Source: a virus | IMG/VR virus record: IMGVR_UViG_3300033153_003795 | Location: 1 to 63,869 of that record | Strand: one strand, 5' to 3' | DNA length: 63,869 nucleotides | Part shown: positions 1 through 63,869 of the stretch, in pieces | How the letters are laid out: each line of letters starts with the position of its first letter | Position numbering within the stretch: position 1 is the first letter of the stretch | Notes under the pieces: model-generated | What the model was told of the DNA's origin: nothing | Seen by the model: only the letters and a program-made list of their open reading frames with translations | Databases searched by the model: none | Program-made: the position numbers and the translations under genes

Positions 1-55
1 CGATTCCCTACCAGTTCTAAGCCCCTACCTTGCGTATGAGCCAGCCTTGTTTAGA

Positions 56-139
56 CTAGCAATTAGTTCCAACTATAGTATCTGGACCTTGATCGTATGG
101 ATCTTCATATTCATCAAATTGGTTTTTAATCTGATTCAT
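56..139 (-). CDS. 27-residue micro-ORF, unknown
   Basis: A very short reading frame starts with ATG (137-139) inside the last codons of the upstream minus-strand gene. It is preceded at good spacing by AGGAG. The product begins MNQIKNQFDEYEDPYDQG and is acidic and tyrosine-rich, ending in Cys. I do not recognise it. The strong ribosome binding site and overlapping start are the only support; it could be fortuitous. Confidence 0.35.
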   Translation of the reverse strand: MNQIKNQFDEYEDPYDQGPDTIVGTNC

Positions 140-383
140 TGGTAGCTCCTGTATTTGGTTTAGTACCATTTAGTCTGTCTAGTACATCATTAATATTAGG
201 TATATCCCCTAATTCTTCAACTTCTTTATTGATTTCGATAATTTTCTTAGCAACTGGAACACCAGATTCTGCTGAATTTACTTTCATATCTCTTTCGATA
301 TCTTCTGACTTTTGTTTAATCGGTTTACGGAACCAGTATATTAATAGTAATACAATAATTCCTGCTGTGAATGATAATTCCAT
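126..383 (-). CDS. Small membrane-anchored protein, unknown function
   Basis: 85 residues. Residues 5-18 (FTAGIIVLLLIYWF) form one hydrophobic segment, followed by a charged, soluble tail, so it is probably an inner-membrane protein with a cytoplasmic tail. The C-terminus (LNGTKPNTGATNESD) recalls the end of the 86-residue product at 888-1148, so the two may be distant paralogues. The start lies directly at the stop of the upstream gene (383), indicating one operon. No function can be assigned. Confidence 0.7.
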   Translation of the reverse strand: MELSFTAGIIVLLLIYWFRKPIKQKSEDIERDMKVNSAESGVPVAKKIIEINKEVEELGDIPNINDVLDRLNGTKPNTGATNESD

Positions 384-610
384 TAACTGTCCCTTTTGTT
401 TATTTCTTTAACGATACTATCGCCTAACTCTTCTAATTCAACGGCTTCAGTAACACTTACACCTTTGTCTAATATTTGCTTAGCTTCTTCAGCTGTTACA
501 TTATCGGTTAATGCATTTGCTGCGTTTGATGCTAATGTTCCCATTTTAACCACTGTTTCGGTTAATGCTATGTATAACTCTTTTACTGTCATATCCTCTA
601 AATTTTTCAT
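383..610 (-). CDS. Small acidic helical protein, unknown
   Basis: 75 residues, mostly predicted helix (MKNLEDMTVKELYIALTETV), acidic, with no membrane segment and no recognised domain. An AAAGGAAA ribosome binding site precedes the ATG. It touches the downstream gene at 383, so the two are likely co-translated. It could be structural or regulatory; the sequence does not decide. Confidence 0.65.
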   Translation of the reverse strand: MKNLEDMTVKELYIALTETVVKMGTLASNAANALTDNVTAEEAKQILDKGVSVTEAVELEELGDSIVKEINKRDS

Positions 611-887
611 TTAGTGTTTCCTTTGTATTTAGTCTTTATACGCTCTATTGAACGCATAATAAAATAAATAAACTTAGACAGGTTCTATCGATGATAATAT
701 TCGTGACACAAAAGCAAAGGTTGTGAGGAGAGAGGACTGGTAAAAGTCTTGTAGGTTCTATCGAGGGTGTGAAAGGTGTGAAGGTGTGAAAAAAATAAAA
801 GGGTAGACTAAGCCGAAGCTTAGCCAATCAAACTGAGATGAACGCGATACATCTGTTTGGTTCTGATATCAAAAACAATTGTATACA
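611..887. other. Intergenic stretch with direct repeat and terminator
   Basis: 277 bases with no convincing gene. GGTTCTATCGA occurs twice (681-691 and 753-763), the second followed by a GGTGTGAA tandem (about 767-789). A hairpin lies at 808-823. A 60-residue minus-strand frame here is low-complexity and lacks a good ribosome binding site, so it is not called. Confidence 0.6.
783..823 (-). terminator. UUCG-loop terminator for the 1513-888 genes
   Basis: Read on the minus strand, CTAAGC-TTCG-GCTTAG (823-808) is a 6-bp stem with a stable UUCG tetraloop. It is followed after about 8 bases by a T-rich run. It lies just downstream of the minus-strand gene ending at 888 and would end that transcript. 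Confidence 0.65.
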
Positions 888-1148
888 TTAGTTAGCTTCT
901 GTAGTTGGAGTAGGTTTACGACCGTCGAATAGGAATGCGTCCATATCATCTCTAGTTATAGCAACAGCTTCATCTTGGATTAGAGCTTGAACTTCTTTAG
1001 CAGTATGGATGTCTGCTTTAGCTACTGTAACAAGGACTTCTCTTGCTTTAGATTCAGAAGCGTTTTCAGAGACGTGAGCCCAAATGCGGATAGTTTTACG
1101 AAGAATCCATAGTACTGATACTATAATGAATGCAATAAGGAACTCCAT
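888..1148 (-). CDS. Small membrane-anchored protein, unknown function
   Basis: 86 residues with one N-terminal hydrophobic segment (FLIAFIIVSVLWIL, residues 3-16), a basic stretch, then an acidic helical tail ending DGRKPTPTTEAN. Its layout matches the 85-residue protein at 126-383, suggesting duplication, though identity is low. It begins 2 bases after the end of the upstream 120-residue gene. Function unknown; the position near the control region suggests an early gene. Confidence 0.7.
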   Translation of the reverse strand: MEFLIAFIIVSVLWILRKTIRIWAHVSENASESKAREVLVTVAKADIHTAKEVQALIQDEAVAITRDDMDAFLFDGRKPTPTTEAN

Positions 1149-1150
1149 AG

Positions 1151-1513
1151 TTATATCTTTTTTACAGCAGTAGCAAGGTTAAACGCTGTCATTGGTGGTC
1201 TTAGTGGGTCTAGTACAAGTTGAAGCCATTTACCCTCGTTCTCAAGGTCTTTTACTCTACCAACAGCTACTAATGCTTTCATTGCATTTACTGGGATGTA
1301 GGCAAAAGCACCGTCTTGTACAGGTACACTAGCTTGATACTGCTGAACTTGGTCATTGTTTGTACTAACTACAGCTTTGTTATTCTCATCATAGAAGACT
1401 TTCAATAGTACTGCGTTGTTTACGATATCTTCTTGCACTAGGTTTTGAATCCAAATTGTATCGTGGACTAGGCCTTTGCTTGTTTTATAAGTGATTGTTG
1501 CTCTTCTTCTCAT
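1151..1513 (-). CDS. 120-residue conserved-looking protein, unknown
   Basis: Starts MRRRATITYKTSKGL and looks like a soluble beta-rich fold (alternating hydrophobic strands VLLKVFYDENNKAVV). There is no membrane segment or catalytic motif. AAAGGAT lies 5-10 bases before the start. It is the first gene of the leftward operon that begins at the divergent control region 1514-1911. Function unknown. Confidence 0.7.
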   Translation of the reverse strand: MRRRATITYKTSKGLVHDTIWIQNLVQEDIVNNAVLLKVFYDENNKAVVSTNNDQVQQYQASVPVQDGAFAYIPVNAMKALVAVGRVKDLENEGKWLQLVLDPLRPPMTAFNLATAVKKI

Positions 1514-1911
1514 AGTATATCCTTTAGGGTTGTTGTAGTACTATATAGATATAATACTCATTACACAAGAGCCTATGGTTAAGCGTAAGGTATCTAAGTT
1601 ATGGTCAAGAATAAAGATAGTTAGAATGGTATAGGGGGGGTGTACAATGGATGGTAGTCAGATTTAGGTAGTATTGACAATTCGGGAAAAAATTTAAAAA
1701 TTACCAACATAAGTTTAAGCTTCATTTAAAGATTTGTCGGAAGATACCACTCCTATATAAATAATGTAATATACAAAAACTTGTCGGAAAACGTACAACT
1801 TTTATTAATATTGTCGGAATCTGTACAACATAATTGTCGGAAAACGTACAAGTCAAGACACGTAAGTATACTTTAAGTACTAATTAGGTATACTTTTACA
1901 AAGGATAATAT
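1514..1911. promoter_or_regulatory. Divergent control region between leftward and rightward operons
   Basis: 398 bases without a gene, between a minus-strand operon and the plus-strand RHH/ParB-like pair. It holds the repeat array 1734-1851, a TTGACA-like box (1674-1679), a GGGGGGG tract (1634-1640), and TATACT just before the 1912 gene (1889-1894; another at 1867-1872). AAGGAT (1901-1906) is the ribosome binding site for 1912. It probably serves as promoter and operator, and may also act as a partition or replication site. Confidence 0.6.
1734..1851 (+). repeat. Four-copy iteron array TTGTCGGAA...GTACAA
   Basis: Three near-identical 18-bp copies of TTGTCGGAAAACGTACAA lie at 1781-1798, 1811-1828 (AATCTG in the centre) and 1834-1851. 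A diverged half-copy lies at 1734-1742. The ends TTGT...ACAA make each unit partly dyad-symmetric. Start-to-start spacing is 47, 30 and 23 bases. All copies point the same way and end about 60 bases before the RHH-like gene, as expected of binding sites for that protein or the ParB-like one. Confidence 0.75.
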
Positions 1912-2211
1912 ATGTCAGCAATGAAAATTACAGATTCTGTAAAACACGAACTAGATAAGTTAAAACAACTAACAGGGCTAAAATCTTACAGCAGTGTTGT
2001 AGCTTTATTGGTAGAAAAGGAAACATACAAGTACTGCTGGACTGTAGATGGCTATGCGGATATAGGAATGAACTTACAACTAGATGACGGAGTATACCAA
2101 ATAATAGATATGACAGAAGAGTTAGTATACGCTAGAAAAGGGAGTGTAGTTACAGAATTCCATAAACGAGGTAAAGTGGCGTGGAAAGCAAGGATTATAA
2201 ATGCAAAATAA
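1912..2211 (+). CDS. Ribbon-helix-helix-like DNA-binding protein (probable regulator)
   Basis: 99 residues. Residues 1-36 (MKITDSVKHELDKLKQ followed by SYSSVVALLVEKE) read as a strand-helix-helix typical of RHH regulators such as Arc/CopG/ParG. Residues 40-99 form a beta-rich tail (WTVDGYADIGMNLQLDDGVY) that I do not recognise. The last codons overlap the ParB-like gene at 2201, so the two are co-translated. The repeat array just upstream is the obvious candidate operator (autoregulation). No ParA ATPase is adjacent, so a role in partition is not shown. Confidence 0.6.
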   Translation: MSAMKITDSVKHELDKLKQLTGLKSYSSVVALLVEKETYKYCWTVDGYADIGMNLQLDDGVYQIIDMTEELVYARKGSVVTEFHKRGKVAWKARIINAK

Positions 2212-2950
2212 ATTTATTAGCGAGGTGTACAGTGTAGACCCGACTACTATACAGTTTAATGATGTGTATGTAGAAAAGAATAAGCACCATACAGAAGCAC
2301 AGTACCGAGCTACTAAGATGTTAATAGAAGAGCAAGGTCAAACTAAGCCTATATACATGTTAAACAACAAATGTGCTGATGGGCGACATAGGACTAAGAT
2401 AGCAATAGAGTTAGGCAGAGAAGTATTATGCGTAGATATTAATCCTAACCTTACAGCCGAAGAGATTACAATACTATGTAATGAAGAAGTACTAAGCGGT
2501 AGAGACTATAATATTAGTCAAAGGGCTATATGGGCTTTAAGAGAACTTGTACTAGGGCTAGGGATGAGTATGTCGAAAGCTGCGGAGATGTCTAAAGTAG
2601 ATAGAAGAATGGTCAGTTACGCTAGTACTATCAGAGGTTTAGGTAAAGATGACTTACTAGATATACTAATGAAAGGCGAAAGAGTTCAGTTAGATAGTAT
2701 GATACGTCCGTCATCATCACTAGAGGTAATATGCAAGAACGTAAAAGCGGAAGTAGAAAAAGTAGTAGAAGTAGATGATAGTGAACGTATACATTTTAAC
2801 CCTGAAGCAGTTATTAAAACTGAAAAAGGAAAAGCATGGTATTATGAGCACATCAGAAGTAGAAATATACCAGAAAACTGGATAGAGGTGCGAATGGACT
2901 ATATGGAACTCGCTAATTTAAAATATAGATTAGATAAGGAAGAAGAATGA
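2201..2950 (+). CDS. ParB-like nuclease-fold/DNA-binding protein
   Basis: 249 residues. The N-terminus has the ParB/Srx-type fold signature: a region around residues 30-50 (YRATKMLIEEQGQTKPIYML) and the GRHR box (CADGRHRTKIAIELG, residues 59-73). Residues 105-150 include a helix-turn-helix-like stretch (MSMSKAAEMSKVDRRMVSYA), which suits a ParB DNA-binding domain. In this family the GRHR region binds CTP or has nuclease activity. It follows the RHH-like gene with an 11-base overlap, and the iterons at 1734-1851 are candidate targets. It may be a regulator or segregation/replication factor. Confidence 0.65.
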   Translation: MQNKFISEVYSVDPTTIQFNDVYVEKNKHHTEAQYRATKMLIEEQGQTKPIYMLNNKCADGRHRTKIAIELGREVLCVDINPNLTAEEITILCNEEVLSGRDYNISQRAIWALRELVLGLGMSMSKAAEMSKVDRRMVSYASTIRGLGKDDLLDILMKGERVQLDSMIRPSSSLEVICKNVKAEVEKVVEVDDSERIHFNPEAVIKTEKGKAWYYEHIRSRNIPENWIEVRMDYMELANLKYRLDKEEE

Positions 2951-3201
2951 ACTACATAGACACTAAACCAGCACGATTATGTGCAGTATGTGGACATAGC
3001 AATGAAGTAGGTAGTGATGCGTGTAAAGGATGTAGTGCAGTATTCACATTAAGCGCGATAAGCAAGTCTATACACAAAAATCTAGGTTTAGACAAACCGT
3101 TAAACGGTGTATATAGCACTAGTTGTCTTAGAGAACAATACACAGATCCTGCACAAGCAAGTAGTGTATACTGCACTTGCCCTAAATGTATAATTACATA
3201 A
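2947..3201 (+). CDS. Small zinc-ribbon-like protein
   Basis: 84 residues with two CxxC pairs near the N-terminus (CAVC and CKGC, residues 12-29) and a C-terminal CTCPKC. The N-terminal set looks like a zinc ribbon. The start overlaps the end of the ParB-like gene (ATGA). It may bind zinc and nucleic acid or a protein partner; no family recognised. Confidence 0.6.
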   Translation: MNYIDTKPARLCAVCGHSNEVGSDACKGCSAVFTLSAISKSIHKNLGLDKPLNGVYSTSCLREQYTDPAQASSVYCTCPKCIIT

Positions 3202-3209
3202 GGAGTAGA

Positions 3210-3461
3210 ATGACAACTAATAGGATAGTATTTACTTACTTAGACGGTACAGAGCAGATAATAAAAAACGAGATGTTTAAAGGTTTACGTGACAAAAATG
3301 GTTATAGACCTGTAAAAGCAGTAGTGTCAGCAACTATAGACGATAAGTCTTTGCGACATGTAATACACGCGTTATCTGCAAATCACAAACATAACCCAAC
3401 CGTAGTAGACACTAAAGGTAACATACTTTATAAGAGAGTTGATTATGATACACGAAACTAA
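3210..3461 (+). CDS. Small hypothetical protein
   Basis: 83 residues from ATG 3210 (MTTNRIVFTYLDGTEQIIKN), chosen because AAGGAG lies 6 bases upstream. An upstream start at 3186 is possible but lies inside the previous gene. Mixed alpha/beta, basic, no known motif. Part of the tightly packed 1912-4900 operon. Confidence 0.6.
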   Translation: MTTNRIVFTYLDGTEQIIKNEMFKGLRDKNGYRPVKAVVSATIDDKSLRHVIHALSANHKHNPTVVDTKGNILYKRVDYDTRN

Positions 3462-3630
3462 TCCGATAATCTGGTTAATACATAAACTTAGAGTAAACAA
3501 TGAATTACCTGTAGATAAACCTACTAGTTTACCTAAATGTCCGATAGACAAAGAACCGTGTGCTCACTACGATAGCCCGTTGTGTAATAACTTTAATTGT
3601 GACATAGTCACCATGAGAAATAGGATATAA
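3445..3630 (+). CDS. Small Cys-containing protein
   Basis: 61 residues from ATG 3445 (MIHETNPIIWLIHKLRVN); a TTG start at 3439 is possible. The C-terminal half has spaced cysteines (CPIDKEPC...LCNNFNC) that could bind a metal. It overlaps the previous gene and ends just before the homing endonuclease. Function unknown. Confidence 0.5.
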   Translation: MIHETNPIIWLIHKLRVNNELPVDKPTSLPKCPIDKEPCAHYDSPLCNNFNCDIVTMRNRI

Positions 3631-4725
3631 ATGGCATTTCTAAAAACAGATAAGAGTAAAATAAAAAAACCTTATAAGCTAAGCAGGAAAGGTACTAACC
3701 ATGCACCAGGAGCACAACAACGGCTGTACCTAATTGAGTTTAGAGATGATAGTGGATACTACATAAAGTGCGGAAAGGCTAGTGGTAGTAGTTGTGGAGA
3801 AAGACTATCCTGTATAATAGAAAGCTACTTTAATGCCAGTGGAGGATGTTGTCCTTATGCTAAAGTCCTTAGAGACGTAGAGGTAACTGATGTATTTAAA
3901 CGAGAAACAGAATTTCACCACAACTTTAAGAATAGACGTCATTACCCTACGCATAGTTTTTCTGGGTACACAGAAATGTTTGCTATAACTAAGGAAGAGG
4001 CATTAGTAGCGTTTGATGAAATCGTGGGTAAGCAGTATAATAGAGCTACCACCAAAAAGTGCTACACATGTAGTAGAACTAAAAGTACAATAGAGTTTCA
4101 CACAAACAAAGCCAAAAAAGACGGCTTAAACCACGATTGCAAAGAGTGTACACTACATAAGCAGCGTAGTTATAGCGCATTACCGTACCGTATGTATTCT
4201 AATCAAATAGAACACTCCAAAACTAGGGGTCACCCTAGACCAGAGTACACCCGTCAAGAGTTTAAGTTATGGGTAACAACACAAGGTAAGTACAATAAAC
4301 TATATGAGCAGTATAAAGCTAGTGACTACGATAAACGACTAGTTCCATCGGTAGACAGACTAGATCCTATGCAAGGATACAACTTCAGTAACATAGAACT
4401 AGTAACTTTCATAGAGAATATGAAACGTAATGGTGATGTGCAGAAAAAAGTATCCGGTAAACCTGTGATAGCTATAGATAAACATTCTGGGAAAGCTGTA
4501 GCAGAATTTCAGACCCAGAATGAGTGCGCTAAAGTACTAAAGTTGTGCACAAAAAAGATATGCTCTAAAGTGGATAAAGTTTTGAGTTATGGGTGGATGG
4601 CTACAATAGGAGACTATCAACTAGTTAGTAAGCATAACGAGAATAATTTTATGCGTAATGGTTGGCTAAAACCTAGGTATAGGTATAAAAGGAAAGACGA
4701 TGTTCCTGAAAATAACGAGGCCTGA
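3631..4725 (+). CDS. Multi-domain homing-endonuclease-like protein (T5orf172/GIY-YIG-like plus HNH-type)
   Basis: 364 residues. Residues 30-110 (RLYLIEFRDDSGYYIKCGKA) resemble the T5orf172/GIY-YIG-like fold. Residues about 142-172 hold a CYTC...CKEC zinc finger. Residues about 238-265 (PSVDRLDPMQGYNFSNIELV) match the phage HNH-type motif. Residues about 270-300 (KPVIAIDKHSGKAVAEFQTQ) look like a NUMOD DNA-recognition module. Such genes usually spread by cutting homologous loci. It sits between small genes with its own start right after a stop, so a free-standing mobile gene is likely. Confidence 0.7.
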   Translation: MAFLKTDKSKIKKPYKLSRKGTNHAPGAQQRLYLIEFRDDSGYYIKCGKASGSSCGERLSCIIESYFNASGGCCPYAKVLRDVEVTDVFKRETEFHHNFKNRRHYPTHSFSGYTEMFAITKEEALVAFDEIVGKQYNRATTKKCYTCSRTKSTIEFHTNKAKKDGLNHDCKECTLHKQRSYSALPYRMYSNQIEHSKTRGHPRPEYTRQEFKLWVTTQGKYNKLYEQYKASDYDKRLVPSVDRLDPMQGYNFSNIELVTFIENMKRNGDVQKKVSGKPVIAIDKHSGKAVAEFQTQNECAKVLKLCTKKICSKVDKVLSYGWMATIGDYQLVSKHNENNFMRNGWLKPRYRYKRKDDVPENNEA

Positions 4726-4900
4726 ACCTGAACAAGCCGTACTAGAGAAGCAATTAAAGCTACTAGATGGGCGGAATGATGGTGCAGATTGGATGTATCT
4801 TACTAGTGAGCTGGCTAGGTACAATATACAGCGTATTAAGCTAGTAGAACAGATAAGAACTATGGACGACTATTGGGTAGAACCCGAAAAGCCTACTTAG
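4700..4900 (+). CDS. Small helical protein, unknown
   Basis: 66 residues starting MFLKITRPEPEQAVLEKQLK, rich in charged helix and probably a short coiled coil. The start lies 26 bases inside the endonuclease gene. No recognised family. It is the last gene before the tRNA region. Confidence 0.5.
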   Translation: MFLKITRPEPEQAVLEKQLKLLDGRNDGADWMYLTSELARYNIQRIKLVEQIRTMDDYWVEPEKPT

Positions 4901-4927
4901 TAGGTAGTTTAAGTTCTATTTAATATA

Positions 4928-4947
4928 AATGACGTTATACTGTCATT
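4928..4947 (+). promoter_or_regulatory. Candidate promoter with dyad before the tRNA array
   Basis: AATGAC-GTTATACT-GTCATT is a perfect 6-bp inverted repeat surrounding a TATACT -10-like box (4936-4941). It lies 26 bases before the 40-codon frame and 250 bases before the first tRNA. A dyad over a -10 box suggests an operator; it could instead form an RNA hairpin. Confidence 0.45.
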
Positions 4948-4972
4948 ACAACTACATAAAAGGAAACACAGC

Positions 4973-5095
4973 ATGTTATCAACTAACTGGTCTACATCAT
5001 CGTTATCAATGTTAACGCATAGATATAATAATGTAGATAGCTGTGGCTTCCGTAGTATTCTTGGAAACAAGATACAGGAACCTGCCACTAGGTAG
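4973..5095 (+). CDS. 40-residue leader-like ORF ahead of the tRNAs
   Basis: ATG at 4973 is preceded by AAAAGGAAAC, a fair ribosome binding site. The product starts MLSTNWSTSSLSMLTHRYNN and has no recognised domain. It is the only open frame between the candidate promoter and the hairpins at 5096-5184. It may be a real peptide, a leader, or chance. Confidence 0.35.
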   Translation: MLSTNWSTSSLSMLTHRYNNVDSCGFRSILGNKIQEPATR

Positions 5096-5184
5096 CTCTC
5101 TTTCCCGGAGAGTTACTGAAAAGTAGCTTTCTGGAAACCCACTTCACAAAACTACTTTTCATAACAATATAGTTCGAGAGAACT
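5096..5184 (+). ncRNA. Structured leader RNA: three consecutive hairpins
   Basis: CTCTC-N7-GAGAG (5096-5112), then a perfect 9-bp stem GAAAAGTAG/CTACTTTTC (5118-5126 with 5152-5160) closing a 25-base loop. Then comes AGTTC-GAGA-GAACT (5171-5184) with a GNRA tetraloop. It lies between the small ORF and the first tRNA. It may guide processing of the tRNA transcript or act as a small RNA. No known family recognised. Confidence 0.45.
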
Positions 5185-5200
5185 TTAAATATCAACTCAT

Positions 5201-5276
5201 GGGGTACTAGCTCAATCGGGAGAGCACTTGGTTTGCAACTAAGAGGTACGGGGATCGTAACCCCGGTATTCCACCA
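5201..5276 (+). tRNA. tRNA-Ala(TGC)
   Basis: Full cloverleaf: acceptor GGGGTAC/GTATTCC with G-T wobbles, D arm GCTC/GAGC, anticodon stem CTTGG/CTAAG with loop TTTGCAA, T stem CGGGG/CCCCG, encoded ACCA end. The T loop is ATCGTAA rather than the usual TTCRANY, which is odd. Confidence 0.9.
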
Positions 5277-5281
5277 ATAAC

Positions 5282-5358
5282 GGGCTTGTAGCTTAATAGG
5301 TTAAAGCCTTCCGCTCATAACGGAACAGATTTAGGTTCGATTCCTAATGAGCCCACCA
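5282..5358 (+). tRNA. tRNA with anticodon CAT (elongator Met or Ile2)
   Basis: Acceptor GGGCTTG/TGAGCCC, D arm GCTT/AAGC, anticodon stem TTCCG/CGGAA with loop CTCATAA, T stem TTAGG/CCTAA with loop TTCGATT, encoded CCA. CAT can be elongator Met or, with lysidine at C34, Ile reading ATA; sequence alone does not settle this. Confidence 0.88.
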
Positions 5359-5360
5359 AA

Positions 5361-5431
5361 CGGATATGTCAAGGTGACAGTAGTTCCTCATAAGAACTAA
5401 TAGTCTGGCTCGATTCCAGAATATCCGACCA
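5361..5431 (+). tRNA. tRNA with anticodon CAT, shortened D arm
   Basis: Second CAT tRNA, only 71 bases. Acceptor CGGATAT/ATATCCG, anticodon stem AGTTC/GAACT with loop CTCATAA, T stem TCTGG/CCAGA with loop CTCGATT, CCA encoded. The D arm is reduced to GTC-AAGGT-GAC and lacks the usual loop length. It could be Met or Ile2. Confidence 0.8.
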
Positions 5432-5434
5432 TAT

Positions 5435-5510
5435 ATGGGTGAAGTGTTGATGGAAACACGCGGCGTTTGGGACGCTGAGATTGAGGGTTCGACCCCCTCG
5501 ACCCGTACCA
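5435..5510 (+). tRNA. tRNA-Pro(TGG)
   Basis: Anticodon stem CGGCG/CGCTG with loop TTTGGGA, T stem GAGGG/CCCTC with loop TTCGACC, D stem GTG/CAC, encoded CCA. The acceptor ATGGGTG/GACCCGT has one mismatch at its inner end. Confidence 0.85.
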
Positions 5511-5584
5511 GCCCGGTTAGTTCAATGGTAGAACACCAGTGTTACATACTGAAGACAGAGGCTCGAACCCTCTACTGGGTACCA
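5511..5584 (+). tRNA. tRNA-Val(TAC)
   Basis: Acceptor GCCCGGT/ACTGGGT, D stem GTTC/GAAC, anticodon arm CCAGT/ACTGA with loop GTTACAT (outer C-A mismatch), T stem AGAGG/CCTCT with loop CTCGAAC, CCA encoded. Begins right after the CCA of tRNA-Pro, with no spacer. Confidence 0.85.
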
Positions 5585-5590
5585 AAACAA

Positions 5591-5667
5591 AGCTGAGTGA
5601 TGGAATTGGCATACATACTAGATTTAGAATCTAGGTTTTGAGGGTTCAAGTCCCTCCTTGGCTACCA
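5591..5667 (+). tRNA. tRNA-Leu(TAG) with short variable arm
   Basis: Acceptor AGCTGAG/CTTGGCT, Leu-like D arm (TGATGGAATTGGCATA), anticodon stem CTAGA/TCTAG with loop TTTAGAA, T stem GAGGG/CCCTC with loop TTCAAGT, CCA encoded. The variable loop is only about 5 bases (GTTTT), whereas bacterial Leu tRNAs carry a long variable arm. Confidence 0.82.
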
Positions 5668-5668
5668 T

Positions 5669-5744
5669 GCCCAATAAGCTAATCAGGTGAAAGCGTCGGT
5701 GTGAAGTACCGAAGAGCTAGGATCAATACCTAGATTGGGCACCA
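5669..5744 (+). tRNA. tRNA-Phe(GAA)
   Basis: Perfect acceptor GCCCAAT/ATTGGGC, D stem GCT/AGC, anticodon stem TCGGT/ACCGA with loop GTGAAGT, T stem CTAGG/CCTAG, CCA encoded. Starts one base after the end of tRNA-Leu(TAG). Confidence 0.88.
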
Positions 5745-5971
5745 TAGAATTTAATAAGCATTTTGTATCTTAACGAATGTTTACAGATTTTATATATTTT
5801 AGCGAGAAAATATATTGGTACTAGTAAGATAAGGTAATCAGCGCCTTCTAGGTCGAAAGATAAGCGGGAACCTAAGTGCAGAGAATGATATGATTTCTCT
5901 GTTTAAATAACAGTCACTATATAGTATGCCCCTTTCGGCCTTGGAACTGAGATGTTCTACTATGTAAATAT
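5745..5971. other. 227-base gap inside the tRNA array, no gene found
   Basis: No tRNA cloverleaf (no TTCRA-type T loop) and no plausible protein. Holds an AGAGAA-N9-TTCTCT hairpin (5880-5900), a TAGGT/ACCTA pairing (about 5849-5874), a palindrome ACTATATAGT (5916-5925) and a GGAAC/GTTCT hairpin (about 5943-5958). It may be a small RNA or the decayed site of lost tRNAs. The minus-strand frame 5838-6089 is an antisense artefact. Confidence 0.5.
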
Positions 5972-6049
5972 GCTCCCTTGACCCAACTGGCAGAGGTGAC
6001 GGGCTTAAAACTCGTTTACGTATCGGTTCAAATCCGATAGGGAGTACCA
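5972..6049 (+). tRNA. tRNA-Leu(TAA) with short variable arm
   Basis: Acceptor GCTCCCT/AGGGAGT, D stem ACC/GGT, anticodon stem ACGGG/CTCGT with loop CTTAAAA, T stem ATCGG/CCGAT with loop TTCAAAT, CCA encoded. As in the other Leu tRNA of this array, the variable loop is about 6 bases instead of a long arm. Confidence 0.82.
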
Positions 6050-6052
6050 AAT

Positions 6053-6128
6053 CTTCACGAAGCACAAACGGTCGTGCAACGGATTCCAAACCCGTAGGTT
6101 GTAGGTTCGATCCCTATCGTGTTGGCCA
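6053..6128 (+). tRNA. tRNA-Trp(CCA) with imperfect acceptor stem
   Basis: D stem GCAC/GTGC, anticodon arm ACGGA/CCCGT with loop TTCCAAA, T stem GTAGG/CCTAT with loop TTCGATC, GCCA end. The acceptor CTTCACG/CGTGTTG contains two adjacent T-T mismatches, so the tRNA may be decaying or need tolerance by the host. Confidence 0.75.
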
Positions 6129-6140
6129 AAGAAGGAAATT

Positions 6141-6236
6141 ATGAGAGATAAAGATAATAGGAAGATTACACAATCAAAGAAATCCTATAATAGAAAGAAA
6201 ATTAAAAAGGTGTGTGTCGGTAGCCCAATTGGTTAG
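6141..6236 (+). CDS. 31-residue Lys/Arg-rich micro-ORF inside the tRNA array
   Basis: ATG 6141 follows AGAAGGAAATT, a good ribosome binding site. The product starts MRDKDNRKITQSKKSYNRKK and is strongly basic. The frame runs into tRNA-His and stops there, so the end is probably not selected for coding. It may be a translated peptide or spacer; unknown function. Confidence 0.3.
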   Translation: MRDKDNRKITQSKKSYNRKKIKKVCVGSPIG

Positions 6237-6291
6237 AGGCAGGTGGTTGTGATCCATCTTGTTGTGAGTTCGAGCCTCACCCGTCACCCCA
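6213..6291 (+). tRNA. tRNA-His(GTG)
   Basis: Anticodon stem GGTGG/CCATC with loop TTGTGAT, D stem GCC/GGC, T stem GTGAG/CTCAC with loop TTCGAGC, discriminator C73 and encoded CCA as expected of His. The acceptor GTGTCGG/CCGTCAC has a T-T mismatch at the fourth pair. Base -1 in the DNA is T rather than G, so G-1 may be added after transcription. Confidence 0.8.
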
Positions 6292-6292
6292 T

Positions 6293-6367
6293 ACTCTGTT
6301 AGCTAAATGTAAAGCACTGGACTGCAAACCCAGAGATTTATCGGTTCAAGCCCGATACAGAGTTCCA
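6293..6367 (+). tRNA. tRNA-Cys(GCA)
   Basis: Perfect acceptor ACTCTGT/ACAGAGT with discriminator T73 typical of Cys. Anticodon arm CTGGA/CCCAG with loop CTGCAAA, T stem ATCGG/CCGAT with loop TTCAAGC, CCA encoded. One base separates it from tRNA-His. Confidence 0.87.
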
Positions 6368-6371
6368 ATAT

Positions 6372-6447
6372 GCCGTCGTAATTCAACTGGATGAAATTCG
6401 TGCTTCTAACGCGAAAGTTGGGGGTTCGAATCCCTCCGATGGTGCCA
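6372..6447 (+). tRNA. tRNA-Arg(TCT)
   Basis: Acceptor GCCGTCG/CGATGGT, anticodon stem TCGTG/CGCGA with loop CTTCTAA, TTCGAAT T loop, discriminator G and encoded CCA. Reads AGA, which looks common in these AT-rich genes. Confidence 0.87.
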
Positions 6448-6449
6448 AT

Positions 6450-6521
6450 GCCCTTGCTTGAGGATAAGATTCCGGCCTTCGAAGCTGGTAATTGAAGTTT
6501 CGATTACTTCCAAGGGCTCCA
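6450..6521 (+). tRNA. tRNA-Arg(TCG)
   Basis: Acceptor GCCCTTG/CAAGGGC, short D arm CTT-GAGGAT-AAG, anticodon stem CCGGC/GCTGG with loop CTTCGAA, T stem GAAGT/ACTTC with loop TTCGATT, CCA encoded. The discriminator is T, unusual for Arg, so the identity is given by anticodon only. Confidence 0.75.
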
Positions 6522-6552
6522 AAAATAAACAAAAATAATAGAGGAACTACAC

Positions 6553-6999
6553 ATGAATACATTTGACATAGACTACATTAAAACATTTATCGCTGCTCAT
6601 GAGGATAGTAAAGTGTATTTAGGCGTAGATTCTCAAAGAGCAAAGAAAGATAAAATAAAATTTGCGACGGTTGTTATTATACATTATAATGGGTGTAATG
6701 GAGCTCGCGTATTTCATGATATTACTTACGATAAGATTGCAGATGCCAAACTTGGTCGACCATTTAATCGTATGATGAAAGAGGTACAACTAGTTACTGA
6801 ACTATACACTAAGCTAGAAGACGTGTTAATTGATAGAGAGTTTGAAATTCACCTTGACATAGCTGAGGATCCCTGTATGGGGTCAAGTGTAGCTGCTGGA
6901 GCAGGAAAAGGATATATATACGGAATGGTTGGAATTCCTCCAGTAATGAAACCTGATGCGTGGGCAGCAAGTTGTTGTGCAGATAAGTATAGTAAATGA
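6553..6999 (+). CDS. YkuK/DUF458-like RNase H-fold protein
   Basis: 148 residues. YLGVDSQRAKKDKIKFATVV (residues 22-41) with an Asp after a beta strand, then a pattern EVQLVTELYTKLED and HLDIAEDP, then the C-terminal end with AWAASCCADKYS. These match the DUF458 family (Bacillus YkuK), predicted RNase H-like nucleases of unknown substrate. GAGGAA precedes the start. It follows the tRNA array directly and may be co-transcribed with it, which would suit a role in RNA handling, but this is inference. Confidence 0.7.
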   Translation: MNTFDIDYIKTFIAAHEDSKVYLGVDSQRAKKDKIKFATVVIIHYNGCNGARVFHDITYDKIADAKLGRPFNRMMKEVQLVTELYTKLEDVLIDREFEIHLDIAEDPCMGSSVAAGAGKGYIYGMVGIPPVMKPDAWAASCCADKYSK

Positions 7000-7008
7000 G
7001 TATTATGG

Positions 7009-7022
7009 TATAATACTATAAT
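7009..7022 (+). promoter_or_regulatory. Candidate promoter: two overlapping TATAAT boxes
   Basis: TATAAT at 7009-7014 and again at 7017-7022, upstream of the GIY-YIG gene and the terminase genes. No good -35 box. Same GTATAAT-type box as before other late genes. Confidence 0.45.
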
Positions 7023-7053
7023 GAGTTGATGGGATTAATTACCCCTCTAAGGA

Positions 7054-7093
7054 CTTGACCCTTTAGGTAGCCTCACTTCAATAAAAGGTCAAG
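7054..7093 (+). promoter_or_regulatory. Inverted repeat covering the ribosome binding site of the homing endonuclease
   Basis: CTTGACC (7054-7060) pairs perfectly with GGTCAAG (7087-7093). The right arm overlaps AAAAGG (7083-7088), the ribosome binding site for the GTG start at 7096. In mRNA this would hide the site. Sequestered start sites are known for T4 homing endonucleases such as I-TevI. Confidence 0.5.
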
Positions 7094-7095
7094 AA

Positions 7096-7782
7096 GTGCA
7101 TTACACGATATACAAAACTACAAATAACGTAAACAACAAACACTATATAGGTGCGCACGCGACAACTGATGCTAATGACAAATATATCGGCTCAGGAAAA
7201 CATTTGCTTCGAGCGATAAAAAAGTACGGAACAGCATCCTTCAGTAAAGAGGTAATCTTTATGGCAAAGTCAGAAGCTATAATGTATTGGATTGAAGAGA
7301 TGTTAGTCGATAGAGCGTACGTAAATAATGTAAACAGTTATAACCTTAAAACCGGCGGGAAATCAGGAAGCGGTCTAAATAGATTTACGAAAGAAGAATC
7401 TTGCGCTATATGGAAAAAGAGATCCGAGTCTAGTTTATGGGTAAACGGCAAAACCTATGAGGAAATTTACGGAAAAGAGCGTGCAATTGAGCTTAAAAAA
7501 CTTCGAAGCGATACCTTTAAAAAGATAGACAAGAATGGAGCCAAGAACCCAAGAGCTGGTTTTGTAACTGTGTACAACGCTTCTTCTGAAGTCGTGCATG
7601 AGTTTGATGGAACATTTAGAACTGCAACAAAAGAGCTTGGATTACCGACAAACGCTCTGTTACAGTCATACTTGAACGGCGGAGTTAAAATATACGAGAA
7701 CATAGTAGACAATGGTAATATAGCTATTCTTAAATCAAAAGGATTTTATAAGTATAAAGGATGGTACGCAATAAAAAGATAA
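7096..7782 (+). CDS. GIY-YIG homing endonuclease
   Basis: 228 residues from GTG 7096. The GIY-YIG core is at residues 3-21 (YTIYKTTNN...KHYIGAH), with LLRAIKKYGTASFSKEVIF after it and the typical YNLKTGG segment near residue 85. The C-terminal part (VTVYNASSEVVHEFDGTFRT and GGWYAIKR-like end) looks like NUMOD1-type DNA recognition. No intron is visible, so it is free-standing like T4 Seg proteins. It inserts between the YkuK-like gene and the terminase genes. Confidence 0.8.
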   Translation: MHYTIYKTTNNVNNKHYIGAHATTDANDKYIGSGKHLLRAIKKYGTASFSKEVIFMAKSEAIMYWIEEMLVDRAYVNNVNSYNLKTGGKSGSGLNRFTKEESCAIWKKRSESSLWVNGKTYEEIYGKERAIELKKLRSDTFKKIDKNGAKNPRAGFVTVYNASSEVVHEFDGTFRTATKELGLPTNALLQSYLNGGVKIYENIVDNGNIAILKSKGFYKYKGWYAIKR

Positions 7783-7830
7783 GCTCATTATAAGAAATTC
7801 TATGTTACAATCTTATATAGAGGATTGAAA

Positions 7831-8034
7831 ATGAAAATAGGAATTGATAACTTAGATTTAGTAGTACAAAGCGATGATATAGATTTAAGTGAGTATAGGT
7901 ATCTTGACGAAAAGTATGTACATGCTGTAGATAGTTTAGTAGATATACTAATTACTAGCGACGAAGAAACAGCAAAGTATTTTTCTGATAACGGGATTAC
8001 ATCATTTGTGCAATTTAAGGAAGATTTAAGCTAA
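7831..8034 (+). CDS. Small acidic protein, unknown
   Basis: 67 residues from ATG 7831, with AGAGG 7 bases upstream; a TTG start at 7825 is possible. Acidic (DNLDLVVQSDDIDLSEYRYL), no membrane segment, no recognised motif. Precedes the probable small terminase gene. Confidence 0.6.
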   Translation: MKIGIDNLDLVVQSDDIDLSEYRYLDEKYVHAVDSLVDILITSDEETAKYFSDNGITSFVQFKEDLS

Positions 8035-8076
8035 ATAATTGTACCATAACTGTAAATAACTAACAGGTGGACAGTA

Positions 8077-8820
8077 ATGGCTTTTAAAAGTTTAGTAAGA
8101 AAACCTAAGACTGAGGTAGATGTAGAGACGTTACGGGAAATGTTCCCTCAACGTAAGGCTACAATTACAAAGGACTTAGCGTTTTACGTGGATAGCGCTA
8201 ATAGCGATGAAGATTTTAACGGTGATGAGTTTTTAGACACACTTGTCTCGTATAGAGATGTTATGCTAAAAGGTACATATAGTATAAAAGAATATGTAAC
8301 GGCTGTAAAGTTCTGTGCATACTTAATAGCAGAAGATGACAATATTGTAGAGGCGTATAAAAGAGCTAGAGGCGAAGACGATTTCGTAAAATCTAGAGTA
8401 GGTGCTAAAGCAGGTAGTAAAGACTACAACGCATTAACTAGTGCGTCTAGTAGGTATAGACAAAGCAAATTAGTTAAAGAGTTACTTACCGTATCGCAGA
8501 TGCCACTATACTTAATGTTTCAAGGTGAGCGTTATAGAGCAGTAGAAGTACTAGCAGATGAGATGCAGTCAGCGGCATATAGTAAAGATAGAATTAACGC
8601 AGCAGATAAACTACTAACACACGTTAAACCCCCAGAAAATATGCAAATAGAATTAGAAGTTGGACCTAACCAGGAGTCTAAGGACTTAAGTGCGGTTATT
8701 AGTGAGAAACTAGCTACATCGATAGCCTTACAGAGACAACTACTAGATGCTGGTGTTCCATTAGAGGAAGCACAAAAACTAGGTATACAAGAAACAGTAA
8801 TTGAAGCGGAGATAGAATAA
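8077..8820 (+). CDS. Probable terminase small subunit
   Basis: 247 residues, mostly helical and charged, with a C-terminal acidic helix (EEAQKLGIQETVIEAEIE). No family signature I can name with certainty, but size, helical nature and position two genes before the large terminase subunit fit a small terminase (DNA recognition for packaging). Residues 60-100 (GTYSIKEYVTAVKFCAYLIA) could be a helical DNA-binding region. Alternative: an unrelated late protein. Confidence 0.55.
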   Translation: MAFKSLVRKPKTEVDVETLREMFPQRKATITKDLAFYVDSANSDEDFNGDEFLDTLVSYRDVMLKGTYSIKEYVTAVKFCAYLIAEDDNIVEAYKRARGEDDFVKSRVGAKAGSKDYNALTSASSRYRQSKLVKELLTVSQMPLYLMFQGERYRAVEVLADEMQSAAYSKDRINAADKLLTHVKPPENMQIELEVGPNQESKDLSAVISEKLATSIALQRQLLDAGVPLEEAQKLGIQETVIEAEIE

Positions 8821-9059
8821 TGATAGAGCTTAAGTTAAAATATGTAAACAAGATGGATATAGATATTAGGTGGATGATGGACATAAGTAAAAACTACAGC
8901 AAACCTGGTAGTTTAGAAGTAACTACTGATAACCATTTATTAGAGACAGAAAAAGAATGGTTAAGTGATGTACTTAATTGGGTGTATAAAGATAATGATA
9001 ACCGCGACATAAAAGTTAACGGCGAGTTTTACATAGTAGACGAGTTTATTGATGCGTAA
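8820..9059 (+). CDS. Small hypothetical protein between terminase genes
   Basis: 79 residues, start ATGA-overlaps the stop of the previous gene (8820), so translational coupling is likely. Starts MIELKLKYVNKMDIDIRWMM. No recognised domain. Confidence 0.6.
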   Translation: MIELKLKYVNKMDIDIRWMMDISKNYSKPGSLEVTTDNHLLETEKEWLSDVLNWVYKDNDNRDIKVNGEFYIVDEFIDA

Positions 9060-9207
9060 TATTATAGCACTTCTAATGATGCTAGTATGGATAGCTGGCA
9101 TAGTAATCAGTAATGGCTTTTGGTCTGCACTTTTTGCGATATTCATACCACCGTACTCTTGGTACTTAGTAGTAGAATTGGTGTTAAAAACTAATGGATG
9201 GGTCTAA
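9052..9207 (+). CDS. 51-residue membrane peptide just before the large terminase gene
   Basis: ATG 9052 overlaps the previous stop, and the TAA at 9205-9207 shares its A with the ATG of the terminase gene (TAATG). Two hydrophobic stretches, IIALLMMLVWIAGIVI and FWSALFAIFIPPYSWYLVV, suggest two membrane helices. A holin-like or membrane-targeted peptide is possible, but the lysis genes lie elsewhere (25527-27858). Confidence 0.55.
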   Translation: MRNIIALLMMLVWIAGIVISNGFWSALFAIFIPPYSWYLVVELVLKTNGWV

Positions 9208-11048
9208 TGGAAGAAGAACAAGTATTTTCATTTAATAAAAAAGAGCAAGCACTATACAGTGAAGATATTATTAATGACATAGTCACAGAAGAACAAGTAA
9301 GTAAAGCCGAAGAAGAGTATGAGGTATTAGCAGCCAAAGCTACATTCGATTTAGATAAAGCATTAGATACTTACGATCCGACATTTCCTAGGTACTCTAT
9401 AAGTGAAAATGCTTTAGAATTCTTTGCGTGGATGAGATTAGTTCAAGGTAAAGACTTTGAGTTTAGCACACCTGTTGCTCATTACTTTATGGTAGACTTA
9501 CTATTAGGTAATATAACTGATCCTATGGCATTTCCATATAGTGAAGAAGTGTGTAAAACAATTACTATAGATATCCTTAATATAGGATTTATGGCAAGTC
9601 GTGGTATGGCTAAATCTACAGTAGTATTGTCATTCTTTGGTGTGTACAGTGCTATGAAAGGTAAATTACCTAATGATATAGGCGAAGTGTTCTTTTATGT
9701 AGTGCTTGCAGCTTCTAGTAGAGGTGGTGCGAGAGTTAATGCGTTAGCTGTTAAAGCAATGTGTGAAGATAGTGAATTTTTGAAGGAATACTTTGAAGAT
9801 ATGAGATTTACCGAAACTGAGAGCGAGTTCGTAAGAAGAGGTTCTGGTCCAAAAAAGGATAGGTCATTTTTAATTAGGTATCAAGGTATAGCGACTGGTA
9901 TTCGTGGATCTAGGTACGGTGAAAGACGACCTGATGCAATCTTATTTGATGATGCTATTTTGAACACTGCTGCTGCATATTCGAAAATTATGAGCGATAA
10001 CCTAGATGAAATTATTAGTTCAGATGCTACCAATGCGCTAAAAGGTGGAGGTAAAGGTAGAGTTGTATTATGTTTTACTCCTTTTCACTATGGAGATGTT
10101 AATACTAAAGCATTACTAAATGGTTCATTCACTCCTGTTGTAATACCGATTGCAAGAGATTTTGATGCAGAAACTGATGTAGAGGCAAAGGATATAGAGA
10201 GCAGTTGGTCTGCAATGCATCCTAACGATTCTATAGCTAAGCTATGTAAGAAAGCAAAAAAGGCGACTAAATTAGGGTCATTTCTACAAGAAAGAATGCT
10301 TAGACTTACTAGTGGTAGTGATAGATTAGTACCGGAGAAATGTATACAGTTTTGTAATATGACTCCTATAGTAAAGAATATCGATAAGTATAATGTATAT
10401 ATTACTACCGATTATACTACTACTAGTGGTGAAGGTAGCGACTTTAGTGGTAGAGCGACTTGGGCAGTAAGTAATAACGAAGATTGGTTTATGCTAAGTC
10501 TCTCCCTTAGAAAACTAGGTATGTCTGCACAATACGAAGATACTTTAGATGAAGCGACCAAATGGAAACGTAGAGGCAAATATGTTGAGATAGGGGTTGA
10601 AGTTGATGGAAATCAATCAGCACATATACATTCACTAGAAAGTATAATGATGCAAAGAGGTGAGTATTTTACGTTTGCTAAACAAAAAGGTGCAACAAAC
10701 CTGGAGAGAAAAGGCATATTAAGCAAAAGTACTGGTGTTAAAAAGCACGAAAGGTTTAGAATTGCGGTTAATAATGTGATACTACCTAAGAAGTTATGGT
10801 TACCTGAGCACTTAAAAGGCACTCCTGAGATGGATGAGTTTTTAGCACAGATACGTGGTGCTACACACGAGCAGTTTACTAGAGCAGATGATGGTCCAGA
10901 TTTGATTACTATGGGAGCTGTAAGTATGCATGTAGTTTATCCTAGTGAAGGCTATAGTAGTAGCGATACTACAAGTCCTACAGACGCATACTACCCAGAC
11001 CCTTATGACGATGATGATGAGAGTATTTCAGGAAGTACTGTTTTCTAA
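9207..11048 (+). CDS. terL: Terminase large subunit (DNA packaging ATPase/nuclease)
   Basis: 613 residues from ATG 9207 (start at 9198 is possible; TAATG overlap favours 9207). Walker A-like ASRGMAKST at residues 130-138 and Walker B ILFDD at 245-249 mark the packaging ATPase. The RNase H-like nuclease starts near YITTDYTTTSGEGSD (about 398-412), with D402 as a likely metal ligand. It docks on the portal (27913-29871) and fills the prohead with DNA, then cuts it. The following intergenic region holds a TATAAT box. Confidence 0.92.
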   Translation: MEEEQVFSFNKKEQALYSEDIINDIVTEEQVSKAEEEYEVLAAKATFDLDKALDTYDPTFPRYSISENALEFFAWMRLVQGKDFEFSTPVAHYFMVDLLLGNITDPMAFPYSEEVCKTITIDILNIGFMASRGMAKSTVVLSFFGVYSAMKGKLPNDIGEVFFYVVLAASSRGGARVNALAVKAMCEDSEFLKEYFEDMRFTETESEFVRRGSGPKKDRSFLIRYQGIATGIRGSRYGERRPDAILFDDAILNTAAAYSKIMSDNLDEIISSDATNALKGGGKGRVVLCFTPFHYGDVNTKALLNGSFTPVVIPIARDFDAETDVEAKDIESSWSAMHPNDSIAKLCKKAKKATKLGSFLQERMLRLTSGSDRLVPEKCIQFCNMTPIVKNIDKYNVYITTDYTTTSGEGSDFSGRATWAVSNNEDWFMLSLSLRKLGMSAQYEDTLDEATKWKRRGKYVEIGVEVDGNQSAHIHSLESIMMQRGEYFTFAKQKGATNLERKGILSKSTGVKKHERFRIAVNNVILPKKLWLPEHLKGTPEMDEFLAQIRGATHEQFTRADDGPDLITMGAVSMHVVYPSEGYSSSDTTSPTDAYYPDPYDDDDESISGSTVF

Positions 11049-11147
11049 GGTTATACAAAGGTTTTATCCGCTATAATGATGTAGATAAAAGTTAAGATAA
11101 TAGTAGTACCGTGGATATTTTGCAGGTACACGAAAAAAGGATAGAAG
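11049..11147 (+). promoter_or_regulatory. Candidate late promoter with hairpin before the tail-fibre genes
   Basis: CTATAATGATG gives a TATAAT at 11072-11077, with no clear -35 box. Downstream, GTACC (11106-11110) and GGTAC (11125-11129) could pair. A 71-base leader then leads to ATG 11148. Confidence 0.45.
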
Positions 11148-11459
11148 ATGGCAACAGTCATTTATAAAGGTGATTCAACAAATGTTTACAACATTAAAGT
11201 TAATGGCGAAACCGACTATAGTCTATATTCTTGTCAAGGGATAATAGTTAAAAGCATTGGTGACACACCGATAGTTAATAAAACTTTTACTCTTGACGAA
11301 ACAGATGGCTTTGATGTCTTTTTTCTTGCCGAAGAGACAGATTTATTGGAGATAGGAACTTATTTGGAAATATACGAACTTACAAAAACTGAAAGCGGAG
11401 AAATCGTATACAGAAGAGAACTTCAAAGAATAATCCAAGTTAAAAAAGACGGGATATAA
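11148..11459 (+). CDS. Small virion or assembly protein, unknown
   Basis: 103 residues, beta-rich (IYKGDSTNVYNIKVNGETDY, EIYELTKTESGEIVYRREL), acidic. It is the first gene of the fibre module and resembles short structural proteins that start such modules, but no family is certain. Confidence 0.55.
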   Translation: MATVIYKGDSTNVYNIKVNGETDYSLYSCQGIIVKSIGDTPIVNKTFTLDETDGFDVFFLAEETDLLEIGTYLEIYELTKTESGEIVYRRELQRIIQVKKDGI

Positions 11460-11464
11460 AGGCA

Positions 11465-11671
11465 ATGAGTCTTGAATTTAGCTTAAAGAGTGAAAAAAAT
11501 CTTATCATTTCCGAAATACTATCAAATCTAATAATCACAATAACAAATAAATTCCCAAAAGTCGCTGATACTATCTTTGGTGGCATTGCTTCTAGCAGTT
11601 TCACAGACATATATTACGGTGGATTACCATCAAGCAGTTTTAGCAATTCAATATACGGAGGAACACCATAA
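11465..11671 (+). CDS. Small protein with FGG/YGG-SSSF repeats
   Basis: 68 residues; the C-terminal half repeats a motif GGIASSSFTDIYYGGLPSSS and YGGTP. It overlaps the next gene start (TAATGG). Perhaps a small fibre or adhesion subunit; function unknown. Confidence 0.5.
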   Translation: MSLEFSLKSEKNLIISEILSNLIITITNKFPKVADTIFGGIASSSFTDIYYGGLPSSSFSNSIYGGTP

Positions 11672-14600
11672 TGGCACAAACAGACGCATACATAAGACTT
11701 AGGAGTGGAACAGCAGCGGCATGGACTTCAGCAAATCCAATACTACTAAGTGGAGAAAAAGGCATAGAGAGCGATACACTAAAAGAGAAAGTAGGCGATG
11801 GCGCAACTACTTGGACTTCCCTAGGTTATCAAATCGGAACAGCAGTGCCAGAGAGTGCAGTTTTTACGGATACAACGTACTCAGTAGAAAATGGTGGACT
11901 AACTGAGATCAACTTAACATCAGCACTAAAAACAAACTATGACGATGCCTATACGCATAGTCAAGCAAGTCATGCACCAACAAATGCAGATAACACAGCC
12001 GCTAACGAAACAAGTCATACTGATGTTCTTGTTGATGGTGATGTAGGTGTGGATGTTCAAGGATATGACGCTGGACTTACTTCAATAGCAGGGTTAACTA
12101 CTTTAGCTGATAGAATGATATATACAACTGCTTCTGATACTTATGCGGTAACTCCCCTTACTACTGCAGGTAGAGCGCTATTAGATGATGCTGATGCCTC
12201 TGCCCAAAGGACTACACTTGGACTAGCTATAGGCACTGATGTCCAAGCTCATGATACTATTTTAGATAACACAACAGCTTCATTCCTAACCGCTGATGAA
12301 ACTAAACTAGACGGACTTCCTTCTACTGTCGATTTTAATACAGTCGACTTTGTAGAGAAGATAGGTTCTCCAACACACATTAGTACTTTAGCAGAAGTAT
12401 TTAATCATATGTATTCTGCTGGAGTAATGGATGACTGTACTATGTCCGATAATGGAGATGGAACAGTATCTTTTACAAGTGGTTCGGCAATGCTTAGATC
12501 TTCAGCAGATAGTCATAGCACTTTATATGCTATAGAAATTGACGCACAAGCTAATCTAGAACTAGTAGACGGTGCTACCAATTACATCTATTTAGATTAC
12601 AATGGTGGCTCTCCTATATTTGTTGCAAGCTCATCTGAGACCTCATTTAACTGTCAAGATAAGTGTATTGCCTATCTTGCGGTAAGAGATGGTAATCATA
12701 TTGATTTTATAGACGCTTCTCAACAAAATGTGGATGGTAACACTAAACAAAGAAGACTATTTATGGACTTTAGCAGATTCATACATAAAGCTGGGGGAAG
12801 TGTTATCTCTGAAGTTGATACTAGAAATATAGATATTACTGCTGGTGCATTTTACTTTATGATTTCTAAGACAGAACATCCTCATTTTGATACGTCTATT
12901 GCTGGAACAGCTAATGAGAATATATTTTCATTGGCATATAGAGATGGTGCAGGTGGATGGACAGAAATTATTGAAGAAAAACGAGTAACTAATACTTTAT
13001 ATGATGATGGTTCAGGAACCCTAGCTACAATCGCAAACTCTAAGTTTGGTGTAACATGGTTTTATATTGTAAATAATACACCATCACATCTAGTTGCTGT
13101 TTATGGACAGGATGAATATGCGAGTCTAGCTGACGCAGAAAACGCTTCTCCCCCAGCAACAGTTCCAATCGATGTTGGAGGGTTAGGTGCTTTAGTAGGA
13201 TTTGTTGTATATCAAGAAAATGCTACAAACTTCGATAATACGTTAAGTGCTTTCTCTCAAACTTTTAGCCCTAGTGCTGCAACTACGCATAATGGTCTTG
13301 CCGGTATAGAAGGTGGTGGAATAGACGATTATCAGCATTTAACTACGACTGAATTAACTAAACTAGGCGGTATAGCGACAGGAGCAGATGTAACTTCAGC
13401 TAATGAAACCTCTCACGCTGATGTTGTAGTAGATGGAGATATTGGTTCAACCGTTCAAGCACATAGCGCAGTACTGGATGCAACAACTGCCAGTTTCTTA
13501 ACAGCTGATGAAACCAAGCTTGATGGTATAGAGGCAAGTGCAAATAACTACTCGCACCCAACTGGTGACGGTAATCTTCATGTCCCTGCAAATAGTACAA
13601 CTAATGACGGTAAAGTGTTAACAGCTGGTGCTTCTGCTGGTACGTACACTTGGGAAACATCAGGTGGTGGACTTTCTGATCCAATGACAACTAGAGGTGA
13701 TTTAATATTTAAGAATGCTTCTAATGTTACTGTTAGACTTCCAGCTGGTACAGTTGGTCAAGTATTAACAAGTGATGGCACAGATATATCATGGGATGAT
13801 GCTGCTGGTGGTGGAGGAGGTATTGGCGAGTTCAAAGACAGCACTATTGCAATCTCTCATAATGATACCGCTTTTGCCAATGATGATGAAACATATAATT
13901 CAAATATAGGTATTGGTTACTCAATTATGGCAGCAGCTACTACTGGCGCAATTAAAAATGTTTGTATTGGTGTAAACTTAGGTACAGCTAATACAACTGG
14001 TGATAACAATGTATTTATCGGTGAGGATATAGCAGTAAACAACACAGGCCCTAACGCTTCTATAGCTATAGGTGATCAAGCTTATTACTATGGTAATGGT
14101 CTTAATAATATTGCTCTTGGAAAATGGGCAATGTTTGGTGGTGCTGCTGGTGTAAGTGGTGGTTATAATTTAGCTATATTACCACAAGCTGGTTATGCTC
14201 TTACCACAGGAGCCAATAATGTCAACATAGGCCAATTAGCTGGATATACAAATGCTACTGGCTCATTCAATGTATTCTTAGGATACAATGCAGGTAAGTT
14301 AAGTACAGGTGGAAACAGTGTGCATGTAGGTAAAGATGCAGGTATTACATTAACCACAGGTGCTAATAATATGTGTTTAGGTTATTTAGCAGATGGAAGT
14401 TCAGCAACAGTGTCAAATGAGATCACTCTAGGTAATTCATCAATAGCTACTCTAAGATGTCAAGTTACAACAATTACTTCATTGTCAGATGAAAGAGATA
14501 AAGCCAATGTTCAACCATTAGATGCTGGACTTGACTTTATTAATACACTTAATCCAGTTAGATTTGACTGGAATACGCGAGATGGTGCTAAAGTTGGAGA

Positions 14601-14808
14601 TAACGATATTGGCTTTATTGCCCAAGAGTTACAACAAGCACAAGTAGATAAAAATATAGGTATACCTCATTTAGTTATGGATAGTAATCCAGATAAGCTA
14701 GAAGCAGGTTATGGGATGTTAATAGCACCTCTAGTACAAGCAATTAAAGAGTTAACCACAATAGTGGATAATCAACAATTAGAAATAAACGCATTAAAAG
14801 GATTATAA
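11671..14808 (+). CDS. Tail fibre: Mtd-N-like start, YadA-like repeats, S74 chaperone end
   Basis: 1045 residues. The N-terminus (IRLRSGTAAAWTSANPILLS, residues 8-27, followed by GIESDTLKEKVGDGAT) matches the N-terminal domain of Mtd-like tropism determinants. Residues about 770-925 hold repeated G-x-N-x-x-I/L-G-x-x-AG units (YadA-head-like). The last 107 residues are a peptidase S74 intramolecular chaperone, with the catalytic Ser expected at S939 (SDERDK) followed by FIAQELQQ and LIAPLVQAIKEL. Such fibres trimerise and then cut off the chaperone. It is the likely receptor-binding fibre of this phage. Confidence 0.85.
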   Translation: MAQTDAYIRLRSGTAAAWTSANPILLSGEKGIESDTLKEKVGDGATTWTSLGYQIGTAVPESAVFTDTTYSVENGGLTEINLTSALKTNYDDAYTHSQASHAPTNADNTAANETSHTDVLVDGDVGVDVQGYDAGLTSIAGLTTLADRMIYTTASDTYAVTPLTTAGRALLDDADASAQRTTLGLAIGTDVQAHDTILDNTTASFLTADETKLDGLPSTVDFNTVDFVEKIGSPTHISTLAEVFNHMYSAGVMDDCTMSDNGDGTVSFTSGSAMLRSSADSHSTLYAIEIDAQANLELVDGATNYIYLDYNGGSPIFVASSSETSFNCQDKCIAYLAVRDGNHIDFIDASQQNVDGNTKQRRLFMDFSRFIHKAGGSVISEVDTRNIDITAGAFYFMISKTEHPHFDTSIAGTANENIFSLAYRDGAGGWTEIIEEKRVTNTLYDDGSGTLATIANSKFGVTWFYIVNNTPSHLVAVYGQDEYASLADAENASPPATVPIDVGGLGALVGFVVYQENATNFDNTLSAFSQTFSPSAATTHNGLAGIEGGGIDDYQHLTTTELTKLGGIATGADVTSANETSHADVVVDGDIGSTVQAHSAVLDATTASFLTADETKLDGIEASANNYSHPTGDGNLHVPANSTTNDGKVLTAGASAGTYTWETSGGGLSDPMTTRGDLIFKNASNVTVRLPAGTVGQVLTSDGTDISWDDAAGGGGGIGEFKDSTIAISHNDTAFANDDETYNSNIGIGYSIMAAATTGAIKNVCIGVNLGTANTTGDNNVFIGEDIAVNNTGPNASIAIGDQAYYYGNGLNNIALGKWAMFGGAAGVSGGYNLAILPQAGYALTTGANNVNIGQLAGYTNATGSFNVFLGYNAGKLSTGGNSVHVGKDAGITLTTGANNMCLGYLADGSSATVSNEITLGNSSIATLRCQVTTITSLSDERDKANVQPLDAGLDFINTLNPVRFDWNTRDGAKVGDNDIGFIAQELQQAQVDKNIGIPHLVMDSNPDKLEAGYGMLIAPLVQAIKELTTIVDNQQLEINALKGL

Positions 14809-14809
14809 G

Positions 14810-15094
14810 ATGTCGACAGTTTTAAACAACCCATTAGTAGAAACAAAAACAATAGATAAAGTACAGATCACTCGTATAGATAATAATATAGAAGAGGGTT
14901 ACATAGAAATTAGCTACCTTACTCTATATGATAATAACACTCCCGCACAAAGAGGCATAGTGGGAGTAAAAGGTTATGATGCAGTTAAAGCACTATATAC
15001 TGAAACTGATATATTAATAGCTACTGGTAAAACATTTGAAGAAGCTAGTACTGAAATACTTTATGCAAAAGTAGTAGCACAATTAGAATTATAA
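14810..15094 (+). CDS. Fibre-associated small protein, unknown
   Basis: 94 residues starting MSTVLNNPLVETKTIDKVQI, two beta strands then an amphipathic helix (EASTEILYAKVVAQLEL). Its place right after the S74 fibre fits a tail-fibre assembly factor. No domain recognised. Confidence 0.45.
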   Translation: MSTVLNNPLVETKTIDKVQITRIDNNIEEGYIEISYLTLYDNNTPAQRGIVGVKGYDAVKALYTETDILIATGKTFEEASTEILYAKVVAQLEL

Positions 15095-15252
15095 AATGGG
15101 AAAAACTACATGTATATTAAGGTTATTAGAAGAGCTGACTAAGTCGGAGTAGTGAAATACAGATTAAGAAACTACTATACTAACTAAGGTCTAATTTAGA
15201 AAGATTACTGTATAATATAGCCAAAGAATGACGCTAGGGTCAGGAGAATGGT
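15095..15252 (+). promoter_or_regulatory. Intergenic region with hairpins and TATAAT promoter
   Basis: CTGAC-TAA-GTCGG (about 15137-15149) and AGTAGT...ACTACT (about 15149-15177) can fold, perhaps a terminator of the fibre transcript. TATAAT at 15211-15216 (ACTGTATAATATAG) precedes the next operon. No gene in this stretch. Confidence 0.45.
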
Positions 15253-15864
15253 ATGACTATACAACAATTGGTAAATTTAGCTGTTGAAGGTGAACTAAGG
15301 ACTTTACAAGTAAAAGACAATATACCTGCTATAATAGGTTATGTCAACTTAGGCCTTATCGAATTATATAAACGATTTCCACTAGATGTGCAAGAACACT
15401 TAATAGAGTTGTTGGATGGTGTAGAAGTATACACAATGCCTACTGACTTTATGTGGATAGTAGCTGCGTATGATGAAGTACCTGAAGGTAGTAGTGTAGT
15501 GGTACTCCCTATCCCTATAAACGAAGAAGATAATCCTGTAAGTATTAATACTATTAATTGGAATCAAGTACAGATACCTGTAACTGTGACTGGTTCGTAT
15601 ATAAGTATTATCTATGTAGCCGCTCCTTCGTATTTTACGGAAAGCGATGTAGCTGAAGCATTACCCCTCCCACCTCAAATGGTAGAAGCGTTACTACACT
15701 ATATTGGGTATAGAGCACATGGTTCTGATGATGGTAATGTACAGGCAGAGAATAGCACACATTATCAAAGATTTGAACTTAGTTGTAAAAGAATCGAGCA
15801 GATGGGTATGTTTACCTCTGATGATTTAAGTATGATTGATAGAAATATGAAAGGATTTGCCTAA
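15253..15864 (+). CDS. Head-tail adaptor-like protein (DUF6682-like)
   Basis: 203 residues. The helical start (PAIIGYVNLGLIELYKRFPL), then GVEVYTMPTDFMWIVAAYDE and a strand-rich middle, resembles phage adaptor proteins that bind below the portal. The C-terminal helical part (LPPQMVEALLHYIGYRAHGS) also fits this family. Its location in the fibre module, away from the portal, is unusual but N4-like phages place tail genes here. Confidence 0.6.
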   Translation: MTIQQLVNLAVEGELRTLQVKDNIPAIIGYVNLGLIELYKRFPLDVQEHLIELLDGVEVYTMPTDFMWIVAAYDEVPEGSSVVVLPIPINEEDNPVSINTINWNQVQIPVTVTGSYISIIYVAAPSYFTESDVAEALPLPPQMVEALLHYIGYRAHGSDDGNVQAENSTHYQRFELSCKRIEQMGMFTSDDLSMIDRNMKGFA

Positions 15865-18467
15865 TGCCTAGACGTAGTACAGCCTTAAATAACTTTACCG
15901 GTACAGGAATTACTAGAGAGATTGATAGTAAATATGATGTAATTAAAGAAGTAAGTGGTTATTTAACAGATATAGAAACTGTCGCAAACGAAGATATTGA
16001 CGGTCTAATAGCCGAACTAGAAGCGGCACAAGATTTTTCTGGAATTACCGCAGTTTCTGGTAGTCCAGTAGATTGGGATGACGAGACTAAAGTACTCACA
16101 ATACCGCCAGGTGATAAAGGTGACACCGGAGATGCAGGATCTGATGGAGCAACAGGTACTCAAGGTTCACAAGGTATACAAGGTATACGAGGAACTACCG
16201 GAGCCCAAGGTACTCAAGGTTCACAAGGTGTAGAAGGTAAAGTTGGTGAGACAGGAGCGACAGGTACCACTGGTTCTACAGGTGATACTGGTGCAGATTT
16301 AACAGTTGAACAAGTTATTGATAATGGTGATTATACATTCACATTCGATTTTAGTGATGGCACCAACTATACAACACCTAGTCTAAGAGGTGGGACTGGA
16401 GCAACAGGCGATACTGGTGACCAAGGCGTACAAGGTATATCTGTACATCACATTAAAGGTACAAGTACAACTGACTTAGAAGGTGATTTTACTACGCCTG
16501 GCGAAGTAGACACCTACACGCTTTACGGTGATGCAGCGGAAACGATAAACTTAGGGCATTTTAATGTGTCTAACGGCTATGCTGATGATGACGGCGGATT
16601 CGTAGGTTTAATGTATAGAACTGTATATGATACAAATAGTAGTGGTACAGTAGATAACTCTGAAGCACTAGGCGGTAAAAGTCTTACAACTGTAGAGACA
16701 GAAAGAGATGCGGCAATACTAGTTGCTACCTTAGCACTAGGTACTAACTATTCAGTAGCCGACCACACTGAGAAAGATGCCTTAACTGACCTGATTATAG
16801 ACGATAAAATATTTATTACTGATGACGGTGATGGTAAATGGGCTCATTATATTGTAACTGTTGTTACTGATGGGTTAGGTTCTACATCTACTTATGAAGT
16901 TATAATGGATGAAGACACTTATTTAAATGCTAATACAGCCGCTAGTATCAAAACTACTTACGAAAGTAATGCCGATACGAACGCATTTACAGATACTGAA
17001 AAAACAGAACTAGCCGCTATTCCGGATGGTGCAGATATTGTAACTAATGTAGGCACATCTACAGCTAATGCATTATCTAAATTTGATGGTACTTCTGGTA
17101 AAATTGTACAAGATTCAAATGTAATACTTGATGATACAGGTAAGTTAACAGGTATTACAGCTATGGATGTTATTTTACTAGGAACAGACAATATTTTAAT
17201 AGATGGTGCAACAAACGCTAGAGCTATAACAGAAGGAGCGACTAGGTGGAATCATAGTCCCGCTATCCCTGGTACTAGAGCTATTCACTTAGAGGTAGAC
17301 GCTAATAACCAATCTGATACTATGGGTATAAATGTTAACTACATCGCTACAGGTTTAGATGTTGGAGATGTTGGTATGGGTATCGAGGTAAATATCGATA
17401 CTACTGCAGCTAATGGTGGGCATATAGAAGGCTATAGAGTTAATAGGGCCGGTAACGGAAGTACAGAAGTTCACGCTTTACACGCAGGTGCAAGTGTACA
17501 CCCTGTTCATCACGAGTCAGGTATAGAAGAAACCACAGAAATTGCTTTTAGTTATGATGATTCATTAACCTCATTTACTGATATAACAACTGCGGTAGGA
17601 ACTGGTGGTACTAATGTAACACTATTCGATGACGATAACGATGTACTCTACATAGGACATTCAACTACATTCAATATAATAAATTTACTGTTTAGTACTT
17701 TTGCAAGTCAAGACGTAACACCGGAATTCGGATTTTCAGATGGAGTTGGTGGTTTTACTAGTTTTGGTGCAAATGATAGTACAAGTGGTTGTACAGCTAA
17801 TGGTAATATGTCATGGAGAACTGATGATTTAGTAGGTTGGGCGCAAGATACTGTAAATGCAGTAGGCTCTAAATACTGGATTAAAATCACTAGAACTAGA
17901 AACAACATAGTAACTTCGCCTATAGAATCTACTATTAAGGTTGTGAGCGCTATAGTTTACGATTGGCATGAAGATGGTATGTTGAATGTAAAAGATATAA
18001 CACCCGCTGTTGCGCTAGATACTACAGCTACTACGTATTCAACAGCTATTAATGAACATAACACTAAACTAAGTGGGATTGAGGATAATGCTACAGCAGA
18101 TCAGAACGCTAGTGAAGTACCTTATACTAATACTACTAGTGGTATGACAGCTACTGATGTTCAAGGGGCAGTAGATGAAGTAGATACTCGTCTAGATACA
18201 CTTGAAGCTATTAACTACATAGATAGAGCAGATAAAATTTTAGCAGGATACAATATTGCTAATATGATATATACAACTGGATTTTTAACGAAAATAAGGT
18301 ATAATGCCGATACGGATACTGATTACGAAGTATTTGCGTATGACGGTAATGATGTACTAATAACTATACAGCATTATATAACAACAGCACTTGAAGGAAC
18401 AACGACATTATCATATGATGGTAATGAAGATCTAATTTCAGTGATTTATGTAGGATCAGGAGAATAA
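15864..18467 (+). CDS. Tail fibre with collagen-like Gly-X-Y segments
   Basis: 867 residues. Two collagen-like stretches lie at about 83-146 and 175-192 (repeats of GxT/GxQ such as GATGTQGSQGIQGIRG), typical of trimeric phage fibres. The rest is beta-rich and Thr/Asp-rich, with a C-terminal LDTLEAINYI segment. Start overlaps the previous stop (TAATG). Internal G-X-Y units are repeated in DNA, so this gene is prone to copy-number change. Confidence 0.8.
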   Translation: MPRRSTALNNFTGTGITREIDSKYDVIKEVSGYLTDIETVANEDIDGLIAELEAAQDFSGITAVSGSPVDWDDETKVLTIPPGDKGDTGDAGSDGATGTQGSQGIQGIRGTTGAQGTQGSQGVEGKVGETGATGTTGSTGDTGADLTVEQVIDNGDYTFTFDFSDGTNYTTPSLRGGTGATGDTGDQGVQGISVHHIKGTSTTDLEGDFTTPGEVDTYTLYGDAAETINLGHFNVSNGYADDDGGFVGLMYRTVYDTNSSGTVDNSEALGGKSLTTVETERDAAILVATLALGTNYSVADHTEKDALTDLIIDDKIFITDDGDGKWAHYIVTVVTDGLGSTSTYEVIMDEDTYLNANTAASIKTTYESNADTNAFTDTEKTELAAIPDGADIVTNVGTSTANALSKFDGTSGKIVQDSNVILDDTGKLTGITAMDVILLGTDNILIDGATNARAITEGATRWNHSPAIPGTRAIHLEVDANNQSDTMGINVNYIATGLDVGDVGMGIEVNIDTTAANGGHIEGYRVNRAGNGSTEVHALHAGASVHPVHHESGIEETTEIAFSYDDSLTSFTDITTAVGTGGTNVTLFDDDNDVLYIGHSTTFNIINLLFSTFASQDVTPEFGFSDGVGGFTSFGANDSTSGCTANGNMSWRTDDLVGWAQDTVNAVGSKYWIKITRTRNNIVTSPIESTIKVVSAIVYDWHEDGMLNVKDITPAVALDTTATTYSTAINEHNTKLSGIEDNATADQNASEVPYTNTTSGMTATDVQGAVDEVDTRLDTLEAINYIDRADKILAGYNIANMIYTTGFLTKIRYNADTDTDYEVFAYDGNDVLITIQHYITTALEGTTTLSYDGNEDLISVIYVGSGE

Positions 18468-18468
18468 T

Positions 18469-18804
18469 ATGGATGCTGTAAGTTACTCATATGCAGATGC
18501 ACAGAAGAAAAAAATTGATAAGTTTGTAGCAGAGCCTACTAATGACTATGGAGTAGTTACTACCCCTAGTTTAATACCGACGGGTGAATCTGTCAGTATT
18601 CCAGCAGGAAGACAAGCAGTGGTAAGTAATCTTACAGTTGAGGGTACATTAACAGTTGATGGAGAACTAGGGATAATAGGCGGAGGAAGTGTAAGTAACG
18701 TACAAATAATTACAAACGAAATAATTATGGATGACACAACAGACGGTAAAACGTATTCAGTAAAAATGACAAATGGTGCTTTTGTTATACAAGAAGTAGT
18801 ATAA
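18469..18804 (+). CDS. Small fibre-associated protein
   Basis: 111 residues with the beta-helix-like segment VEGTLTVDGELGIIGGG (about 58-74), frequently seen at the base of fibres. Follows the collagen-like fibre closely. Function probably structural. Confidence 0.5.
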   Translation: MDAVSYSYADAQKKKIDKFVAEPTNDYGVVTTPSLIPTGESVSIPAGRQAVVSNLTVEGTLTVDGELGIIGGGSVSNVQIITNEIIMDDTTDGKTYSVKMTNGAFVIQEVV

Positions 18805-18833
18805 ACTTTAATACTAAACCACAAGGATAGATA

Positions 18834-21035
18834 ATGGCAGGAAAATTAACACTAGTAGACGGTAATGGCTATGGAGCATCGTTAAAAACAACAGACGGTT
18901 CTGCGGATAGAGATATCACTATTCCTGATGCTTTATACAGTCAAACAGAAGTAGATAACCTAGTTGACAATGCTGGTAGTATAGAGGCCGGTGTCTTAAG
19001 AAACGGACCAATTCATGATGGTGTACTAGCACTAGATACTGTAAGTGAAGTAGGTTCTAAGCCGGTTCTTTATACAGGTAATGGTACAAGTCAAGATGTT
19101 ACAACTCCTATGGATATAGCAAACCATAATGGACAAACAGGTCTTGCTACAATAGCTGCAGACTGGGCTTACTCAGCAGCAGATGACTATGATGATTGGA
19201 ATGGTACAGGCACAACTAAAGCTTCATTTGCTATTGATAATAGTGCAACAGGTGATGCTAGAGTATATGAGAATATAACTGGTGTAAATACAACATCTTC
19301 TCCTGTAATTGATACTACTAACTGGGTTCTAGCTGAAGAACAGTTAGGCGGAAGATTTCACTTTAAAAATAGAGATGCTACTGATGACCATAAAGTATTT
19401 GATAGTATTAGAAGAGAGCTTAAAAATATTGAAACTAATACAACAGCAATTGAAGCAAGTCTAGCGAATAGCTTAACAGCTATAAATGTTGCTAGTCTAT
19501 CTGTTGGTTCTGATGTAACTGTTAATACAAACGCAGAAGATTATGTAGTTTGGGTAGACCAAACAACTAGAAAGACAGCTGGTTATAGAACTGATGCTGG
19601 TGTAATTCAAAACAGTAAGAACAATACAGCTACAGATTTACTTGAAGTAGATAGTGTTGGTGGATTTGTTATAGAGCATTACAACCCTACAACTGGTTTT
19701 GGTATAGTAATGGATGTTGGTGATGGTGTAGCTGGTAGAGATATACCTATAAGCTGTCAGAAGAAACCTTTCTTCTTTGTTAAGAAAAAGCTAACCACAA
19801 CACCAGAGAATTGGAATACCTATGATAAAGTAAACACAGCTACTAAGTATATGCTACTTAATACAACTGTTATTGCAACTGCAGCTACTACCCTATGGAA
19901 CGATACAGAACCGACAGAAGATAAATTCACAGTAGGAACTTCAAATGGTGTAAATACTTCTGGTGAACAGTTCATAACTTACTACCAATGTGAAACAGAT
20001 AACCATAAGTTTAAAGCTTATACTGGTACAGGTGCAGTAGGTAATGAGGTTGATTTAGGTCTTGATATGACTGAAGCTGGTAGTTGGTGTAGGATTAAGT
20101 CTTATGTTGGAGGAATTGGTAATTGGACTATTGTAGATAATATTCGTGGTGATGCTGTTTCTTTATTAGCAGATTCTTCATCCGCAGAAGGGGCTGTTAC
20201 GGCCTTCGATTTTACAGCAACAGGTATTACAGTAAACGCTACAGGAATTAGTCAAAATGCCTCAGGTTATTTATACATCATAGAAGCATACTCACCAACA
20301 TACAATAAACCTACAGGTGGTAATTTAATAGGTGTAAATACTGATAAAGATATTACATATACTAAAGGTGTAGGTATTACAAATGCTTTAGAGACTACAT
20401 CAGCACATACAGTAGACTGTTCAGCATTGGCTGGAGAAACTGCATATATAGTTAGAGAGAATGGTGTAGGCACAACAGCAGAATTGACTACTATACCGGC
20501 CTACACAGAAAGACCTTCTGGGTATACAGATGTGTATCTAAACACTACAGACAACAAAGTATACAATGGCTCAGATGTAGCTAAAGAACTTGTTGTGCTT
20601 GGAGAATGTAAAGTAGATGGTCAAGGTCTTGTATTTGATTTAGTTGAGTACAGACCAAACATATCTTACTTTGATGAAGTAGTTGCTACTGGTGATGTTA
20701 AGACATTAGGTAAGTTTGTGGGCGAAAATGCTTGTACTGCTTTTGTTAATTTTGACGCTACTACTACCCCTGTTACTGTACATAGTAGTTTTAATGTGAG
20801 TGATGTTATAAAAACAGCTGCAGGATATTTTGAGATATTCTTTGAGGATGATATGGATAGTATAGCTTATACTCCAACTGTTACTCACGGTGATATTAAT
20901 GCTAGTGCTAATGGTATTCAATATAACAGGTCAGCATTTAAGAAAAGCAAATTCTCGGTTAGGACAACAATATACTCGACAGGTTCAGTTAATCCTACAA
21001 GTGTTACAGTAGATATTAAAGGGGGTAAAAACTAA
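18834..21035 (+). CDS. Tail fibre/spike protein
   Basis: 733 residues starting MAGKLTLVDGNGYGASLKTT. Beta-rich, Thr/Gly/Asp-rich with a central EASLANSLTAINVASL heptad-like region. No catalytic motif. GGATAG is the ribosome binding site. Part of the three- to four-fibre set, so this phage may carry several adhesins or a complex fibre. Confidence 0.7.
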   Translation: MAGKLTLVDGNGYGASLKTTDGSADRDITIPDALYSQTEVDNLVDNAGSIEAGVLRNGPIHDGVLALDTVSEVGSKPVLYTGNGTSQDVTTPMDIANHNGQTGLATIAADWAYSAADDYDDWNGTGTTKASFAIDNSATGDARVYENITGVNTTSSPVIDTTNWVLAEEQLGGRFHFKNRDATDDHKVFDSIRRELKNIETNTTAIEASLANSLTAINVASLSVGSDVTVNTNAEDYVVWVDQTTRKTAGYRTDAGVIQNSKNNTATDLLEVDSVGGFVIEHYNPTTGFGIVMDVGDGVAGRDIPISCQKKPFFFVKKKLTTTPENWNTYDKVNTATKYMLLNTTVIATAATTLWNDTEPTEDKFTVGTSNGVNTSGEQFITYYQCETDNHKFKAYTGTGAVGNEVDLGLDMTEAGSWCRIKSYVGGIGNWTIVDNIRGDAVSLLADSSSAEGAVTAFDFTATGITVNATGISQNASGYLYIIEAYSPTYNKPTGGNLIGVNTDKDITYTKGVGITNALETTSAHTVDCSALAGETAYIVRENGVGTTAELTTIPAYTERPSGYTDVYLNTTDNKVYNGSDVAKELVVLGECKVDGQGLVFDLVEYRPNISYFDEVVATGDVKTLGKFVGENACTAFVNFDATTTPVTVHSSFNVSDVIKTAAGYFEIFFEDDMDSIAYTPTVTHGDINASANGIQYNRSAFKKSKFSVRTTIYSTGSVNPTSVTVDIKGGKN

Positions 21036-21382
21036 TGTTAGGATATGGTAAATTAAATATAGATGGTACTCTACAGAGTGCCAACAAACCACACGAAGGT
21101 TTTGTTCCACTAGAGAACTTTGAAAAAGATATAGATGGTAATTACTATAATAAGTATAACCAAAATGGTACTCCTGACTTAGTAGCTATTCAAGCAGATA
21201 AAGACGCTGAGATAGCACAAACAAATCTTGAAGCCTTAGAAGCTACTGATAAAGATATGATTAGAGTAGCAGAGGATATATTGAACTTACTTGTAACTAA
21301 AGGTCTAATGACTGAATCAGAACTTCCACAGTCGGCTCAAGACAAACTAGTTAATAGAAGAAATGCAAGGAGTGCCTTATGA
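21035..21382 (+). CDS. Tail-fibre-associated/chaperone-like protein
   Basis: 115 residues; a Tyr-rich start (GKLNIDGTLQSANKPHEGFV) then a helical region with LVTKGLMTESELPQSAQDKL. This layout is common in fibre assembly or capping proteins that follow a fibre gene. ATG overlaps the previous TAA. Confidence 0.5.
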   Translation: MLGYGKLNIDGTLQSANKPHEGFVPLENFEKDIDGNYYNKYNQNGTPDLVAIQADKDAEIAQTNLEALEATDKDMIRVAEDILNLLVTKGLMTESELPQSAQDKLVNRRNARSAL

Positions 21383-22173
21383 GTACAGTAATAACAGGTG
21401 CCGATTTAATAACGCCACAACTCAAACTTAAAAAAGGTATAGATATAGCAAGTGCGACAGAACTACCTATTGGTACAGACGGTAATTCTTTTGATGTAAC
21501 AGGAACAACCACAATAACTTCAATAGCAACAACAGGTAATGTAGGAACTTCAATTAGATTGCATTTTGATGGTATACTTACTTTAACTCATCACGCAACA
21601 GATTTGATATTACCAACAGGTGCAAATGTTGCAACAGCAGTAGGAGATATTGTAGAGTTTGAAGAGTATGCTTCAGGTGACTTTAGATGTACTTCTTACA
21701 CTAGAGCAAACGGACAACCACTAGCAGGAGCAGCAGGAGGATTACTTGCAGCTAATAACCTTAGTGATGTTTCAAATATTTCTACCTCAAGAGATAATTT
21801 AGGTGTAACCATAGGAACTGATGTTCAAGCTTATGATGTTGATACAGCAAAAACTGATGTTATTCAAACATTTTCTGTATCTCAAAGAGGAACAGTTACA
21901 ACAGATAATGATCTATCTTTTAATTTAGGTGCTACAAATAACTTTAAATGTACTCCAACAGGTGCAGGAACAATGACTTTTACAGGTCTTGCAGATGGGC
22001 AAGGTGGAAGTATAAGGTTTGAAAACACCTCTGATTACGCCATTACTAAAAATGCCTTAGTGCTAGCAAGCAGTACATTCCTTGATACTATATCTGCAAC
22101 AGGGGAGTATATACTGGCATATGAGTGCGACGGTACAAATGTATTTATTACATGCTCTCAAGGACTTACATAA
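21379..22173 (+). CDS. Fibre-like protein
   Basis: 264 residues, Thr/Gly-rich beta protein with IRLHFDGILTLTHHATDLIL and LPTGANVATAVGDIVEFEEY, as in the tips of many phage fibres. Overlaps its neighbours on both sides (ATGA at 21379, TAATG at 22173). No enzymatic motif. Confidence 0.6.
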   Translation: MSTVITGADLITPQLKLKKGIDIASATELPIGTDGNSFDVTGTTTITSIATTGNVGTSIRLHFDGILTLTHHATDLILPTGANVATAVGDIVEFEEYASGDFRCTSYTRANGQPLAGAAGGLLAANNLSDVSNISTSRDNLGVTIGTDVQAYDVDTAKTDVIQTFSVSQRGTVTTDNDLSFNLGATNNFKCTPTGAGTMTFTGLADGQGGSIRFENTSDYAITKNALVLASSTFLDTISATGEYILAYECDGTNVFITCSQGLT

Positions 22174-22946
22174 TGAATAACACCAAAAAGAATACTCATT
22201 ATGTTTATTTGATACAAGTTTTAAATACTGTAAATAAAACACAATGGTATATTGGATGCAGAAGTTGTAAAAGTATTGATACAGATACCAACTATATCGG
22301 TTCATCGAAGCATCTCAAAAAATTCGTAAAAAATAATAATCCTAAGACAAGAAAGAAAATCTTATCTGTATGGAAAACTAGAAAAGAGGCAATTACGGAA
22401 GAAATAAGACTACACAATCTTCATGATGTCGCAAAGAATGGCAAGTACTTTAATAAAGCCAAACAAACAAGTACTGGCTTTGACACAACTGGTTGCGGGT
22501 ACCGACCAAGTGCTGAACACATAGAAATATTAAAGAATTCACAAAAAGGTAAAATAAAATCTAAAGAGTCGATTGCAAAAATGAGAAAAGCTTTAATAGG
22601 AAGAAAACTATCAGAACAACATAAAATAAATATTAGTAAAGGTGGTAAAGGTAGAGTTTTTTCCGAAAACCACAAACAAAAAATATCAGAGTCAACTATA
22701 GGAAAACGAGTATCAGAAAAAACAAAGAAAAAACTTAGTGAGGCCGCTATAGAAAGGTATATAAAAAGTAACCACCCATGCAATAAACCAGTTGTTAATT
22801 TAGATAATGGTATGCTTTTTGAAAGTGCTTCTATTGCTTCAAAATGGGCTAATGCCCAAGGCGTTAAACATGTATGTAGAGGAGTCAGAAAAACCGCAGG
22901 CGGTTATAGATGGGCTTATGTAGATAGCGTAAAGGAGGTTGCTTAA
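22173..22946 (+). CDS. GIY-YIG homing endonuclease with NUMOD3 repeats
   Basis: 257 residues from ATG 22173, chosen because it overlaps the previous stop (TAATG); a longer frame from 22125 exists. GIY-YIG core: YVYLIQ... near residue 10 and WYIGCR near residue 27. Residues about 120-200 hold NUMOD3-like repeats (SKESIAKMRKAL, SEQHKINISKG, SENHKQKISES, SEKTKKKLSEA). A C-terminal NUMOD1-like unit (KPVVNLDNGMLFESASIA) follows. It lies between two fibre genes, where it can spread without breaking them. Confidence 0.8.
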   Translation: MNNTKKNTHYVYLIQVLNTVNKTQWYIGCRSCKSIDTDTNYIGSSKHLKKFVKNNNPKTRKKILSVWKTRKEAITEEIRLHNLHDVAKNGKYFNKAKQTSTGFDTTGCGYRPSAEHIEILKNSQKGKIKSKESIAKMRKALIGRKLSEQHKINISKGGKGRVFSENHKQKISESTIGKRVSEKTKKKLSEAAIERYIKSNHPCNKPVVNLDNGMLFESASIASKWANAQGVKHVCRGVRKTAGGYRWAYVDSVKEVA

Positions 22947-24847
22947 TGGATAGTGTAATTAAAGGGAAGGTTATCCCTGCAAGTGCAAGCGGTTGTCAAA
23001 CAATTCCACAAGATTCACTCATAGCTTCATACTTGCTTCAAGGTACAGCAGAAGATGAAACAGGTACTTATGATGGTACAGAAACTGGTTCAGTAACTTA
23101 TGAGTATGATGACGATAGAGGTATTGGGCTTAGACTAAACGCAGATAGTGAGTGGATAACTATTTCAGGCGAAATTCTTGACCTTGATGGAGATTTTACA
23201 ATATCTGCTTGGATTAACCCAAGTGCAATAGGTTTAACTAGTGCAATATACTGTCAAAGAGATTCAAACAATGAAGGAATTGGTTTTTTTGTTAATCAGA
23301 CAACTAATAAAGTAGGAATAGTAATAGAAAATACAGCTACAACACAACTCTATGCTTATTCCGATACTGCTGTTACTGTTGGTATTTGGTATCATTGCGT
23401 AGCTAGAAAAACAGGGACATCTGTTATGGTTACGCTAGACAAGGTCAATGGAACACCAACGACAGTCAGTGGAACATTTGGAGACACTTCAGTAGATAGT
23501 TATCTTGGAAGATACCAAAATACTATAAACACTAGTGCAAGACATCTTTCATCATGTTACCATTTTTACAGCAGGGCAATTACAGACCAAGAAATAACAG
23601 ACATCTACGACCTTGAAAAATACCAACACAACAATGCTTTAGACCATGGTTTAATAGCTTACTATCCTCTTGATGGCAACTCACTTGATAATGCTATTAA
23701 TCAAGAAGATGGTACAGATGCGAATATGACTTATCCTACAGATAGCGATTTAGGAGTTGTTGCGGCTTTTAATGGCACATCAAGTTATATACAGCATGGA
23801 GTTGCTTCAACAACTGATTTTTCTTTTTCTGTGTGGTTAAACTTTAATGATATAAGTGGAAACCAAATGGTTATAGATTTTGGTGATGGAAGGGCATTGG
23901 GTATACTGTATGGTACAGCAGGAGAAAAGCTCGTTTGGCAGTATGCTTCTGTTAGTGCTAACCATATTATCCAAAATACCGCAATATCGTATGATACTTG
24001 GTATCATGTTGTAGGTATAAGAGAGAGTAGTTCAGTCAAACTGTATATAGATAATGTTTTGCAGACTGGTGGAACTGTTGCTGATAATTTAACTTCAGAG
24101 GTTGCAAGATTTGGTTCAAGAAATGGGGCATTGTTTTTTAATGGATTACTGTCAAACCCTAGATTTTATAATAGGCTTTTATCTGAAAAAGAAATTGATT
24201 GGATATACGACTATGAAAAACCAGATTCTACAGAGTGTAAATATAACTCAACTATAAATAATCCAGACCCGTTTGAAGATGGTAGTGGAATAGCTCTTTA
24301 TAAGTTAGATGGAAATGCAAATGATACAACAGGTGATTATGACGGTACTCCAACAAGTGTTACTTATGAAGATGGAGTATTTGGGCAAGCAGGTGTATTT
24401 AATAGTACAACTTCACGAATAGTAACTTCAATACCTGCTCAAACGGATTTTTCTATATCTTTTTTCCTGACAATAGACACTATAGAACTTATGATATTTT
24501 GGGGTAATAAGACAGATGACCAATTTAATATGCAGCTGAATAGTTCAACGCTTGTTAAGTCTTATATTAGTGGAACAGCATATAGTTTTACTCCTAGCCC
24601 TACTTTAGCTGTAGATACGGTATACCATATGGTTCTTACGAGAAGTGGCTCTGACCTCAAAATTTATCAAGATGGAACATTACTTGGCACACAAACAGTA
24701 GGTACAGGTTCAATAGCACCAGATACAATTGGGGGTGACTCTTCAAGTTTATATGCTACTAAAGGTTCTTTAGGTCAATGTAGAGTATTTGATAAAGCAA
24801 TATCAACAGATGAAATAGCGATACTAGCAAACGAAAGGAAAGTATAA
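22946..24847 (+). CDS. Three LamG/concanavalin-like domains: probable receptor-binding protein
   Basis: 633 residues made of three similar units (about 22-225, 232-420, 446-633). Each has the LamG-like jelly-roll pattern: SLIASYLLQGTAEDETGTYD / GLIAYYPLDGNSLDNAIN / IALYKLDGNANDTTG, then W-Y-H-V strands (GIWYHCVARKTG, DTWYHVVGIRES, DTVYHMVLTRSG) and an RxFD/RxYNR end. Such domains bind sugars. A triple-domain protein in a fibre module fits glycan recognition on the host surface. Confidence 0.78.
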   Translation: MDSVIKGKVIPASASGCQTIPQDSLIASYLLQGTAEDETGTYDGTETGSVTYEYDDDRGIGLRLNADSEWITISGEILDLDGDFTISAWINPSAIGLTSAIYCQRDSNNEGIGFFVNQTTNKVGIVIENTATTQLYAYSDTAVTVGIWYHCVARKTGTSVMVTLDKVNGTPTTVSGTFGDTSVDSYLGRYQNTINTSARHLSSCYHFYSRAITDQEITDIYDLEKYQHNNALDHGLIAYYPLDGNSLDNAINQEDGTDANMTYPTDSDLGVVAAFNGTSSYIQHGVASTTDFSFSVWLNFNDISGNQMVIDFGDGRALGILYGTAGEKLVWQYASVSANHIIQNTAISYDTWYHVVGIRESSSVKLYIDNVLQTGGTVADNLTSEVARFGSRNGALFFNGLLSNPRFYNRLLSEKEIDWIYDYEKPDSTECKYNSTINNPDPFEDGSGIALYKLDGNANDTTGDYDGTPTSVTYEDGVFGQAGVFNSTTSRIVTSIPAQTDFSISFFLTIDTIELMIFWGNKTDDQFNMQLNSSTLVKSYISGTAYSFTPSPTLAVDTVYHMVLTRSGSDLKIYQDGTLLGTQTVGTGSIAPDTIGGDSSSLYATKGSLGQCRVFDKAISTDEIAILANERKV

Positions 24848-25524
24848 TGTACTTAAATAAAAACACAACGCCAACTAGCATAATTAAGAAAGCTAAACCA
24901 ATGAGTTTACCAAATAAAGATGTAGGTAAATCTTGGTTTTTACAGTCTAGTGAAGCGGAGCGAAACGCAAATGGCATCTTTACTATTACAGAGGATTTAA
25001 TTCCGAGTAGAAGATATTACACTTGTGAAAGTGTATTAAATGAAGATACAGCACATATCACCAGAACACCGGTTAATAGAGATGTAGCAGATGTTCAAGC
25101 ATTGATGTACAAAGATTTAGAGGCTACTGCAAATACCCAATTCAATGATGCTACAGAAGGTTATACTCCAGCTGAGATGAGTTCATGGAATGAGTTAGAA
25201 GCCGAAGCAATAGCACATCAAACTACCGCGTTAACATCAGGAATGTTATATGATGAAGCAGTTTTTGCTGGAATTACTGTTGGTGAACTAGCAACAAAAG
25301 TATTAGCGAATGCTGCAGTTTTGAAACAGTATAAATCGTATATCTCGGGTACTAGGAAAAAAGTGGCATTAGAGATAGTAGCACTTACTGATGTTAATGA
25401 ATGTATACTTTATGAACGTACTCCTTATGACTACACGTTAACAGAAGAAGATGTAATCGATGGTAATGGTACAGTTGGTGACATAGTTGTTAGACATAAA
25501 AACAACGTATCAGACTGGAGCTAG
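24847..25524 (+). CDS. Tail-fibre assembly/chaperone-like protein
   Basis: 225 residues; the central part (AEMSSWNELEAEAIAHQTTA...VLKQYKSYISGTRKKVALE) resembles DUF4376-type tail assembly proteins. It directly follows the LamG protein with TAATG overlap, so it may help it fold. Not certain. Confidence 0.5.
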   Translation: MYLNKNTTPTSIIKKAKPMSLPNKDVGKSWFLQSSEAERNANGIFTITEDLIPSRRYYTCESVLNEDTAHITRTPVNRDVADVQALMYKDLEATANTQFNDATEGYTPAEMSSWNELEAEAIAHQTTALTSGMLYDEAVFAGITVGELATKVLANAAVLKQYKSYISGTRKKVALEIVALTDVNECILYERTPYDYTLTEEDVIDGNGTVGDIVVRHKNNVSDWS

Positions 25525-25526
25525 TA

Positions 25527-25751
25527 ATGAGAGATCATTGTACTTTATGGTTTGAAGGTACATGGTCTATGTGTTGTGCTAGGCACGACAAAAGATACGC
25601 TAATAAAAGACTAACGAAATACCAAGCAGATAAACTTTTGTTTAGATGTGTAAAGCGTAAATCGAATATAATTATGGCGAGCTTAATGTTTTTAGGTGTT
25701 ACAGTGCTTGGGCATTATAACTACTATAAAGCGCAAAAGGAAATAACATGA
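25527..25751 (+). CDS. Small membrane protein with PLA2-like CC..HD motif
   Basis: 74 residues. WSMCCARHDKRY (residues 13-24) matches the phospholipase A2 core CCxxHD. Residues 49-64 (IMASLMFLGVTVLGHY) form one membrane helix. It overlaps the holin gene start. In phages such small CC-HD proteins occur near lysis genes. Catalysis is not shown: the protein is far shorter than usual PLA2 (about 120 residues) and the Ca-binding loop is not evident. Confidence 0.55.
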   Translation: MRDHCTLWFEGTWSMCCARHDKRYANKRLTKYQADKLLFRCVKRKSNIIMASLMFLGVTVLGHYNYYKAQKEIT

Positions 25752-26302
25752 AGTGGGAAGATATAAGTAGCACAATAGGTAAAGTAGCTCCAATGTTGGG
25801 GACGCTTTTAGCGCCGGCAACAGGTGGAGCAAGTCTAGCAATAGGTGCTTTAGTTTCTAGTGCTTTAGGCGTAGATAATACTCCGGAAGCAGTGGAAGCA
25901 GAAATTAAAAGAAATCCAGAGGCGTTGCTTAAAATTAAAGAGCTAGAACAAAAAGAAAATGAAAGTCTTAGGAAACAAGTACTAAACTTAGCTAAACTAG
26001 ACCAGGAAAAATACCTTAAAGCTCACGATACTTACCAGGCTGAACATGAAATGGCTGATACTATAGCTAAAAGAATTATAGAAAAAAATCTTCCTTATAT
26101 CGCTATTTTAGTTATGTTAAATCTTGTTCTTATATACTATATGAAAACAGAAGTCGCTTTATTAGCTATTGCTTCTAATATTATCGGTATTACTATAGGT
26201 AACCTGTTTGCTGAAAGACAAGCTATTGTAAATTTCTTTTTTGGGTCAAGTTCATCTAGTAAAGAAAAGACCAAAATGTTGACAAAACAGTTAAAAACAT
26301 AG
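25748..26302 (+). CDS. Holin, 3-transmembrane GTA type
   Basis: 184 residues. MKWEDISSTIGKVAPMLGTL... GGASLAIGALVSSALGVDNT is the characteristic start of the GTA-holin/3TM family, followed by a charged linker (EQKENESLRKQ) and two C-terminal membrane segments (IAILVMLNLVLIYY and VALLAIASNIIGITIG). It would open the inner membrane for endolysin release. ATGA overlap with the previous gene. Confidence 0.8.
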   Translation: MKWEDISSTIGKVAPMLGTLLAPATGGASLAIGALVSSALGVDNTPEAVEAEIKRNPEALLKIKELEQKENESLRKQVLNLAKLDQEKYLKAHDTYQAEHEMADTIAKRIIEKNLPYIAILVMLNLVLIYYMKTEVALLAIASNIIGITIGNLFAERQAIVNFFFGSSSSSKEKTKMLTKQLKT

Positions 26303-26308
26303 TATAAT
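26279..26308 (+). promoter_or_regulatory. Consensus promoter TTGACA-N18-TATAAT
   Basis: TTGACA (26279-26284) and TATAAT (26303-26308) with 18 bases between, overlapping the end of the holin gene. It is the only promoter in the window with both boxes close to consensus and lies just before the HNH gene, which therefore seems to have its own promoter. Confidence 0.65.
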
Positions 26309-26332
26309 AGTACTTTAATAAATGGAGATACA

Positions 26333-27022
26333 ATGGGCAGAAAATTAATAGGTCTTAAAGCTGAGTACGAAGGTACTAAAGTAGTAACTGATTTAGGTAT
26401 GTGTAAAGGAAGAAGACGTGCAGTATTTGCGTGTAAAATCTGCGATAAAGAGTTTAACTCTAGGGTAGACGCTGTACAAAACGGTAGTACACTATCTTGT
26501 GGATGTTATAATAAAAGTAGGGAAAGAGGAACGCATAAGGCGTCAAATACTGACTTATACCACGTATGGGAAGCTATGAAACAGAGGTGTCTTAATGAAA
26601 AGCACCCAAGTTACAAATACTACGGCGGCAAAGGTGTGACTATAGTTACAGAATGGTACAAATTTGAACCGTTTCAAAAATGGGCTTTAGAAAATGGGTA
26701 CAGAAAAGGGCTTGAATTAGATAAAGACATAGCTAAGAACATGGAGTATTCACCGAATAGTTGTAAGTTTATACCGAAGATCGAAAACATGCAATCAAAA
26801 AACCAAAAGGCATGTGCAGCAAAATATGGATATAGTCATGTATACTATAGCAAACTTAGGGGTAAGTATTTTGGCAGTAAGGTTATATATGGGAGTAAAT
26901 ACAGAACACCTTTGTGTAGCACACCAAAAGAAGCTAGTACTAAACTGCAGCTAATGGTAGTTACTAGTTCAAGTTCATTAGGTTCTAAACAAAAACAAAA
27001 ACAAATCAATAAGGATAGTTAG
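26333..27022 (+). CDS. HNH/AP2-type homing endonuclease
   Basis: 229 residues. N-terminal CKICDKEF and CGC (residues 34-60) form a zinc-finger-like region. Then LYHVWEAMKQRCLNEKHPSY, the YYGGKGVTI turn, an LELDKDIA region and PNSCKFIPKIENMQSKNQ. This is the HNH/AP2 arrangement typical of phage-borne endonucleases. It separates holin from endolysin and carries its own promoter, so it is likely a mobile insert in the lysis cassette. Confidence 0.75.
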   Translation: MGRKLIGLKAEYEGTKVVTDLGMCKGRRRAVFACKICDKEFNSRVDAVQNGSTLSCGCYNKSRERGTHKASNTDLYHVWEAMKQRCLNEKHPSYKYYGGKGVTIVTEWYKFEPFQKWALENGYRKGLELDKDIAKNMEYSPNSCKFIPKIENMQSKNQKACAAKYGYSHVYYSKLRGKYFGSKVIYGSKYRTPLCSTPKEASTKLQLMVVTSSSSLGSKQKQKQINKDS

Positions 27023-27426
27023 TGATAGAAAATGATGTAATAGAGTTAGTCACAAAACATGATAAGCACATAGATAGTATGGCACAGTCGATAGAACACT
27101 TAGCGGGAGCTGTTGGTACTACTAATAAGAAACTAGAAGACGTTATCGAGGTGATGGGTAAACAAAACGTATTAATGGAAAAGTTCGCCAATTTAGAAGA
27201 TAACTTAAAAGAATCCTTTGGAAGAGTTCACGAGAAAATTGAGAAAATTGAGATTGTGCATTCTGGTGATGGCTGTTCAGCTTTAAAGTTAAGTAATAAA
27301 GATATTAAGTCTTTAGAAAAAAGAGTAACAAAACAAGAAAATAATACTACTTGGATAGTAAGACTGTTTGTTGGTTTTATAGTCTTAGGTTTACTAGGTT
27401 CAGGCATAACCTTTGGGATAGGATGA
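27022..27426 (+). CDS. XhlA-like lysis accessory protein with C-terminal membrane helix
   Basis: 134 residues from GTG 27022 (overlaps the HNH stop). Residues 1-110 are a coiled coil (HDKHIDSMAQSIEHLAGAVG), and residues 111-133 (VRLFVGFIVLGLLGSGITFG) are one membrane segment. This is the pattern of haemolysin XhlA/holin-partner proteins. It sits between holin and endolysin. Confidence 0.6.
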   Translation: MIENDVIELVTKHDKHIDSMAQSIEHLAGAVGTTNKKLEDVIEVMGKQNVLMEKFANLEDNLKESFGRVHEKIEKIEIVHSGDGCSALKLSNKDIKSLEKRVTKQENNTTWIVRLFVGFIVLGLLGSGITFGIG

Positions 27427-27429
27427 TAA

Positions 27430-27858
27430 ATGGTAAGTAAACACTTTAAACTGTATGAAGTATTCCCGAGAGGTTTATACAATTTACTAGTAAATATAGT
27501 ACCTGCAGAAGTGATGTGGAGGATGGTTAATCCTAAGCTAGTAGCTACTATAGACAAATTAAAAGAGAAGTTTCCGGACGGTTCTATGACCATAAATAGT
27601 TATAAGTGGAATGGCAATAGAGAGTGGAGTGGACTAAGAACTAAAGAGTCTAAATGGTATAGTCCTACTAGTAAACATTCTAGCTTTGACGCTATTGACG
27701 CCGTGTTTAGTGCATATAGTATAGACGAAGTTAGGAACTACATCTTAGAGAATCCAGAGGAGTTTCCAGAGATAGGCGCGATTGAAATAGGCGTATCATG
27801 GTTACACGCGGATGTGCGTGATAGAAGAGATGGACAAATAGCAACATTTACTGCTTAA
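27430..27858 (+). CDS. M15-family peptidase, probable endolysin
   Basis: 142 residues from ATG 27430. SKHSSFDAID (residues 81-90) matches the M15 SxHxxxxxxD zinc motif (H83, D90), and WLHADVR (124-130) gives the third ligand, H126. The SYKWNGNREWSGLR segment corresponds to the substrate-side strand. M15_3 proteins cut peptide bonds in peptidoglycan. No signal peptide, so it should need the holin at 25748. Confidence 0.78.
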   Translation: MVSKHFKLYEVFPRGLYNLLVNIVPAEVMWRMVNPKLVATIDKLKEKFPDGSMTINSYKWNGNREWSGLRTKESKWYSPTSKHSSFDAIDAVFSAYSIDEVRNYILENPEEFPEIGAIEIGVSWLHADVRDRRDGQIATFTA

Positions 27859-27881
27859 GGTAGTCTTAACAGACAGTGTAG

Positions 27882-27887
27882 TATAAT
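27882..27887 (+). promoter_or_regulatory. Candidate late promoter before the portal gene
   Basis: GTAGTATAATATGG: TATAAT 26 bases before ATG 27913. No clear -35 box. Same box as in other late intergenic regions. Confidence 0.45.
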
Positions 27888-27912
27888 ATGGCAATTAAAA
27901 TAAGGTTTATAC

Positions 27913-29871
27913 ATGGTAAACAAACAAAAATTACTACAAGCTTTCAAAGCCGACATGAAAAACGCAGAAACAATGCAAAAAGATTGGAAGGCTAAAAGAG
28001 ATGAATGGCTAAATGAATCTTACGGAAATCCTTACGGCAATGAAGTTGATGGTAAGTCTAAGATTGTTAGTAAGGACATTAAAAAGCAATTAGAGTGGTT
28101 AATCCCTAGTGCTACTGATCCATTCCTTAGTACAGCTGATGTGATCAAATGTAATCCTGTTACTTACGAAGACGTACATAGTGCTAAACAAAATGAGTTA
28201 TTACTTAATACTCAGTTCTGTAGAAAATTCCCTAGATACAATTTTATAAATAAAGGTGTAAGAGTCTTAGCTACAGAAGGTACAGTAGTTATTGAGACTG
28301 GTTGGGAATACGAAGATAAAGAAATAGAAGAAGAAGTAGAAGTTATTGCTATTGACGAAAATGGTATGGAGTACGTTTCTATTGAAACACAGACTATTAC
28401 AAAAGTTATAAAAAACCAGCCTACTGCTACTGTATGTAGAAATGAAGACATATTTATTGATCCTACTTGTATGGACGATATAGATAAATGCCAATTTGTT
28501 ATACATAGGTATGAAACAGATTTAAGTACACTTAGAGCTGATGGTAGGTATAAGAACCTAAAGACTGTAGCAAAACAGGAAATATCAGAAGATCCTGACT
28601 TTGAGTCCGAAGATGTAACAGAGTTTAGATTTGAAGATGCTGCTAGAAAGAAGATTATTATACATGAGTATTGGGGTAACTATGATATTGATGAGGATGG
28701 TCAAGTAGAACAAGTGGTATGTTCGTGGGTAGGTAATGTAATAGTAAGACTAGAAACTAACCCTTATCCAGATGGTAAACCACCATTCATTATTGTACCA
28801 TTCAACTCTATACCATTTCAATTATTTGGTGAAGCTCTTGCTGAGAATATCGGTGATAACCAGAAAGTTAAAACAGCTATTACTAGAGGTATTATAGATA
28901 ATATGGCCCGTAGTAATAATGGGCAACTAGGTATTAGACGTGGTGCTTTAAATGGTGATAATAGAAAGAAATTCTTAGCAGGTAAAAACTTCGAGTTTAA
29001 TAATACTGCGTCAGACTTTTGGCAAGGTAACTATAACCAAATACCAGGTAGTGTATTCGATATGTTATCGTTACAGAACAGTGAAATAGAAAGTCAAACT
29101 GGTGTTAAGAGTTTTAGTGGGGGCATAACAGGTAATTCATTAGGTAATACTGCTACAGCAGCTAGAGGAGTTATGGACGCCACTGCTATGAGAAGACTAC
29201 ACCTAGTTAGAAACTTATCAGAGAACTTGATGAAACCTTTAATGAGAAAATGGATGTCTTATAACGCTGAGTTCTTAGAAGAAGAAGAGATTGTTCGTAT
29301 TACTAATGACAACTACGTACCTATTAGAAAAGACGACTTAGATGGTAGAATAGATATTGAAATTAGTATATCGACGTTCGAGGATAACTCAGCCAAAGCT
29401 GAACAACTATCGTTTATGTTACAGACTTTAGGTAATACACTAGACCCAGAAATCACTAAGATACTATTAAGTGACATAGCTAGACTACAAAGAATGCCTG
29501 AGATTGAGAAGAAGATACAAGAGTATGAGCCACAGCCAGATCCTATGCAAGAACAAATCAAACAGTTGGAGTTAATAAAACTTCAAAAAGAGATTGAAAA
29601 AATGGATGCTGATATAGCAGATAAGTACGCTAGAGCAGGTGAGAATGAAGTTGACAGAGTTCTTAAAGAACAGAAAGCTATAGTAGAAGCAGCTAAGGCT
29701 AGAAAGCTACACAGTGACGCTGATAAAATAGATTTAGACTTTGTTCGTTCTGATGAGCAAGTTAACCATAAAGAAAAAATGGAGATGGAAGACTTTAAAC
29801 GTATAACTAATCTAGAACAAATGATGGTACAAGCTAGGCAAGGCGATAAAGCTATAGGTGTGAGACAATGA
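27913..29871 (+). CDS. Portal protein
   Basis: 652 residues. N-terminal VSKDIKKQLEWLIPSATDPF, then mixed folds and FGEALAENIGDNQKVKTAITRGIIDNMARSNN (about 312-342), and NTATAARGVMDATAMRRLHL (about 417-436), all typical of podovirus portals of the N4/P22 type. The C-terminal part (from about 535) is a long charged coiled coil. Forms the ring at the capsid vertex through which DNA and ejection proteins pass. Next to the scaffold and MCP genes. Confidence 0.82.
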   Translation: MVNKQKLLQAFKADMKNAETMQKDWKAKRDEWLNESYGNPYGNEVDGKSKIVSKDIKKQLEWLIPSATDPFLSTADVIKCNPVTYEDVHSAKQNELLLNTQFCRKFPRYNFINKGVRVLATEGTVVIETGWEYEDKEIEEEVEVIAIDENGMEYVSIETQTITKVIKNQPTATVCRNEDIFIDPTCMDDIDKCQFVIHRYETDLSTLRADGRYKNLKTVAKQEISEDPDFESEDVTEFRFEDAARKKIIIHEYWGNYDIDEDGQVEQVVCSWVGNVIVRLETNPYPDGKPPFIIVPFNSIPFQLFGEALAENIGDNQKVKTAITRGIIDNMARSNNGQLGIRRGALNGDNRKKFLAGKNFEFNNTASDFWQGNYNQIPGSVFDMLSLQNSEIESQTGVKSFSGGITGNSLGNTATAARGVMDATAMRRLHLVRNLSENLMKPLMRKWMSYNAEFLEEEEIVRITNDNYVPIRKDDLDGRIDIEISISTFEDNSAKAEQLSFMLQTLGNTLDPEITKILLSDIARLQRMPEIEKKIQEYEPQPDPMQEQIKQLELIKLQKEIEKMDADIADKYARAGENEVDRVLKEQKAIVEAAKARKLHSDADKIDLDFVRSDEQVNHKEKMEMEDFKRITNLEQMMVQARQGDKAIGVRQ

Positions 29872-30746
29872 AACAATGGTTAATATATAAGCATACTAGT
29901 ACTAAGTCTGGTAAATCTTATATAGGGATGACATGTGTTGGAGTAAAAAGAAGATGGGTGCAACACACTAGTGAGGCTAGAGGTGGCTCAAATAAACATT
30001 TTCATAGGGCAATAAAACTCTACGGCGAAGAAGAATGGGAGCATACAGTACTTGTAGACAATATAAGCGCCTTAGAAGAAGCACAAGCGTTAGAAAGGTT
30101 TTATATTGAAGAACAAGACACTCTCAGAAATGGGTATAACTTAACAGAGGGTGGAGAATGTAGGACAACTGAAGGTCCTGTAAAGTACAAAAGTGTATAT
30201 AAATGGGTACATACTGACTATGGACTAGAAGAATGTACGGCATGGGACTTAGCTAAGAAGTACAACTTACATCTCACTCAACTTACTAAAATAGTACAAG
30301 ACGACAAGGCAGCGAAAGTTTGTCAAGGTTGGCAGTTGTATGTAGAAGGTTCAGAAGTTGTCGCCGAATACTCAGAAACTCCTATTACAATATACCATAA
30401 AGACGGACGAGAAGATTATGTGACTCCGTCAGAGATGGTTACTAGGTACAACATACCACGACCACAAATACTAAAACTGTTTAGAGGTCATAGTAAAAAG
30501 GTTCATGGGTGGAGTACGGTAAAGCACATAGTAAATTATAAATCCTATAAGCAAGTGTACGAGTACGATACGGACTACACACTACTAAACACTTATGAAA
30601 GCTCGTTTGATTGCGCTAGATGTTTAGGAGTTAAAGAGAAGCGGGTAAGCGGCTGGCTTGCACCAAATAAAAATAGGACTGAGTACGTATATGAAAACAG
30701 AGTATACTCGTATGTATTAATCGAAAAGGAAATTACATGTCAATAA
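29868..30746 (+). CDS. GIY-YIG homing endonuclease after the portal
   Basis: 292 residues; ATGA overlaps the portal stop. GIY-YIG core WLIYKHTSTKSGKSYIGMT (residues 4-22), then RRWVQHTSEARGG and a NGYNLTEGGE-type end of the nuclease near residue 90. Three NUMOD-like repeats follow (YKWVHTDYG, IYHKDGREDYVTPSEM, VYEYDTDYTLLNTY). Likely free-standing mobile gene. Confidence 0.78.
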   Translation: MKQWLIYKHTSTKSGKSYIGMTCVGVKRRWVQHTSEARGGSNKHFHRAIKLYGEEEWEHTVLVDNISALEEAQALERFYIEEQDTLRNGYNLTEGGECRTTEGPVKYKSVYKWVHTDYGLEECTAWDLAKKYNLHLTQLTKIVQDDKAAKVCQGWQLYVEGSEVVAEYSETPITIYHKDGREDYVTPSEMVTRYNIPRPQILKLFRGHSKKVHGWSTVKHIVNYKSYKQVYEYDTDYTLLNTYESSFDCARCLGVKEKRVSGWLAPNKNRTEYVYENRVYSYVLIEKEITCQ

Positions 30747-31051
30747 TTGAACAAGCAAACCAGAGAGCAGTAGAAAAACAGAAAGCGCAGGCTTATGACA
30801 ATATGCAAAGAGCTTCTTATGAAGAAGGACTAGCTAGGGATGCGTATAGCCAAGGTGCAGTGGATAAGACAGCAGAGCTAGACGCATTGATGAATACTTA
30901 TATACCACAAATGTATGATCCTAGAGAGTTTAATATTGGAGATAGACCGACTCCCCCTATGGAGGCTATAGACTACGCGATAGCTAGTGATAACCCGATA
31001 CTACCTAGTCCTGGTACAGGCGAAGCTGGATTAGCAAGTAGGAGCAGATAA
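30737..31051 (+). CDS. Small virion-region protein
   Basis: 104 residues starting MSIIEQANQRAVEKQKAQAY: helical and Gln/Ala-rich, then Pro-rich. In N4-like phages, small proteins of this kind lie between portal and scaffold. Starts within the endonuclease gene end. Function unknown. Confidence 0.5.
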   Translation: MSIIEQANQRAVEKQKAQAYDNMQRASYEEGLARDAYSQGAVDKTAELDALMNTYIPQMYDPREFNIGDRPTPPMEAIDYAIASDNPILPSPGTGEAGLASRSR

Positions 31052-31275
31052 TGGACGAATTAGGACTAGCTCAAGCAGGCATAGGGCAACAAACAGAGCC
31101 GATGAGAGATATAAACCAAATAGTAGCAATGCTACTGCAAGGCGTAAGTCCTGACCAATTAATTGCTCAAGGACTACCTCAAGAATTGGTAATGGAAGCT
31201 ATGCGTATTGTACAACAGCAAACTACTGAAGTGCCGGCAGAACAAGCTGGACTAGCTGGAATGGTAACGCAATAA
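31051..31275 (+). CDS. Small protein with LLQGVSPDQLIAQGLPQEL motif
   Basis: 74 residues. The VAMLLQGVSPDQLIAQGLPQ stretch recurs in small structural proteins beside portals of many phages; the name is not established. TAATGG overlap with the previous gene. Probably packaged or chaperone-like. Confidence 0.5.
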   Translation: MDELGLAQAGIGQQTEPMRDINQIVAMLLQGVSPDQLIAQGLPQELVMEAMRIVQQQTTEVPAEQAGLAGMVTQ

Positions 31276-31433
31276 TGTCAAGAGAGACTATACTACCGCC
31301 AGAAGAAGTAGTTGTAGATAAACCTGGTACTAAGACTACTGTAAGTACTAGTCATGGTATGTACGGTAGTGGTGAAGGTAATACTAATAAACATCATTAT
31401 GCAGGTATTCATACTCCAAAAGGTAAGAAGTAG
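31275..31433 (+). CDS. 52-residue basic protein in the portal-scaffold gap
   Basis: ATG 31275 overlaps the previous TAA. Product starts MSRETILPPEEVVVDKPGTK and ends GIHTPKGKK; Gly/Thr/His-rich middle. Tight packing and good length for the gap support it as a real gene. Function unknown. Confidence 0.5.
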   Translation: MSRETILPPEEVVVDKPGTKTTVSTSHGMYGSGEGNTNKHHYAGIHTPKGKK

Positions 31434-31558
31434 CGTAAATAAGGGCTAATAAGGATTTCTTAAGAATTACTTTAGTATAATACGAGTATAGATAAGAGTG
31501 GACCAAAGCTGATGTCTTAAAAAGCCGTAACAAATCAACAATATGAAGGAACTCAAAG
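31434..31558 (+). promoter_or_regulatory. Intergenic region with TATAAT promoter and palindrome
   Basis: TTTAGTATAATACG places TATAAT at 31476-31481, upstream of the scaffold-capsid operon. The palindrome TTCTTAAGAA (31457-31466) lies 9 bases before it and could be an operator half-site pair. No ORF in this gap. Confidence 0.45.
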
Positions 31559-31891
31559 ATGAGCACACCTAAAGACATAACTGATTTTTCAGTAAACACA
31601 GATATAGAAGCAGAAGCGAATATAGAAAACCAGTATTGGGTTACTATGCGAGATGCACTAGAGAGATTGGAAAGTAACAAAGATTTCCAAAAAGTTGTAC
31701 TTGATGGGTACTTTAAAGATTTTGCTATTAACCAAACTAGTTTACTAGCTATGGACTATATCAGAAGAGAAGGTACAAGACCAGAAGTAATGGAAAGACT
31801 TGTTGCTATCTCTAATTTACAAGACTTTTTTATGACAATTAGCCAACTAGGCTCTACTGCTGAAGACGATGAAGCAGAAGACGAAGGATAA
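31559..31891 (+). CDS. Small acidic protein before the scaffold
   Basis: 110 residues, acidic tail (AEDDEAEDEG), with a helical core (NQYWVTMRDALERLESNKDF-like). N4-like phages carry such a gene here. It may be a minor scaffold or capsid completion factor; not certain. Confidence 0.55.
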   Translation: MSTPKDITDFSVNTDIEAEANIENQYWVTMRDALERLESNKDFQKVVLDGYFKDFAINQTSLLAMDYIRREGTRPEVMERLVAISNLQDFFMTISQLGSTAEDDEAEDEG

Positions 31892-31894
31892 CAG

Positions 31895-33127
31895 ATGGCT
31901 GATGATATAACTAGAGAAGAAGAAGCTCTACACAATATGTCAGATGAAGACCTTGAGGCTGCTTATTTAGCGGCTAAAGAGGAAGATTATTCTGATGAAG
32001 AGGATGCTGACGATGGTACAATCGAGGCAGAGCCGGAAGAAGCGGAGGATTCAGAGATTGTCGAAGACGATGCTGATGAAACTGAAGATATCGAAGAAGA
32101 TGAGATTAGTGAAGACTTGGAACAACCTGGAGAGGATTCCGATGATGATACTAGTTCAGATGAAGAAGATGAGGATGAGTCTGATGAAGATTCTGAGGAT
32201 GAAGATGGGGAACCTGACGAGGAACTTGACGCAGACGAAGAAAAACCTGAAGAAGACAAAGACGAGTTAGAAGCAGAAGAACAGCCAATACAGAAACAAA
32301 AGTTTAAAGCCAATGGGCGTGAGTACGAGTTTACAGACGATGAAATGAGAACACAGTTCCCTAAAATCTTCGGACAAGCTATGGACTACACTAGAAAGAT
32401 GCAAGCAATAAAGCCTCATAGAAAAACTATAGATGCAATAGAGCAAGCTAAACTTTCCCATGATGACGTTAACTTGATGATAGACGTGTTGAAGGGCGAC
32501 AAAGATGCTATTTCAGAAGTAATGAAACGAACAGGCGTAGATGCAATCGATTTAGAAACGGAAGATAGTAATTATGTAGCTAAGGATTATGGTCGGGACG
32601 ATACAGCTCTTGCGATCAAAGATGTGATAGACGATATTAGTGCTGATAAAGAATACGGTACTACTGAAAACATATTAAGCAAACAGTGGGATGATAAGTC
32701 ATGGGACAGAGTTTCTAAAGACCCAGAACTTATTAGATTACTACATGTTGATGTAAAAAGTGGTATGTATGATAAAGTACAACCGATAGCAGAGAAGTTG
32801 AAAGTATATGGCAGAGGCGCCAAAAGTGACCTCGAATACTACGAAGAAGCTGCCGGTGTCTATTTTCAAGAAGAAGCGCAAGAGAAAGCTAGACTCGATG
32901 CAGTAGAAACCGCTAAAGTAGAAGCGGAAACTAAAGCAGCCGATAAGGATCGATTGGAACAAGTGCGCAAAAAGCAGGAAAAACAGGTAACTGTAAAGAA
33001 GACTGCGAAAGGGCGTAAAGCCGCTGCACCTTCGAAGAAGGCTGCAGGGACAAAAACAAATACTGATTTCTTAGATGACTCTGATGAGGCGTTTGAAGAT
33101 TGGTATAAGAAGCTACAGGATGCGTAA
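31895..33127 (+). CDS. Scaffolding protein
   Basis: 410 residues. Residues about 1-135 are an extreme Asp/Glu tract (EDEDESDEDSEDEDG), followed by a helical region and a Lys-rich end (KKTAKGRKAAAPSKKAAG). This strongly acidic, helical composition with a basic C-terminus and position directly before the major capsid gene is characteristic of phage scaffolds, which organise capsid assembly and then leave. Confidence 0.72.
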   Translation: MADDITREEEALHNMSDEDLEAAYLAAKEEDYSDEEDADDGTIEAEPEEAEDSEIVEDDADETEDIEEDEISEDLEQPGEDSDDDTSSDEEDEDESDEDSEDEDGEPDEELDADEEKPEEDKDELEAEEQPIQKQKFKANGREYEFTDDEMRTQFPKIFGQAMDYTRKMQAIKPHRKTIDAIEQAKLSHDDVNLMIDVLKGDKDAISEVMKRTGVDAIDLETEDSNYVAKDYGRDDTALAIKDVIDDISADKEYGTTENILSKQWDDKSWDRVSKDPELIRLLHVDVKSGMYDKVQPIAEKLKVYGRGAKSDLEYYEEAAGVYFQEEAQEKARLDAVETAKVEAETKAADKDRLEQVRKKQEKQVTVKKTAKGRKAAAPSKKAAGTKTNTDFLDDSDEAFEDWYKKLQDA

Positions 33128-33167
33128 TAGCTCTGTAGCGTAAGTTGTTAAAAAAGGAAATATAGTT

Positions 33168-34505
33168 ATGGCAACAAATGTTTATGGTAATGGTTCGAAT
33201 AGTACTGCTGGTGCTAACACGATTGTACATTTTTATGATAGAGCGGGTATTAAAGCTGCGAATAGAATGAATGTATACGGTCAGTTTGCAGATAGTAAGA
33301 CTATGCCAAGAAAAATGGGTAAAACGTTTAAGATCTCTAAGTTCTTACACATGTATGACAGAGCGTTAAACGATGGTGAGTTTAGTTCAAAAGGTTATTT
33401 AACAGCTAGATCAGCTGCTGATGTATCTGCTGCTCTTACAGCTGCAACACTTTCAGAAGGTGCTGGTGCGGTTAATAAGAAAAGTATCTCTAAAGTTACA
33501 GTAGAAGCAACTCTTGCTCGTTATGGTGAGATGATTGATTATACTGATGAAGTAGAGTTATTCTCTGAAGATACTATTCAAACTAGATATCGTGAAGAGC
33601 TAGGTGAGTTAGCTAACTCTCGTTCAGAAGATTTAGTACAGTTAGATATGTTAGGTACTGGTACAGTAACATATTCTGGTGCAGCTGCTTCAATGAAGGG
33701 TATTACAACTAAAGCTTCTTATGATTTAATCAGAAAAGCTGAGAGAAAACTAGTACGTAACCGTGCTAAGAAAAACACTTCTCTAGTAACTGGTTCAACT
33801 AAGATTGATACTAAGACTATAGCTAAATCGTTTTATGCTGTAGTAGGTGCGGATGTTAAATCTGACTTAGAGAACTTGACTCGTGGTTCTACATATGAGA
33901 CTGAGTATGTATATGTTCCATCTCACAAATACGGAGCTGCTGCGAGTTTAGCAGAAGGCGAAGTTGGTAGAATGCACGAAACTACGTTCATTGAAGCAGA
34001 AGGTGCGGTAGTTTATCGTGGTACTGGTGCTGGTGTAATTAGTTCAGCTCAAGAAGCGGCAGCAACAACTATCGTAACTACAGCGGCTGAAAATACTGCT
34101 AGTGCTCAAGCGACTACTTATGCTACAGGTGCTGATAATTCAGCGGATAGATTCAATGAAATCTTAGCAGCTCGTGGTTCTGTTGTATACGTTGATGCGT
34201 CTGATTCTAGTAACATTAAAGACACAGCGACAATCGGTGATACTGATATCGGTGGTGCGGCAGCGGATGTACTGATTAACAGTTACTTCGATGTATTCCC
34301 TATTCTTTACCCAACTCAAGGTTCGTTCGCGACTGTTGGTCTAAAAGGTATGGGTAAAATCAAGTTTAACTCTAAGTCTCCAGCGCAAGTTGAGAATAGT
34401 AATCCTTATGGAACTACTGGTTTCTTCAGTTACAACTTCTTCTATGCAGGGTTAATTCTTGAAGAAGAAAAACTAGTTAAAGTACTAGTAGCGGCGTCTG
34501 AGTAA
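33168..34505 (+). CDS. Major capsid protein, N4-gp56-like family
   Basis: 445 residues. Hallmarks of the N4-gp56-type capsid: HFYDRAGIKAANRMNVYGQF near residue 24, PRKMGKTFKISKF near 48, ARYGEMIDYTDEVELFSED near 120, and the C-terminal FFSYNFFYAGLILEEEKLVKV. An Ala/Thr-rich insertion at about 295-330 may be a surface loop. Packs as the capsid lattice with the scaffold at 31895. The hairpin at 34517-34534 ends or stabilises this highly expressed transcript. Confidence 0.85.
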   Translation: MATNVYGNGSNSTAGANTIVHFYDRAGIKAANRMNVYGQFADSKTMPRKMGKTFKISKFLHMYDRALNDGEFSSKGYLTARSAADVSAALTAATLSEGAGAVNKKSISKVTVEATLARYGEMIDYTDEVELFSEDTIQTRYREELGELANSRSEDLVQLDMLGTGTVTYSGAAASMKGITTKASYDLIRKAERKLVRNRAKKNTSLVTGSTKIDTKTIAKSFYAVVGADVKSDLENLTRGSTYETEYVYVPSHKYGAAASLAEGEVGRMHETTFIEAEGAVVYRGTGAGVISSAQEAAATTIVTTAAENTASAQATTYATGADNSADRFNEILAARGSVVYVDASDSSNIKDTATIGDTDIGGAAADVLINSYFDVFPILYPTQGSFATVGLKGMGKIKFNSKSPAQVENSNPYGTTGFFSYNFFYAGLILEEEKLVKVLVAASE

Positions 34506-34516
34506 TCAGATTAATA

Positions 34517-34534
34517 GAGAGGGGTGACCCTCTC
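34517..34534 (+). terminator. Hairpin with GTGA loop after the capsid gene
   Basis: GAGAGGG-GTGA-CCCTCTC: 7-bp GC-rich stem with GNRA-type loop, 12 bases after the capsid stop. No T run follows, so it may act as a partial terminator or an mRNA-stability element. Placement after an abundant-protein gene supports this. Confidence 0.65.
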
Positions 34535-34568
34535 ATACAACTAAAAAACCAATAAAGGAATTAGTAAA

Positions 34569-35066
34569 ATGGCAGCATCAACTGAAGTAAAACAAGAAGC
34601 AAAAGAATTAGGAATTGCGTTTAGTCCTAATATTAGTGAAGTTAAGTTAAAAGACAAAATTGAAGCATACTATGCGAGTAAAGAAGAACCTATTGAGGCT
34701 GTAGTCGAAGTAGAGCCTGAAGAAGTGGATACTGCAAAAAAAGCAGTTAGTGCGACTAAGGGTAAAAAGAGAACTCTTCAAGATATTATCAAGCAATCAA
34801 AAGCAGAAGCTAGTACAGTACATATCGTTACAATTATTGATAATGATCAAAGAATCAATAACCAAACAACTACTTGTACAGTAAATTGTTCAAATGAGCA
34901 TTTTGATTTAGGTACTAGAGTTATTCCGTTGAATGAAAGAATTGAAGTGGAGCAAGGGTTTATTGATACGTTGAGAGAAGTTAGAATACCGCAACATACA
35001 AAAGACCCTAAAACAGGTCTTAGTAGAACGGTAATGCGTCCGAGATATACTGTCTCAATAGGTTAG
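34569..35066 (+). CDS. Small capsid-region protein (N4 gp55 position)
   Basis: 165 residues: N-terminal helical and acidic part, then a beta-rich end with VHIVTIIDNDQRINNQTTTCTVNCSN. It follows the MCP as in N4-like phages. Function unknown; possibly a capsid decoration or stabiliser. Confidence 0.55.
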   Translation: MAASTEVKQEAKELGIAFSPNISEVKLKDKIEAYYASKEEPIEAVVEVEPEEVDTAKKAVSATKGKKRTLQDIIKQSKAEASTVHIVTIIDNDQRINNQTTTCTVNCSNEHFDLGTRVIPLNERIEVEQGFIDTLREVRIPQHTKDPKTGLSRTVMRPRYTVSIG

Positions 35067-35071
35067 TTATA

Positions 35072-35095
35072 TAGAGGTCTCTTAGGAGGCTTCTA
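35072..35095 (+). terminator. 10-bp hairpin TAGAGGTCTC-TTAG-GAGGCTTCTA
   Basis: A 10-bp stem with two G-T pairs and a TTAG loop, 5 bases after the gene end at 35066 and about 20 bases before the next start. Immediately after it comes GTATAAATAT, a weak -10-like box. Likely attenuator/terminator plus promoter. Confidence 0.5.
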
Positions 35096-35117
35096 GTATA
35101 AATATAAAAGGAGCAGT

Positions 35118-36170
35118 ATGCCTAGTATACTTAGAAATAGTAGAGCAAAGGCTGCTCTAGCTTTAGCTAATAACTACGTTACGTTAGGAGCTGAGCACGA
35201 AACAGACACAGCTAACCCTCACGTCGTTACCAAAACTCAAATTGGTCTAGGTAATGTAGACAATACAACTGATGCAAATAAACCAGTTAGTACTGCACAG
35301 CAAACCGCACTAGACTTAAAAGCTAACATAGCTTCTCCTACATTTACGGGCACTGTTAGCGGTATAGACAAAACAATGGTAGGTTTAGGGAATGTTGATA
35401 ATACTTCCGACTTAGATAAACCTGTTAGTACAGCAACAACAACAGCGATAGGTAACGCAATTGACGCTACTGATATACAAGATGTGTACGAAAATTCAAC
35501 AACACCAGAAATACAAACAGATGCTACTAGAGGAGCATTTACTGTACAAGAAAACACAGCAGATGATACTGCTAATGTATATGAGGGTAAAAACAATACT
35601 GGAACGACTACATTCTCTGTTAATGGTAGAGGAGAGGTTGAATTTAGCGCAGGATGGAATGACTTAGTTTCATATGTTTCAACAGCTAAACTACCACCAT
35701 CTTCAGCCCCAACTTGGGCAAACTTTGCACCATCTGCGGGAAGACAAGAAGCTTCTTTTGCTATAGGTGACTATGTATGGTTATCACCGTATCACATACA
35801 GCACGATATAGACCCTAGTGCTGCAGCACATTTACATGTTCATTGGTCTACTGACGGTACTGATACTAACGATATTAAATGGGAATTAAAGTATATTAGA
35901 GCTAAAGGTCATGGTCAAGCTGCTTTCCCTACAGAGACGACGATAAATATAGTTGGTACACCGAACGGTACTGCATGGACTCATTATGTTCACGAGAGTA
36001 CAACTGACTTAGTACTAACTGAACCAGACGAACTTATACTAGTTACGTTAAAACGTGTAACAAACGGTGGTGTAGAGAATACAGATGCAGTATTTGGATT
36101 AATGGTTGATATACACTATGAAGTAACAAGAACAGCTACTCCAAATAAAGCACCAAACTTTTATACATAA
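35118..36170 (+). CDS. Fibre-like protein with GLGNVDNTxDxxKPVS repeats
   Basis: 350 residues. Two copies of GLGNVDNT-x-D-x-x-KPVSTA (about 43-60 and 92-109), with SPTFTGTVSG between them, a motif common in phage fibres. The C-terminal 180 residues are beta-rich (AHLHVHWSTDGTDTNDIKWE). Lies between capsid and ejection genes rather than in the fibre module, so it may decorate the capsid or collar. Confidence 0.6.
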   Translation: MPSILRNSRAKAALALANNYVTLGAEHETDTANPHVVTKTQIGLGNVDNTTDANKPVSTAQQTALDLKANIASPTFTGTVSGIDKTMVGLGNVDNTSDLDKPVSTATTTAIGNAIDATDIQDVYENSTTPEIQTDATRGAFTVQENTADDTANVYEGKNNTGTTTFSVNGRGEVEFSAGWNDLVSYVSTAKLPPSSAPTWANFAPSAGRQEASFAIGDYVWLSPYHIQHDIDPSAAAHLHVHWSTDGTDTNDIKWELKYIRAKGHGQAAFPTETTINIVGTPNGTAWTHYVHESTTDLVLTEPDELILVTLKRVTNGGVENTDAVFGLMVDIHYEVTRTATPNKAPNFYT

Positions 36171-36176
36171 TATGGT

Positions 36177-36182
36177 ATAATA
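36177..36182 (+). promoter_or_regulatory. Candidate late promoter
   Basis: ATATGGTATAATAAAC: TATAAT 29 bases before ATG 36211. No -35 box of note. One of the repeated GTATAAT boxes. Confidence 0.45.
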
Positions 36183-36210
36183 AACAAAAAATAGTTAAGG
36201 ATAATACAAT

Positions 36211-36990
36211 ATGGGAATAATGAGCACAACAACTGGAATACAGACCATAGTAACTAAGGTTGAATACAATGATGGTACAATCGATACTTCAGAAACGAGG
36301 GCTGCGGTAGTTGATCCTACTGGGTATAGTGAAGTAGAAACACAGGAACGTATAGATGCTACTGCGACAGACGTAACTACAACTACTAGTGACTACAGTG
36401 ACGGTGATTATATACTAGACTCTTCTACTGACTTGTTTTACGAGTGTATAGCAGACTCTACGACTGGAGCGCTCCTAACTAACGCTACGTACTTCACAGA
36501 AATAGACGCTAGATTGGATGGTAGTATAACTACGACAACTACAATAACTGCACCAGCATCTATAGTAGATACTGTTGAAATAGATAGAGTATTTGAAGCG
36601 TTTATGGCTACAGAAAAAGATACACTAGATATATATTTTGAGGCGTCTGAAGTACCATCAGAGCTATACTCGAAAGTACTTGCATCAGCTATATCAACTA
36701 CTATGCAGTTAGCAGTGCAGACAGTACAACAACAACCGATACTAGATGGACAAGTAGCTAAGACTGAAGCTGATACAGGATTTGTAGGTACGCAAGAATT
36801 AGAACTTGGTAACTCAGTAATTTACAATAACAAGATTAAAGCACTAGATGCATACTCAGATGCTATTGGTACAATGGGTGCTGGTAGTTTAGTGATTAGT
36901 GAAGATATGTGGACTAAATACTTTAATATGGTACAAGAACTTAATGATGCTGGAACAATACCTGCCGGTACAACTATTACTAAACTGTAA
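36211..36990 (+). CDS. Virion protein at N4 gp54 position, unknown
   Basis: 259 residues: beta/Thr-rich first half (EYNDGTIDTSETRAAVVDPT), helical second half with a Gln-rich helix (VQTVQQQPILDG). In N4 the protein here is ejected. No domain recognised; identity is based on position only. Confidence 0.5.
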   Translation: MGIMSTTTGIQTIVTKVEYNDGTIDTSETRAAVVDPTGYSEVETQERIDATATDVTTTTSDYSDGDYILDSSTDLFYECIADSTTGALLTNATYFTEIDARLDGSITTTTTITAPASIVDTVEIDRVFEAFMATEKDTLDIYFEASEVPSELYSKVLASAISTTMQLAVQTVQQQPILDGQVAKTEADTGFVGTQELELGNSVIYNNKIKALDAYSDAIGTMGAGSLVISEDMWTKYFNMVQELNDAGTIPAGTTITKL

Positions 36991-37003
36991 AAGGTGTAGT
37001 AGT

Positions 37004-37414
37004 ATGAGCACAGAGGTAAGGTTATTAGATAATGAAAAGGAGTTAGTACATATGTATAACTTCTTTAAAGGATTGCCTAATAACGAGCTATTTACTATTA
37101 CCTTAGAAGAGTACAAATTCTATGCTAAGATGGGTGAACAATGGGGTATATTCAGCTCTAAAGGTAAATTAATAGGAGGACTATTTATGTATGAAATACC
37201 GACACAGATAAATATCTTAAACCTATATATACCTGAAAAGTACAGAAATAAAACAGGCAGTGTTCCTATAAAAGTGCTAAAAGCTATAGTAACCTATGCA
37301 AACAGAAAGCCCGGGAAAAACATGTACGTAACAACGAAACACCCAGAAGAGTTTACAAGGTATATCAAACATGTTAGGGATGATATATATAAAGTACTAC
37401 TGGTAGGAAGCTAG
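37004..37414 (+). CDS. GNAT-like small protein (hedged)
   Basis: 136 residues from ATG 37004, preceded by AAAAGGTG; a longer frame from 36899 exists but overlaps the upstream gene. The arrangement WGIFSSKGKLIGGLFMYEIP then LNLYIPEKYRNKTGSVPIKVL resembles a GNAT acetyltransferase core without the clear R/Q-x-x-G-x-G/A acetyl-CoA loop. Could be a degenerate acetyltransferase fold with another role. Confidence 0.45.
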   Translation: MSTEVRLLDNEKELVHMYNFFKGLPNNELFTITLEEYKFYAKMGEQWGIFSSKGKLIGGLFMYEIPTQINILNLYIPEKYRNKTGSVPIKVLKAIVTYANRKPGKNMYVTTKHPEEFTRYIKHVRDDIYKVLLVGS

Positions 37415-37416
37415 TT

Positions 37417-38232
37417 ATGGGTGGCGTAGTTGACGCTGTAAAAGACTTTGTCGATGATGTAGTTGAAGTAGTTGTAGATGTACACGTAGCTTTTATAGAT
37501 AATGTGCTAACTCCTGATATACTGATTGACTCCGTTCTTGACTTTGCAGAAGTAGCGACAGATGTTTTAACGCTTGGACTAGTTGACGATTTAACGGATG
37601 ATGTATTTGATTTTGCGCGTGACATAAATACTGGTATGGAATACCTAACAGACCAAGCATTGACTGGAGATTTAAACGCAATAGGCCAACTAATAGTCGT
37701 AGCGGGAAGTATAGCTCTAACTGTGGCGTCGTTTGGTTCGACTGCACCTGCTACGTCTGCAGTACTAGCCGGTATATCAGCAGGAATGACAAGTGGTGCT
37801 ACTGCTTTGCTTCTCTACAATGTAGTTATGATTACAACTGTAGCCATGAGTGTCTATAGCCTATACGGAATAGCAGTGTCATTTGCAGAATTAGGGGCTA
37901 TGATCGCTAGTGGAGGGCTTATGAGCCTATTCAGCCAATTAAATACTATAAAAGACGCTATGAACTTAGCTACTGTAAATAGTTGGGTGAACGGTACTAT
38001 GGGTAGATGGATGGCAGGAGGTGAGCTATATGATGCACCTAGAGCAGGAGATTTACTATTCAATCCTACAGGTACTCAAAATACTACTAAGTTCTTAGGA
38101 TTACAAGATACGAATAGCAACTTTTATATACAGACTAGTATATTAGGGCACTTTCACACGCCACATAAGCTAAAGTTTGGCGCAAAAGCAGGTGATGAAG
38201 GATTTAGTGTATCATCTTTGGTGAAAGGTTAG
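37417..38232 (+). CDS. Hydrophobic ejection/internal virion protein
   Basis: 271 residues. Two long apolar stretches, IGQLIVVAGSIALTVASFGS (about 91-110) and ALLLYNVVMITTVAMSVYSL (about 129-148), suggest insertion into a membrane. Position equals N4 gp53/gp52 (internal). May form part of a channel for genome and RNA polymerase ejection through the cell envelope. Confidence 0.55.
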   Translation: MGGVVDAVKDFVDDVVEVVVDVHVAFIDNVLTPDILIDSVLDFAEVATDVLTLGLVDDLTDDVFDFARDINTGMEYLTDQALTGDLNAIGQLIVVAGSIALTVASFGSTAPATSAVLAGISAGMTSGATALLLYNVVMITTVAMSVYSLYGIAVSFAELGAMIASGGLMSLFSQLNTIKDAMNLATVNSWVNGTMGRWMAGGELYDAPRAGDLLFNPTGTQNTTKFLGLQDTNSNFYIQTSILGHFHTPHKLKFGAKAGDEGFSVSSLVKG

Positions 38233-38249
38233 ATTCAAGAAACTTTTGG

Positions 38250-38255
38250 TATAAT
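38250..38255 (+). promoter_or_regulatory. Candidate late promoter
   Basis: TTTTGGTATAATGGAG: TATAAT 28 bases before ATG 38283. No -35 consensus; same box as upstream of other late operons. Confidence 0.45.
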
Positions 38256-38282
38256 GGAGATAATAATAATTAGGAGTGTGGT

Positions 38283-38900
38283 ATGTGGGAAGGATTAGCA
38301 GGTTTTGGTAGAAACGCGTTAGATTTTTTGAAAACTGGCGCAGGTCAGACTTTAGGCGGTGCTGCGTTAGGTGCAGGTGTAAGTGAATTGACTGGCGGTG
38401 ACTGGGAAACAGGTGCTGCGTTAGGTGGACTAGCAGGATTAGGTAATGCGTACTCATCTGGAGGCGGATTTGGCGGCGATACTTGGACAGGTAGCTCATT
38501 AGATAACGCTATGGCAGGTAGTGGTATGTTTGGGCAACCAGGACAACAATACCAAACACAAGCTAGTAAAGCAGCTACAGACTTAGGAAGAGCTTTTACT
38601 CCAGCGGAGTCTACGGCACTACAACAAGGATATGAAGGACTCGCTGCTAATCAACCAATGGGGCTAGCAGGTATGTACGATAAGTATAAAGGTCCTGTAG
38701 ATTTAGGGTTAAAGGGTTATGAAACGTACAGCAAAGCTCGAGACGCTAGTAAAAAATCAGATTTAGCTCAACGTGAAATAGACGAACAAGCTAAAATAAA
38801 TGCGTATAATATAGCTCAAGCTAAAGATGCAGATAGAAGACGAAGACAAACTGGAACAGGTGCAAGAGAAGGCTTTGCAGCTAGTTCTATGTTCAGATAG
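38283..38900 (+). CDS. Gly/Ala-rich internal virion protein
   Basis: 205 residues; residues 19-60 are Gly/Ala-rich and amphipathic (GAGQTLGGAALGAGVSELTG), followed by a helical basic C-terminus (KDADRRRRQTGTGAR). This is the composition of ejected podovirus internal proteins (T7 gp14-like, N4 gp52-like). Probably packaged and ejected. Confidence 0.6.
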   Translation: MWEGLAGFGRNALDFLKTGAGQTLGGAALGAGVSELTGGDWETGAALGGLAGLGNAYSSGGGFGGDTWTGSSLDNAMAGSGMFGQPGQQYQTQASKAATDLGRAFTPAESTALQQGYEGLAANQPMGLAGMYDKYKGPVDLGLKGYETYSKARDASKKSDLAQREIDEQAKINAYNIAQAKDADRRRRQTGTGAREGFAASSMFR

Positions 38901-38908
38901 GATAAATT

Positions 38909-40258
38909 ATGGCTATGAACAGATTTGACTACTCAGCTCCTAATCAAGTAAGATTCCAAGGTGTAGACCCTAGACTAATAGAACAAGCAGGTACATCTGC
39001 TGGTTCTGTAGCAGTTGGGAATATACTAGGTGAGATTGAAAAAAGCGATGCGTTAACAAGAGAAGCATTAATAAGAAAACAAGCTCAAGCTGATCGCGAT
39101 AGACTATACGGTTTAAAGAAAACTGCTGCTGATAGAGCACAGACTGAATATGAACGTAAACTTGCTGTCGATAAAGCACTATCTAGTATGATAGCTAAAG
39201 TTCCAAAGACAAAAGAACAACTAACTAAGAAAACTACTAAAGGTACTCCTGGTAATATTAAAGAAATTGAACGTATTCGTAGAGAGAATGAAGCAATAAA
39301 CCAAAGGCTAGGTATTACTGATACAGCTATGACTGAAGCGTCTGAAAAATATAGTGATATATACACTAAGCCAGCGTCTAAAAAATATGTAATAGAAAAC
39401 TATCCTTTGATGCCTAAAGATAGTAAACGTACTTATATGGAAGATATGGAAGGTAAGCGAGGTAGTGGGTTTAATTGGATGTTCGGCAACTACGATAAAG
39501 CAAGAAGAGTAGCTAGTGCGAAAGAGCCTGCAAGAGTTATGCCAGACGACTATAGAGAACAGTTACATAAACAGGCTATGGAAGAATCAGGACTAAGTGG
39601 TCTTATAAGTACACGTGAAGATTTATCAAGTAGACTACAATCACTACCTAAACTAGATAAAGGTGTTAAAGATAGAATAGAAACTATCTCAACTAGTGTC
39701 AATACAACTGATATAGATAAAGCAAAAGCTCTACGTGAATTACTGGTTAAAAGTGAATTACCTGGATCTGTGAAAATAGGAGCTCTTAAGAACATTAAAG
39801 ATATTTACCCTATACCAGAAAAACCTACAATATCTGAGCAACTGGCATTAGCAAAAGATAGAAGAGCGTTAGTAAAAGATAGTAAAACATTAAATGACTA
39901 TAAGTCTATTTATGCAGGTATCATGCCTAATAGTATTACTACTGTAGATGGTGCGGAAGCGTTCTCTAAAAACTACGAAAATATGTTGAAGAGACAAGGT
40001 AAAAAGACGTCTAAGTTTAACCTAGGCGAAAAAATGTTTACCGAACTTACTGTTAAAGATGTAGAAGACACTGATGCAGTTGACGCGTGGCTAACAAAAT
40101 ATGATTCACAACTAGCTAAAATGTCTACAAATGAGAAGAAGAAGTTATTTGCTGAGATGAAAGCTAGGTATGCACAAGAAGCAGGAACAATTGATTTAAG
40201 TGATTGGATTGGCGGTTCTGCTTTTGGTGATATCACAGACAAGTTTCAGTTAAAGTAA
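38909..40258 (+). CDS. Internal virion protein, helical
   Basis: 449 residues, nearly all charged helix/coiled coil (LTREALIRKQAQADRDRLYG). No enzyme motif. Sits directly before the giant RNA polymerase genes, as N4 gp51. Likely an ejection-apparatus protein. Confidence 0.6.
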   Translation: MAMNRFDYSAPNQVRFQGVDPRLIEQAGTSAGSVAVGNILGEIEKSDALTREALIRKQAQADRDRLYGLKKTAADRAQTEYERKLAVDKALSSMIAKVPKTKEQLTKKTTKGTPGNIKEIERIRRENEAINQRLGITDTAMTEASEKYSDIYTKPASKKYVIENYPLMPKDSKRTYMEDMEGKRGSGFNWMFGNYDKARRVASAKEPARVMPDDYREQLHKQAMEESGLSGLISTREDLSSRLQSLPKLDKGVKDRIETISTSVNTTDIDKAKALRELLVKSELPGSVKIGALKNIKDIYPIPEKPTISEQLALAKDRRALVKDSKTLNDYKSIYAGIMPNSITTVDGAEAFSKNYENMLKRQGKKTSKFNLGEKMFTELTVKDVEDTDAVDAWLTKYDSQLAKMSTNEKKKLFAEMKARYAQEAGTIDLSDWIGGSAFGDITDKFQLK

Positions 40259-40276
40259 ATCTAATGTAAAATCTGC

Positions 40277-40282
40277 TATAAT
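40277..40282 (+). promoter_or_regulatory. Candidate promoter for the giant ejection genes
   Basis: ATCTGCTATAATAACTG: TATAAT 19 bases before ATG 40301. No clear -35 box. It could drive the three giant frames. Confidence 0.45.
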
Positions 40283-40300
40283 AACTGTCAAAGGATAGTT

Positions 40301-42709
40301 ATGAGCAGATTTGATGTAACCAATTACTTAGCAGAGTCAGAAAAACTTGCACAAGATGTTGCAAGTACCCCAATAGATAAAACTACATTACTTAATAATA
40401 ATAAACAAAACAAACTTGATAGACTATCTAGTTACTCAGTAGGCTCAGTACGAAGCGTATACGATGCTGATACACTAACATTAAACCAAGATGAAGTATC
40501 TACTAGGCTAAGAGGTATAGATACTTTCGAAACACCTAAAAGTGGTGACTGGTTCAATAATCCCAACAACATTAAAAGACTAGACAAACAAAGACAACTA
40601 CTAGCAGCACAATCAGGTGTTGATCCATCTACTATAACTAATGAAGACATATTTCGTCGTGGAACAGAACAAACAGGAGAAGCACGTAGTGTACTAGGTA
40701 TGGGTGATAGTAGCTTACCGGCTTTTGTAGAATATGAGCAAGAATACTTAACACCATTAGAAAGACAACGTAACTACGGCAGAAATATAGGCTCAGTAAA
40801 GCCTTTAGCTGGACCATACTCATTACCGGATGATACTGAAGTATTACCAACGGATATTACTTTAGGAAAAGGACCTGTTGAAATAGGTACGGGTATTCGT
40901 GCATCAGATTTCGGTGAAGTTGATGATGATTCTATAGTTGGTGAAAGTGTAGATATAGCACAATCAAGTCTTATACAGCAGTACGGAAAAACTAACAAAG
41001 CCTTAAGAAAAGGATCTAGATGGTTAGCTGATAAGATAGGATTAGAAAAGGCTACTATAGACGAATGGCTACCAACAACCTCTGAAACAGGTACTATAGG
41101 ATTTGACGATATGCCATCTACCGATTTAGCTAAACGTGAAGTAACTGATAAATTGACTGGCGTAATGGCGAAGTCCAGAAAAGAACAACAACAAGGTATG
41201 GATAGTGCATTAAAGAATGTAGAAAAAGGTGAGTATTTAGATGCTGCTTGGGATACATTTAAAGTGCTACCGTATGTACTAGGTGATAGTACAGGTGAAA
41301 TAGCGAGTATGTTCGCAGGAGCTCCAGGTATAGCTACGGCAATAGCTGCTAGAGTTAGTGAAGACGCTGAAGTATACAAAGAAAACAACGGTAAAGAAGC
41401 TGATGCTGAGTGGGTACTAAAAAGTACTCTTGCGAATAGTGTTGCGTTGTTCGGTGAAAGATTTTTAATTAAGTCAGGTGTAGTTGGCGCGTTAGAGAAA
41501 GGTACAAGTAAATTTAAAAGACTTGGAGCTGTCGGATTATCTACAACAGGAGAAACTGTACAAGAATGGTATGACCAGATACAACAAGAGTACCTAACAC
41601 AAAAAGAAGGTGTTAAGGAACTGACAGAGATAGCTACGAGCCCTGAAGCACAGTTGGCAGCAATTACTGGTGGTGTAATGGGTGGTACATTGAAAGGTGC
41701 AGGTGAACTAACTGGCGCTACTTTTGACGCTACTAAAAAACTACCTGTAGATAAGCTAAAAGCAGAAATGGCACGTCGTAGAGAAGCTAAACAAACACCT
41801 GAACAAAAGAAAGCTGATAAGATAATAGAAGAGGAAAAAGCTACTACTAAAAGTGGCATAGAGCAGTTCTTAGATGTTTCAGATGAATTAGACGCTAAAG
41901 GTGAAACTGTTAAAGCTACTCAGGCTATTATAAGAGCATATAGCATGCTAGACGATGTTAAAGATGATACTGAACGTGCAAAATATGAAGCACGTGCAGA
42001 TAAGCGTCGTGAATCGATAAAAGCTAAACGAACTGCAGAACGAGAAGCTGTTATTGATAGACAAGATACAAAAGCTATTCAAGTGCTAGGCTCTAGTGAA
42101 GATGCTGTCAGTAAACTAAAAGAGCTACTTAGTACTGTAGATGACCTAGATAGCGATAAAGTAAATAGCGCGTTAGCTAAAGTATCGAAAGAGCTCGGTA
42201 TTAATATGGACGATATTAGTAAGATAAAAACGGAAGTCAAAGCAGAAAAATCCGCATTAGATGTTATCAAAAAGTCACAGATTGAAGTAGAAGGTGAAGT
42301 GGTTAGTGGACCTAAAGGTTATGAGACTTACTACGAAGGCTTGAAGAATGCTAAACTATTAGATGATAAAGAGGGTATAGAAGAATTTACAGGTAAGTTA
42401 GAATACTTTAAAGATAGCCAAACTAGAAAACGTGATAAACTAGAAACTGGTATAAAAGAAGTAAAAGCTAGCCTAATGGCAGATATAGAAAGAGATGCAA
42501 CTGCTAGAGGAATTAGCAAGGGACAAGCGTTAAAAGACTTTCTAAAAAGAAAGTTTAAACCAGTAGTTATTGAATATAGTGATACTGGTAAATCGTTTGA
42601 AGTAAACCCTAAAAATGTACTACAGAATATGTTAAATTCTGAAATTAGAGCAGGGGCATATTCGGTTGTAGATGCAGTAACTAACTCTATAGAGGCTATG
42701 GACAGCTAA
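40301..42709 (+). CDS. Giant ejected protein, part 1: N-terminal nuclease (SNase-fold) domain
   Basis: 802 residues. Residues about 45-180 show the full staphylococcal nuclease catalytic pattern: YDADT (D55, D57), RLRGIDTFE (R69, D74, E77), and NYGR (R161), with spacing identical to S. aureus nuclease (R35-D40-E43). Residues about 280-460 are Gly/Ala-rich amphipathic helices (AGAPGIATAIAARVSE). The C-terminus is Lys/Glu-rich helix. The frame ends at 42707-42709, but coding continues in +1 (see junction 42693-42709). Position and size match the N-terminal third of N4 gp50. Confidence 0.75.
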   Translation: MSRFDVTNYLAESEKLAQDVASTPIDKTTLLNNNKQNKLDRLSSYSVGSVRSVYDADTLTLNQDEVSTRLRGIDTFETPKSGDWFNNPNNIKRLDKQRQLLAAQSGVDPSTITNEDIFRRGTEQTGEARSVLGMGDSSLPAFVEYEQEYLTPLERQRNYGRNIGSVKPLAGPYSLPDDTEVLPTDITLGKGPVEIGTGIRASDFGEVDDDSIVGESVDIAQSSLIQQYGKTNKALRKGSRWLADKIGLEKATIDEWLPTTSETGTIGFDDMPSTDLAKREVTDKLTGVMAKSRKEQQQGMDSALKNVEKGEYLDAAWDTFKVLPYVLGDSTGEIASMFAGAPGIATAIAARVSEDAEVYKENNGKEADAEWVLKSTLANSVALFGERFLIKSGVVGALEKGTSKFKRLGAVGLSTTGETVQEWYDQIQQEYLTQKEGVKELTEIATSPEAQLAAITGGVMGGTLKGAGELTGATFDATKKLPVDKLKAEMARRREAKQTPEQKKADKIIEEEKATTKSGIEQFLDVSDELDAKGETVKATQAIIRAYSMLDDVKDDTERAKYEARADKRRESIKAKRTAEREAVIDRQDTKAIQVLGSSEDAVSKLKELLSTVDDLDSDKVNSALAKVSKELGINMDDISKIKTEVKAEKSALDVIKKSQIEVEGEVVSGPKGYETYYEGLKNAKLLDDKEGIEEFTGKLEYFKDSQTRKRDKLETGIKEVKASLMADIERDATARGISKGQALKDFLKRKFKPVVIEYSDTGKSFEVNPKNVLQNMLNSEIRAGAYSVVDAVTNSIEAMDS
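42693..42709 (+). other. +1 frame change joining part 1 and part 2 of the giant gene
   Basis: The part 2 frame is open from just after a TAG at 42690-42692, overlaps part 1 by 17 bases, and has no ATG, GTG or TTG until GTG 42858. The 55 codons between (LWTAKEVASKIATGEALAKA...) look coding and continue the Lys/Glu-rich helix. So a single-base insertion, a sequencing error or programmed +1 frameshift is likely. No strong slippery motif is visible. Confidence 0.7.
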
Positions 42710-42857
42710 AGAAGTAGCAAGTAAAATTGCGACTGGTGAAGCACTAGCTAAAGCAGACTTACAAGTACAGGATAACGAAGGCGCTAAAGTAGAGAAAGAA
42801 TTACAAATACTCAAAGAAGAAACAAAGATAGAGAAAGACTATACCAAAGCAGAAGAT

Positions 42858-45800
42858 GTGACATTAGAAACACGCTCTATTGATGAACAAATCGAAAGAA
42901 TGCAAGGCGAAAAAGAAGTAAAACTACAAGAGATTAATAAGTTTAAAGCAGATAGAAAAACTGCTAGTAAAGATGCTAAAGAATCAATCAGGTATGAGTT
43001 AGATAGCGCATACAGCGAGCTGGGTGATATGAACAGCGAACTTAGAATCCTTAATGAGAATAAAAGAGCTGTAATAAAGAAATTAAAAACAGATAAAGCC
43101 CAAAAGTTAATTGACGATTCAGCTAGTAAAGCAGAAGAAGTATTAGAAGCAAAAGGCGTTCCTGTTATAACAGAATGGGTAAATCCAGAGCTAAAGACCG
43201 AACTTGATACAAAAACTCAAGCGGTTAAGGTAGCTTTAGACAAGCTTATAGATCCTAGAACTACAGACTTTAGAGTCGATGAGTCTCCGTTTAGGTTACT
43301 AATGCAAGGCAAGAAAAAAGGTCAGTATCCTGTAGAAGTAGCAGAAGCGATGGCAATAACTATTAGTAGCTATTTAGGTGAGAGATATGGAGAGCTTAGA
43401 CTTAACGATGATACGCAAATAGCTAAGATGCTAGGGTTTAAGAATGGAACTAAGATTCCTGCTAAAGTACGAAGAGAGTTGGTTAAAGCCGGTAGACTAG
43501 AAAGTAATGAAGCAGCAGGATTAGGGCGTAGTATAATTAAGCTATTAGGTATAAATGTTAAAGATACTGCAGATTACGATTTACAAGCTAGAATAGAAGT
43601 AGCAGCCGGTGCAACTGCGTTAGCTGTAATGGAAGATATGGGACTAGTAGTTAGAGACCAGAGTATTACTGTAGGCACTATGGCAGGACTAGCTAGTGAT
43701 GTTAGAGGTGAGACTACTACGAAGACTGTAGAAAATGCCGATAAACCTGTAGCAATGACGAAAATTCATCCTAAAGTCGGTAAGAAATGGGTAGATAAGG
43801 CTAAAAGTAATAAGGAGTTCTCTGAAAAGCTTGATGAAGAATTAGACGTAAATATACACGAGAAGACACCTCGTTACAGTAAGAAGCGTAAAGCAACACA
43901 CCACGTAACTAGAAATGCTGAGAAGTGGACAGAGCTTACTAAGAAACAACAAGAAGTACTTGATACAGCTGAGAATAGAGCGCATGAAATAGACCTAGAT
44001 AACCTAGTAGTACTTAGAGATATGTGGGGAGACGTTGTAGAAGATGGTAGCGAGCTATCTGATAGACAAATAGAAGTTGCTGAATTATTTGGTTGGACTA
44101 GTCCAGAAAATAGCCATATTGACATAAGACCTAATATTGAAGCTAAGAATAGAGAAATTATAAGTAGTATACAAAATCTTTTAGAGTTTGCTGAAAATGT
44201 AGGAAATAAGAATGTTTATTTTGATTACTTTTTCAGTAAGAATGGTAGATTCTTTATTGACAGCTCGAAGATAAACCCACAGACAGATAAACTACATAGG
44301 TTTATATTAGGAACTAAAGAGCCTAAGAAGAATAGAATAGTTACAGATAAAACTAAAGATGCATTTAAGATAGGGGTTGTACAAGCATTCGATGGATCTA
44401 AAGTAGTAGAGTTTGCAGAAGAGAGTGATGGCGTAGAAGAGATAGTAAATGGTGAAAATATTAGAGGGTTAGGAGCTATTGATAAACAATCACAAGTAGA
44501 TAACATCAAACAATTTGAAGAGATTCTTAATAACGAAGTGGTTAAAGAAGCTGTTGAAAATCCTACTGCTGAGAACATACTAAAAGCTGTACAAGGTGTA
44601 GACCACCCTAGTCATGCGACTATGGCGATTATGGAATTAGCTAAGTATAAGGCAGATGCAGACTTTGAAACTAATATGACAATGGAGACAGATGCTGTTA
44701 CGTCAGGGTTTATACTAGGACTATTAACTAATCCTGTTATGGCTTTTGGTAAACTAAAGAAATGGTTAGCTAAAGGTGGTGTATGGTTTGGTGAAAACAA
44801 GTACAATACTTACGGAGACTGGAGAGCTAAAGGTAAAGACTCGTATGAAACGGGTGCTGAGTTAGCTACAGAAGAACTAGAAGTAGCGATAAGCAATGCA
44901 CCTGAAAAGGGATGGATAAACCATATCGTAGGTGAAATTGACAGAAAGTTTATGAAGAATCCGTTTATGGTATTTATGTACGGAGCTGGTATAGCTAGTA
45001 TTAAGAGAGCTATTAGTAGTACTGCTGTAGAAAAAGTAATGGAAGACTTAAGTAATTCTGATAAAGTAGATACTACACTGATAATACTGATAAATGGTAT
45101 AGACAGTTCTATAAAGAGTTTAGAGATAGCGTTAGCAGAGGCTAAGACGCCTAAACAGAAAAAAGGTATTGCGTATGCTATTAAGACTAGAAAACAGACG
45201 TTAGCGAAGTTAGAGACTATGTCTGGCTTTATTGAGTCACGTACTGGTACACAGAAAGATAAAGCAAAAGTTAAAGTAGCTGAGCGTATAAGAGAAACTA
45301 AAGTAGACTTCTTCTACAAAGCTGGTAAAGACTTGTCTATGGATGAAGCAACCGCTAAGAACGAGCTAAGTGCAGCGTTAAAAAGTGTACAAGATGTAGT
45401 GTTCAATACAACTAGAGATACTTACGGAACTGCTGTAGCAACGTCTATGGAGAGCGAGTTTAGTGAGATGGTAGAAATGCGAAAAGCTATGAATAGTATG
45501 TTTGTAGGTATGTATGGAGCATTTAGACATGAGTTTGATATTCGTTTGAAAGAAGCACAAGGCGATAGAAAGAAACCTAGCACAGAACAGGTAGATAGTG
45601 TATTAGAAACTATGATGAAGGAAGGTAAAATTCCAGGTATCATGACAGTAGAAGCTGAGAACGTATACGAGAAAGCTCCTATTATGAAGACAGATAGGAT
45701 TAAAGCTAGACAAGATAGTCAAGTACAAATTAAAACTAAGCCTCAAAGAACAGTACATCCATTGATATACGATATGGTAGCTAATCCTACAGCAGGAGCA

Positions 45801-46730
45801 GTTGTTAACATACACTATTTAGATGGAGCTCTTATTATGAAAATAATTGGAGATAGTTCTGGATTTGGTGTGCATGACGCATATGTAACACACGTTAATA
45901 ATGTGGTAGATGCTACTAAAGCTTATAATAAACAGACATGGAACTTAACACAACAGTTTAATATGTTAGAAAGAGTACAAGAAGAGTTTGGTAAAGCTAT
46001 AAAGAGTAGTAATGAAGATATTGTGAAAGACGCTATATGGAATAACTTTGTTGAAACGTTTGGTGAGCCTAAAGGTGAAGATGCACCTACTAGAGATAGC
46101 ATGTATGAAGATGCTGTTAAGGTTGTTAAGGATAGTATAACTACTATTAATAAGAACAAAGCTGAGATGAAGAAACAAGGCGTTACTATAGCGCATATGG
46201 CTGGACCTGAAGGTAGTATGTATACGGTTGAAGGTACTGAACCAGTAGTAGACACTAGACGTAAAATAGAACGAGTTGAAGAGCCTGTAGTAGAAACTAA
46301 AGAACCTACGAAAGCGAATGAGCCAGTGAAGGCGATAGACGAGATAATAGAAACAACTACCAACGCTTCACAGCTAACTAACGTTAAAGACGCAAAACAA
46401 GCCCTAAAAGAATATAGAAAACGTGCTAGAGAAGTTAAGAAACTTACAGGTAAAGCGGCGGTTAAAGTAAAGAAGCCTGCAGGTGAGTCTAAGAATCCTG
46501 CTGTAGCTGAAGTACAACGACAATGGGAAGAAGGTATAATTACAAGTGAAGCTGAGTATAATGAAAAAATACAGAAAGCATTTAAAACTAAGGGAGTAGA
46601 TAACAGTAAAGACTACTCAGCAGAAGATATAGCAGAACTTGAACGAATGCACGAAGCAGATACTAAGGCAGAAGAAGATACAATACTAGTAGATAAAGCT
46701 AAAGAAGCTATAACAAGGTGTAAAAAATAA
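42858..46730 (+). CDS. Giant ejected protein, part 2: N4-type virion RNA polymerase core
   Basis: 1290 residues from GTG 42858 (the frame is open from 42693). T7/N4-type polymerase motifs, in order: SKNGRFFIDS (R464; the TxxGR motif), TDAVTSG (D612; motif A, metal ligand), R696-x3-K700-x7-Y708-G in RKFMKNPFMVFMYGAG (motif B), GVHDAYVTH (H1006, D1007; motif C). The R-x3-K-x7-Y spacing equals N4 (R666, K670, Y678, from memory). N4 packages this enzyme and ejects it to transcribe early genes. Residues 1130-1290 are a charged linker. Confidence 0.82.
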   Translation: MTLETRSIDEQIERMQGEKEVKLQEINKFKADRKTASKDAKESIRYELDSAYSELGDMNSELRILNENKRAVIKKLKTDKAQKLIDDSASKAEEVLEAKGVPVITEWVNPELKTELDTKTQAVKVALDKLIDPRTTDFRVDESPFRLLMQGKKKGQYPVEVAEAMAITISSYLGERYGELRLNDDTQIAKMLGFKNGTKIPAKVRRELVKAGRLESNEAAGLGRSIIKLLGINVKDTADYDLQARIEVAAGATALAVMEDMGLVVRDQSITVGTMAGLASDVRGETTTKTVENADKPVAMTKIHPKVGKKWVDKAKSNKEFSEKLDEELDVNIHEKTPRYSKKRKATHHVTRNAEKWTELTKKQQEVLDTAENRAHEIDLDNLVVLRDMWGDVVEDGSELSDRQIEVAELFGWTSPENSHIDIRPNIEAKNREIISSIQNLLEFAENVGNKNVYFDYFFSKNGRFFIDSSKINPQTDKLHRFILGTKEPKKNRIVTDKTKDAFKIGVVQAFDGSKVVEFAEESDGVEEIVNGENIRGLGAIDKQSQVDNIKQFEEILNNEVVKEAVENPTAENILKAVQGVDHPSHATMAIMELAKYKADADFETNMTMETDAVTSGFILGLLTNPVMAFGKLKKWLAKGGVWFGENKYNTYGDWRAKGKDSYETGAELATEELEVAISNAPEKGWINHIVGEIDRKFMKNPFMVFMYGAGIASIKRAISSTAVEKVMEDLSNSDKVDTTLIILINGIDSSIKSLEIALAEAKTPKQKKGIAYAIKTRKQTLAKLETMSGFIESRTGTQKDKAKVKVAERIRETKVDFFYKAGKDLSMDEATAKNELSAALKSVQDVVFNTTRDTYGTAVATSMESEFSEMVEMRKAMNSMFVGMYGAFRHEFDIRLKEAQGDRKKPSTEQVDSVLETMMKEGKIPGIMTVEAENVYEKAPIMKTDRIKARQDSQVQIKTKPQRTVHPLIYDMVANPTAGAVVNIHYLDGALIMKIIGDSSGFGVHDAYVTHVNNVVDATKAYNKQTWNLTQQFNMLERVQEEFGKAIKSSNEDIVKDAIWNNFVETFGEPKGEDAPTRDSMYEDAVKVVKDSITTINKNKAEMKKQGVTIAHMAGPEGSMYTVEGTEPVVDTRRKIERVEEPVVETKEPTKANEPVKAIDEIIETTTNASQLTNVKDAKQALKEYRKRAREVKKLTGKAAVKVKKPAGESKNPAVAEVQRQWEEGIITSEAEYNEKIQKAFKTKGVDNSKDYSAEDIAELERMHEADTKAEEDTILVDKAKEAITRCKK

Positions 46731-49700
46731 TGAGCTGTATAATAGAAAACTACAAAGAATGGGTAAAAGACGGACTAGCAGAAGGTAAAACTACAGAACA
46801 ACTAGATGAGTACTGGAAAGTAGCTATGCTAGAGTCTGCTAGTTCTGAAATGAAAGCTACTATTGATAGAGTACTAAATGGTAATGTAACACAAAATGGT
46901 AGTATTAATATAGCGATTCAGTACAATAATGGAAAAGCCAAACTAACTAAGATGTTAAACATAGAAGTAGAAAAAGATGGATATAGGCTATTTACGCCTA
47001 ATGGAAGCTATATGTTTGAATACGGTAAGAGTATAGGTAAACCATTATATAGCACGAAAGTAGAAAAAGTAATTGTACCAGTAATGGTCAATACAGTAGA
47101 CTTAGAAAACGCTTCAGATCCTAGGAACTTGAAAGTACTGAGAACAATGCCTTCTGATAAGGTAGAAACAGTATACGAAACTTTAGCTAGTGATAGAGAC
47201 GCAGAGATTAAAGGCGACTATATTAAACAAGCTGAGCTAGTTAAAGATCCTACAAAAGCTATAGAATTAGCAGAACGATTAGCAGAAAGTGATAGTGTTA
47301 ATATTAGTAGTGCACAGAAGAATAGGTTGATAAATATACTAGGTACGATAACAAATCCTTTGAAGAACTTTATACCAGAACTGTCTATATACTTGAATGA
47401 GAAAGCTGAAAAGACTGGCGGTGTTATAGTACTAGCAGGTAAGAATGCAGGTATATACATTAATAAAGCAGATAGAGCACCTACTGATGTAACACAAATG
47501 AGCGCAGTAGAGGCGTATGTACATGAAATGATACATAGTACAACAGCGTATGCTATAAGACAGCGTGGAGCTAAAGTAGCCGGAACTATACAAAGACTTA
47601 AGACATTACGAACTAAAGTAATGAAAGAACTTACAGCAGAGCACTTGTTACCAGATGTGTATATTGATAGAGATGCTGAACTAGCTAACGCAGAAGAGAT
47701 TTTAGACTATATGAATGGAAACTTAGAAGAGTTTTTAGCTATAGCGTTAACGAATGAAAAAGTATTTAGTAAGCTAAAGGATATGAAAGCATATAGAGAC
47801 CCTAAAGAAGATTATAAGAACTTATGGGAACAAGTACTAGACTTTGCCGGTAGACTACTAGATATGGTATTTAGAGTAGCTAGAAAAGAAGGTAAAGAAT
47901 TTAAGAACGATGAACTATTGATGAAGTTAATGCTAGAGCTTGCAGAGAATAATAATAGAATAGTAGAAGTAGAAAAGCAAGGAATACTTAGTAGAACGTT
48001 TGAGGCTAAAGATAAATTAGACGAAATGGGTGCTGCAATGCTTAAAGAGCTAGAGAAGCTTGCCAAAAAAGGTAAAGTTATTGATATGCCACAGAATATG
48101 ACTAGAGTTCAAGAAGTGGTATGGCTAGGTAGGAATCTATGGAAATTCTTAGTGAATCCAGATACAAGAGATGCTTTTGAGTGGATATTGGCTACATACG
48201 GTTTACAACGAGAAGGTACAGTACAGTCGTTTATAAGAGCTGTTAGAGATAACGATAGTTTACAGAATATAGTTGAAAGAATGGGGTTATTGTCAGGACA
48301 GATAGATAAGCGAAGAGAAGATAAGGCTATAGAAGTAAGTATAATGGCTACGCAGGGGTTTAATAAAAGACCTACAGATAATGAGTTTAAAGCGCTAACG
48401 TTAGCAGGATTAGATACAGAACTTGGTAATATATATGAAGCTTATGGTGATGAACGTATAGCAGAACTGTTGTCAAATAGTGAAGCACTAGCAGAAGAAG
48501 CATCGAAATTGCGTAAAGAATTAAGAGCAAAAGTAAGTAAAGGTATAGGAAACTACTATGTAGCACAAGCGGATGGACTAGGTAGGTATATGGCAAGTCA
48601 TATAAGTTCAAGATCACAAGTATTCAATGCTGAAATGATAGCTAGTCTTAAAGGTACGTTGGTTGCAGATAAAGGTACAACAGACCCTGAAATTATAGGA
48701 TTGATTGATACATTAGCAACACTAGAAGGATTAAAGTATACAGATAAAAGCTCTAAAGACGTAGTGGCAGACTTGATAAACAAAGAACCAGATGGTGTAA
48801 AGAACGTAATGTACTTGCATAGGTCGTTTGTGGAGACATCGAAGAAAGAGTTATTTGATGGAGATAAGATAGCCCATAGAATAAAAGGATATAATAAAGA
48901 GATATTTGATGATACGATAACACTGAAAGTAGCTCCAGTAATAGATAAGGCAGACTTAGAAAAAGAAGGGTTCACATTAGATAGAGTACTAGAAAAAGCT
49001 AAAGGTGATCGTAGTACTACAACTATGGCGCTATATATAAATAAACATCATATGACACAAAGTTTTAATAGGTCTGCAATGAGAATGACAGACTTAAATA
49101 GAAAAGGTACAAGTTTAGCACATGCAGGTCCAGGTGAAGTGGATATGAATCGTTGGGCTAAAACTAAACGTGATGTAGCAGCTATAAAAGCTGATGCACA
49201 GAAAGAAACTACTGCTATGTTTAAGGGTACATATAAGTTTAAAGAGACGGGTGGACTAGCGCCTGTATATGACCAAAATGGTGTAGTAATAGATTATAGA
49301 TATATGATGCCAAAAGCAGAGAAAGCTAGGTTGTTAAAACAAGATTTAAGAGCTAATACGATATTAGGTAGAAATATGGCCAGTATTCAAGATAAAATAG
49401 AATCTAGTCAATTTAACAAAGAGCTGGTAAGTATTATTAGAGATGATATGGAGAATTATGTTGAGGGTAGTACACTAGGTAAGAATTTGAAAGAGTATAT
49501 TGTAGTAGGAAAAGATTCAACTAATAAAGATATTCAAGATATTTATAATATATTACCTAAAGAAGTTAAACGTGATATAGAAGAAAATGGGGAGATTGCG
49601 GTTAGACGGGAATTGTTGTATGCGTATTTTGGATTTAGAGATCCTAGTATAGTAGGCCTAGTAGGTATTAAGCTACTACCAAAATCAATAAAAGAACTTG

Positions 49701-50668
49701 TTAGACAAGCTGAGAATTGGTGGAAAGAAATAGTAAAGATACATAAAGTAGATATTATTATTAGAACTCCAATGGTTCTTATAGGTAACATAATATCGAA
49801 TTATATGTTAGGTATATTAGCAGGTCATAGACCGGATCAGATTGCTAAATATCAGTGGGATGGTTTTAGAGAGATAAAGCAATATCAGAAGAATTTGCAT
49901 GAGCTTATTAGATTGAAAGAGTCGGAAAAGTCGGGTAATGTAATGAAGTATGATTTAAAGCGTATTAAGCAGTTGGAGAATGAAATTGAGATGAGTCCTG
50001 CGAAGGATTTAATTGATGAGGGATTGTTTCAAGCGATTATAGAGGATGCGTCTGTAGAGGACCTTAAAGTAAGTAATAAGATTACTCAAAAGAAAGATGA
50101 ATTGTTAGAGAAGTATGGTGCGCCTGAATGGGTAAAAGATGGGTCTAATATACTATGGTTAACAGATAAAACTAAGTTTTTTAAGATGATGACAACTGCT
50201 ACACAGTATAGTGATTTTGTTGCTAGGTATGCACAGTATAACTTGATGATGGATAAAATGAAGAGGAATTATGTGAAGGAGACTGGTAAGCAGCCTGATG
50301 TAATTGCGACTGATAAGATGAAAGATAAGGCGATAATTACGGTTAAAGAAGCGTATATTAATTATGATTTACCGAGTAGTAAGTGGACACAGTATGCTAA
50401 TGATATAGGATTAGTGATGTTTACAAAGTATTTTGAGAGGATACAGAGAGTTATTAAAACTAACAGTCAAGATAAACCTATGACAATGCTTATGGCATTA
50501 TTAGGGCAGGCATATTTGACTGGTGATATAGAGGATATAACAGACCAAAGTATCTTTACTAAGAACTATGGCGGGATGTTCCATTTAGATCCGTTTGAGC
50601 ATATAATGGGAGCTGTTACGCCTACATTAGGTGAATACGCTTATGATGCCTATAAGATGGTTAGATAA
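46730..50668 (+). CDS. Giant ejected protein, part 3: C-terminal domain with HExxH
   Basis: 1312 residues; ATG 46730 overlaps the previous TAA (TAATG). HEMIH at residues 265-269, then NLEEFLAIALTN about 67 residues later (a third ligand Glu), reads as a gluzincin-type zinc metalloprotease site. The rest is helical and corresponds in position and size to the C-terminal domain of N4 gp50, needed there for encapsidation. Whether it is joined to part 2 in the particle is not known. The end overlaps the convergent gene by 8 bases. Confidence 0.7.
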   Translation: MSCIIENYKEWVKDGLAEGKTTEQLDEYWKVAMLESASSEMKATIDRVLNGNVTQNGSINIAIQYNNGKAKLTKMLNIEVEKDGYRLFTPNGSYMFEYGKSIGKPLYSTKVEKVIVPVMVNTVDLENASDPRNLKVLRTMPSDKVETVYETLASDRDAEIKGDYIKQAELVKDPTKAIELAERLAESDSVNISSAQKNRLINILGTITNPLKNFIPELSIYLNEKAEKTGGVIVLAGKNAGIYINKADRAPTDVTQMSAVEAYVHEMIHSTTAYAIRQRGAKVAGTIQRLKTLRTKVMKELTAEHLLPDVYIDRDAELANAEEILDYMNGNLEEFLAIALTNEKVFSKLKDMKAYRDPKEDYKNLWEQVLDFAGRLLDMVFRVARKEGKEFKNDELLMKLMLELAENNNRIVEVEKQGILSRTFEAKDKLDEMGAAMLKELEKLAKKGKVIDMPQNMTRVQEVVWLGRNLWKFLVNPDTRDAFEWILATYGLQREGTVQSFIRAVRDNDSLQNIVERMGLLSGQIDKRREDKAIEVSIMATQGFNKRPTDNEFKALTLAGLDTELGNIYEAYGDERIAELLSNSEALAEEASKLRKELRAKVSKGIGNYYVAQADGLGRYMASHISSRSQVFNAEMIASLKGTLVADKGTTDPEIIGLIDTLATLEGLKYTDKSSKDVVADLINKEPDGVKNVMYLHRSFVETSKKELFDGDKIAHRIKGYNKEIFDDTITLKVAPVIDKADLEKEGFTLDRVLEKAKGDRSTTTMALYINKHHMTQSFNRSAMRMTDLNRKGTSLAHAGPGEVDMNRWAKTKRDVAAIKADAQKETTAMFKGTYKFKETGGLAPVYDQNGVVIDYRYMMPKAEKARLLKQDLRANTILGRNMASIQDKIESSQFNKELVSIIRDDMENYVEGSTLGKNLKEYIVVGKDSTNKDIQDIYNILPKEVKRDIEENGEIAVRRELLYAYFGFRDPSIVGLVGIKLLPKSIKELVRQAENWWKEIVKIHKVDIIIRTPMVLIGNIISNYMLGILAGHRPDQIAKYQWDGFREIKQYQKNLHELIRLKESEKSGNVMKYDLKRIKQLENEIEMSPAKDLIDEGLFQAIIEDASVEDLKVSNKITQKKDELLEKYGAPEWVKDGSNILWLTDKTKFFKMMTTATQYSDFVARYAQYNLMMDKMKRNYVKETGKQPDVIATDKMKDKAIITVKEAYINYDLPSSKWTQYANDIGLVMFTKYFERIQRVIKTNSQDKPMTMLMALLGQAYLTGDIEDITDQSIFTKNYGGMFHLDPFEHIMGAVTPTLGEYAYDAYKMVR

Positions 50669-50900
50669 TTAAAGCGTAGACATATACGTCTGAACTAATA
50701 CCTTCAACTTGTCGTAAATGAGAGATTTGACGGTATTGGTGTACTATAGCACTTAATTGAGCGGTAGGGCTTATACGATTACCGTCAGATATAGGTTCTA
50801 GTAAGTTTGGTGTACTAAATACGGAGTAGTTACTTTGTGGAGTTTCTAACATCTTTGAAGTGAGATCTAATGGACCTCCTATAAAATAAGCTTTAATCAT
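50661..50900 (-). CDS. Small protein at the convergent junction
   Basis: 79 residues starting MIKAYFIGGPLDLTSKMLET. No recognised domain. Last gene of the leftward operon; its 3' end overlaps the end of the giant gene on the other strand by 8 bases. Confidence 0.55.
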   Translation of the reverse strand: MIKAYFIGGPLDLTSKMLETPQSNYSVFSTPNLLEPISDGNRISPTAQLSAIVHQYRQISHLRQVEGISSDVYVYALII

Positions 50901-51136
50901 AATAAATCCTTTAGTGATTTTGGTAATGTTGGTGGTTTAAAGTATAACCATACTGAGACTATCATAGAGCCAAATGTGCCTATAGCACGAGATTCGTTAG
51001 TTGCAGCGAATACAGACATTATTAGGATTAATGCTAGTACGTCTATTGTTAAGTCTAAGTAGCGTCTCTTATCATATTTGATTAGAATTACAATGAGGTT
51101 TAGTGCTACACATATAGCCATAAATCCAATTAACAT
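50897..51136 (-). CDS. Small membrane protein, three hydrophobic segments
   Basis: 79 residues from ATG 51136 (GTG 51148 possible). Segments MLIGFMAICVALNLIVILIK, LTIDVLALILIMSVFAA and TFGSMIVSVWLYF suggest three membrane helices. Overlaps the next gene start at 50900. Function unknown; could be a superinfection or accessory membrane protein. Confidence 0.6.
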   Translation of the reverse strand: MLIGFMAICVALNLIVILIKYDKRRYLDLTIDVLALILIMSVFAATNESRAIGTFGSMIVSVWLYFKPPTLPKSLKDLL

Positions 51137-51351
51137 TTTGTCACCCACTCTGATTTAACTATAGGCTGCTTTTCTAGTTTAATTGGTTGGATAAGATGTA
51201 CTACAGTATTAATGTCATCCATGTCTTCAGGTACTGTAAAATCGTGTGATAGTACTTTCCAACGAACTTCTAACCCTTCACCAAACGGGTCAAACGCTGT
51301 GTATACTCCTTGTACTGTACGATCCAGTTCTAATTCTAGTGTTACTTTCAT
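51130..51351 (-). CDS. Small beta-rich protein, unknown
   Basis: 73 residues starting MKVTLELELDRTVQGVYTAF; beta-rich, ends with Cys. Its first strand resembles that of the next gene (51361-51591), so these may be remote duplicates. No domain recognised. Confidence 0.55.
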   Translation of the reverse strand: MKVTLELELDRTVQGVYTAFDPFGEGLEVRWKVLSHDFTVPEDMDDINTVVHLIQPIKLEKQPIVKSEWVTKC

Positions 51352-51360
51352 AGTTGTTCC

Positions 51361-51591
51361 TTATAGTTTAAATTTTTGGATTTCAATTGTTTCGATTAAC
51401 GTACCGTTAAAAGACACGTATTTGCAAGTTAGTTTATCGACCATGTCGTTTAGCCACTTTTTTACTAAGGGTACTTGTTCAGTTTTGATTAGTATTCCTG
51501 GAAATGACTCGATAACGCATGAGGTTATTGTACTTGGCAGTTTAGCACCAATGTTTACAGGTACGGTGTTTAGTTTAATAGATAAAAACAT
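51361..51591 (-). CDS. Small beta-rich protein, unknown
   Basis: 76 residues starting MFLSIKLNTVPVNIGAKLPS. No motif recognised. First gene after the terminator at 51605-51635, so it may begin a separate transcript; AAAGGAAT is its ribosome binding site. Confidence 0.55.
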   Translation of the reverse strand: MFLSIKLNTVPVNIGAKLPSTITSCVIESFPGILIKTEQVPLVKKWLNDMVDKLTCKYVSFNGTLIETIEIQKFKL

Positions 51592-51604
51592 AATATTCCT
51601 TTAT

Positions 51605-51635
51605 AAGTTTAAAACAAGATTCCGAAGAATCCTGT
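51605..51635 (-). terminator. UUCG-loop rho-independent terminator
   Basis: Minus strand: ACAGGATTC-TTCG-GAATCTTGT, a 9-bp stem with one G-T pair and UUCG loop, followed immediately by TTTTAAACTT. It ends the transcript of the MazG-like gene (51642-52022). The same UUCG loop is used by the terminator at 783-823. Confidence 0.85.
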
Positions 51636-51641
51636 ATTAAG

Positions 51642-52022
51642 CTATTTTCTAGAGTTTAAAATCTTTTGTAAGTTAGCTTCTGGACCTACAAAGTCAGTGG
51701 GTTTAGTGATTTTTCCAAGATGATTTTTCTTTGAGCTTTTAGACTCATTTGCCTGTAGTACAGCTTCATAGCCTTCTACTTGAGCGATTGGAGAAATATT
51801 CATTTTTCCTAAAGTGCCTACTCGTACAAAGTCTAAGTCTAGTAATGCATCAAACATAGCTACAGGATCGTTGGCTTCAACAGCTTCTATGAACTCGTCT
51901 AGTTCTTCTTGTAGCATGTCTATTTCTAGTTTGTAGTTAAGTGTATCTGAGGTATTACCTCTACTAGTATTCCATAGAACGGTACGTTCAATTTGTTCGT
52001 AGGCCTGTTTTTTATGTTGCAT
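51642..52022 (-). CDS. MazG-like NTP pyrophosphohydrolase
   Basis: 126 residues. MLQEELDEFIEAVEANDPVA followed by MFDALLDLDFVRVGT (about 35-70) is the E-E-x-x-E ... D-x-x-x-D pattern of MazG/PRA-PH-like enzymes. The C-terminal EGYEAVLQANESK...KITKPTDFVGPEANLQKIL also fits. Such enzymes clear NTPs and may counter (p)ppGpp. Overlaps the upstream gene. Confidence 0.72.
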   Translation of the reverse strand: MQHKKQAYEQIERTVLWNTSRGNTSDTLNYKLEIDMLQEELDEFIEAVEANDPVAMFDALLDLDFVRVGTLGKMNISPIAQVEGYEAVLQANESKSSKKNHLGKITKPTDFVGPEANLQKILNSRK

Positions 52023-52269
52023 CAGAACTATCTTTAGCGATATTGTATAACATAGTTAGTACATGTGTTTCAGATTCTGACGGTAAGCTATCGAGTCTTG
52101 TATACTTTAATAGTCTGTTATTCACTAGTGTTAATGCTAAGTCTTGTACAAGTTGTACATCGTCTTCTGGTGTATCAGCGGGTTCTGTATTAGTAGGATT
52201 TTCATCAAGACTTGTCTCAATTTCGTCGAGCCAGTTGATGAAGTCTTCTACAGTGTTTATGTTTTTCAT
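52012..52269 (-). CDS. Small acidic protein, unknown
   Basis: 85 residues starting MKNINTVEDFINWLDEIETS; acidic with a helical end. It overlaps neighbours on both sides. No domain recognised. Confidence 0.55.
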   Translation of the reverse strand: MKNINTVEDFINWLDEIETSLDENPTNTEPADTPEDDVQLVQDLALTLVNNRLLKYTRLDSLPSESETHVLTMLYNIAKDSSDAT

Positions 52270-52793
52270 AAATTTTCCTTTATTTTTTTCATGATTATAT
52301 CTTTAGGTAGTAAGTTATAGCAAAAATAGCTACTACTAAAAGTTATTTTATTATTGGGTCTTCCCTCTGGGTTGACAAACTTTATACGTCTATCGAACAT
52401 TAAAAGCTGTAATTGCTTGTGTTCGAATAATTGCTTCGGAGCGGCGTCGTTCAGCCAGGTATTAGCCATCAAAAGGGCAAATGGGCGTCCAAGATCAATA
52501 GCTCTTTCAAAGAAAGCTCTCTTATTCTTGAATGGAGGATTTGAGATAAGTATATCCCATTTTTCCGGTTCATAATCGAAGAAGTCTTGACCATCTTCTA
52601 TATGGCTATAGACTACTTTGTTAGTCTTAGAGATGAGCTTAACGAATTCGCTGTCCTTAGTGTCAAAAGGACACCATACTGTAGCAAATTTAGGTATATA
52701 TTCTAGTATAGGTTCTACACCATAAGCAGGTGTGAAATTTTCGTCATTACCTACTTTATTGTATAGCACGTGTTGGCTATTTATATCGCTCAT
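52266..52793 (-). CDS. N6-adenine methyltransferase-like protein
   Basis: 175 residues. ATVWCPFDTKDSEF (about 37-50) is a divergent SAM-binding region and ISNPPF (83-88) is the motif IV of N6-adenine DNA methyltransferases. The following KNKRAFFERAIDLGRPFALL agrees with phage enzymes of this type. No target recognition domain is obvious, so it may methylate a short site or be RNA-directed. Confidence 0.7.
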   Translation of the reverse strand: MSDINSQHVLYNKVGNDENFTPAYGVEPILEYIPKFATVWCPFDTKDSEFVKLISKTNKVVYSHIEDGQDFFDYEPEKWDILISNPPFKNKRAFFERAIDLGRPFALLMANTWLNDAAPKQLFEHKQLQLLMFDRRIKFVNPEGRPNNKITFSSSYFCYNLLPKDIIMKKIKENL

Positions 52794-53566
52794 AATAGAT
52801 CCTTAATTGTTTGAACAAACTCTCTTGTCTCTTTTTGAGTATGAGAATCTAGTCTCTGATCTATAAAATGAGGGAACGCATTAGGGTTATTAGTATAGCC
52901 TCCAAGAGTAGACACTCTGTTTTGAAGCATGTCTGCTCCTCTGTCCCACACTTCTTTACGAGTGATACCTCTAGCTTTCATGAAGGATTTAAGTAGTTCT
53001 GGTGAAGACATAAATACTCTATCATTCCACGCTTCTTGTTTTTCTGCAGGAGTATAGGTTGATGCTATGCCACTATAGAATTTCTCTACCTCTGGTGGCA
53101 TCCAATAGCCTCTATCACATACTCCGTAACGTTGTGAATGTGATACGGATGTGATTTGATTATGTGTGGATAGTTGGCCGTAGATGAAATATGGTGTCTC
53201 GCATTTGAATGTGCGATAGTTAGTGAAGTCTACTGCTTCTAGACATTGCTCTACTGTCCAGCCCCAATTGAGAAGTTCTCTCATAGTTGTATGGTAAGTT
53301 CCTTTATCATCATTGAAGAACCCAAACCATTGTACTACACCATATGCCCACGATTTAGTGTCAGGTACCAGTGTAACACATATAGTACATGGTACGTACT
53401 CTAATACTCTCGAAGCTTTACCACCATACGATTCTTTTAGGAGTCTATTCCAGAGTTTTTCTGCTGACTTAGGTGCTTTGTCTCTAACGACGGATGCACA
53501 CTCAGCTATGTAGTTTTGTAGGTCTACAAGCGAGTTGCTCTTAGGTATGATTAGTTCTGCTGTCAT
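52790..53566 (-). CDS. Divergent ThyX-like protein (flavin-dependent thymidylate synthase)
   Basis: 258 residues. The ThyX signature RHRxxSxNExSxRY is represented by STHNQITSVSHSQRY (residues 133-147): S-x-R-Y is kept but RHR and NE are replaced. The C-terminal AFPHFIDQRLDSHTQKETRE (about 229-247) matches the conserved ThyX end (FxxFxxLRxxxxAQxEIR). So the fold is likely present, with a changed active site. It might be a divergent thymidylate synthase or a repurposed relative. Confidence 0.6.
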   Translation of the reverse strand: MTAELIIPKSNSLVDLQNYIAECASVVRDKAPKSAEKLWNRLLKESYGGKASRVLEYVPCTICVTLVPDTKSWAYGVVQWFGFFNDDKGTYHTTMRELLNWGWTVEQCLEAVDFTNYRTFKCETPYFIYGQLSTHNQITSVSHSQRYGVCDRGYWMPPEVEKFYSGIASTYTPAEKQEAWNDRVFMSSPELLKSFMKARGITRKEVWDRGADMLQNRVSTLGGYTNNPNAFPHFIDQRLDSHTQKETREFVQTIKDLL

Positions 53567-53569
53567 AAA

Positions 53570-53842
53570 CTACTCACCTAAGTGCTTAGTTACGGTTTCT
53601 TTAGAAAGCACTGAGTTTGCTAGTAACAACGCTAAATGGTAGTCTACTACAGGTTTAAGTAAGTACTGTGGGAGTACGGTTATGTCTAGCCTGCGATTAG
53701 TGATATTGTATAGTTTTTTATATTTTGGGTTTTTAAGGTTTGGTAATGTAAAGTAGTAATTTGCGCGACTTTTTAGTGTTGCCATCTTTAGTGCTTTACG
53801 GGCCTTTGCTTTACCTTTATTTTGTCGAGTTCTCAAGGTCAT
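53570..53842 (-). CDS. Basic small protein, unknown
   Basis: 90 residues from ATG 53842, chosen because AAAGGAA precedes it; a start at 53875 would overlap the PhoH gene. Very basic start (TLRTRQNKGKAKARKALKMA). Might bind nucleic acid; no family recognised. Confidence 0.55.
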   Translation of the reverse strand: MTLRTRQNKGKAKARKALKMATLKSRANYYFTLPNLKNPKYKKLYNITNRRLDITVLPQYLLKPVVDYHLALLLANSVLSKETVTKHLGE

Positions 53843-53852
53843 TATAATTCCT

Positions 53853-55124
53853 TTATTTATAGACTTCAGCAACAAATTTTGCTAATGCTGATCTATATAT
53901 CTCATCTAGTTTGATGTAACTAAATTCTGGCGCTTGACCAAAGTGTTGAAATAGGGGTTTAAATCCTTCATTGCCTCTATTCATACCGTAAGTTTGACCT
54001 TGGGTATCGCCGATAAGTAGGATCTTGCCACCCTCGGCTATTCTGGACATAACCATTTTTGCGGCGTTTTCGTCTACAAGTTCCCATTCGTCGATTACCC
54101 AGCATGCATCATGGAGTGAATCACCTTGAGCTTCGTCGATTTCTTTGACAGAGAAATGTTCAGACCATACCTTATCGGAGTTAGTTCGAATATTTTCTCC
54201 GTTGCTGTCTTTTTTTAGTTTGTCGCCACGTTTGTCTAGAAGGAATTCAAGGTTACTCTTAATACCGCCTAAGTGACCGCCCATCTTATCTTCAGATGTA
54301 CCAGGTTTGTAGCCTGTGTATAGGTCTCTGTTAGTACTTACTGGAGGTTTTGATACATAGATAGTGTCATAGACTTGGTAGCGTTTTTGACCGACTGTGC
54401 AGGCTAGTACGCCAGCTAGTGCAAGTAATGTTTTACCTGTTCCTAGTTCGCCGTCTATTACTGTAAGAGGTACATCGTTGTCAAATACCGCATGGAGTGC
54501 ACACATTTGTACGGAATCCATAGGATCGATAAGTACACCAGCGTCTCTGAAAGGTTTAATGCTTTGAGAGATGCGGTTGACCTCGCCATTGCGATTAAGC
54601 CAGATGTCGTTCTTGTCGACTATACGGTCTATGATACAGTACATATTTTCTTTCATGTCTACTTGGAAGCGTTCGTTGAATTCTTCTGTTTGGACTTGTT
54701 TGATTTGTACATAACGTTTTTCATAGTCTACATCACCTTCGATGGTAACGTAGCCTTTATACTCGTAGTCTATTTCACTATCGGCTTCGAAATCAGAGAT
54801 TGGAATACCGTGAGCTTTTGCGATAATACGTACAGCAATATCGTTGCTAAGTATACTGGCGTTAGCTTCTTTAGTATCTTGAATAATACACTCGTCAGGA
54901 GATTCCCCTAGTAAGTTAGGAATATTCAAGATTTCGATTTTGTCGTCTTTAAACATAAACCATATATTACGTATAGCCGCTTGAGCTGCACGTTTTAGAT
55001 TAGGGTTACGTTTTAGGTTGTCGAGTTCACGTATGACTGTAAAACTTAGTACGAAATCTTTAGTAGTATCAAATACGATATTCGGTTCATCGATTAGTAT
55101 GTTGGTGTCTAAACTAATTTTCAT
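53853..55124 (-). CDS. PIN-PhoH fusion (PhoH2-type RNase/helicase)
   Basis: 423 residues. The PIN domain is residues about 1-120 (LDTNILID with D6 and D12; D95 in LSNDIAVRI). The PhoH ATPase follows: Walker A GELGTGKT (225-232), Walker B near CWVIDEWEL, and later LLIGDTQGQ and IKLDEIYRSALAKFV. PhoH2 proteins unwind and cut RNA. Common in aquatic phages, perhaps to degrade host RNA. Lies 2 bases from the ClpP gene. Confidence 0.85.
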   Translation of the reverse strand: MKISLDTNILIDEPNIVFDTTKDFVLSFTVIRELDNLKRNPNLKRAAQAAIRNIWFMFKDDKIEILNIPNLLGESPDECIIQDTKEANASILSNDIAVRIIAKAHGIPISDFEADSEIDYEYKGYVTIEGDVDYEKRYVQIKQVQTEEFNERFQVDMKENMYCIIDRIVDKNDIWLNRNGEVNRISQSIKPFRDAGVLIDPMDSVQMCALHAVFDNDVPLTVIDGELGTGKTLLALAGVLACTVGQKRYQVYDTIYVSKPPVSTNRDLYTGYKPGTSEDKMGGHLGGIKSNLEFLLDKRGDKLKKDSNGENIRTNSDKVWSEHFSVKEIDEAQGDSLHDACWVIDEWELVDENAAKMVMSRIAEGGKILLIGDTQGQTYGMNRGNEGFKPLFQHFGQAPEFSYIKLDEIYRSALAKFVAEVYK

Positions 55125-55125
55125 G

Positions 55126-55701
55126 TTAGCCTTTCAAATGTTTCTGTCTATTACCCCATCTCTCTAGTACTTGAGAACTGTTGAGCCAGATATCGTGGTC
55201 TTCTATAACGTCAGCTATTTCTTCTTCTGTTAAGAAGCCTGCGTAGTAGTCACGAAAAGACTCGTTGATTTCATTGTTTACGAAATCCATTTGGTCTTTA
55301 GCTTCTTTACCTTTACCTTGTACTCCACCGGAGTAGTTGTGAATCATAAATTGGGTGTAAGGAGTGACTACAATATCATCACAAGCCATTGTTAATACGG
55401 TTGCAGCAGAAGCTACGTCACCTGATAGGTGTCCTATAATAGTCGCTTTTGACTTGAGCATTGCGTAGTAAAGCATATTTGCTGAAGAGATATAGCCACC
55501 AGGGTTATTAATATGTATATGAAATACATCACCTTTTTGAGCTTGGCTTAGTATGAAACATAGTTCGTTGTAGTTTTCAGGTACGTCAATCCCATTAGTT
55601 AGGTATACGTGTGCTACTCTTCCATCTTTAGATCGAACTATTGGTACATAGTCGTCAAAAACATTTACTTTATCTTTTGGTAGTTCAATTTGAAATTCCA
55701 T
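55126..55701 (-). CDS. clpP: ClpP-like serine protease
   Basis: 191 residues. NNPGGYISSANMLYYAML (about 65-82), GDVASAAT with catalytic S98, and FMIHNYSGG with H121, are the S14 family core; the Asp is expected in the C-terminal part. In lambdoid phages ClpP-like proteins act as head proteases, but this gene lies far from the capsid genes and beside PhoH, so it may instead act on host proteins. Confidence 0.82.
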   Translation of the reverse strand: MEFQIELPKDKVNVFDDYVPIVRSKDGRVAHVYLTNGIDVPENYNELCFILSQAQKGDVFHIHINNPGGYISSANMLYYAMLKSKATIIGHLSGDVASAATVLTMACDDIVVTPYTQFMIHNYSGGVQGKGKEAKDQMDFVNNEINESFRDYYAGFLTEEEIADVIEDHDIWLNSSQVLERWGNRQKHLKG

Positions 55702-55840
55702 TAATTTCCTTTATTATATTTTCTGCTGTGTTTGGTGTTACTTCTATTGAAATAAAAGGTATACTATTTGCGACTAAAAAATTGAATATTTCTTCGTCTT
55801 TAGCTCTAGCTTCTTTCAGTGTTTCCGATCTGCCGTACTA
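55685..55840 (-). pseudogene. C-terminal remnant of the P-loop kinase beyond an amber codon
   Basis: After the TAG at 55840-55838 the same frame stays open for 50 further codons to TGA at 55685, giving YGRSETLKEARAKDEEIFNF and a typical strand-helix end. This matches how the family continues, so a full gene was ended by one TAG. It overlaps the ClpP start by 17 bases. Confidence 0.7.
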
Positions 55841-56224
55841 TTGATAAGGATGTGTTTCCACATTTCTTTTAAGAAATACGTTTAAGTTCTCGTAAGTACT
55901 GTGTAGTTTTACTGAGAAGTCTATAAACGCTTGTGTTGGAAATTTTGTGTTAGTCTTATCGATGTAGTTACATCCCATCACAAATGGGCTATCGTGTACT
56001 GCGTAGTCGACTGAGCCTTGTAAGCGTACCATCCTATGATGTTGTTCACCTAGTATATGTACTTGGTCTTTTAGACGTGTAAGTTCGTTACTGTATGTAA
56101 GGTCTTTAGCATATTCTTGCAAGAGCTCTACTTTAGTACCGTTCTTCTTTAATTGCGCAAAGATTTCAGCTGCCGTAGTAGACTTACCTGTTCCAGGACC
56201 GCCAAATAAGTTGATATTAAGCAT
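55838..56224 (-). CDS. P-loop ATPase/kinase-like protein, interrupted by in-frame TAG
   Basis: 128 residues from ATG 56224, chosen for its GGAG 8 bases before. INLFGGPGTGKSTTAA (Walker A) at the very N-terminus. Then GEQHHRMVRL and VDYAVHDSPFVMGCNY with a Walker B-like region. This is the AAA_28/NadR-type nucleoside-kinase pattern seen in phages. It stops at TAG 55838-55840 after ETHPYQ, although the next 50 codons remain in frame. Function may be lost, or TAG is read through. Confidence 0.7.
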   Translation of the reverse strand: MLNINLFGGPGTGKSTTAAEIFAQLKKNGTKVELLQEYAKDLTYSNELTRLKDQVHILGEQHHRMVRLQGSVDYAVHDSPFVMGCNYIDKTNTKFPTQAFIDFSVKLHSTYENLNVFLKRNVETHPYQ

Positions 56225-56465
56225 TGTATACTCCATCTAGTTGAGCGATTCGTTCTTGACAGATGTGCATAATCTTTTCGTAGTCTAGTTTACGAGAATC
56301 ACCTTTTTTAGTTCTAAGAACTCTTTTAATGATATCGGCATCCCAAGGATTTAAACTGTACTCTCTCCAAATATCCCAAGGTTGGATGTTATGCTTTGAA
56401 TAATCAGAGTTACCTACATTCACGTTTTTGTGGGAAGGTCTACTTTTTATTGATTTTTTAAGCAT
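56217..56465 (-). CDS. DUF3310-like (SaV-type) small protein
   Basis: 82 residues. The pattern KHNIQPWDIWREYSLNPWDA then IIKRVLRTKKG, LDYEKIMHICQERI matches DUF3310 phage proteins that bind nucleotides or kinases. Starts in the end of the Cys-rich gene upstream and overlaps the kinase gene. Confidence 0.65.
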   Translation of the reverse strand: MLKKSIKSRPSHKNVNVGNSDYSKHNIQPWDIWREYSLNPWDADIIKRVLRTKKGDSRKLDYEKIMHICQERIAQLDGVYNA

Positions 56466-56874
56466 CTTTACATTCCTTTATTATCTTGCCAGCATTTGCG
56501 TGGACAAATGGCAGTCTATGAGGTATTTCACAGTTAGAGCAGTCTAGATGGATTGCAGTTTCTGTAGTGAATTCACTACTTTTAATAGCGTTGAGTTCAC
56601 ATTTACTGTAGACCGTTTTTTGACTTCTTTGTGATATACCTTTATCGCTATAAGTAAAGTAAGGACATCCACAAAAGAAGCAGTTTAGTTTTTCTCGGTC
56701 ATGGCATTTAGTACTAGTAGCGTAAAGAGGGCAGTAATTTGGTTCATTTTTAACCATATTTTCAAAGTTAAAGTACTCTACGATTTCAGATGTAGAGAAC
56801 TCTTGAGCTTTTAATTTAGTAATTACTGTATTTCTACGTGCTACTTCGTCTTTTGACCATTCATTATATGTCAT
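56458..56874 (-). CDS. Cys-rich conserved protein, Campylobacterota-like
   Basis: 138 residues with a long Cys set: NYCPLYATSTKCHD, LNCFFCGCPYF, SKCELN, LDCSNCEIPH. It probably binds zinc or an Fe-S cluster. I recall similar short Cys-rich proteins from Sulfurimonas-type bacteria, where the fold begins with a KAQxFSxxEIVEYFNFENMV motif as here. This is one of the few host clues in the window; the recollection is not a database result. Confidence 0.55.
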   Translation of the reverse strand: MTYNEWSKDEVARRNTVITKLKAQEFSTSEIVEYFNFENMVKNEPNYCPLYATSTKCHDREKLNCFFCGCPYFTYSDKGISQRSQKTVYSKCELNAIKSSEFTTETAIHLDCSNCEIPHRLPFVHANAGKIIKECKDA

Positions 56875-56883
56875 TTAACATCC

Positions 56884-57087
56884 TTAAAATATTTTGTATC
56901 GGCCTAGGAAATCTCGCCATTGGTACTGACGGAGACGTTCTAGGCTATTAGTAGCGTCTTCTATATTGTAGTAGTCTTCAAGAGTAAGCTCTTTATACTT
57001 CTTAGGTACAAATTTACTACTCTTGACTTCTTCTTCAGTTAGTGTGCATACAGGAAACTCTTTAGAATCCTGTTTCACATTGTCCAC
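56884..57087 (-). CDS. Small protein beside ribonucleotide reductase
   Basis: 67 residues starting MDNVKQDSKEFPVCTLTEEE; polar, helical. It overlaps the reductase end by 26 bases. Could be a reductase partner; no domain recognised. Confidence 0.5.
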   Translation of the reverse strand: MDNVKQDSKEFPVCTLTEEEVKSSKFVPKKYKELTLEDYYNIEDATNSLERLRQYQWRDFLGRYKIF

Positions 57088-59260
57088 CGCTACAACCTTG
57101 TGATGCGAGGGTATCTACGTCTACAAACTCTTTAGCGTCCAGGTCTATTACCCAGTCGATAGGTTTGATATTGTTCTGTATACGCCACCATTTGTGTAGG
57201 TTATATACATCTTTAAGACAATCACCGCATTCGGCTGTTGAGTTGAAATGTTGAGAGAACTTATTAAAGCGTCTTACAAAATCGTTTTTAAGAAGATGCT
57301 TGTGGTTATCTTCAAGTTGCTCGCCGAAACCTAGTGCTGTATTAATTGCAACCCATAGGTCATTGTTAAAAGCGTTCATTCCTGCCTCGATGAGACCACT
57401 AGAGAATAATGATTCTTGACCATACTTGGTGGTAATTGTATCTAAATCTAGTACTTCTGTGAATGGAGCTTGTGGGTAAGCTTTGTCACCTGAAGCAGCT
57501 AGAAGAGATACACCGCATAAAGAGTGTCTATTATCGTAGATATATTTTTCTACTTCGTCCCAGTCATCTACTGTGATGGTGTTAGACACGTTGTGTTTTA
57601 GAAATGGTTTTACACATAGATCGTGATTGGTTCCGTGTTCAATCCAGTTATCTTGTACGTTTTTAATGTATGCTAGTTGTTTAACTCCTAGAAGATCTGC
57701 TTTGTATATACTGTTCTCTGGTGATACTATTGGGAATGCCATTACGTAATCTGTACCGTTTGACCATACAGATTCTTCACACATTTCAGGATTCTTGTCA
57801 TGGAATAGCTTTGCTACTTCTGATTCTTTGTTCATTTGAACGTGTCTGATATAGTGTTTTGAGTGTTCTCCATGGATACCGGATGCTGTACCTAGTATTA
57901 CTGAAGCATTGCCAGAAGGTTTAACTACTGTAGTACGCGCTGCTTGGTTAATACCGATTAGGTCTGCTACAATTTTATTCCATTTCTTGACTTCTTCTGC
58001 ACCAGCTTTTTGGTTGGCTTCATCAAATAGGATGTCTGGATTATTCATCCAACCTGTTATGCCTACTCCGATTAAGGCTTCTCTAGCTACAATTTCAGAT
58101 GTTGCTTCAGATGCATATTTGAATTCTGTGTAGCCTGCTTGAAGTGTACCTAGTATACTTGCTGCTTTACACTGAGCGAGAAACTCTTCTTTTGTATTGC
58201 TAAGAGAGCCGTTGATTTCTGTAAGGTTACACATTTGCCAGCCTGAACGACCATCATCAGTGTAGCCATACATACCTACTTCTACGCAGGGGTTAAATAA
58301 TATGTCTAAGTCGTCTGTCCATACGAAACCTGGTTCTCCAGAGTGTTGTACTGAGTACATAATTTCTGCAAATTCTTCTTTAGTTGTTGTTTCTCTATGG
58401 AGAACTACAGAGTTATTGCTTCTTCCTCTTTGAGGATTTGATACGTACCAGTCTCCTGTTTTAGCTGTAATCATCTCTTTGTCTTCTTTTGAGGATAAAC
58501 AGATTGATGCTGCTCTACGTACTCCACCGGAGATTACCGCATCTGCCATATGCATAGCGATATCGTAAGCTACAATTGGACGTAGTTTAGTTTCTTCGTT
58601 AGCTAGAGAGGTTTTAATAAGGAGCTCTATTTTGTCTAGTGCTCTACGAAGAGGTTCTGGACCAGGTGCTTTAAAACCCCCTGAGATTTCTGCGCCTTTA
58701 GGACGTATTTTAGATAGGTCGAAATAGATTTTTCTACCTCTAAAATTCTCGTCTCCTCCAGATACGAAGAATGAGCTTACTAGGGCGCCTACTGCGTCTG
58801 CCCATCCTTCGATACTGTCTGGTACGACGAATGTTTTAGCACTTTTTGTACGCGTAGTTATTTCCGGTAGTTTTGAGATGTGGTGGGTTTGTACACTAAA
58901 TCCGATACCGCATCCGCTTAACATTAGTTGGAATGCTTCTTTAAAGAAGTCGACTCTGTCTAGGTATGTTGCAGTACAGTTGTATAGTTTAGCGTGGTTT
59001 CGTAAGAGCTGTTCGCCACCGAATTGTAGTGCTCTTTGTGCTCCGAGAATTTGTTTATTTTCGTAAGCTGTTTGAGATATGTGCATTAAATCACGAAGTT
59101 CTTGTGTCATTACATTAGCGTAGTATGTGTGGTGCATATCCATTACTCTAGCTACAGCTTCTTCCCAGCTCTCATACTTGTCTTGTTCGTTATTAAAACG
59201 AGCATATGACTCGTAAAATTTTGCATTTGACATCAAGGTACTTGCGTTTATTTCTTCCAT
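57062..59260 (-). CDS. nrdJ: Class II ribonucleotide reductase (adenosylcobalamin-dependent, monomeric)
   Basis: 732 residues, near the 739 of the Lactobacillus leichmannii enzyme. GCGIGFSVQ (about 115-123), NPCVEVGMYG and MCNLTEIN give the conserved Cys/Glu catalytic set; VVKPSGNASVILGTASG is the substrate loop. The end SQGCSGGQCETGF holds the C-terminal redox cysteines. It makes dNTPs without oxygen but needs B12. A TATAAT box precedes it (59293-59298). Confidence 0.92.
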   Translation of the reverse strand: MEEINASTLMSNAKFYESYARFNNEQDKYESWEEAVARVMDMHHTYYANVMTQELRDLMHISQTAYENKQILGAQRALQFGGEQLLRNHAKLYNCTATYLDRVDFFKEAFQLMLSGCGIGFSVQTHHISKLPEITTRTKSAKTFVVPDSIEGWADAVGALVSSFFVSGGDENFRGRKIYFDLSKIRPKGAEISGGFKAPGPEPLRRALDKIELLIKTSLANEETKLRPIVAYDIAMHMADAVISGGVRRAASICLSSKEDKEMITAKTGDWYVSNPQRGRSNNSVVLHRETTTKEEFAEIMYSVQHSGEPGFVWTDDLDILFNPCVEVGMYGYTDDGRSGWQMCNLTEINGSLSNTKEEFLAQCKAASILGTLQAGYTEFKYASEATSEIVAREALIGVGITGWMNNPDILFDEANQKAGAEEVKKWNKIVADLIGINQAARTTVVKPSGNASVILGTASGIHGEHSKHYIRHVQMNKESEVAKLFHDKNPEMCEESVWSNGTDYVMAFPIVSPENSIYKADLLGVKQLAYIKNVQDNWIEHGTNHDLCVKPFLKHNVSNTITVDDWDEVEKYIYDNRHSLCGVSLLAASGDKAYPQAPFTEVLDLDTITTKYGQESLFSSGLIEAGMNAFNNDLWVAINTALGFGEQLEDNHKHLLKNDFVRRFNKFSQHFNSTAECGDCLKDVYNLHKWWRIQNNIKPIDWVIDLDAKEFVDVDTLASQGCSGGQCETGF

Positions 59261-59292
59261 TTTTATCCTTTGTTAATTTTTATAGGGTTTGT

Positions 59293-59298
59293 ATTATA
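59293..59298 (-). promoter_or_regulatory. Candidate promoter for the reductase gene
   Basis: On the minus strand AGCTATAATAC contains TATAAT, 32 bases before ATG 59260. No clear -35 box. It lies just after the end of the RusA-like gene. Confidence 0.45.
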
Positions 59299-59299
59299 G

Positions 59300-59704
59300 C
59301 TAAGTTAAGCTTGATATTGCTTTAATTGTTATCTCACATCTTGGATTTTCTTTGGACTGTTCGATTACTTCCCAAGTACCGCCCATATCAAATTTAACGT
59401 TATCGTTAGAGATTAATGATAGCTCTTGTAAAGCGTCTAATAGGAATTTCTCAATCATAGGAACGATATTACGTCCATCGCATGACGGATTTTTGTAATA
59501 GAGTTTAGTGTGAAGTTTATAAGCTTCTTTTATAGGCTCTGCTGTTTGTAGCTGATTATGTACTAGTTCGTGAAAGTCTTGTTTCATTTTGTTCTGAGTA
59601 TGGTAATGAGCGTTTCTGTAAAAGTTAAGCCCGACTAAATGTGTAGTGGAGGGCTTAGTTTTTTTATGGTTAGTCCAATATATGGGTAACGTTACATTAA
59701 GCAT
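59300..59704 (-). CDS. RusA-like Holliday junction resolvase
   Basis: 134 residues. NPSCDGRNIVPMIEKFLLDA (about 72-91) and SNDNVKFDMGGTWEV match the RusA pattern with Asp residues after the first helix. The C-terminal ENPRCEITI strand also fits. RusA cuts four-way junctions, which would resolve replication intermediates before packaging. Confidence 0.7.
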   Translation of the reverse strand: MLNVTLPIYWTNHKKTKPSTTHLVGLNFYRNAHYHTQNKMKQDFHELVHNQLQTAEPIKEAYKLHTKLYYKNPSCDGRNIVPMIEKFLLDALQELSLISNDNVKFDMGGTWEVIEQSKENPRCEITIKAISSLT

Positions 59705-60230
59705 GTACTATTGACCAGTCCTCACTTAACATATCTGATTGTGACGCAAGCCACGGTACAATTTCACCTGTAGCAGTCTTCATATCGATATGTGCGTGAT
59801 AACTGATTTCAGTACCTTCTTTATAGATTCCTAGTAAAGGAGGACGATTAACTTTGAACGTGCTTCCAGGTACTAGAAAGATAAACATACTTTTTCCATT
59901 CCATCCTTCACGTGCAACTTTATAACCTTCTTTTATATAATGGACAGCTTGACCAAAGTTCATGCACTTACCTGACATAGATAAGTCACTTGCTACTGGA
60001 ACTGGAAACACTGCGAGTTCTAAGTTGTCTTCAAAGTATTTTTTAGCTACTAGCCATTGGTCATTATGATTTTTAGGGTTTCTAGCAATCATGTCACCAG
60101 GTTTAGGTGAATCATTACATAGGTCAGCATCCGATACGGATACTCCACTATTTATAAGTGCTAGTTTAGTATCTTGTTCTACAACAGGTCTCATTTCTGA
60201 TAGACCTTTACGTTTATATTGTGACCACAT
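59697..60230 (-). CDS. Tad2-like (DUF2829) Thoeris anti-defence candidate
   Basis: 177 residues. Residues 90-176 are a full DUF2829 domain: MNFGQAVHYIKEGYKVAREG, FIFLVPGSTFKVNRPPLLGI, HIDMKTATGEIVPWLASQSD and DWSIV. This family includes Tad2, which captures the signal molecule of Thoeris defence. The N-terminal 75 residues (GDMIARNPKNHNDQW) form another phage module, so this is a two-part fusion. Start overlaps the upstream stop (TAATG). Confidence 0.78.
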   Translation of the reverse strand: MWSQYKRKGLSEMRPVVEQDTKLALINSGVSVSDADLCNDSPKPGDMIARNPKNHNDQWLVAKKYFEDNLELAVFPVPVASDLSMSGKCMNFGQAVHYIKEGYKVAREGWNGKSMFIFLVPGSTFKVNRPPLLGIYKEGTEISYHAHIDMKTATGEIVPWLASQSDMLSEDWSIVHA

Positions 60231-60424
60231 TACAAGTTCACTTTATCATTAGCTACTAATGTTGCTCTAAGATGAGTACCACTCTTACCAATATCAGTTG
60301 AGTGTTTACGAATTCTACGAGAACTAGCTTTTGTTGGACGTTTAGCAAATGCTTCAATTTCTTCAAGTGTTACTTCTAGTAAATATTTGTAGCTATCTAA
60401 GTCTTGGTTTATATTTTGTGCCAT
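60230..60424 (-). CDS. Small basic histone-like protein
   Basis: 64 residues; the segment SSRRIRKHSTDIGKSGTHLR is highly basic, and the whole resembles short phage histone-like proteins. May coat DNA. Four-base overlap with the Tad2-like gene. Confidence 0.55.
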   Translation of the reverse strand: MAQNINQDLDSYKYLLEVTLEEIEAFAKRPTKASSRRIRKHSTDIGKSGTHLRATLVANDKVNL

Positions 60425-60447
60425 TTAAGGTCCTTGTGTTAAATTAT

Positions 60448-60462
60448 CCCCACTTAAGGGGG
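60448..60462 (-). terminator. Hairpin CCCC-TTAAGT-GGGG
   Basis: On the minus strand a CCCC/GGGG stem with a six-base loop is followed by ATAATTTAAC. It lies between the genes ending at 60542 and starting at 60424 and may be a weak terminator or a regulator of the downstream mRNA. Confidence 0.5.
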
Positions 60463-60541
60463 TAGGTATAGGTCTTACATAGAAAACGTTAAACTTCACA
60501 TATAGCGATGCAAGAGGTTGTTGCCTACTGCCTATTAGTAG

Positions 60542-61042
60542 TTACCAGCTTGCTTGATAGTGATATGTACCATTACTAGGTAAATTATCTATAATAACTA
60601 TAGTGTCTTCTAGATCTTGGTAAAACCAGCTATCTATAGTTGTTGAACCAAAGAAGAAGCCTTCTGTTGGAAGTAGTGGTAGATTTTCTTTTAAATCGGT
60701 CCATGTTTTACAGTCTCCGTCTATTTTAGAGGGTTGTGTAGTATCTAGGATTTTTTTAGTATCTTCGCACGCTTTACGTAACTCTAATAGCTTATCGAGG
60801 CTTACCCACGACCTTTGGCATTCATCTACGCCGTTTTGTACGTTTTCTACAAACCAGTTATGAATAGCGTTTGCTTTACGCCAATAGCCTACAGCTTCTA
60901 TAATTTCCGATATTTTTGATACATCTATTTCGATAGGTTTACTATTATCGCCTGATGTTAAGTTTATTGAGCCTTTTACTTTTCTATGCTCGTAATTAGC
61001 GCCTATGTAAATTTCTTTTGTTAAGTACATATCTAGTCCCAT
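60542..61042 (-). CDS. Conserved phage protein (MGLDMYL family)
   Basis: 166 residues. The MGLDMYLTKEIYIGAN start, WRKANAIHNWFVENVQNGVD (about 54-73), and GFFFGSTTIDSWFYQDLEDT (about 128-147) define a widespread phage family of unknown function, often near replication genes. ATG overlaps the next gene. Confidence 0.65.
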   Translation of the reverse strand: MGLDMYLTKEIYIGANYEHRKVKGSINLTSGDNSKPIEIDVSKISEIIEAVGYWRKANAIHNWFVENVQNGVDECQRSWVSLDKLLELRKACEDTKKILDTTQPSKIDGDCKTWTDLKENLPLLPTEGFFFGSTTIDSWFYQDLEDTIVIIDNLPSNGTYHYQASW

Positions 61043-61581
61043 TATGTTTCCTTTAAGTTTTTGTATAAATCTATGTCTGGTCTTTTTATATCGAAGTGGT
61101 TGATAAGGTTTTCTATATCGGTATCGAGTTCGTCGTTATCATCGTCCCAGTACCAACAATCTAAATCTTCTTTAAAGTATTCTGTACCTTGCCAGTTTAT
61201 TCTTTCTATTGAATTGTAGTCGTATTCGTTGTTCTCTTCAAGACCGTCTTCGTTTACTGTTACCCAGTGGTAAAAAGCACAACCTGGTTCTGCGTCATGA
61301 TATTCTAGTTCTAGGTAGAATTTCTTTGCTACTAGAATAAAGAATCCACTAGGAGAGCACCATCTACCTGAACCAACTATTGTGATAATGCTGTCGTCTT
61401 TTTGGTAGTCATGGATTTCCATACCAGAGAATAGTGAACGGTCTGCTACTGAATCGCCATCAGCTAGGCTTCGTGAATCTAACCATTCGCTGTCTATAAG
61501 GTCAGTGATAAACTTATTAGCGTCTGTGATGCTGTTAGAACATCCTGTTAGTGTTACTTCTGTGCTACTCCAATTTGCCAT
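61042..61581 (-). CDS. YubB/DUF1281-like ferredoxin-fold protein (hedged)
   Basis: 179 residues. The MANWSSTEVTLTG start and HDAEPGCAFYHWVTVNED segment resemble DUF1281/YubB-type phage and plasmid proteins. The acidic C-terminus (DDDNDELDTDIENLIN) is unlike that family. Function unknown. It overlaps the polymerase gene. Confidence 0.5.
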   Translation of the reverse strand: MANWSSTEVTLTGCSNSITDANKFITDLIDSEWLDSRSLADGDSVADRSLFSGMEIHDYQKDDSIITIVGSGRWCSPSGFFILVAKKFYLELEYHDAEPGCAFYHWVTVNEDGLEENNEYDYNSIERINWQGTEYFKEDLDCWYWDDDNDELDTDIENLINHFDIKRPDIDLYKNLKET

Positions 61582-63497
61582 TATAAGTCCTTTAGTACTT
61601 TAATTATTTCTGCTAGTGAAGCATCGTTAGGTATTTGAGTCATATCTGCCCAATCTAATCCAATTTCACTTATTGCAGTATTCTTGATAATTTGGTCTTT
61701 AGTCCAGTCTTGGACCATTAAAGGTACTAGCCTGTCATTGACCCATTTAATTGTGGTTGCATCTTTTTTTACTATGTAGTAAATCGAGTCATAAATCGTT
61801 GATATACATTGTATGTCATTTGACATACTATTTAGGTCGATAAGTTGATGCATTTTGTTAATTACTAGTAAGGTTAGAATTGACCAGAATTGACAAGTTG
61901 CGTTATTAAGCGTTCTGATGTCTCTGTTAGGATTATCAGATTTGATATAGCAACCTAATCCTAAGTGAACTTTGCCATGTTCTTGAGCTATTGGTAGAAC
62001 GTACTCTTCTCGGTATTGAGTAATTCCTGGGTATAGTTCGTTATGGTATGAATTGAAGATTGCTTCAGCTGCAGGTATAGATATTTTTAGAGATGAGGCT
62101 ACTTTAGGCGGGTATGCTCCGTATGATAGACCGAATGTTGCCGGTTTACCTTTTTGTCGGATAGCTTTTAGTTCTTTATGACCTTCTTCGCATAGGCGGT
62201 AGAATTCTTTAACGTCAGTAGTTGTGTCATTAGTTATCATCATGTGTTTAGATACTTCGTCTTTGAAATAGCCGTAGGCGTTTAGGCAGTGGCCATCTAG
62301 ACCTTCTAGGAATATGTTACACTTGTTGGTGTCATGTGATAGTGATGCGATTACACGATCTTCTAGAGCTCCATAGTCTATTGCTAGTACGACGTAACCT
62401 GGTGGTGCTATGAAGCATTTCTTAACTGGTTTGGAGTATATAGAACGTGTTGAAGGCATATTTAATAAGTTAGGGTTGCTACTAGTTAGTCTAAAAGACT
62501 TAGCTCCGAATAGTTTTAAATCGCCGTATAAACGACCATCTATAGTGTACTTGTAGAAAGCTTGTACGAAGTTATCTCTTACGATAGCTCCGAAGGAATA
62601 GTCTATTAGGGCTTGGCAGAGTTCTTTTTCGTCAGGGTCGATTGTAGTTTTGAAGACATTTTCTACGTTGTCTCTATCCCACGAGTATTTGTTTTTAGGT
62701 GGTGTGGGTTTAGGATTACCGTAGCGCTGTGCTATACGAAGTTTCTTTTCATATGTTTTATAAGCGTCGCCTAGTTTGTCAGATTTGTAGCCTAGCATGT
62801 CGGTAAAGATGTCGTGTTTTTGATCTGGACTGCCTGGATTAAAGTTTGGTATGTCTAGCCCTGATAACGATGATACTTGTTCTTCGAATTTACGATTGTA
62901 TATAGTAGCTCTATCATGCGCTAGACGTTGCATAGCCTCTTTAACGTACTTAGAGTTACCTTCGTTCAGTTTTCCGTCCAGTAGGCGTCGTAGTATGGGT
63001 TTAGACGCTGCAAACTTCTTAACTTGAGCTGCTGTCCATTTAGGTACACCTGTAGGTAGTAGATCTGATGGACTAGTCATAGAAACTGCGTTTGAGAATT
63101 CTTGCATAAAGTAAGAACGATGGTCCATTTTTTTATGGTCGAAGGGTTTTAGGTAGTAGTCAGGTGAACGACACATACCTAATCGGTCTTCGATGTATTC
63201 TTTATGGAGTTTTTTGTAGCGTTCTGCTTGATAGGCTTTTACTATTTTGTTGGTTTTAAGGGTCTTGTGTACTTTAGCGATTGTAATGTCTAGTGAGGCT
63301 TCGAGTTCTTTTACTTTTTTTAGGTCGATAGGTAAACCATTCATCATGATGCGGACTACGTCTTTGATTAGGTGTTTTGAGACATTGTCGTAGAAGTAAC
63401 CGAATGGTGGTGATTCTTCACTAGGTGTAGGTGCTGGAAGTAAATCGTGAGGAGAGAACACTTCACTAGTTTTACGGTTAATTGTATAGTTAGTCAT
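61581..63497 (-). CDS. DNA polymerase family A, polymerase domain only
   Basis: 638 residues from ATG 63497 (GTG 63524 possible). Motif A AIDYGALEDR (about 372-381), motif B R-QKGKPATFGLSYG (about 447-460), and motif C IYDSI (about 568-572), where the usual HDE is YDS. The 3'-5' exonuclease is not in this protein; it lies in the gene at the right edge (63726-63869), separated by a 77-residue gene. So the phage replicase is split. Likely replicates the phage genome with host factors. Confidence 0.88.
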   Translation of the reverse strand: MTNYTINRKTSEVFSPHDLLPAPTPSEESPPFGYFYDNVSKHLIKDVVRIMMNGLPIDLKKVKELEASLDITIAKVHKTLKTNKIVKAYQAERYKKLHKEYIEDRLGMCRSPDYYLKPFDHKKMDHRSYFMQEFSNAVSMTSPSDLLPTGVPKWTAAQVKKFAASKPILRRLLDGKLNEGNSKYVKEAMQRLAHDRATIYNRKFEEQVSSLSGLDIPNFNPGSPDQKHDIFTDMLGYKSDKLGDAYKTYEKKLRIAQRYGNPKPTPPKNKYSWDRDNVENVFKTTIDPDEKELCQALIDYSFGAIVRDNFVQAFYKYTIDGRLYGDLKLFGAKSFRLTSSNPNLLNMPSTRSIYSKPVKKCFIAPPGYVVLAIDYGALEDRVIASLSHDTNKCNIFLEGLDGHCLNAYGYFKDEVSKHMMITNDTTTDVKEFYRLCEEGHKELKAIRQKGKPATFGLSYGAYPPKVASSLKISIPAAEAIFNSYHNELYPGITQYREEYVLPIAQEHGKVHLGLGCYIKSDNPNRDIRTLNNATCQFWSILTLLVINKMHQLIDLNSMSNDIQCISTIYDSIYYIVKKDATTIKWVNDRLVPLMVQDWTKDQIIKNTAISEIGLDWADMTQIPNDASLAEIIKVLKDL

Positions 63498-63723
63498 CTC
63501 TCGTTTCTTCAGCGGAGATTTCACCGTTTACTATTAAGCCTGATATATCTTCGCTTGTTAGATATAGGCGTCTAGCGTCTATTGCTTCGTATATAATACG
63601 TCCTGATTCTTCATCTATGTTAGCCATAGAAACTGAAGTACCATAAGCTATTAATTGGTCTAAGTTCATACTTACAGTATTTTTAACTAAGTCATCTAAG
63701 TGGTCTTTAATTAATGTTGTCAT
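63490..63723 (-). CDS. Small protein between exonuclease and polymerase
   Basis: 77 residues starting MTTLIKDHLDDLVKNTVSMN. Starts just after the exonuclease stop and overlaps the polymerase start (ATGACTAA). Helical and acidic. Could be a linker, accessory subunit or inserted gene. No domain recognised. Confidence 0.55.
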   Translation of the reverse strand: MTTLIKDHLDDLVKNTVSMNLDQLIAYGTSVSMANIDEESGRIIYEAIDARRLYLTSEDISGLIVNGEISAEETRDD

Positions 63724-63725
63724 TG

Positions 63726-63869
63726 TTATTCCTCATCTTGATTTTCTAGGTAGTGGTTTATATTTGTCCATAGTTTGTATGTAGCACATCCATCCGTAGC
63801 TGCGTATTTAAGCATATAAGGCTCGTACATCTCAGAAACTTTAAAGTTGCTAGCTGAAGTTGCCCATGC
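63726..63869 (-). CDS. Partial 3'-5' exonuclease (C-terminal end), runs off the window
   Basis: Only the last 47 residues are present. YMLKYAATDGCATYKLWT contains the Exo III-type YxxxD, as in polymerase I/DnaQ proofreading domains, and the frame then ends DEE-TAA. It is followed after 2 bases by the 77-residue gene, so it belongs to the same operon as the polymerase. Confidence 0.7.
   Translation of the reverse strand, partial: AWATSASNFKVSEMYEPYMLKYAATDGCATYKLWTNINHYLENQDEE

Follow-up and report, generated by a model that had tools for sequence, protein, structure and literature searches.

The passage of a 380-kDa enzyme through a phage tail of ~35 Å is an open question (PMC12633501). The virion RNA polymerase (vRNAP) locus analyzed here raises a related one: is such an enzyme always made as a single chain and, if it is cut into several, what could hold the parts together? 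The locus lies in IMG/VR record IMGVR_UViG_3300033153_003795, whose 63,869 nucleotides are called the window below.

Organization of the locus

An earlier note on this DNA had described three consecutive plus-strand frames of 802, 1290 and 1312 codons, with a +1 frame change between the first two and TAATG between the second and third. Coordinates and translations bear out each of these points (Table 1). The length of 1290 aa for frame 2 is counted from a GTG (42858-46730); the open frame itself begins at 42693. Frames 1 and 3 share the same reading phase. Frame 2 has a single cysteine, the third residue from its end, and frame 3 has a single cysteine at residue 3; neither had been mentioned in the earlier note.

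Table 1. Features of the vRNAP locus and its upstream neighbors in the window
Feature	Position	Strand	Basis or remark
Three Cys-free late genes (271, 205, 449 aa)	37417..40258	+	Cys counts; directly upstream of the vRNAP frames
Frame 1, vRNAP N-terminal domain (NTD) part	40301..42709	+	802 aa, ATG start, zero Cys
Sole interval allowing frame 1 to frame 2 (+1), inside NTD-RNAP linker	42693..42709	+	Frame inspection, relatives
Frame 2, linker, single-subunit RNA polymerase (RNAP) domain and upstream-chain C-terminal tail	42693..46730	+	1345 codons
Catalytic Arg (N4 R424, NGR motif)	44247..44249	+	Alignment
Catalytic Asp, motif A TDAVTSG (N4 D559)	44691..44693	+	Alignment
Motif B Arg, Lys, Tyr (N4 R666, K670, Y678)	44943..44981	+	Alignment
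Catalytic Asp, motif C VHD (N4 D951)	45876..45878	+	Alignment
AAGG, possible ribosome-binding site of frame 3	46715..46718	+	By eye
TGT, only Cys of upstream chain (..ITRCKK, stop)	46719..46721	+	Sequence, junction comparison
TAATG, upstream-chain stop overlapping downstream-chain start	46728..46732	+	Genuine, conserved split
Frame 3, separate C-terminal-domain (CTD) chain (C1 with HExxH, and C2)	46730..50668	+	1312 aa, ATG
TGT, only Cys of downstream chain (MSCIIENY..)	46736..46738	+	Sequence, C-chain alignment
HExxH (HEMIH) of C1 subdomain	47522..47536	+	Motif

Identity as an N4-type virion RNA polymerase

Frames 2 and 3 matched the phrog_2206 'virion RNA polymerase' profile with E values of 6e-83 and 8e-155, respectively, well beyond what chance would give. 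Frame 1 matched it weakly (E 5e-5, profile positions 338-594), and was 39% identical to the N-chain of contig L101 over 597 aa (E 9e-112). Frame 2 aligned with N4 mini-vRNAP (2po4, E 7.8e-42), and the structure predicted for it (pLDDT 72), a check proposed in the earlier note, found N4 mini-vRNAP as its best Foldseek match in the PDB (3c46, E 1.2e-22); the match to T7 RNAP was weaker (1e-12). Frame 3 matched 9pnr (E 8e-74) and, by Foldseek, 9pnt (E 5.6e-20). All six N4 catalytic residues (R424, D559, R666, K670, Y678, D951) are conserved and aligned at open-frame positions 519, 667, 751, 755, 763 and 1062. These are the motif residues previously listed from the GTG at 42858 as R464, D612, R696, K700, Y708 and D1007. 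Profile, motif and Foldseek results also place a large CTD with an HExxH-bearing C1 subdomain in the window vRNAP; the HExxH of N4 C1 has been described (PMC12633501). Schitoviridae markers were found in N4 gene order, namely an N4-like portal, a tape-measure-like gp57, a major capsid protein and a family A DNA polymerase. From their position and gene order, the three upstream late genes may encode other ejection proteins (gp51/gp52-like).

Profiles and fold thus uphold the proposal that an N4-type vRNAP, complete with its N-terminal, polymerase and C-terminal parts, is spread over several frames. By this analysis the locus encodes the giant vRNAP of a marine-type N4-like phage; packaging in the virion, ejection and early-gene transcription from hairpin promoters would be predicted by likeness to N4. 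A single-protein IMG/VR search with frame 2 returned no matches, and alignment queries were needed; the window had no DNA-level match to known phages. The SNase-like look of frame 1 (DADTL..RLRGID..YGR) was dropped, as Pfam and PDB gave no support for it.

A probable frameshift or error and a genuine split

The break between frames 1 and 2 is probably a frameshift or a contig/sequence error and not a gene boundary, because it falls in a variable, poorly conserved linker that is continuous in all relatives compared, because frame 2 offers no ATG, GTG or TTG before 42858, and because there is no cysteine on either side. The GTG at 42858 is itself a poor start, since homology begins upstream of it, near 42762. 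The upstream chain is unbroken, at about 2,000-2,900 aa, in all relatives compared. A programmed frameshift at 42693-42709 is unsupported; no known +1 slippery motif was seen by eye, and no conservation was found.

Comparison of the junctions indicates that between frames 2 and 3 the gene is truly divided, at the linker that joins RNAP and CTD, and that this division is conserved. The same split is common to Alteromonas phage AD45-P1 and about 25 metagenomic relatives, and other lineages are split at the NTD-RNAP linker instead. Over the first ~230-260 residues of the aligned C-chains, M1 and C3 alone are invariant. Slippage on an A6 run or read-through at 46719-46730 was rejected, as the junctions of other systems are quite different and separate initiation fits better. 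Since the first break is probably a frameshift or an error and the second a genuine split, the products are likely two chains, NTD+RNAP (frames 1+2) and CTD (frame 3), not three. The earlier proposal that the frames equal the three N4 domains, encoded separately, is therefore borne out for the CTD and unsupported at the frame 1|2 boundary. True three-chain systems do occur among the relatives (L095, L112, L154, L155, L157, L199), but their third chain consists of an additional module with HExxH.

It has been held that such breaks are gene-calling errors or read-through stops, and the AD45-P1 and Shigella phage pSb-1 sequences have been concatenated on that basis (PMC10654107). Were all breaks artefacts of this kind or of sequencing, the protein would be one chain as in N4. 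The shared phase of frames 1 and 3 is in line with this, and the breaks in pSb-1, in contig L106 and at window frame 1|2 do resemble artefacts. The explanation is nevertheless hardly credible for the split enzymes: the split is found in more than 25 contigs, whose junctions differ from one to another (ATGA, TAATG, gaps, kilobases of other genes) with a start codon each time, the M-x-C start is conserved amid otherwise unconserved sequence, and every interface carries the end cysteines described below, which the artefact breaks lack.

Cysteines mark the cut ends

One-chain vRNAPs are nearly devoid of cysteine (none in 62 of 65 distinct sequences); L031 and L035 are Cys-rich one-chain relatives that count against the rule. 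In the 32 split systems all 38 inner C-termini and all 38 inner N-termini had a cysteine within 11 residues, against 0/54 outer chain ends (0/22 and 0/32). Where there are three chains, the middle one carries a cysteine at both of its ends. Internal cysteines numbered two among 116,112 residues, one apiece in L203 and L112. Other genes on the same contigs carry a cysteine in the first 11 residues in 8.5% of cases and in the last 11 in 11.2%. The rule holds where unrelated genes of 2.9-7.2 kb separate the chains (L134, L135, L203, L205) and in contig L223, a held-out case obtained later. Breaks judged artefactual (pSb-1, which served as a negative control, L106 and window frame 1|2) have no end cysteine. 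The cysteine lies 0 to 10 residues from the chain end. L151 is the only clear re-fusion; there a deletion took the cysteines with it, so it provides no evidence of selective loss. Querying with the PT11/R22Y chain added no relatives, and no paper among those searched described cysteines or disulfides in a split vRNAP of an N4-like phage.

End cysteines without function, gained by drift at ends freed from a constraint against cysteine or through overlap with the ribosome-binding site of the next gene, seem very improbable. The next gene does have an SD-like motif close to 18/38 C-terminal Cys codons; the other 20 are not near one, which speaks against a simple by-product, and the motif leaves the N-terminal cysteines unexplained. 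The outer ends, equally free, have none. If cysteines occurred at the background frequencies of 11% and 8.5%, 38/38 would arise with a probability <1e-36 in each case, though related systems are not independent; independent pairs were concordant in 6/6 cases (p 0.031), across two split sites and several lineages.

A proposed disulfide staple

As every broken end of the split chains carries a cysteine, an interchain disulfide is the most likely mechanism. We consider it likely, from the sequence pattern, that the paired cut-end cysteines form such a bond and rejoin the NTD+RNAP and CTD chains for ejection. Cysteine is avoided in single-chain vRNAPs, presumably since they are threaded through tail and periplasm. 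The cut fell in the flexible linker that joins the polymerase to the CTD, and the C-terminal cysteine of the upstream chain would then pair with the N-terminal cysteine of the downstream chain. The disulfide would re-create a single covalent thread, so that packaging or ejection would take in both parts at once, as it does in N4. The cytoplasm where the chains assemble is reducing, and bonding would therefore need the virion, the post-lysis medium or the periplasm. The CTD is autoinhibitory in N4. Reduction in the host cytoplasm might detach the RNAP from this domain, or else from an NTD bound to the membrane. More tentatively, and with somewhat less conviction than doubt, repeated gene fission could be seen as installing end cysteines that make a redox-timed, self-disassembling ejection protein, its staple cut in the host cytoplasm and the RNAP released from CTD or NTD.

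With two cysteines per interface, metal binding between copies or homotypic cross-linking would also be possible. A shared metal in a zinc-hook-like site between the ends of neighboring copies would function in a reducing cytoplasm, and about four vRNAP copies per N4 virion (PMC12633501) would allow 4-Cys sites. We regard it as improbable; no conserved CxxC or His partners occur near the ends, and placement 0 to 10 residues from the end is easier to reconcile with a flexible staple than with a fixed site. Cross-linking of like chains, or tying of each chain to some other virion protein, is no less improbable. Terminal cysteines are accessible and several copies are present per virion, but each interface has a cysteine to either side and each middle chain has one at both ends, as cross-cut pairing would give, and the adjacent ejection-type genes are Cys-free in the window and many relatives.

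The cuts hold practically all cysteines of the split enzymes, which points to a need for covalent chain continuity in ejection, and two residues offer a simple, testable handle on that process. The end-Cys rule tells genuine splits from sequence errors and corrects the published view of these splits as annotation errors. It also suggests a route in protein evolution from one chain to several with covalent joining kept.

Comparison with known systems

Shigella phage pSb-1 likewise has three annotated adjacent frames, but its breaks lack cysteine, one falls inside the HExxH region and other genes are broken too; to judge by its sequence, these look like errors. The nearest named relatives of the window are Alteromonas phages AD45-P1 to P4 (Efbeekayvirus; portal 62% identical), which have the same RNAP-CTD linker split (..KHCKQ, stop / MTICTNPK). 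They differ in having no frame 1|2 break, and their GenBank annotation reads only 'potential frameshift'. Alteromonas phages PT11-V19 and R22Y also have a split vRNAP whose chains bear one end cysteine each (..MCNGK, stop / MHKPNC); however, the cut lies near the NTD-RNAP linker and the CTD is fused to the RNAP. For R22Y, the published account takes the 2,083-aa chain alone to be the vRNAP (PMC11705849). Escherichia phage N4 gp50 (Schitoviridae; 2po4, 3c2p, 9pnr, 9pnt) resembles the window vRNAP in catalytic residues, RNAP and CTD folds, C1 HExxH, domain order, gene position after the portal, tape-measure and capsid genes, and near-absence of cysteine. N4 gp50 has its 3,500 aa in a single chain and contains no cysteine, whereas the window vRNAP is neither a single chain of about that length nor free of cysteine: its CTD is encoded apart, with one cysteine on each side of the cut and none elsewhere. 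Judged by homology, the window vRNAP is a member of the gp50 family in descent that differs in chain organization.

Identity and organization of the virion RNA polymerase genes

The window contig, an IMG/VR virus of 63,869 bases, carries the three adjacent frames described in the earlier note (listed in the table). Frames 1 and 3 share the same reading phase, and the stop of frame 2 and the start of frame 3 both lie within TAATG. Assignment to the N4-type virion RNA polymerase (vRNAP) family, as proposed there, was borne out by profile matches, catalytic residues and AlphaFold2 models. Frames 2 and 3 matched the PHROG virion RNA polymerase profile at positions 848-2033 (E 6e-83) and 2227-3397 (E 8e-155) of 3406, respectively; frame 1 matched the virion RNA polymerase profile weakly (positions 338-594) and gave a strong match (39% over 597 aa) to the upstream chain of L101, a relative (L-numbers denote contigs of relatives). 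Each of the six N4 mini-vRNAP catalytic residues was aligned and conserved. PDB searches with a profile of the polymerase part and with the C-terminal part returned N4 mini-vRNAP (E 7.8e-42) and full-length N4 gp50 (E 8e-74). The AlphaFold2 polymerase model best matched N4 mini-vRNAP 3c46 (E 1.2e-22), with T7 RNAP behind (1e-12); the C-terminal domain (CTD) model, of moderate confidence and low over the first ~170 residues, matched N4 gp50 9pnt (E 5.6e-20). Its genes for portal, gp57-like protein, capsid and DNA polymerase place the phage in or beside Schitoviridae, and the nearest named phage is Alteromonas phage AD45-P1 (portal 62%, DNA polymerase 52%). Several other features of the window were also noted (see table); for the nuclease-like stretch of frame 1, no supporting Pfam or PDB match was found.

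Coordinates of vRNAP frames, chains and other features
Source	Feature	Position	Strand	Remark
Window	Frame 1	40301-42709	+	802 aa
Window	Frame 2	42693-46730 (open)	+	1345 codons; 1290 from GTG 42858
Window	Frame 3	46730-50668	+	1312 aa
Window	DADTL..RLRGID..YGR (frame 1)	40301-41050		resembles staphylococcal-nuclease motifs by eye
Window	11 clustered tRNA genes	5201-6447
Window	HNH-type homing endonuclease gene	26333-27022		shortly before portal gene
Window	GIY-YIG-like homing endonuclease gene	29868-30746		just after portal gene
Window	DNA methyltransferase, ThyX-like, PIN-PhoH, ClpP-like, B12-dependent ribonucleotide reductase-like genes	52266-59260	-	beside polymerase cluster
L095	HExxH-bearing extra middle chain, between RNAP and CTD chains	8265-9491
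L112	same	7538-9463
L154	same	6601-9540
L155	same	3370-5997
L157	same	3370-5820
L199	same	4397-7429
L031	One-chain vRNAP	89-12223
L035	One-chain vRNAP	2-12205
L174	Two frames	156-1547; 1511-13219
AD45-P1 (NC_021532.1)	vRNAP	90623-102305

Two breaks of different kind

In the usual N4-like phages, vRNAP is one chain of 3,200-3,500 aa. The break between frames 1 and 2 of the window falls within a poorly conserved linker, its position is unbroken in the nearest relatives, and frame 2 has no start codon over its first 55 codons; we interpret this break as a frameshift or an error in the contig. The cut between frames 2 and 3 maps to a linker whose N4 counterpart (residues 2102-2123) is disordered (PMC12633501). 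It recurs in AD45-P1, in L017/L101 (chains of 2,322 and 1,337 aa) and in L092-L102, L140, L143, L149, L150, L156, L158, L207, L213 and others. This shared cut upholds the proposal that the polymerase is encoded in separate pieces; the further proposal of three domain-equivalent frames was wrong in detail, the frame 1|2 position being continuous in the nearest relatives.

The splits of AD45-P1 and of Shigella phage pSb-1 have been put down to gene calling or read-through (Zheng et al., PMC10654107). In GenBank, the vRNAP of AD45-P1 appears only as a misc_feature labelled "potential frameshift"; the region holds open frames of 2,481 and 1,409 aa, both intact. In Alteromonas phages PT11-V19 and R22Y and in L134, L135, L203 and L205 the cut lies near the linker between the N-terminal domain and the polymerase (N4 907-1006; homology is the sole guide to the exact position), and in the latter four 2.9-7.2 kb of other sequence separates the two genes. 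L174 shows a further apparent break, inside the N-terminal domain; its second frame lacks an ATG near the start, and a Cys is found just ahead of the stop and none just after the likely start on the other side.

Cysteines at the cut ends

The absence of Cys from N4-like vRNAPs is established, and earlier work has connected it with their passage through tail and periplasm (PMC3715699, PMC2784036, PMC3915230). Among distinct one-chain vRNAPs, 61 of 65 had none after the first ATG (62 if a later start is taken in L185); the Cys-bearing exceptions were L125 (one Cys) and the Cys-rich pair L031/L035. The latter two (~4,040 aa, 20-25 cysteines) run contrary to the family rule and are perhaps not ejected in the same way.

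Split systems carry Cys at the cut end of each chain and essentially nowhere else, and this rule is the lasting finding of the analysis; no earlier report of it was found in the literature searched. In 32 split systems, a Cys lay within 11 residues of all inner C-termini (38/38) and all inner N-termini (38/38), and at none of the outer N-termini (0/22) or C-termini (0/32). Internal Cys numbered two in 116,112 residues; for comparison, the Cys content of other genes from the window and its relatives is about 1%. The cut ends of the window read ..AITRCKK* and MSCIIENY, and in nine C-chains that share 25-36% identity with the reference, only M1 and C3 were invariant before its residue 258. A possible ribosome-binding site was seen near the C-terminal Cys codon in only 18 of 38 cases.

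Cys was absent at artefact-like breaks (pSb-1, L106 with its ambiguous bases, and window frame 1|2). Among non-redundant CTD-bearing chains below 3,000 aa whose 5′ end is complete, all 33 apparently genuine ones had the N-terminal Cys and the two artefacts lacked it. In a CTD tree with some uncertain long branches, the split state changed at least six times and six of six independent pairs were concordant with Cys (p 0.031). L151, a single chain without Cys, is nested beside split L150 (99-100% support), both ends having been lost through deletion at the fusion. In three-chain systems (L095, L112, L154, L155, L157, L199), both ends of the middle chain bear Cys; these chains have an HExxH of their own and so look like a duplicated C1-type module, a zincin-like subdomain. 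L223, a later addition from a different collection, fits the rule (..ATDHC* / MTICTNPK), a modest test given its kinship to AD45. This contig (CALIBI010000067.1) is binned as a Sulfolobales archaeon, yet bears an AD45-like phage vRNAP, and is almost certainly a mis-binned phage contig.

A proposed disulfide link

With a single Cys flanking every cut from either side, in proteins otherwise purged of Cys, the split chains have what a disulfide joining them end to end would require. A Lys follows the C-terminal Cys in half of cases and would promote thiol reactivity. Alternatively, the end cysteines could bind metal or form homotypic cross-links. We infer the disulfide, its timing and a release step: the bond would keep the parts of the split string covalently joined while outside the cell, and would open in the reducing cytoplasm. 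N4 vRNAP ejection has been proposed to proceed as beads on a string, and contact of the N4 CTD inhibits transcription (PMC12633501). A precedent for virion disulfides is phage Milano, in which they hold the virion and need reduction for function (PMC10811340), although Milano's lie in the tail sheath and baseplate.
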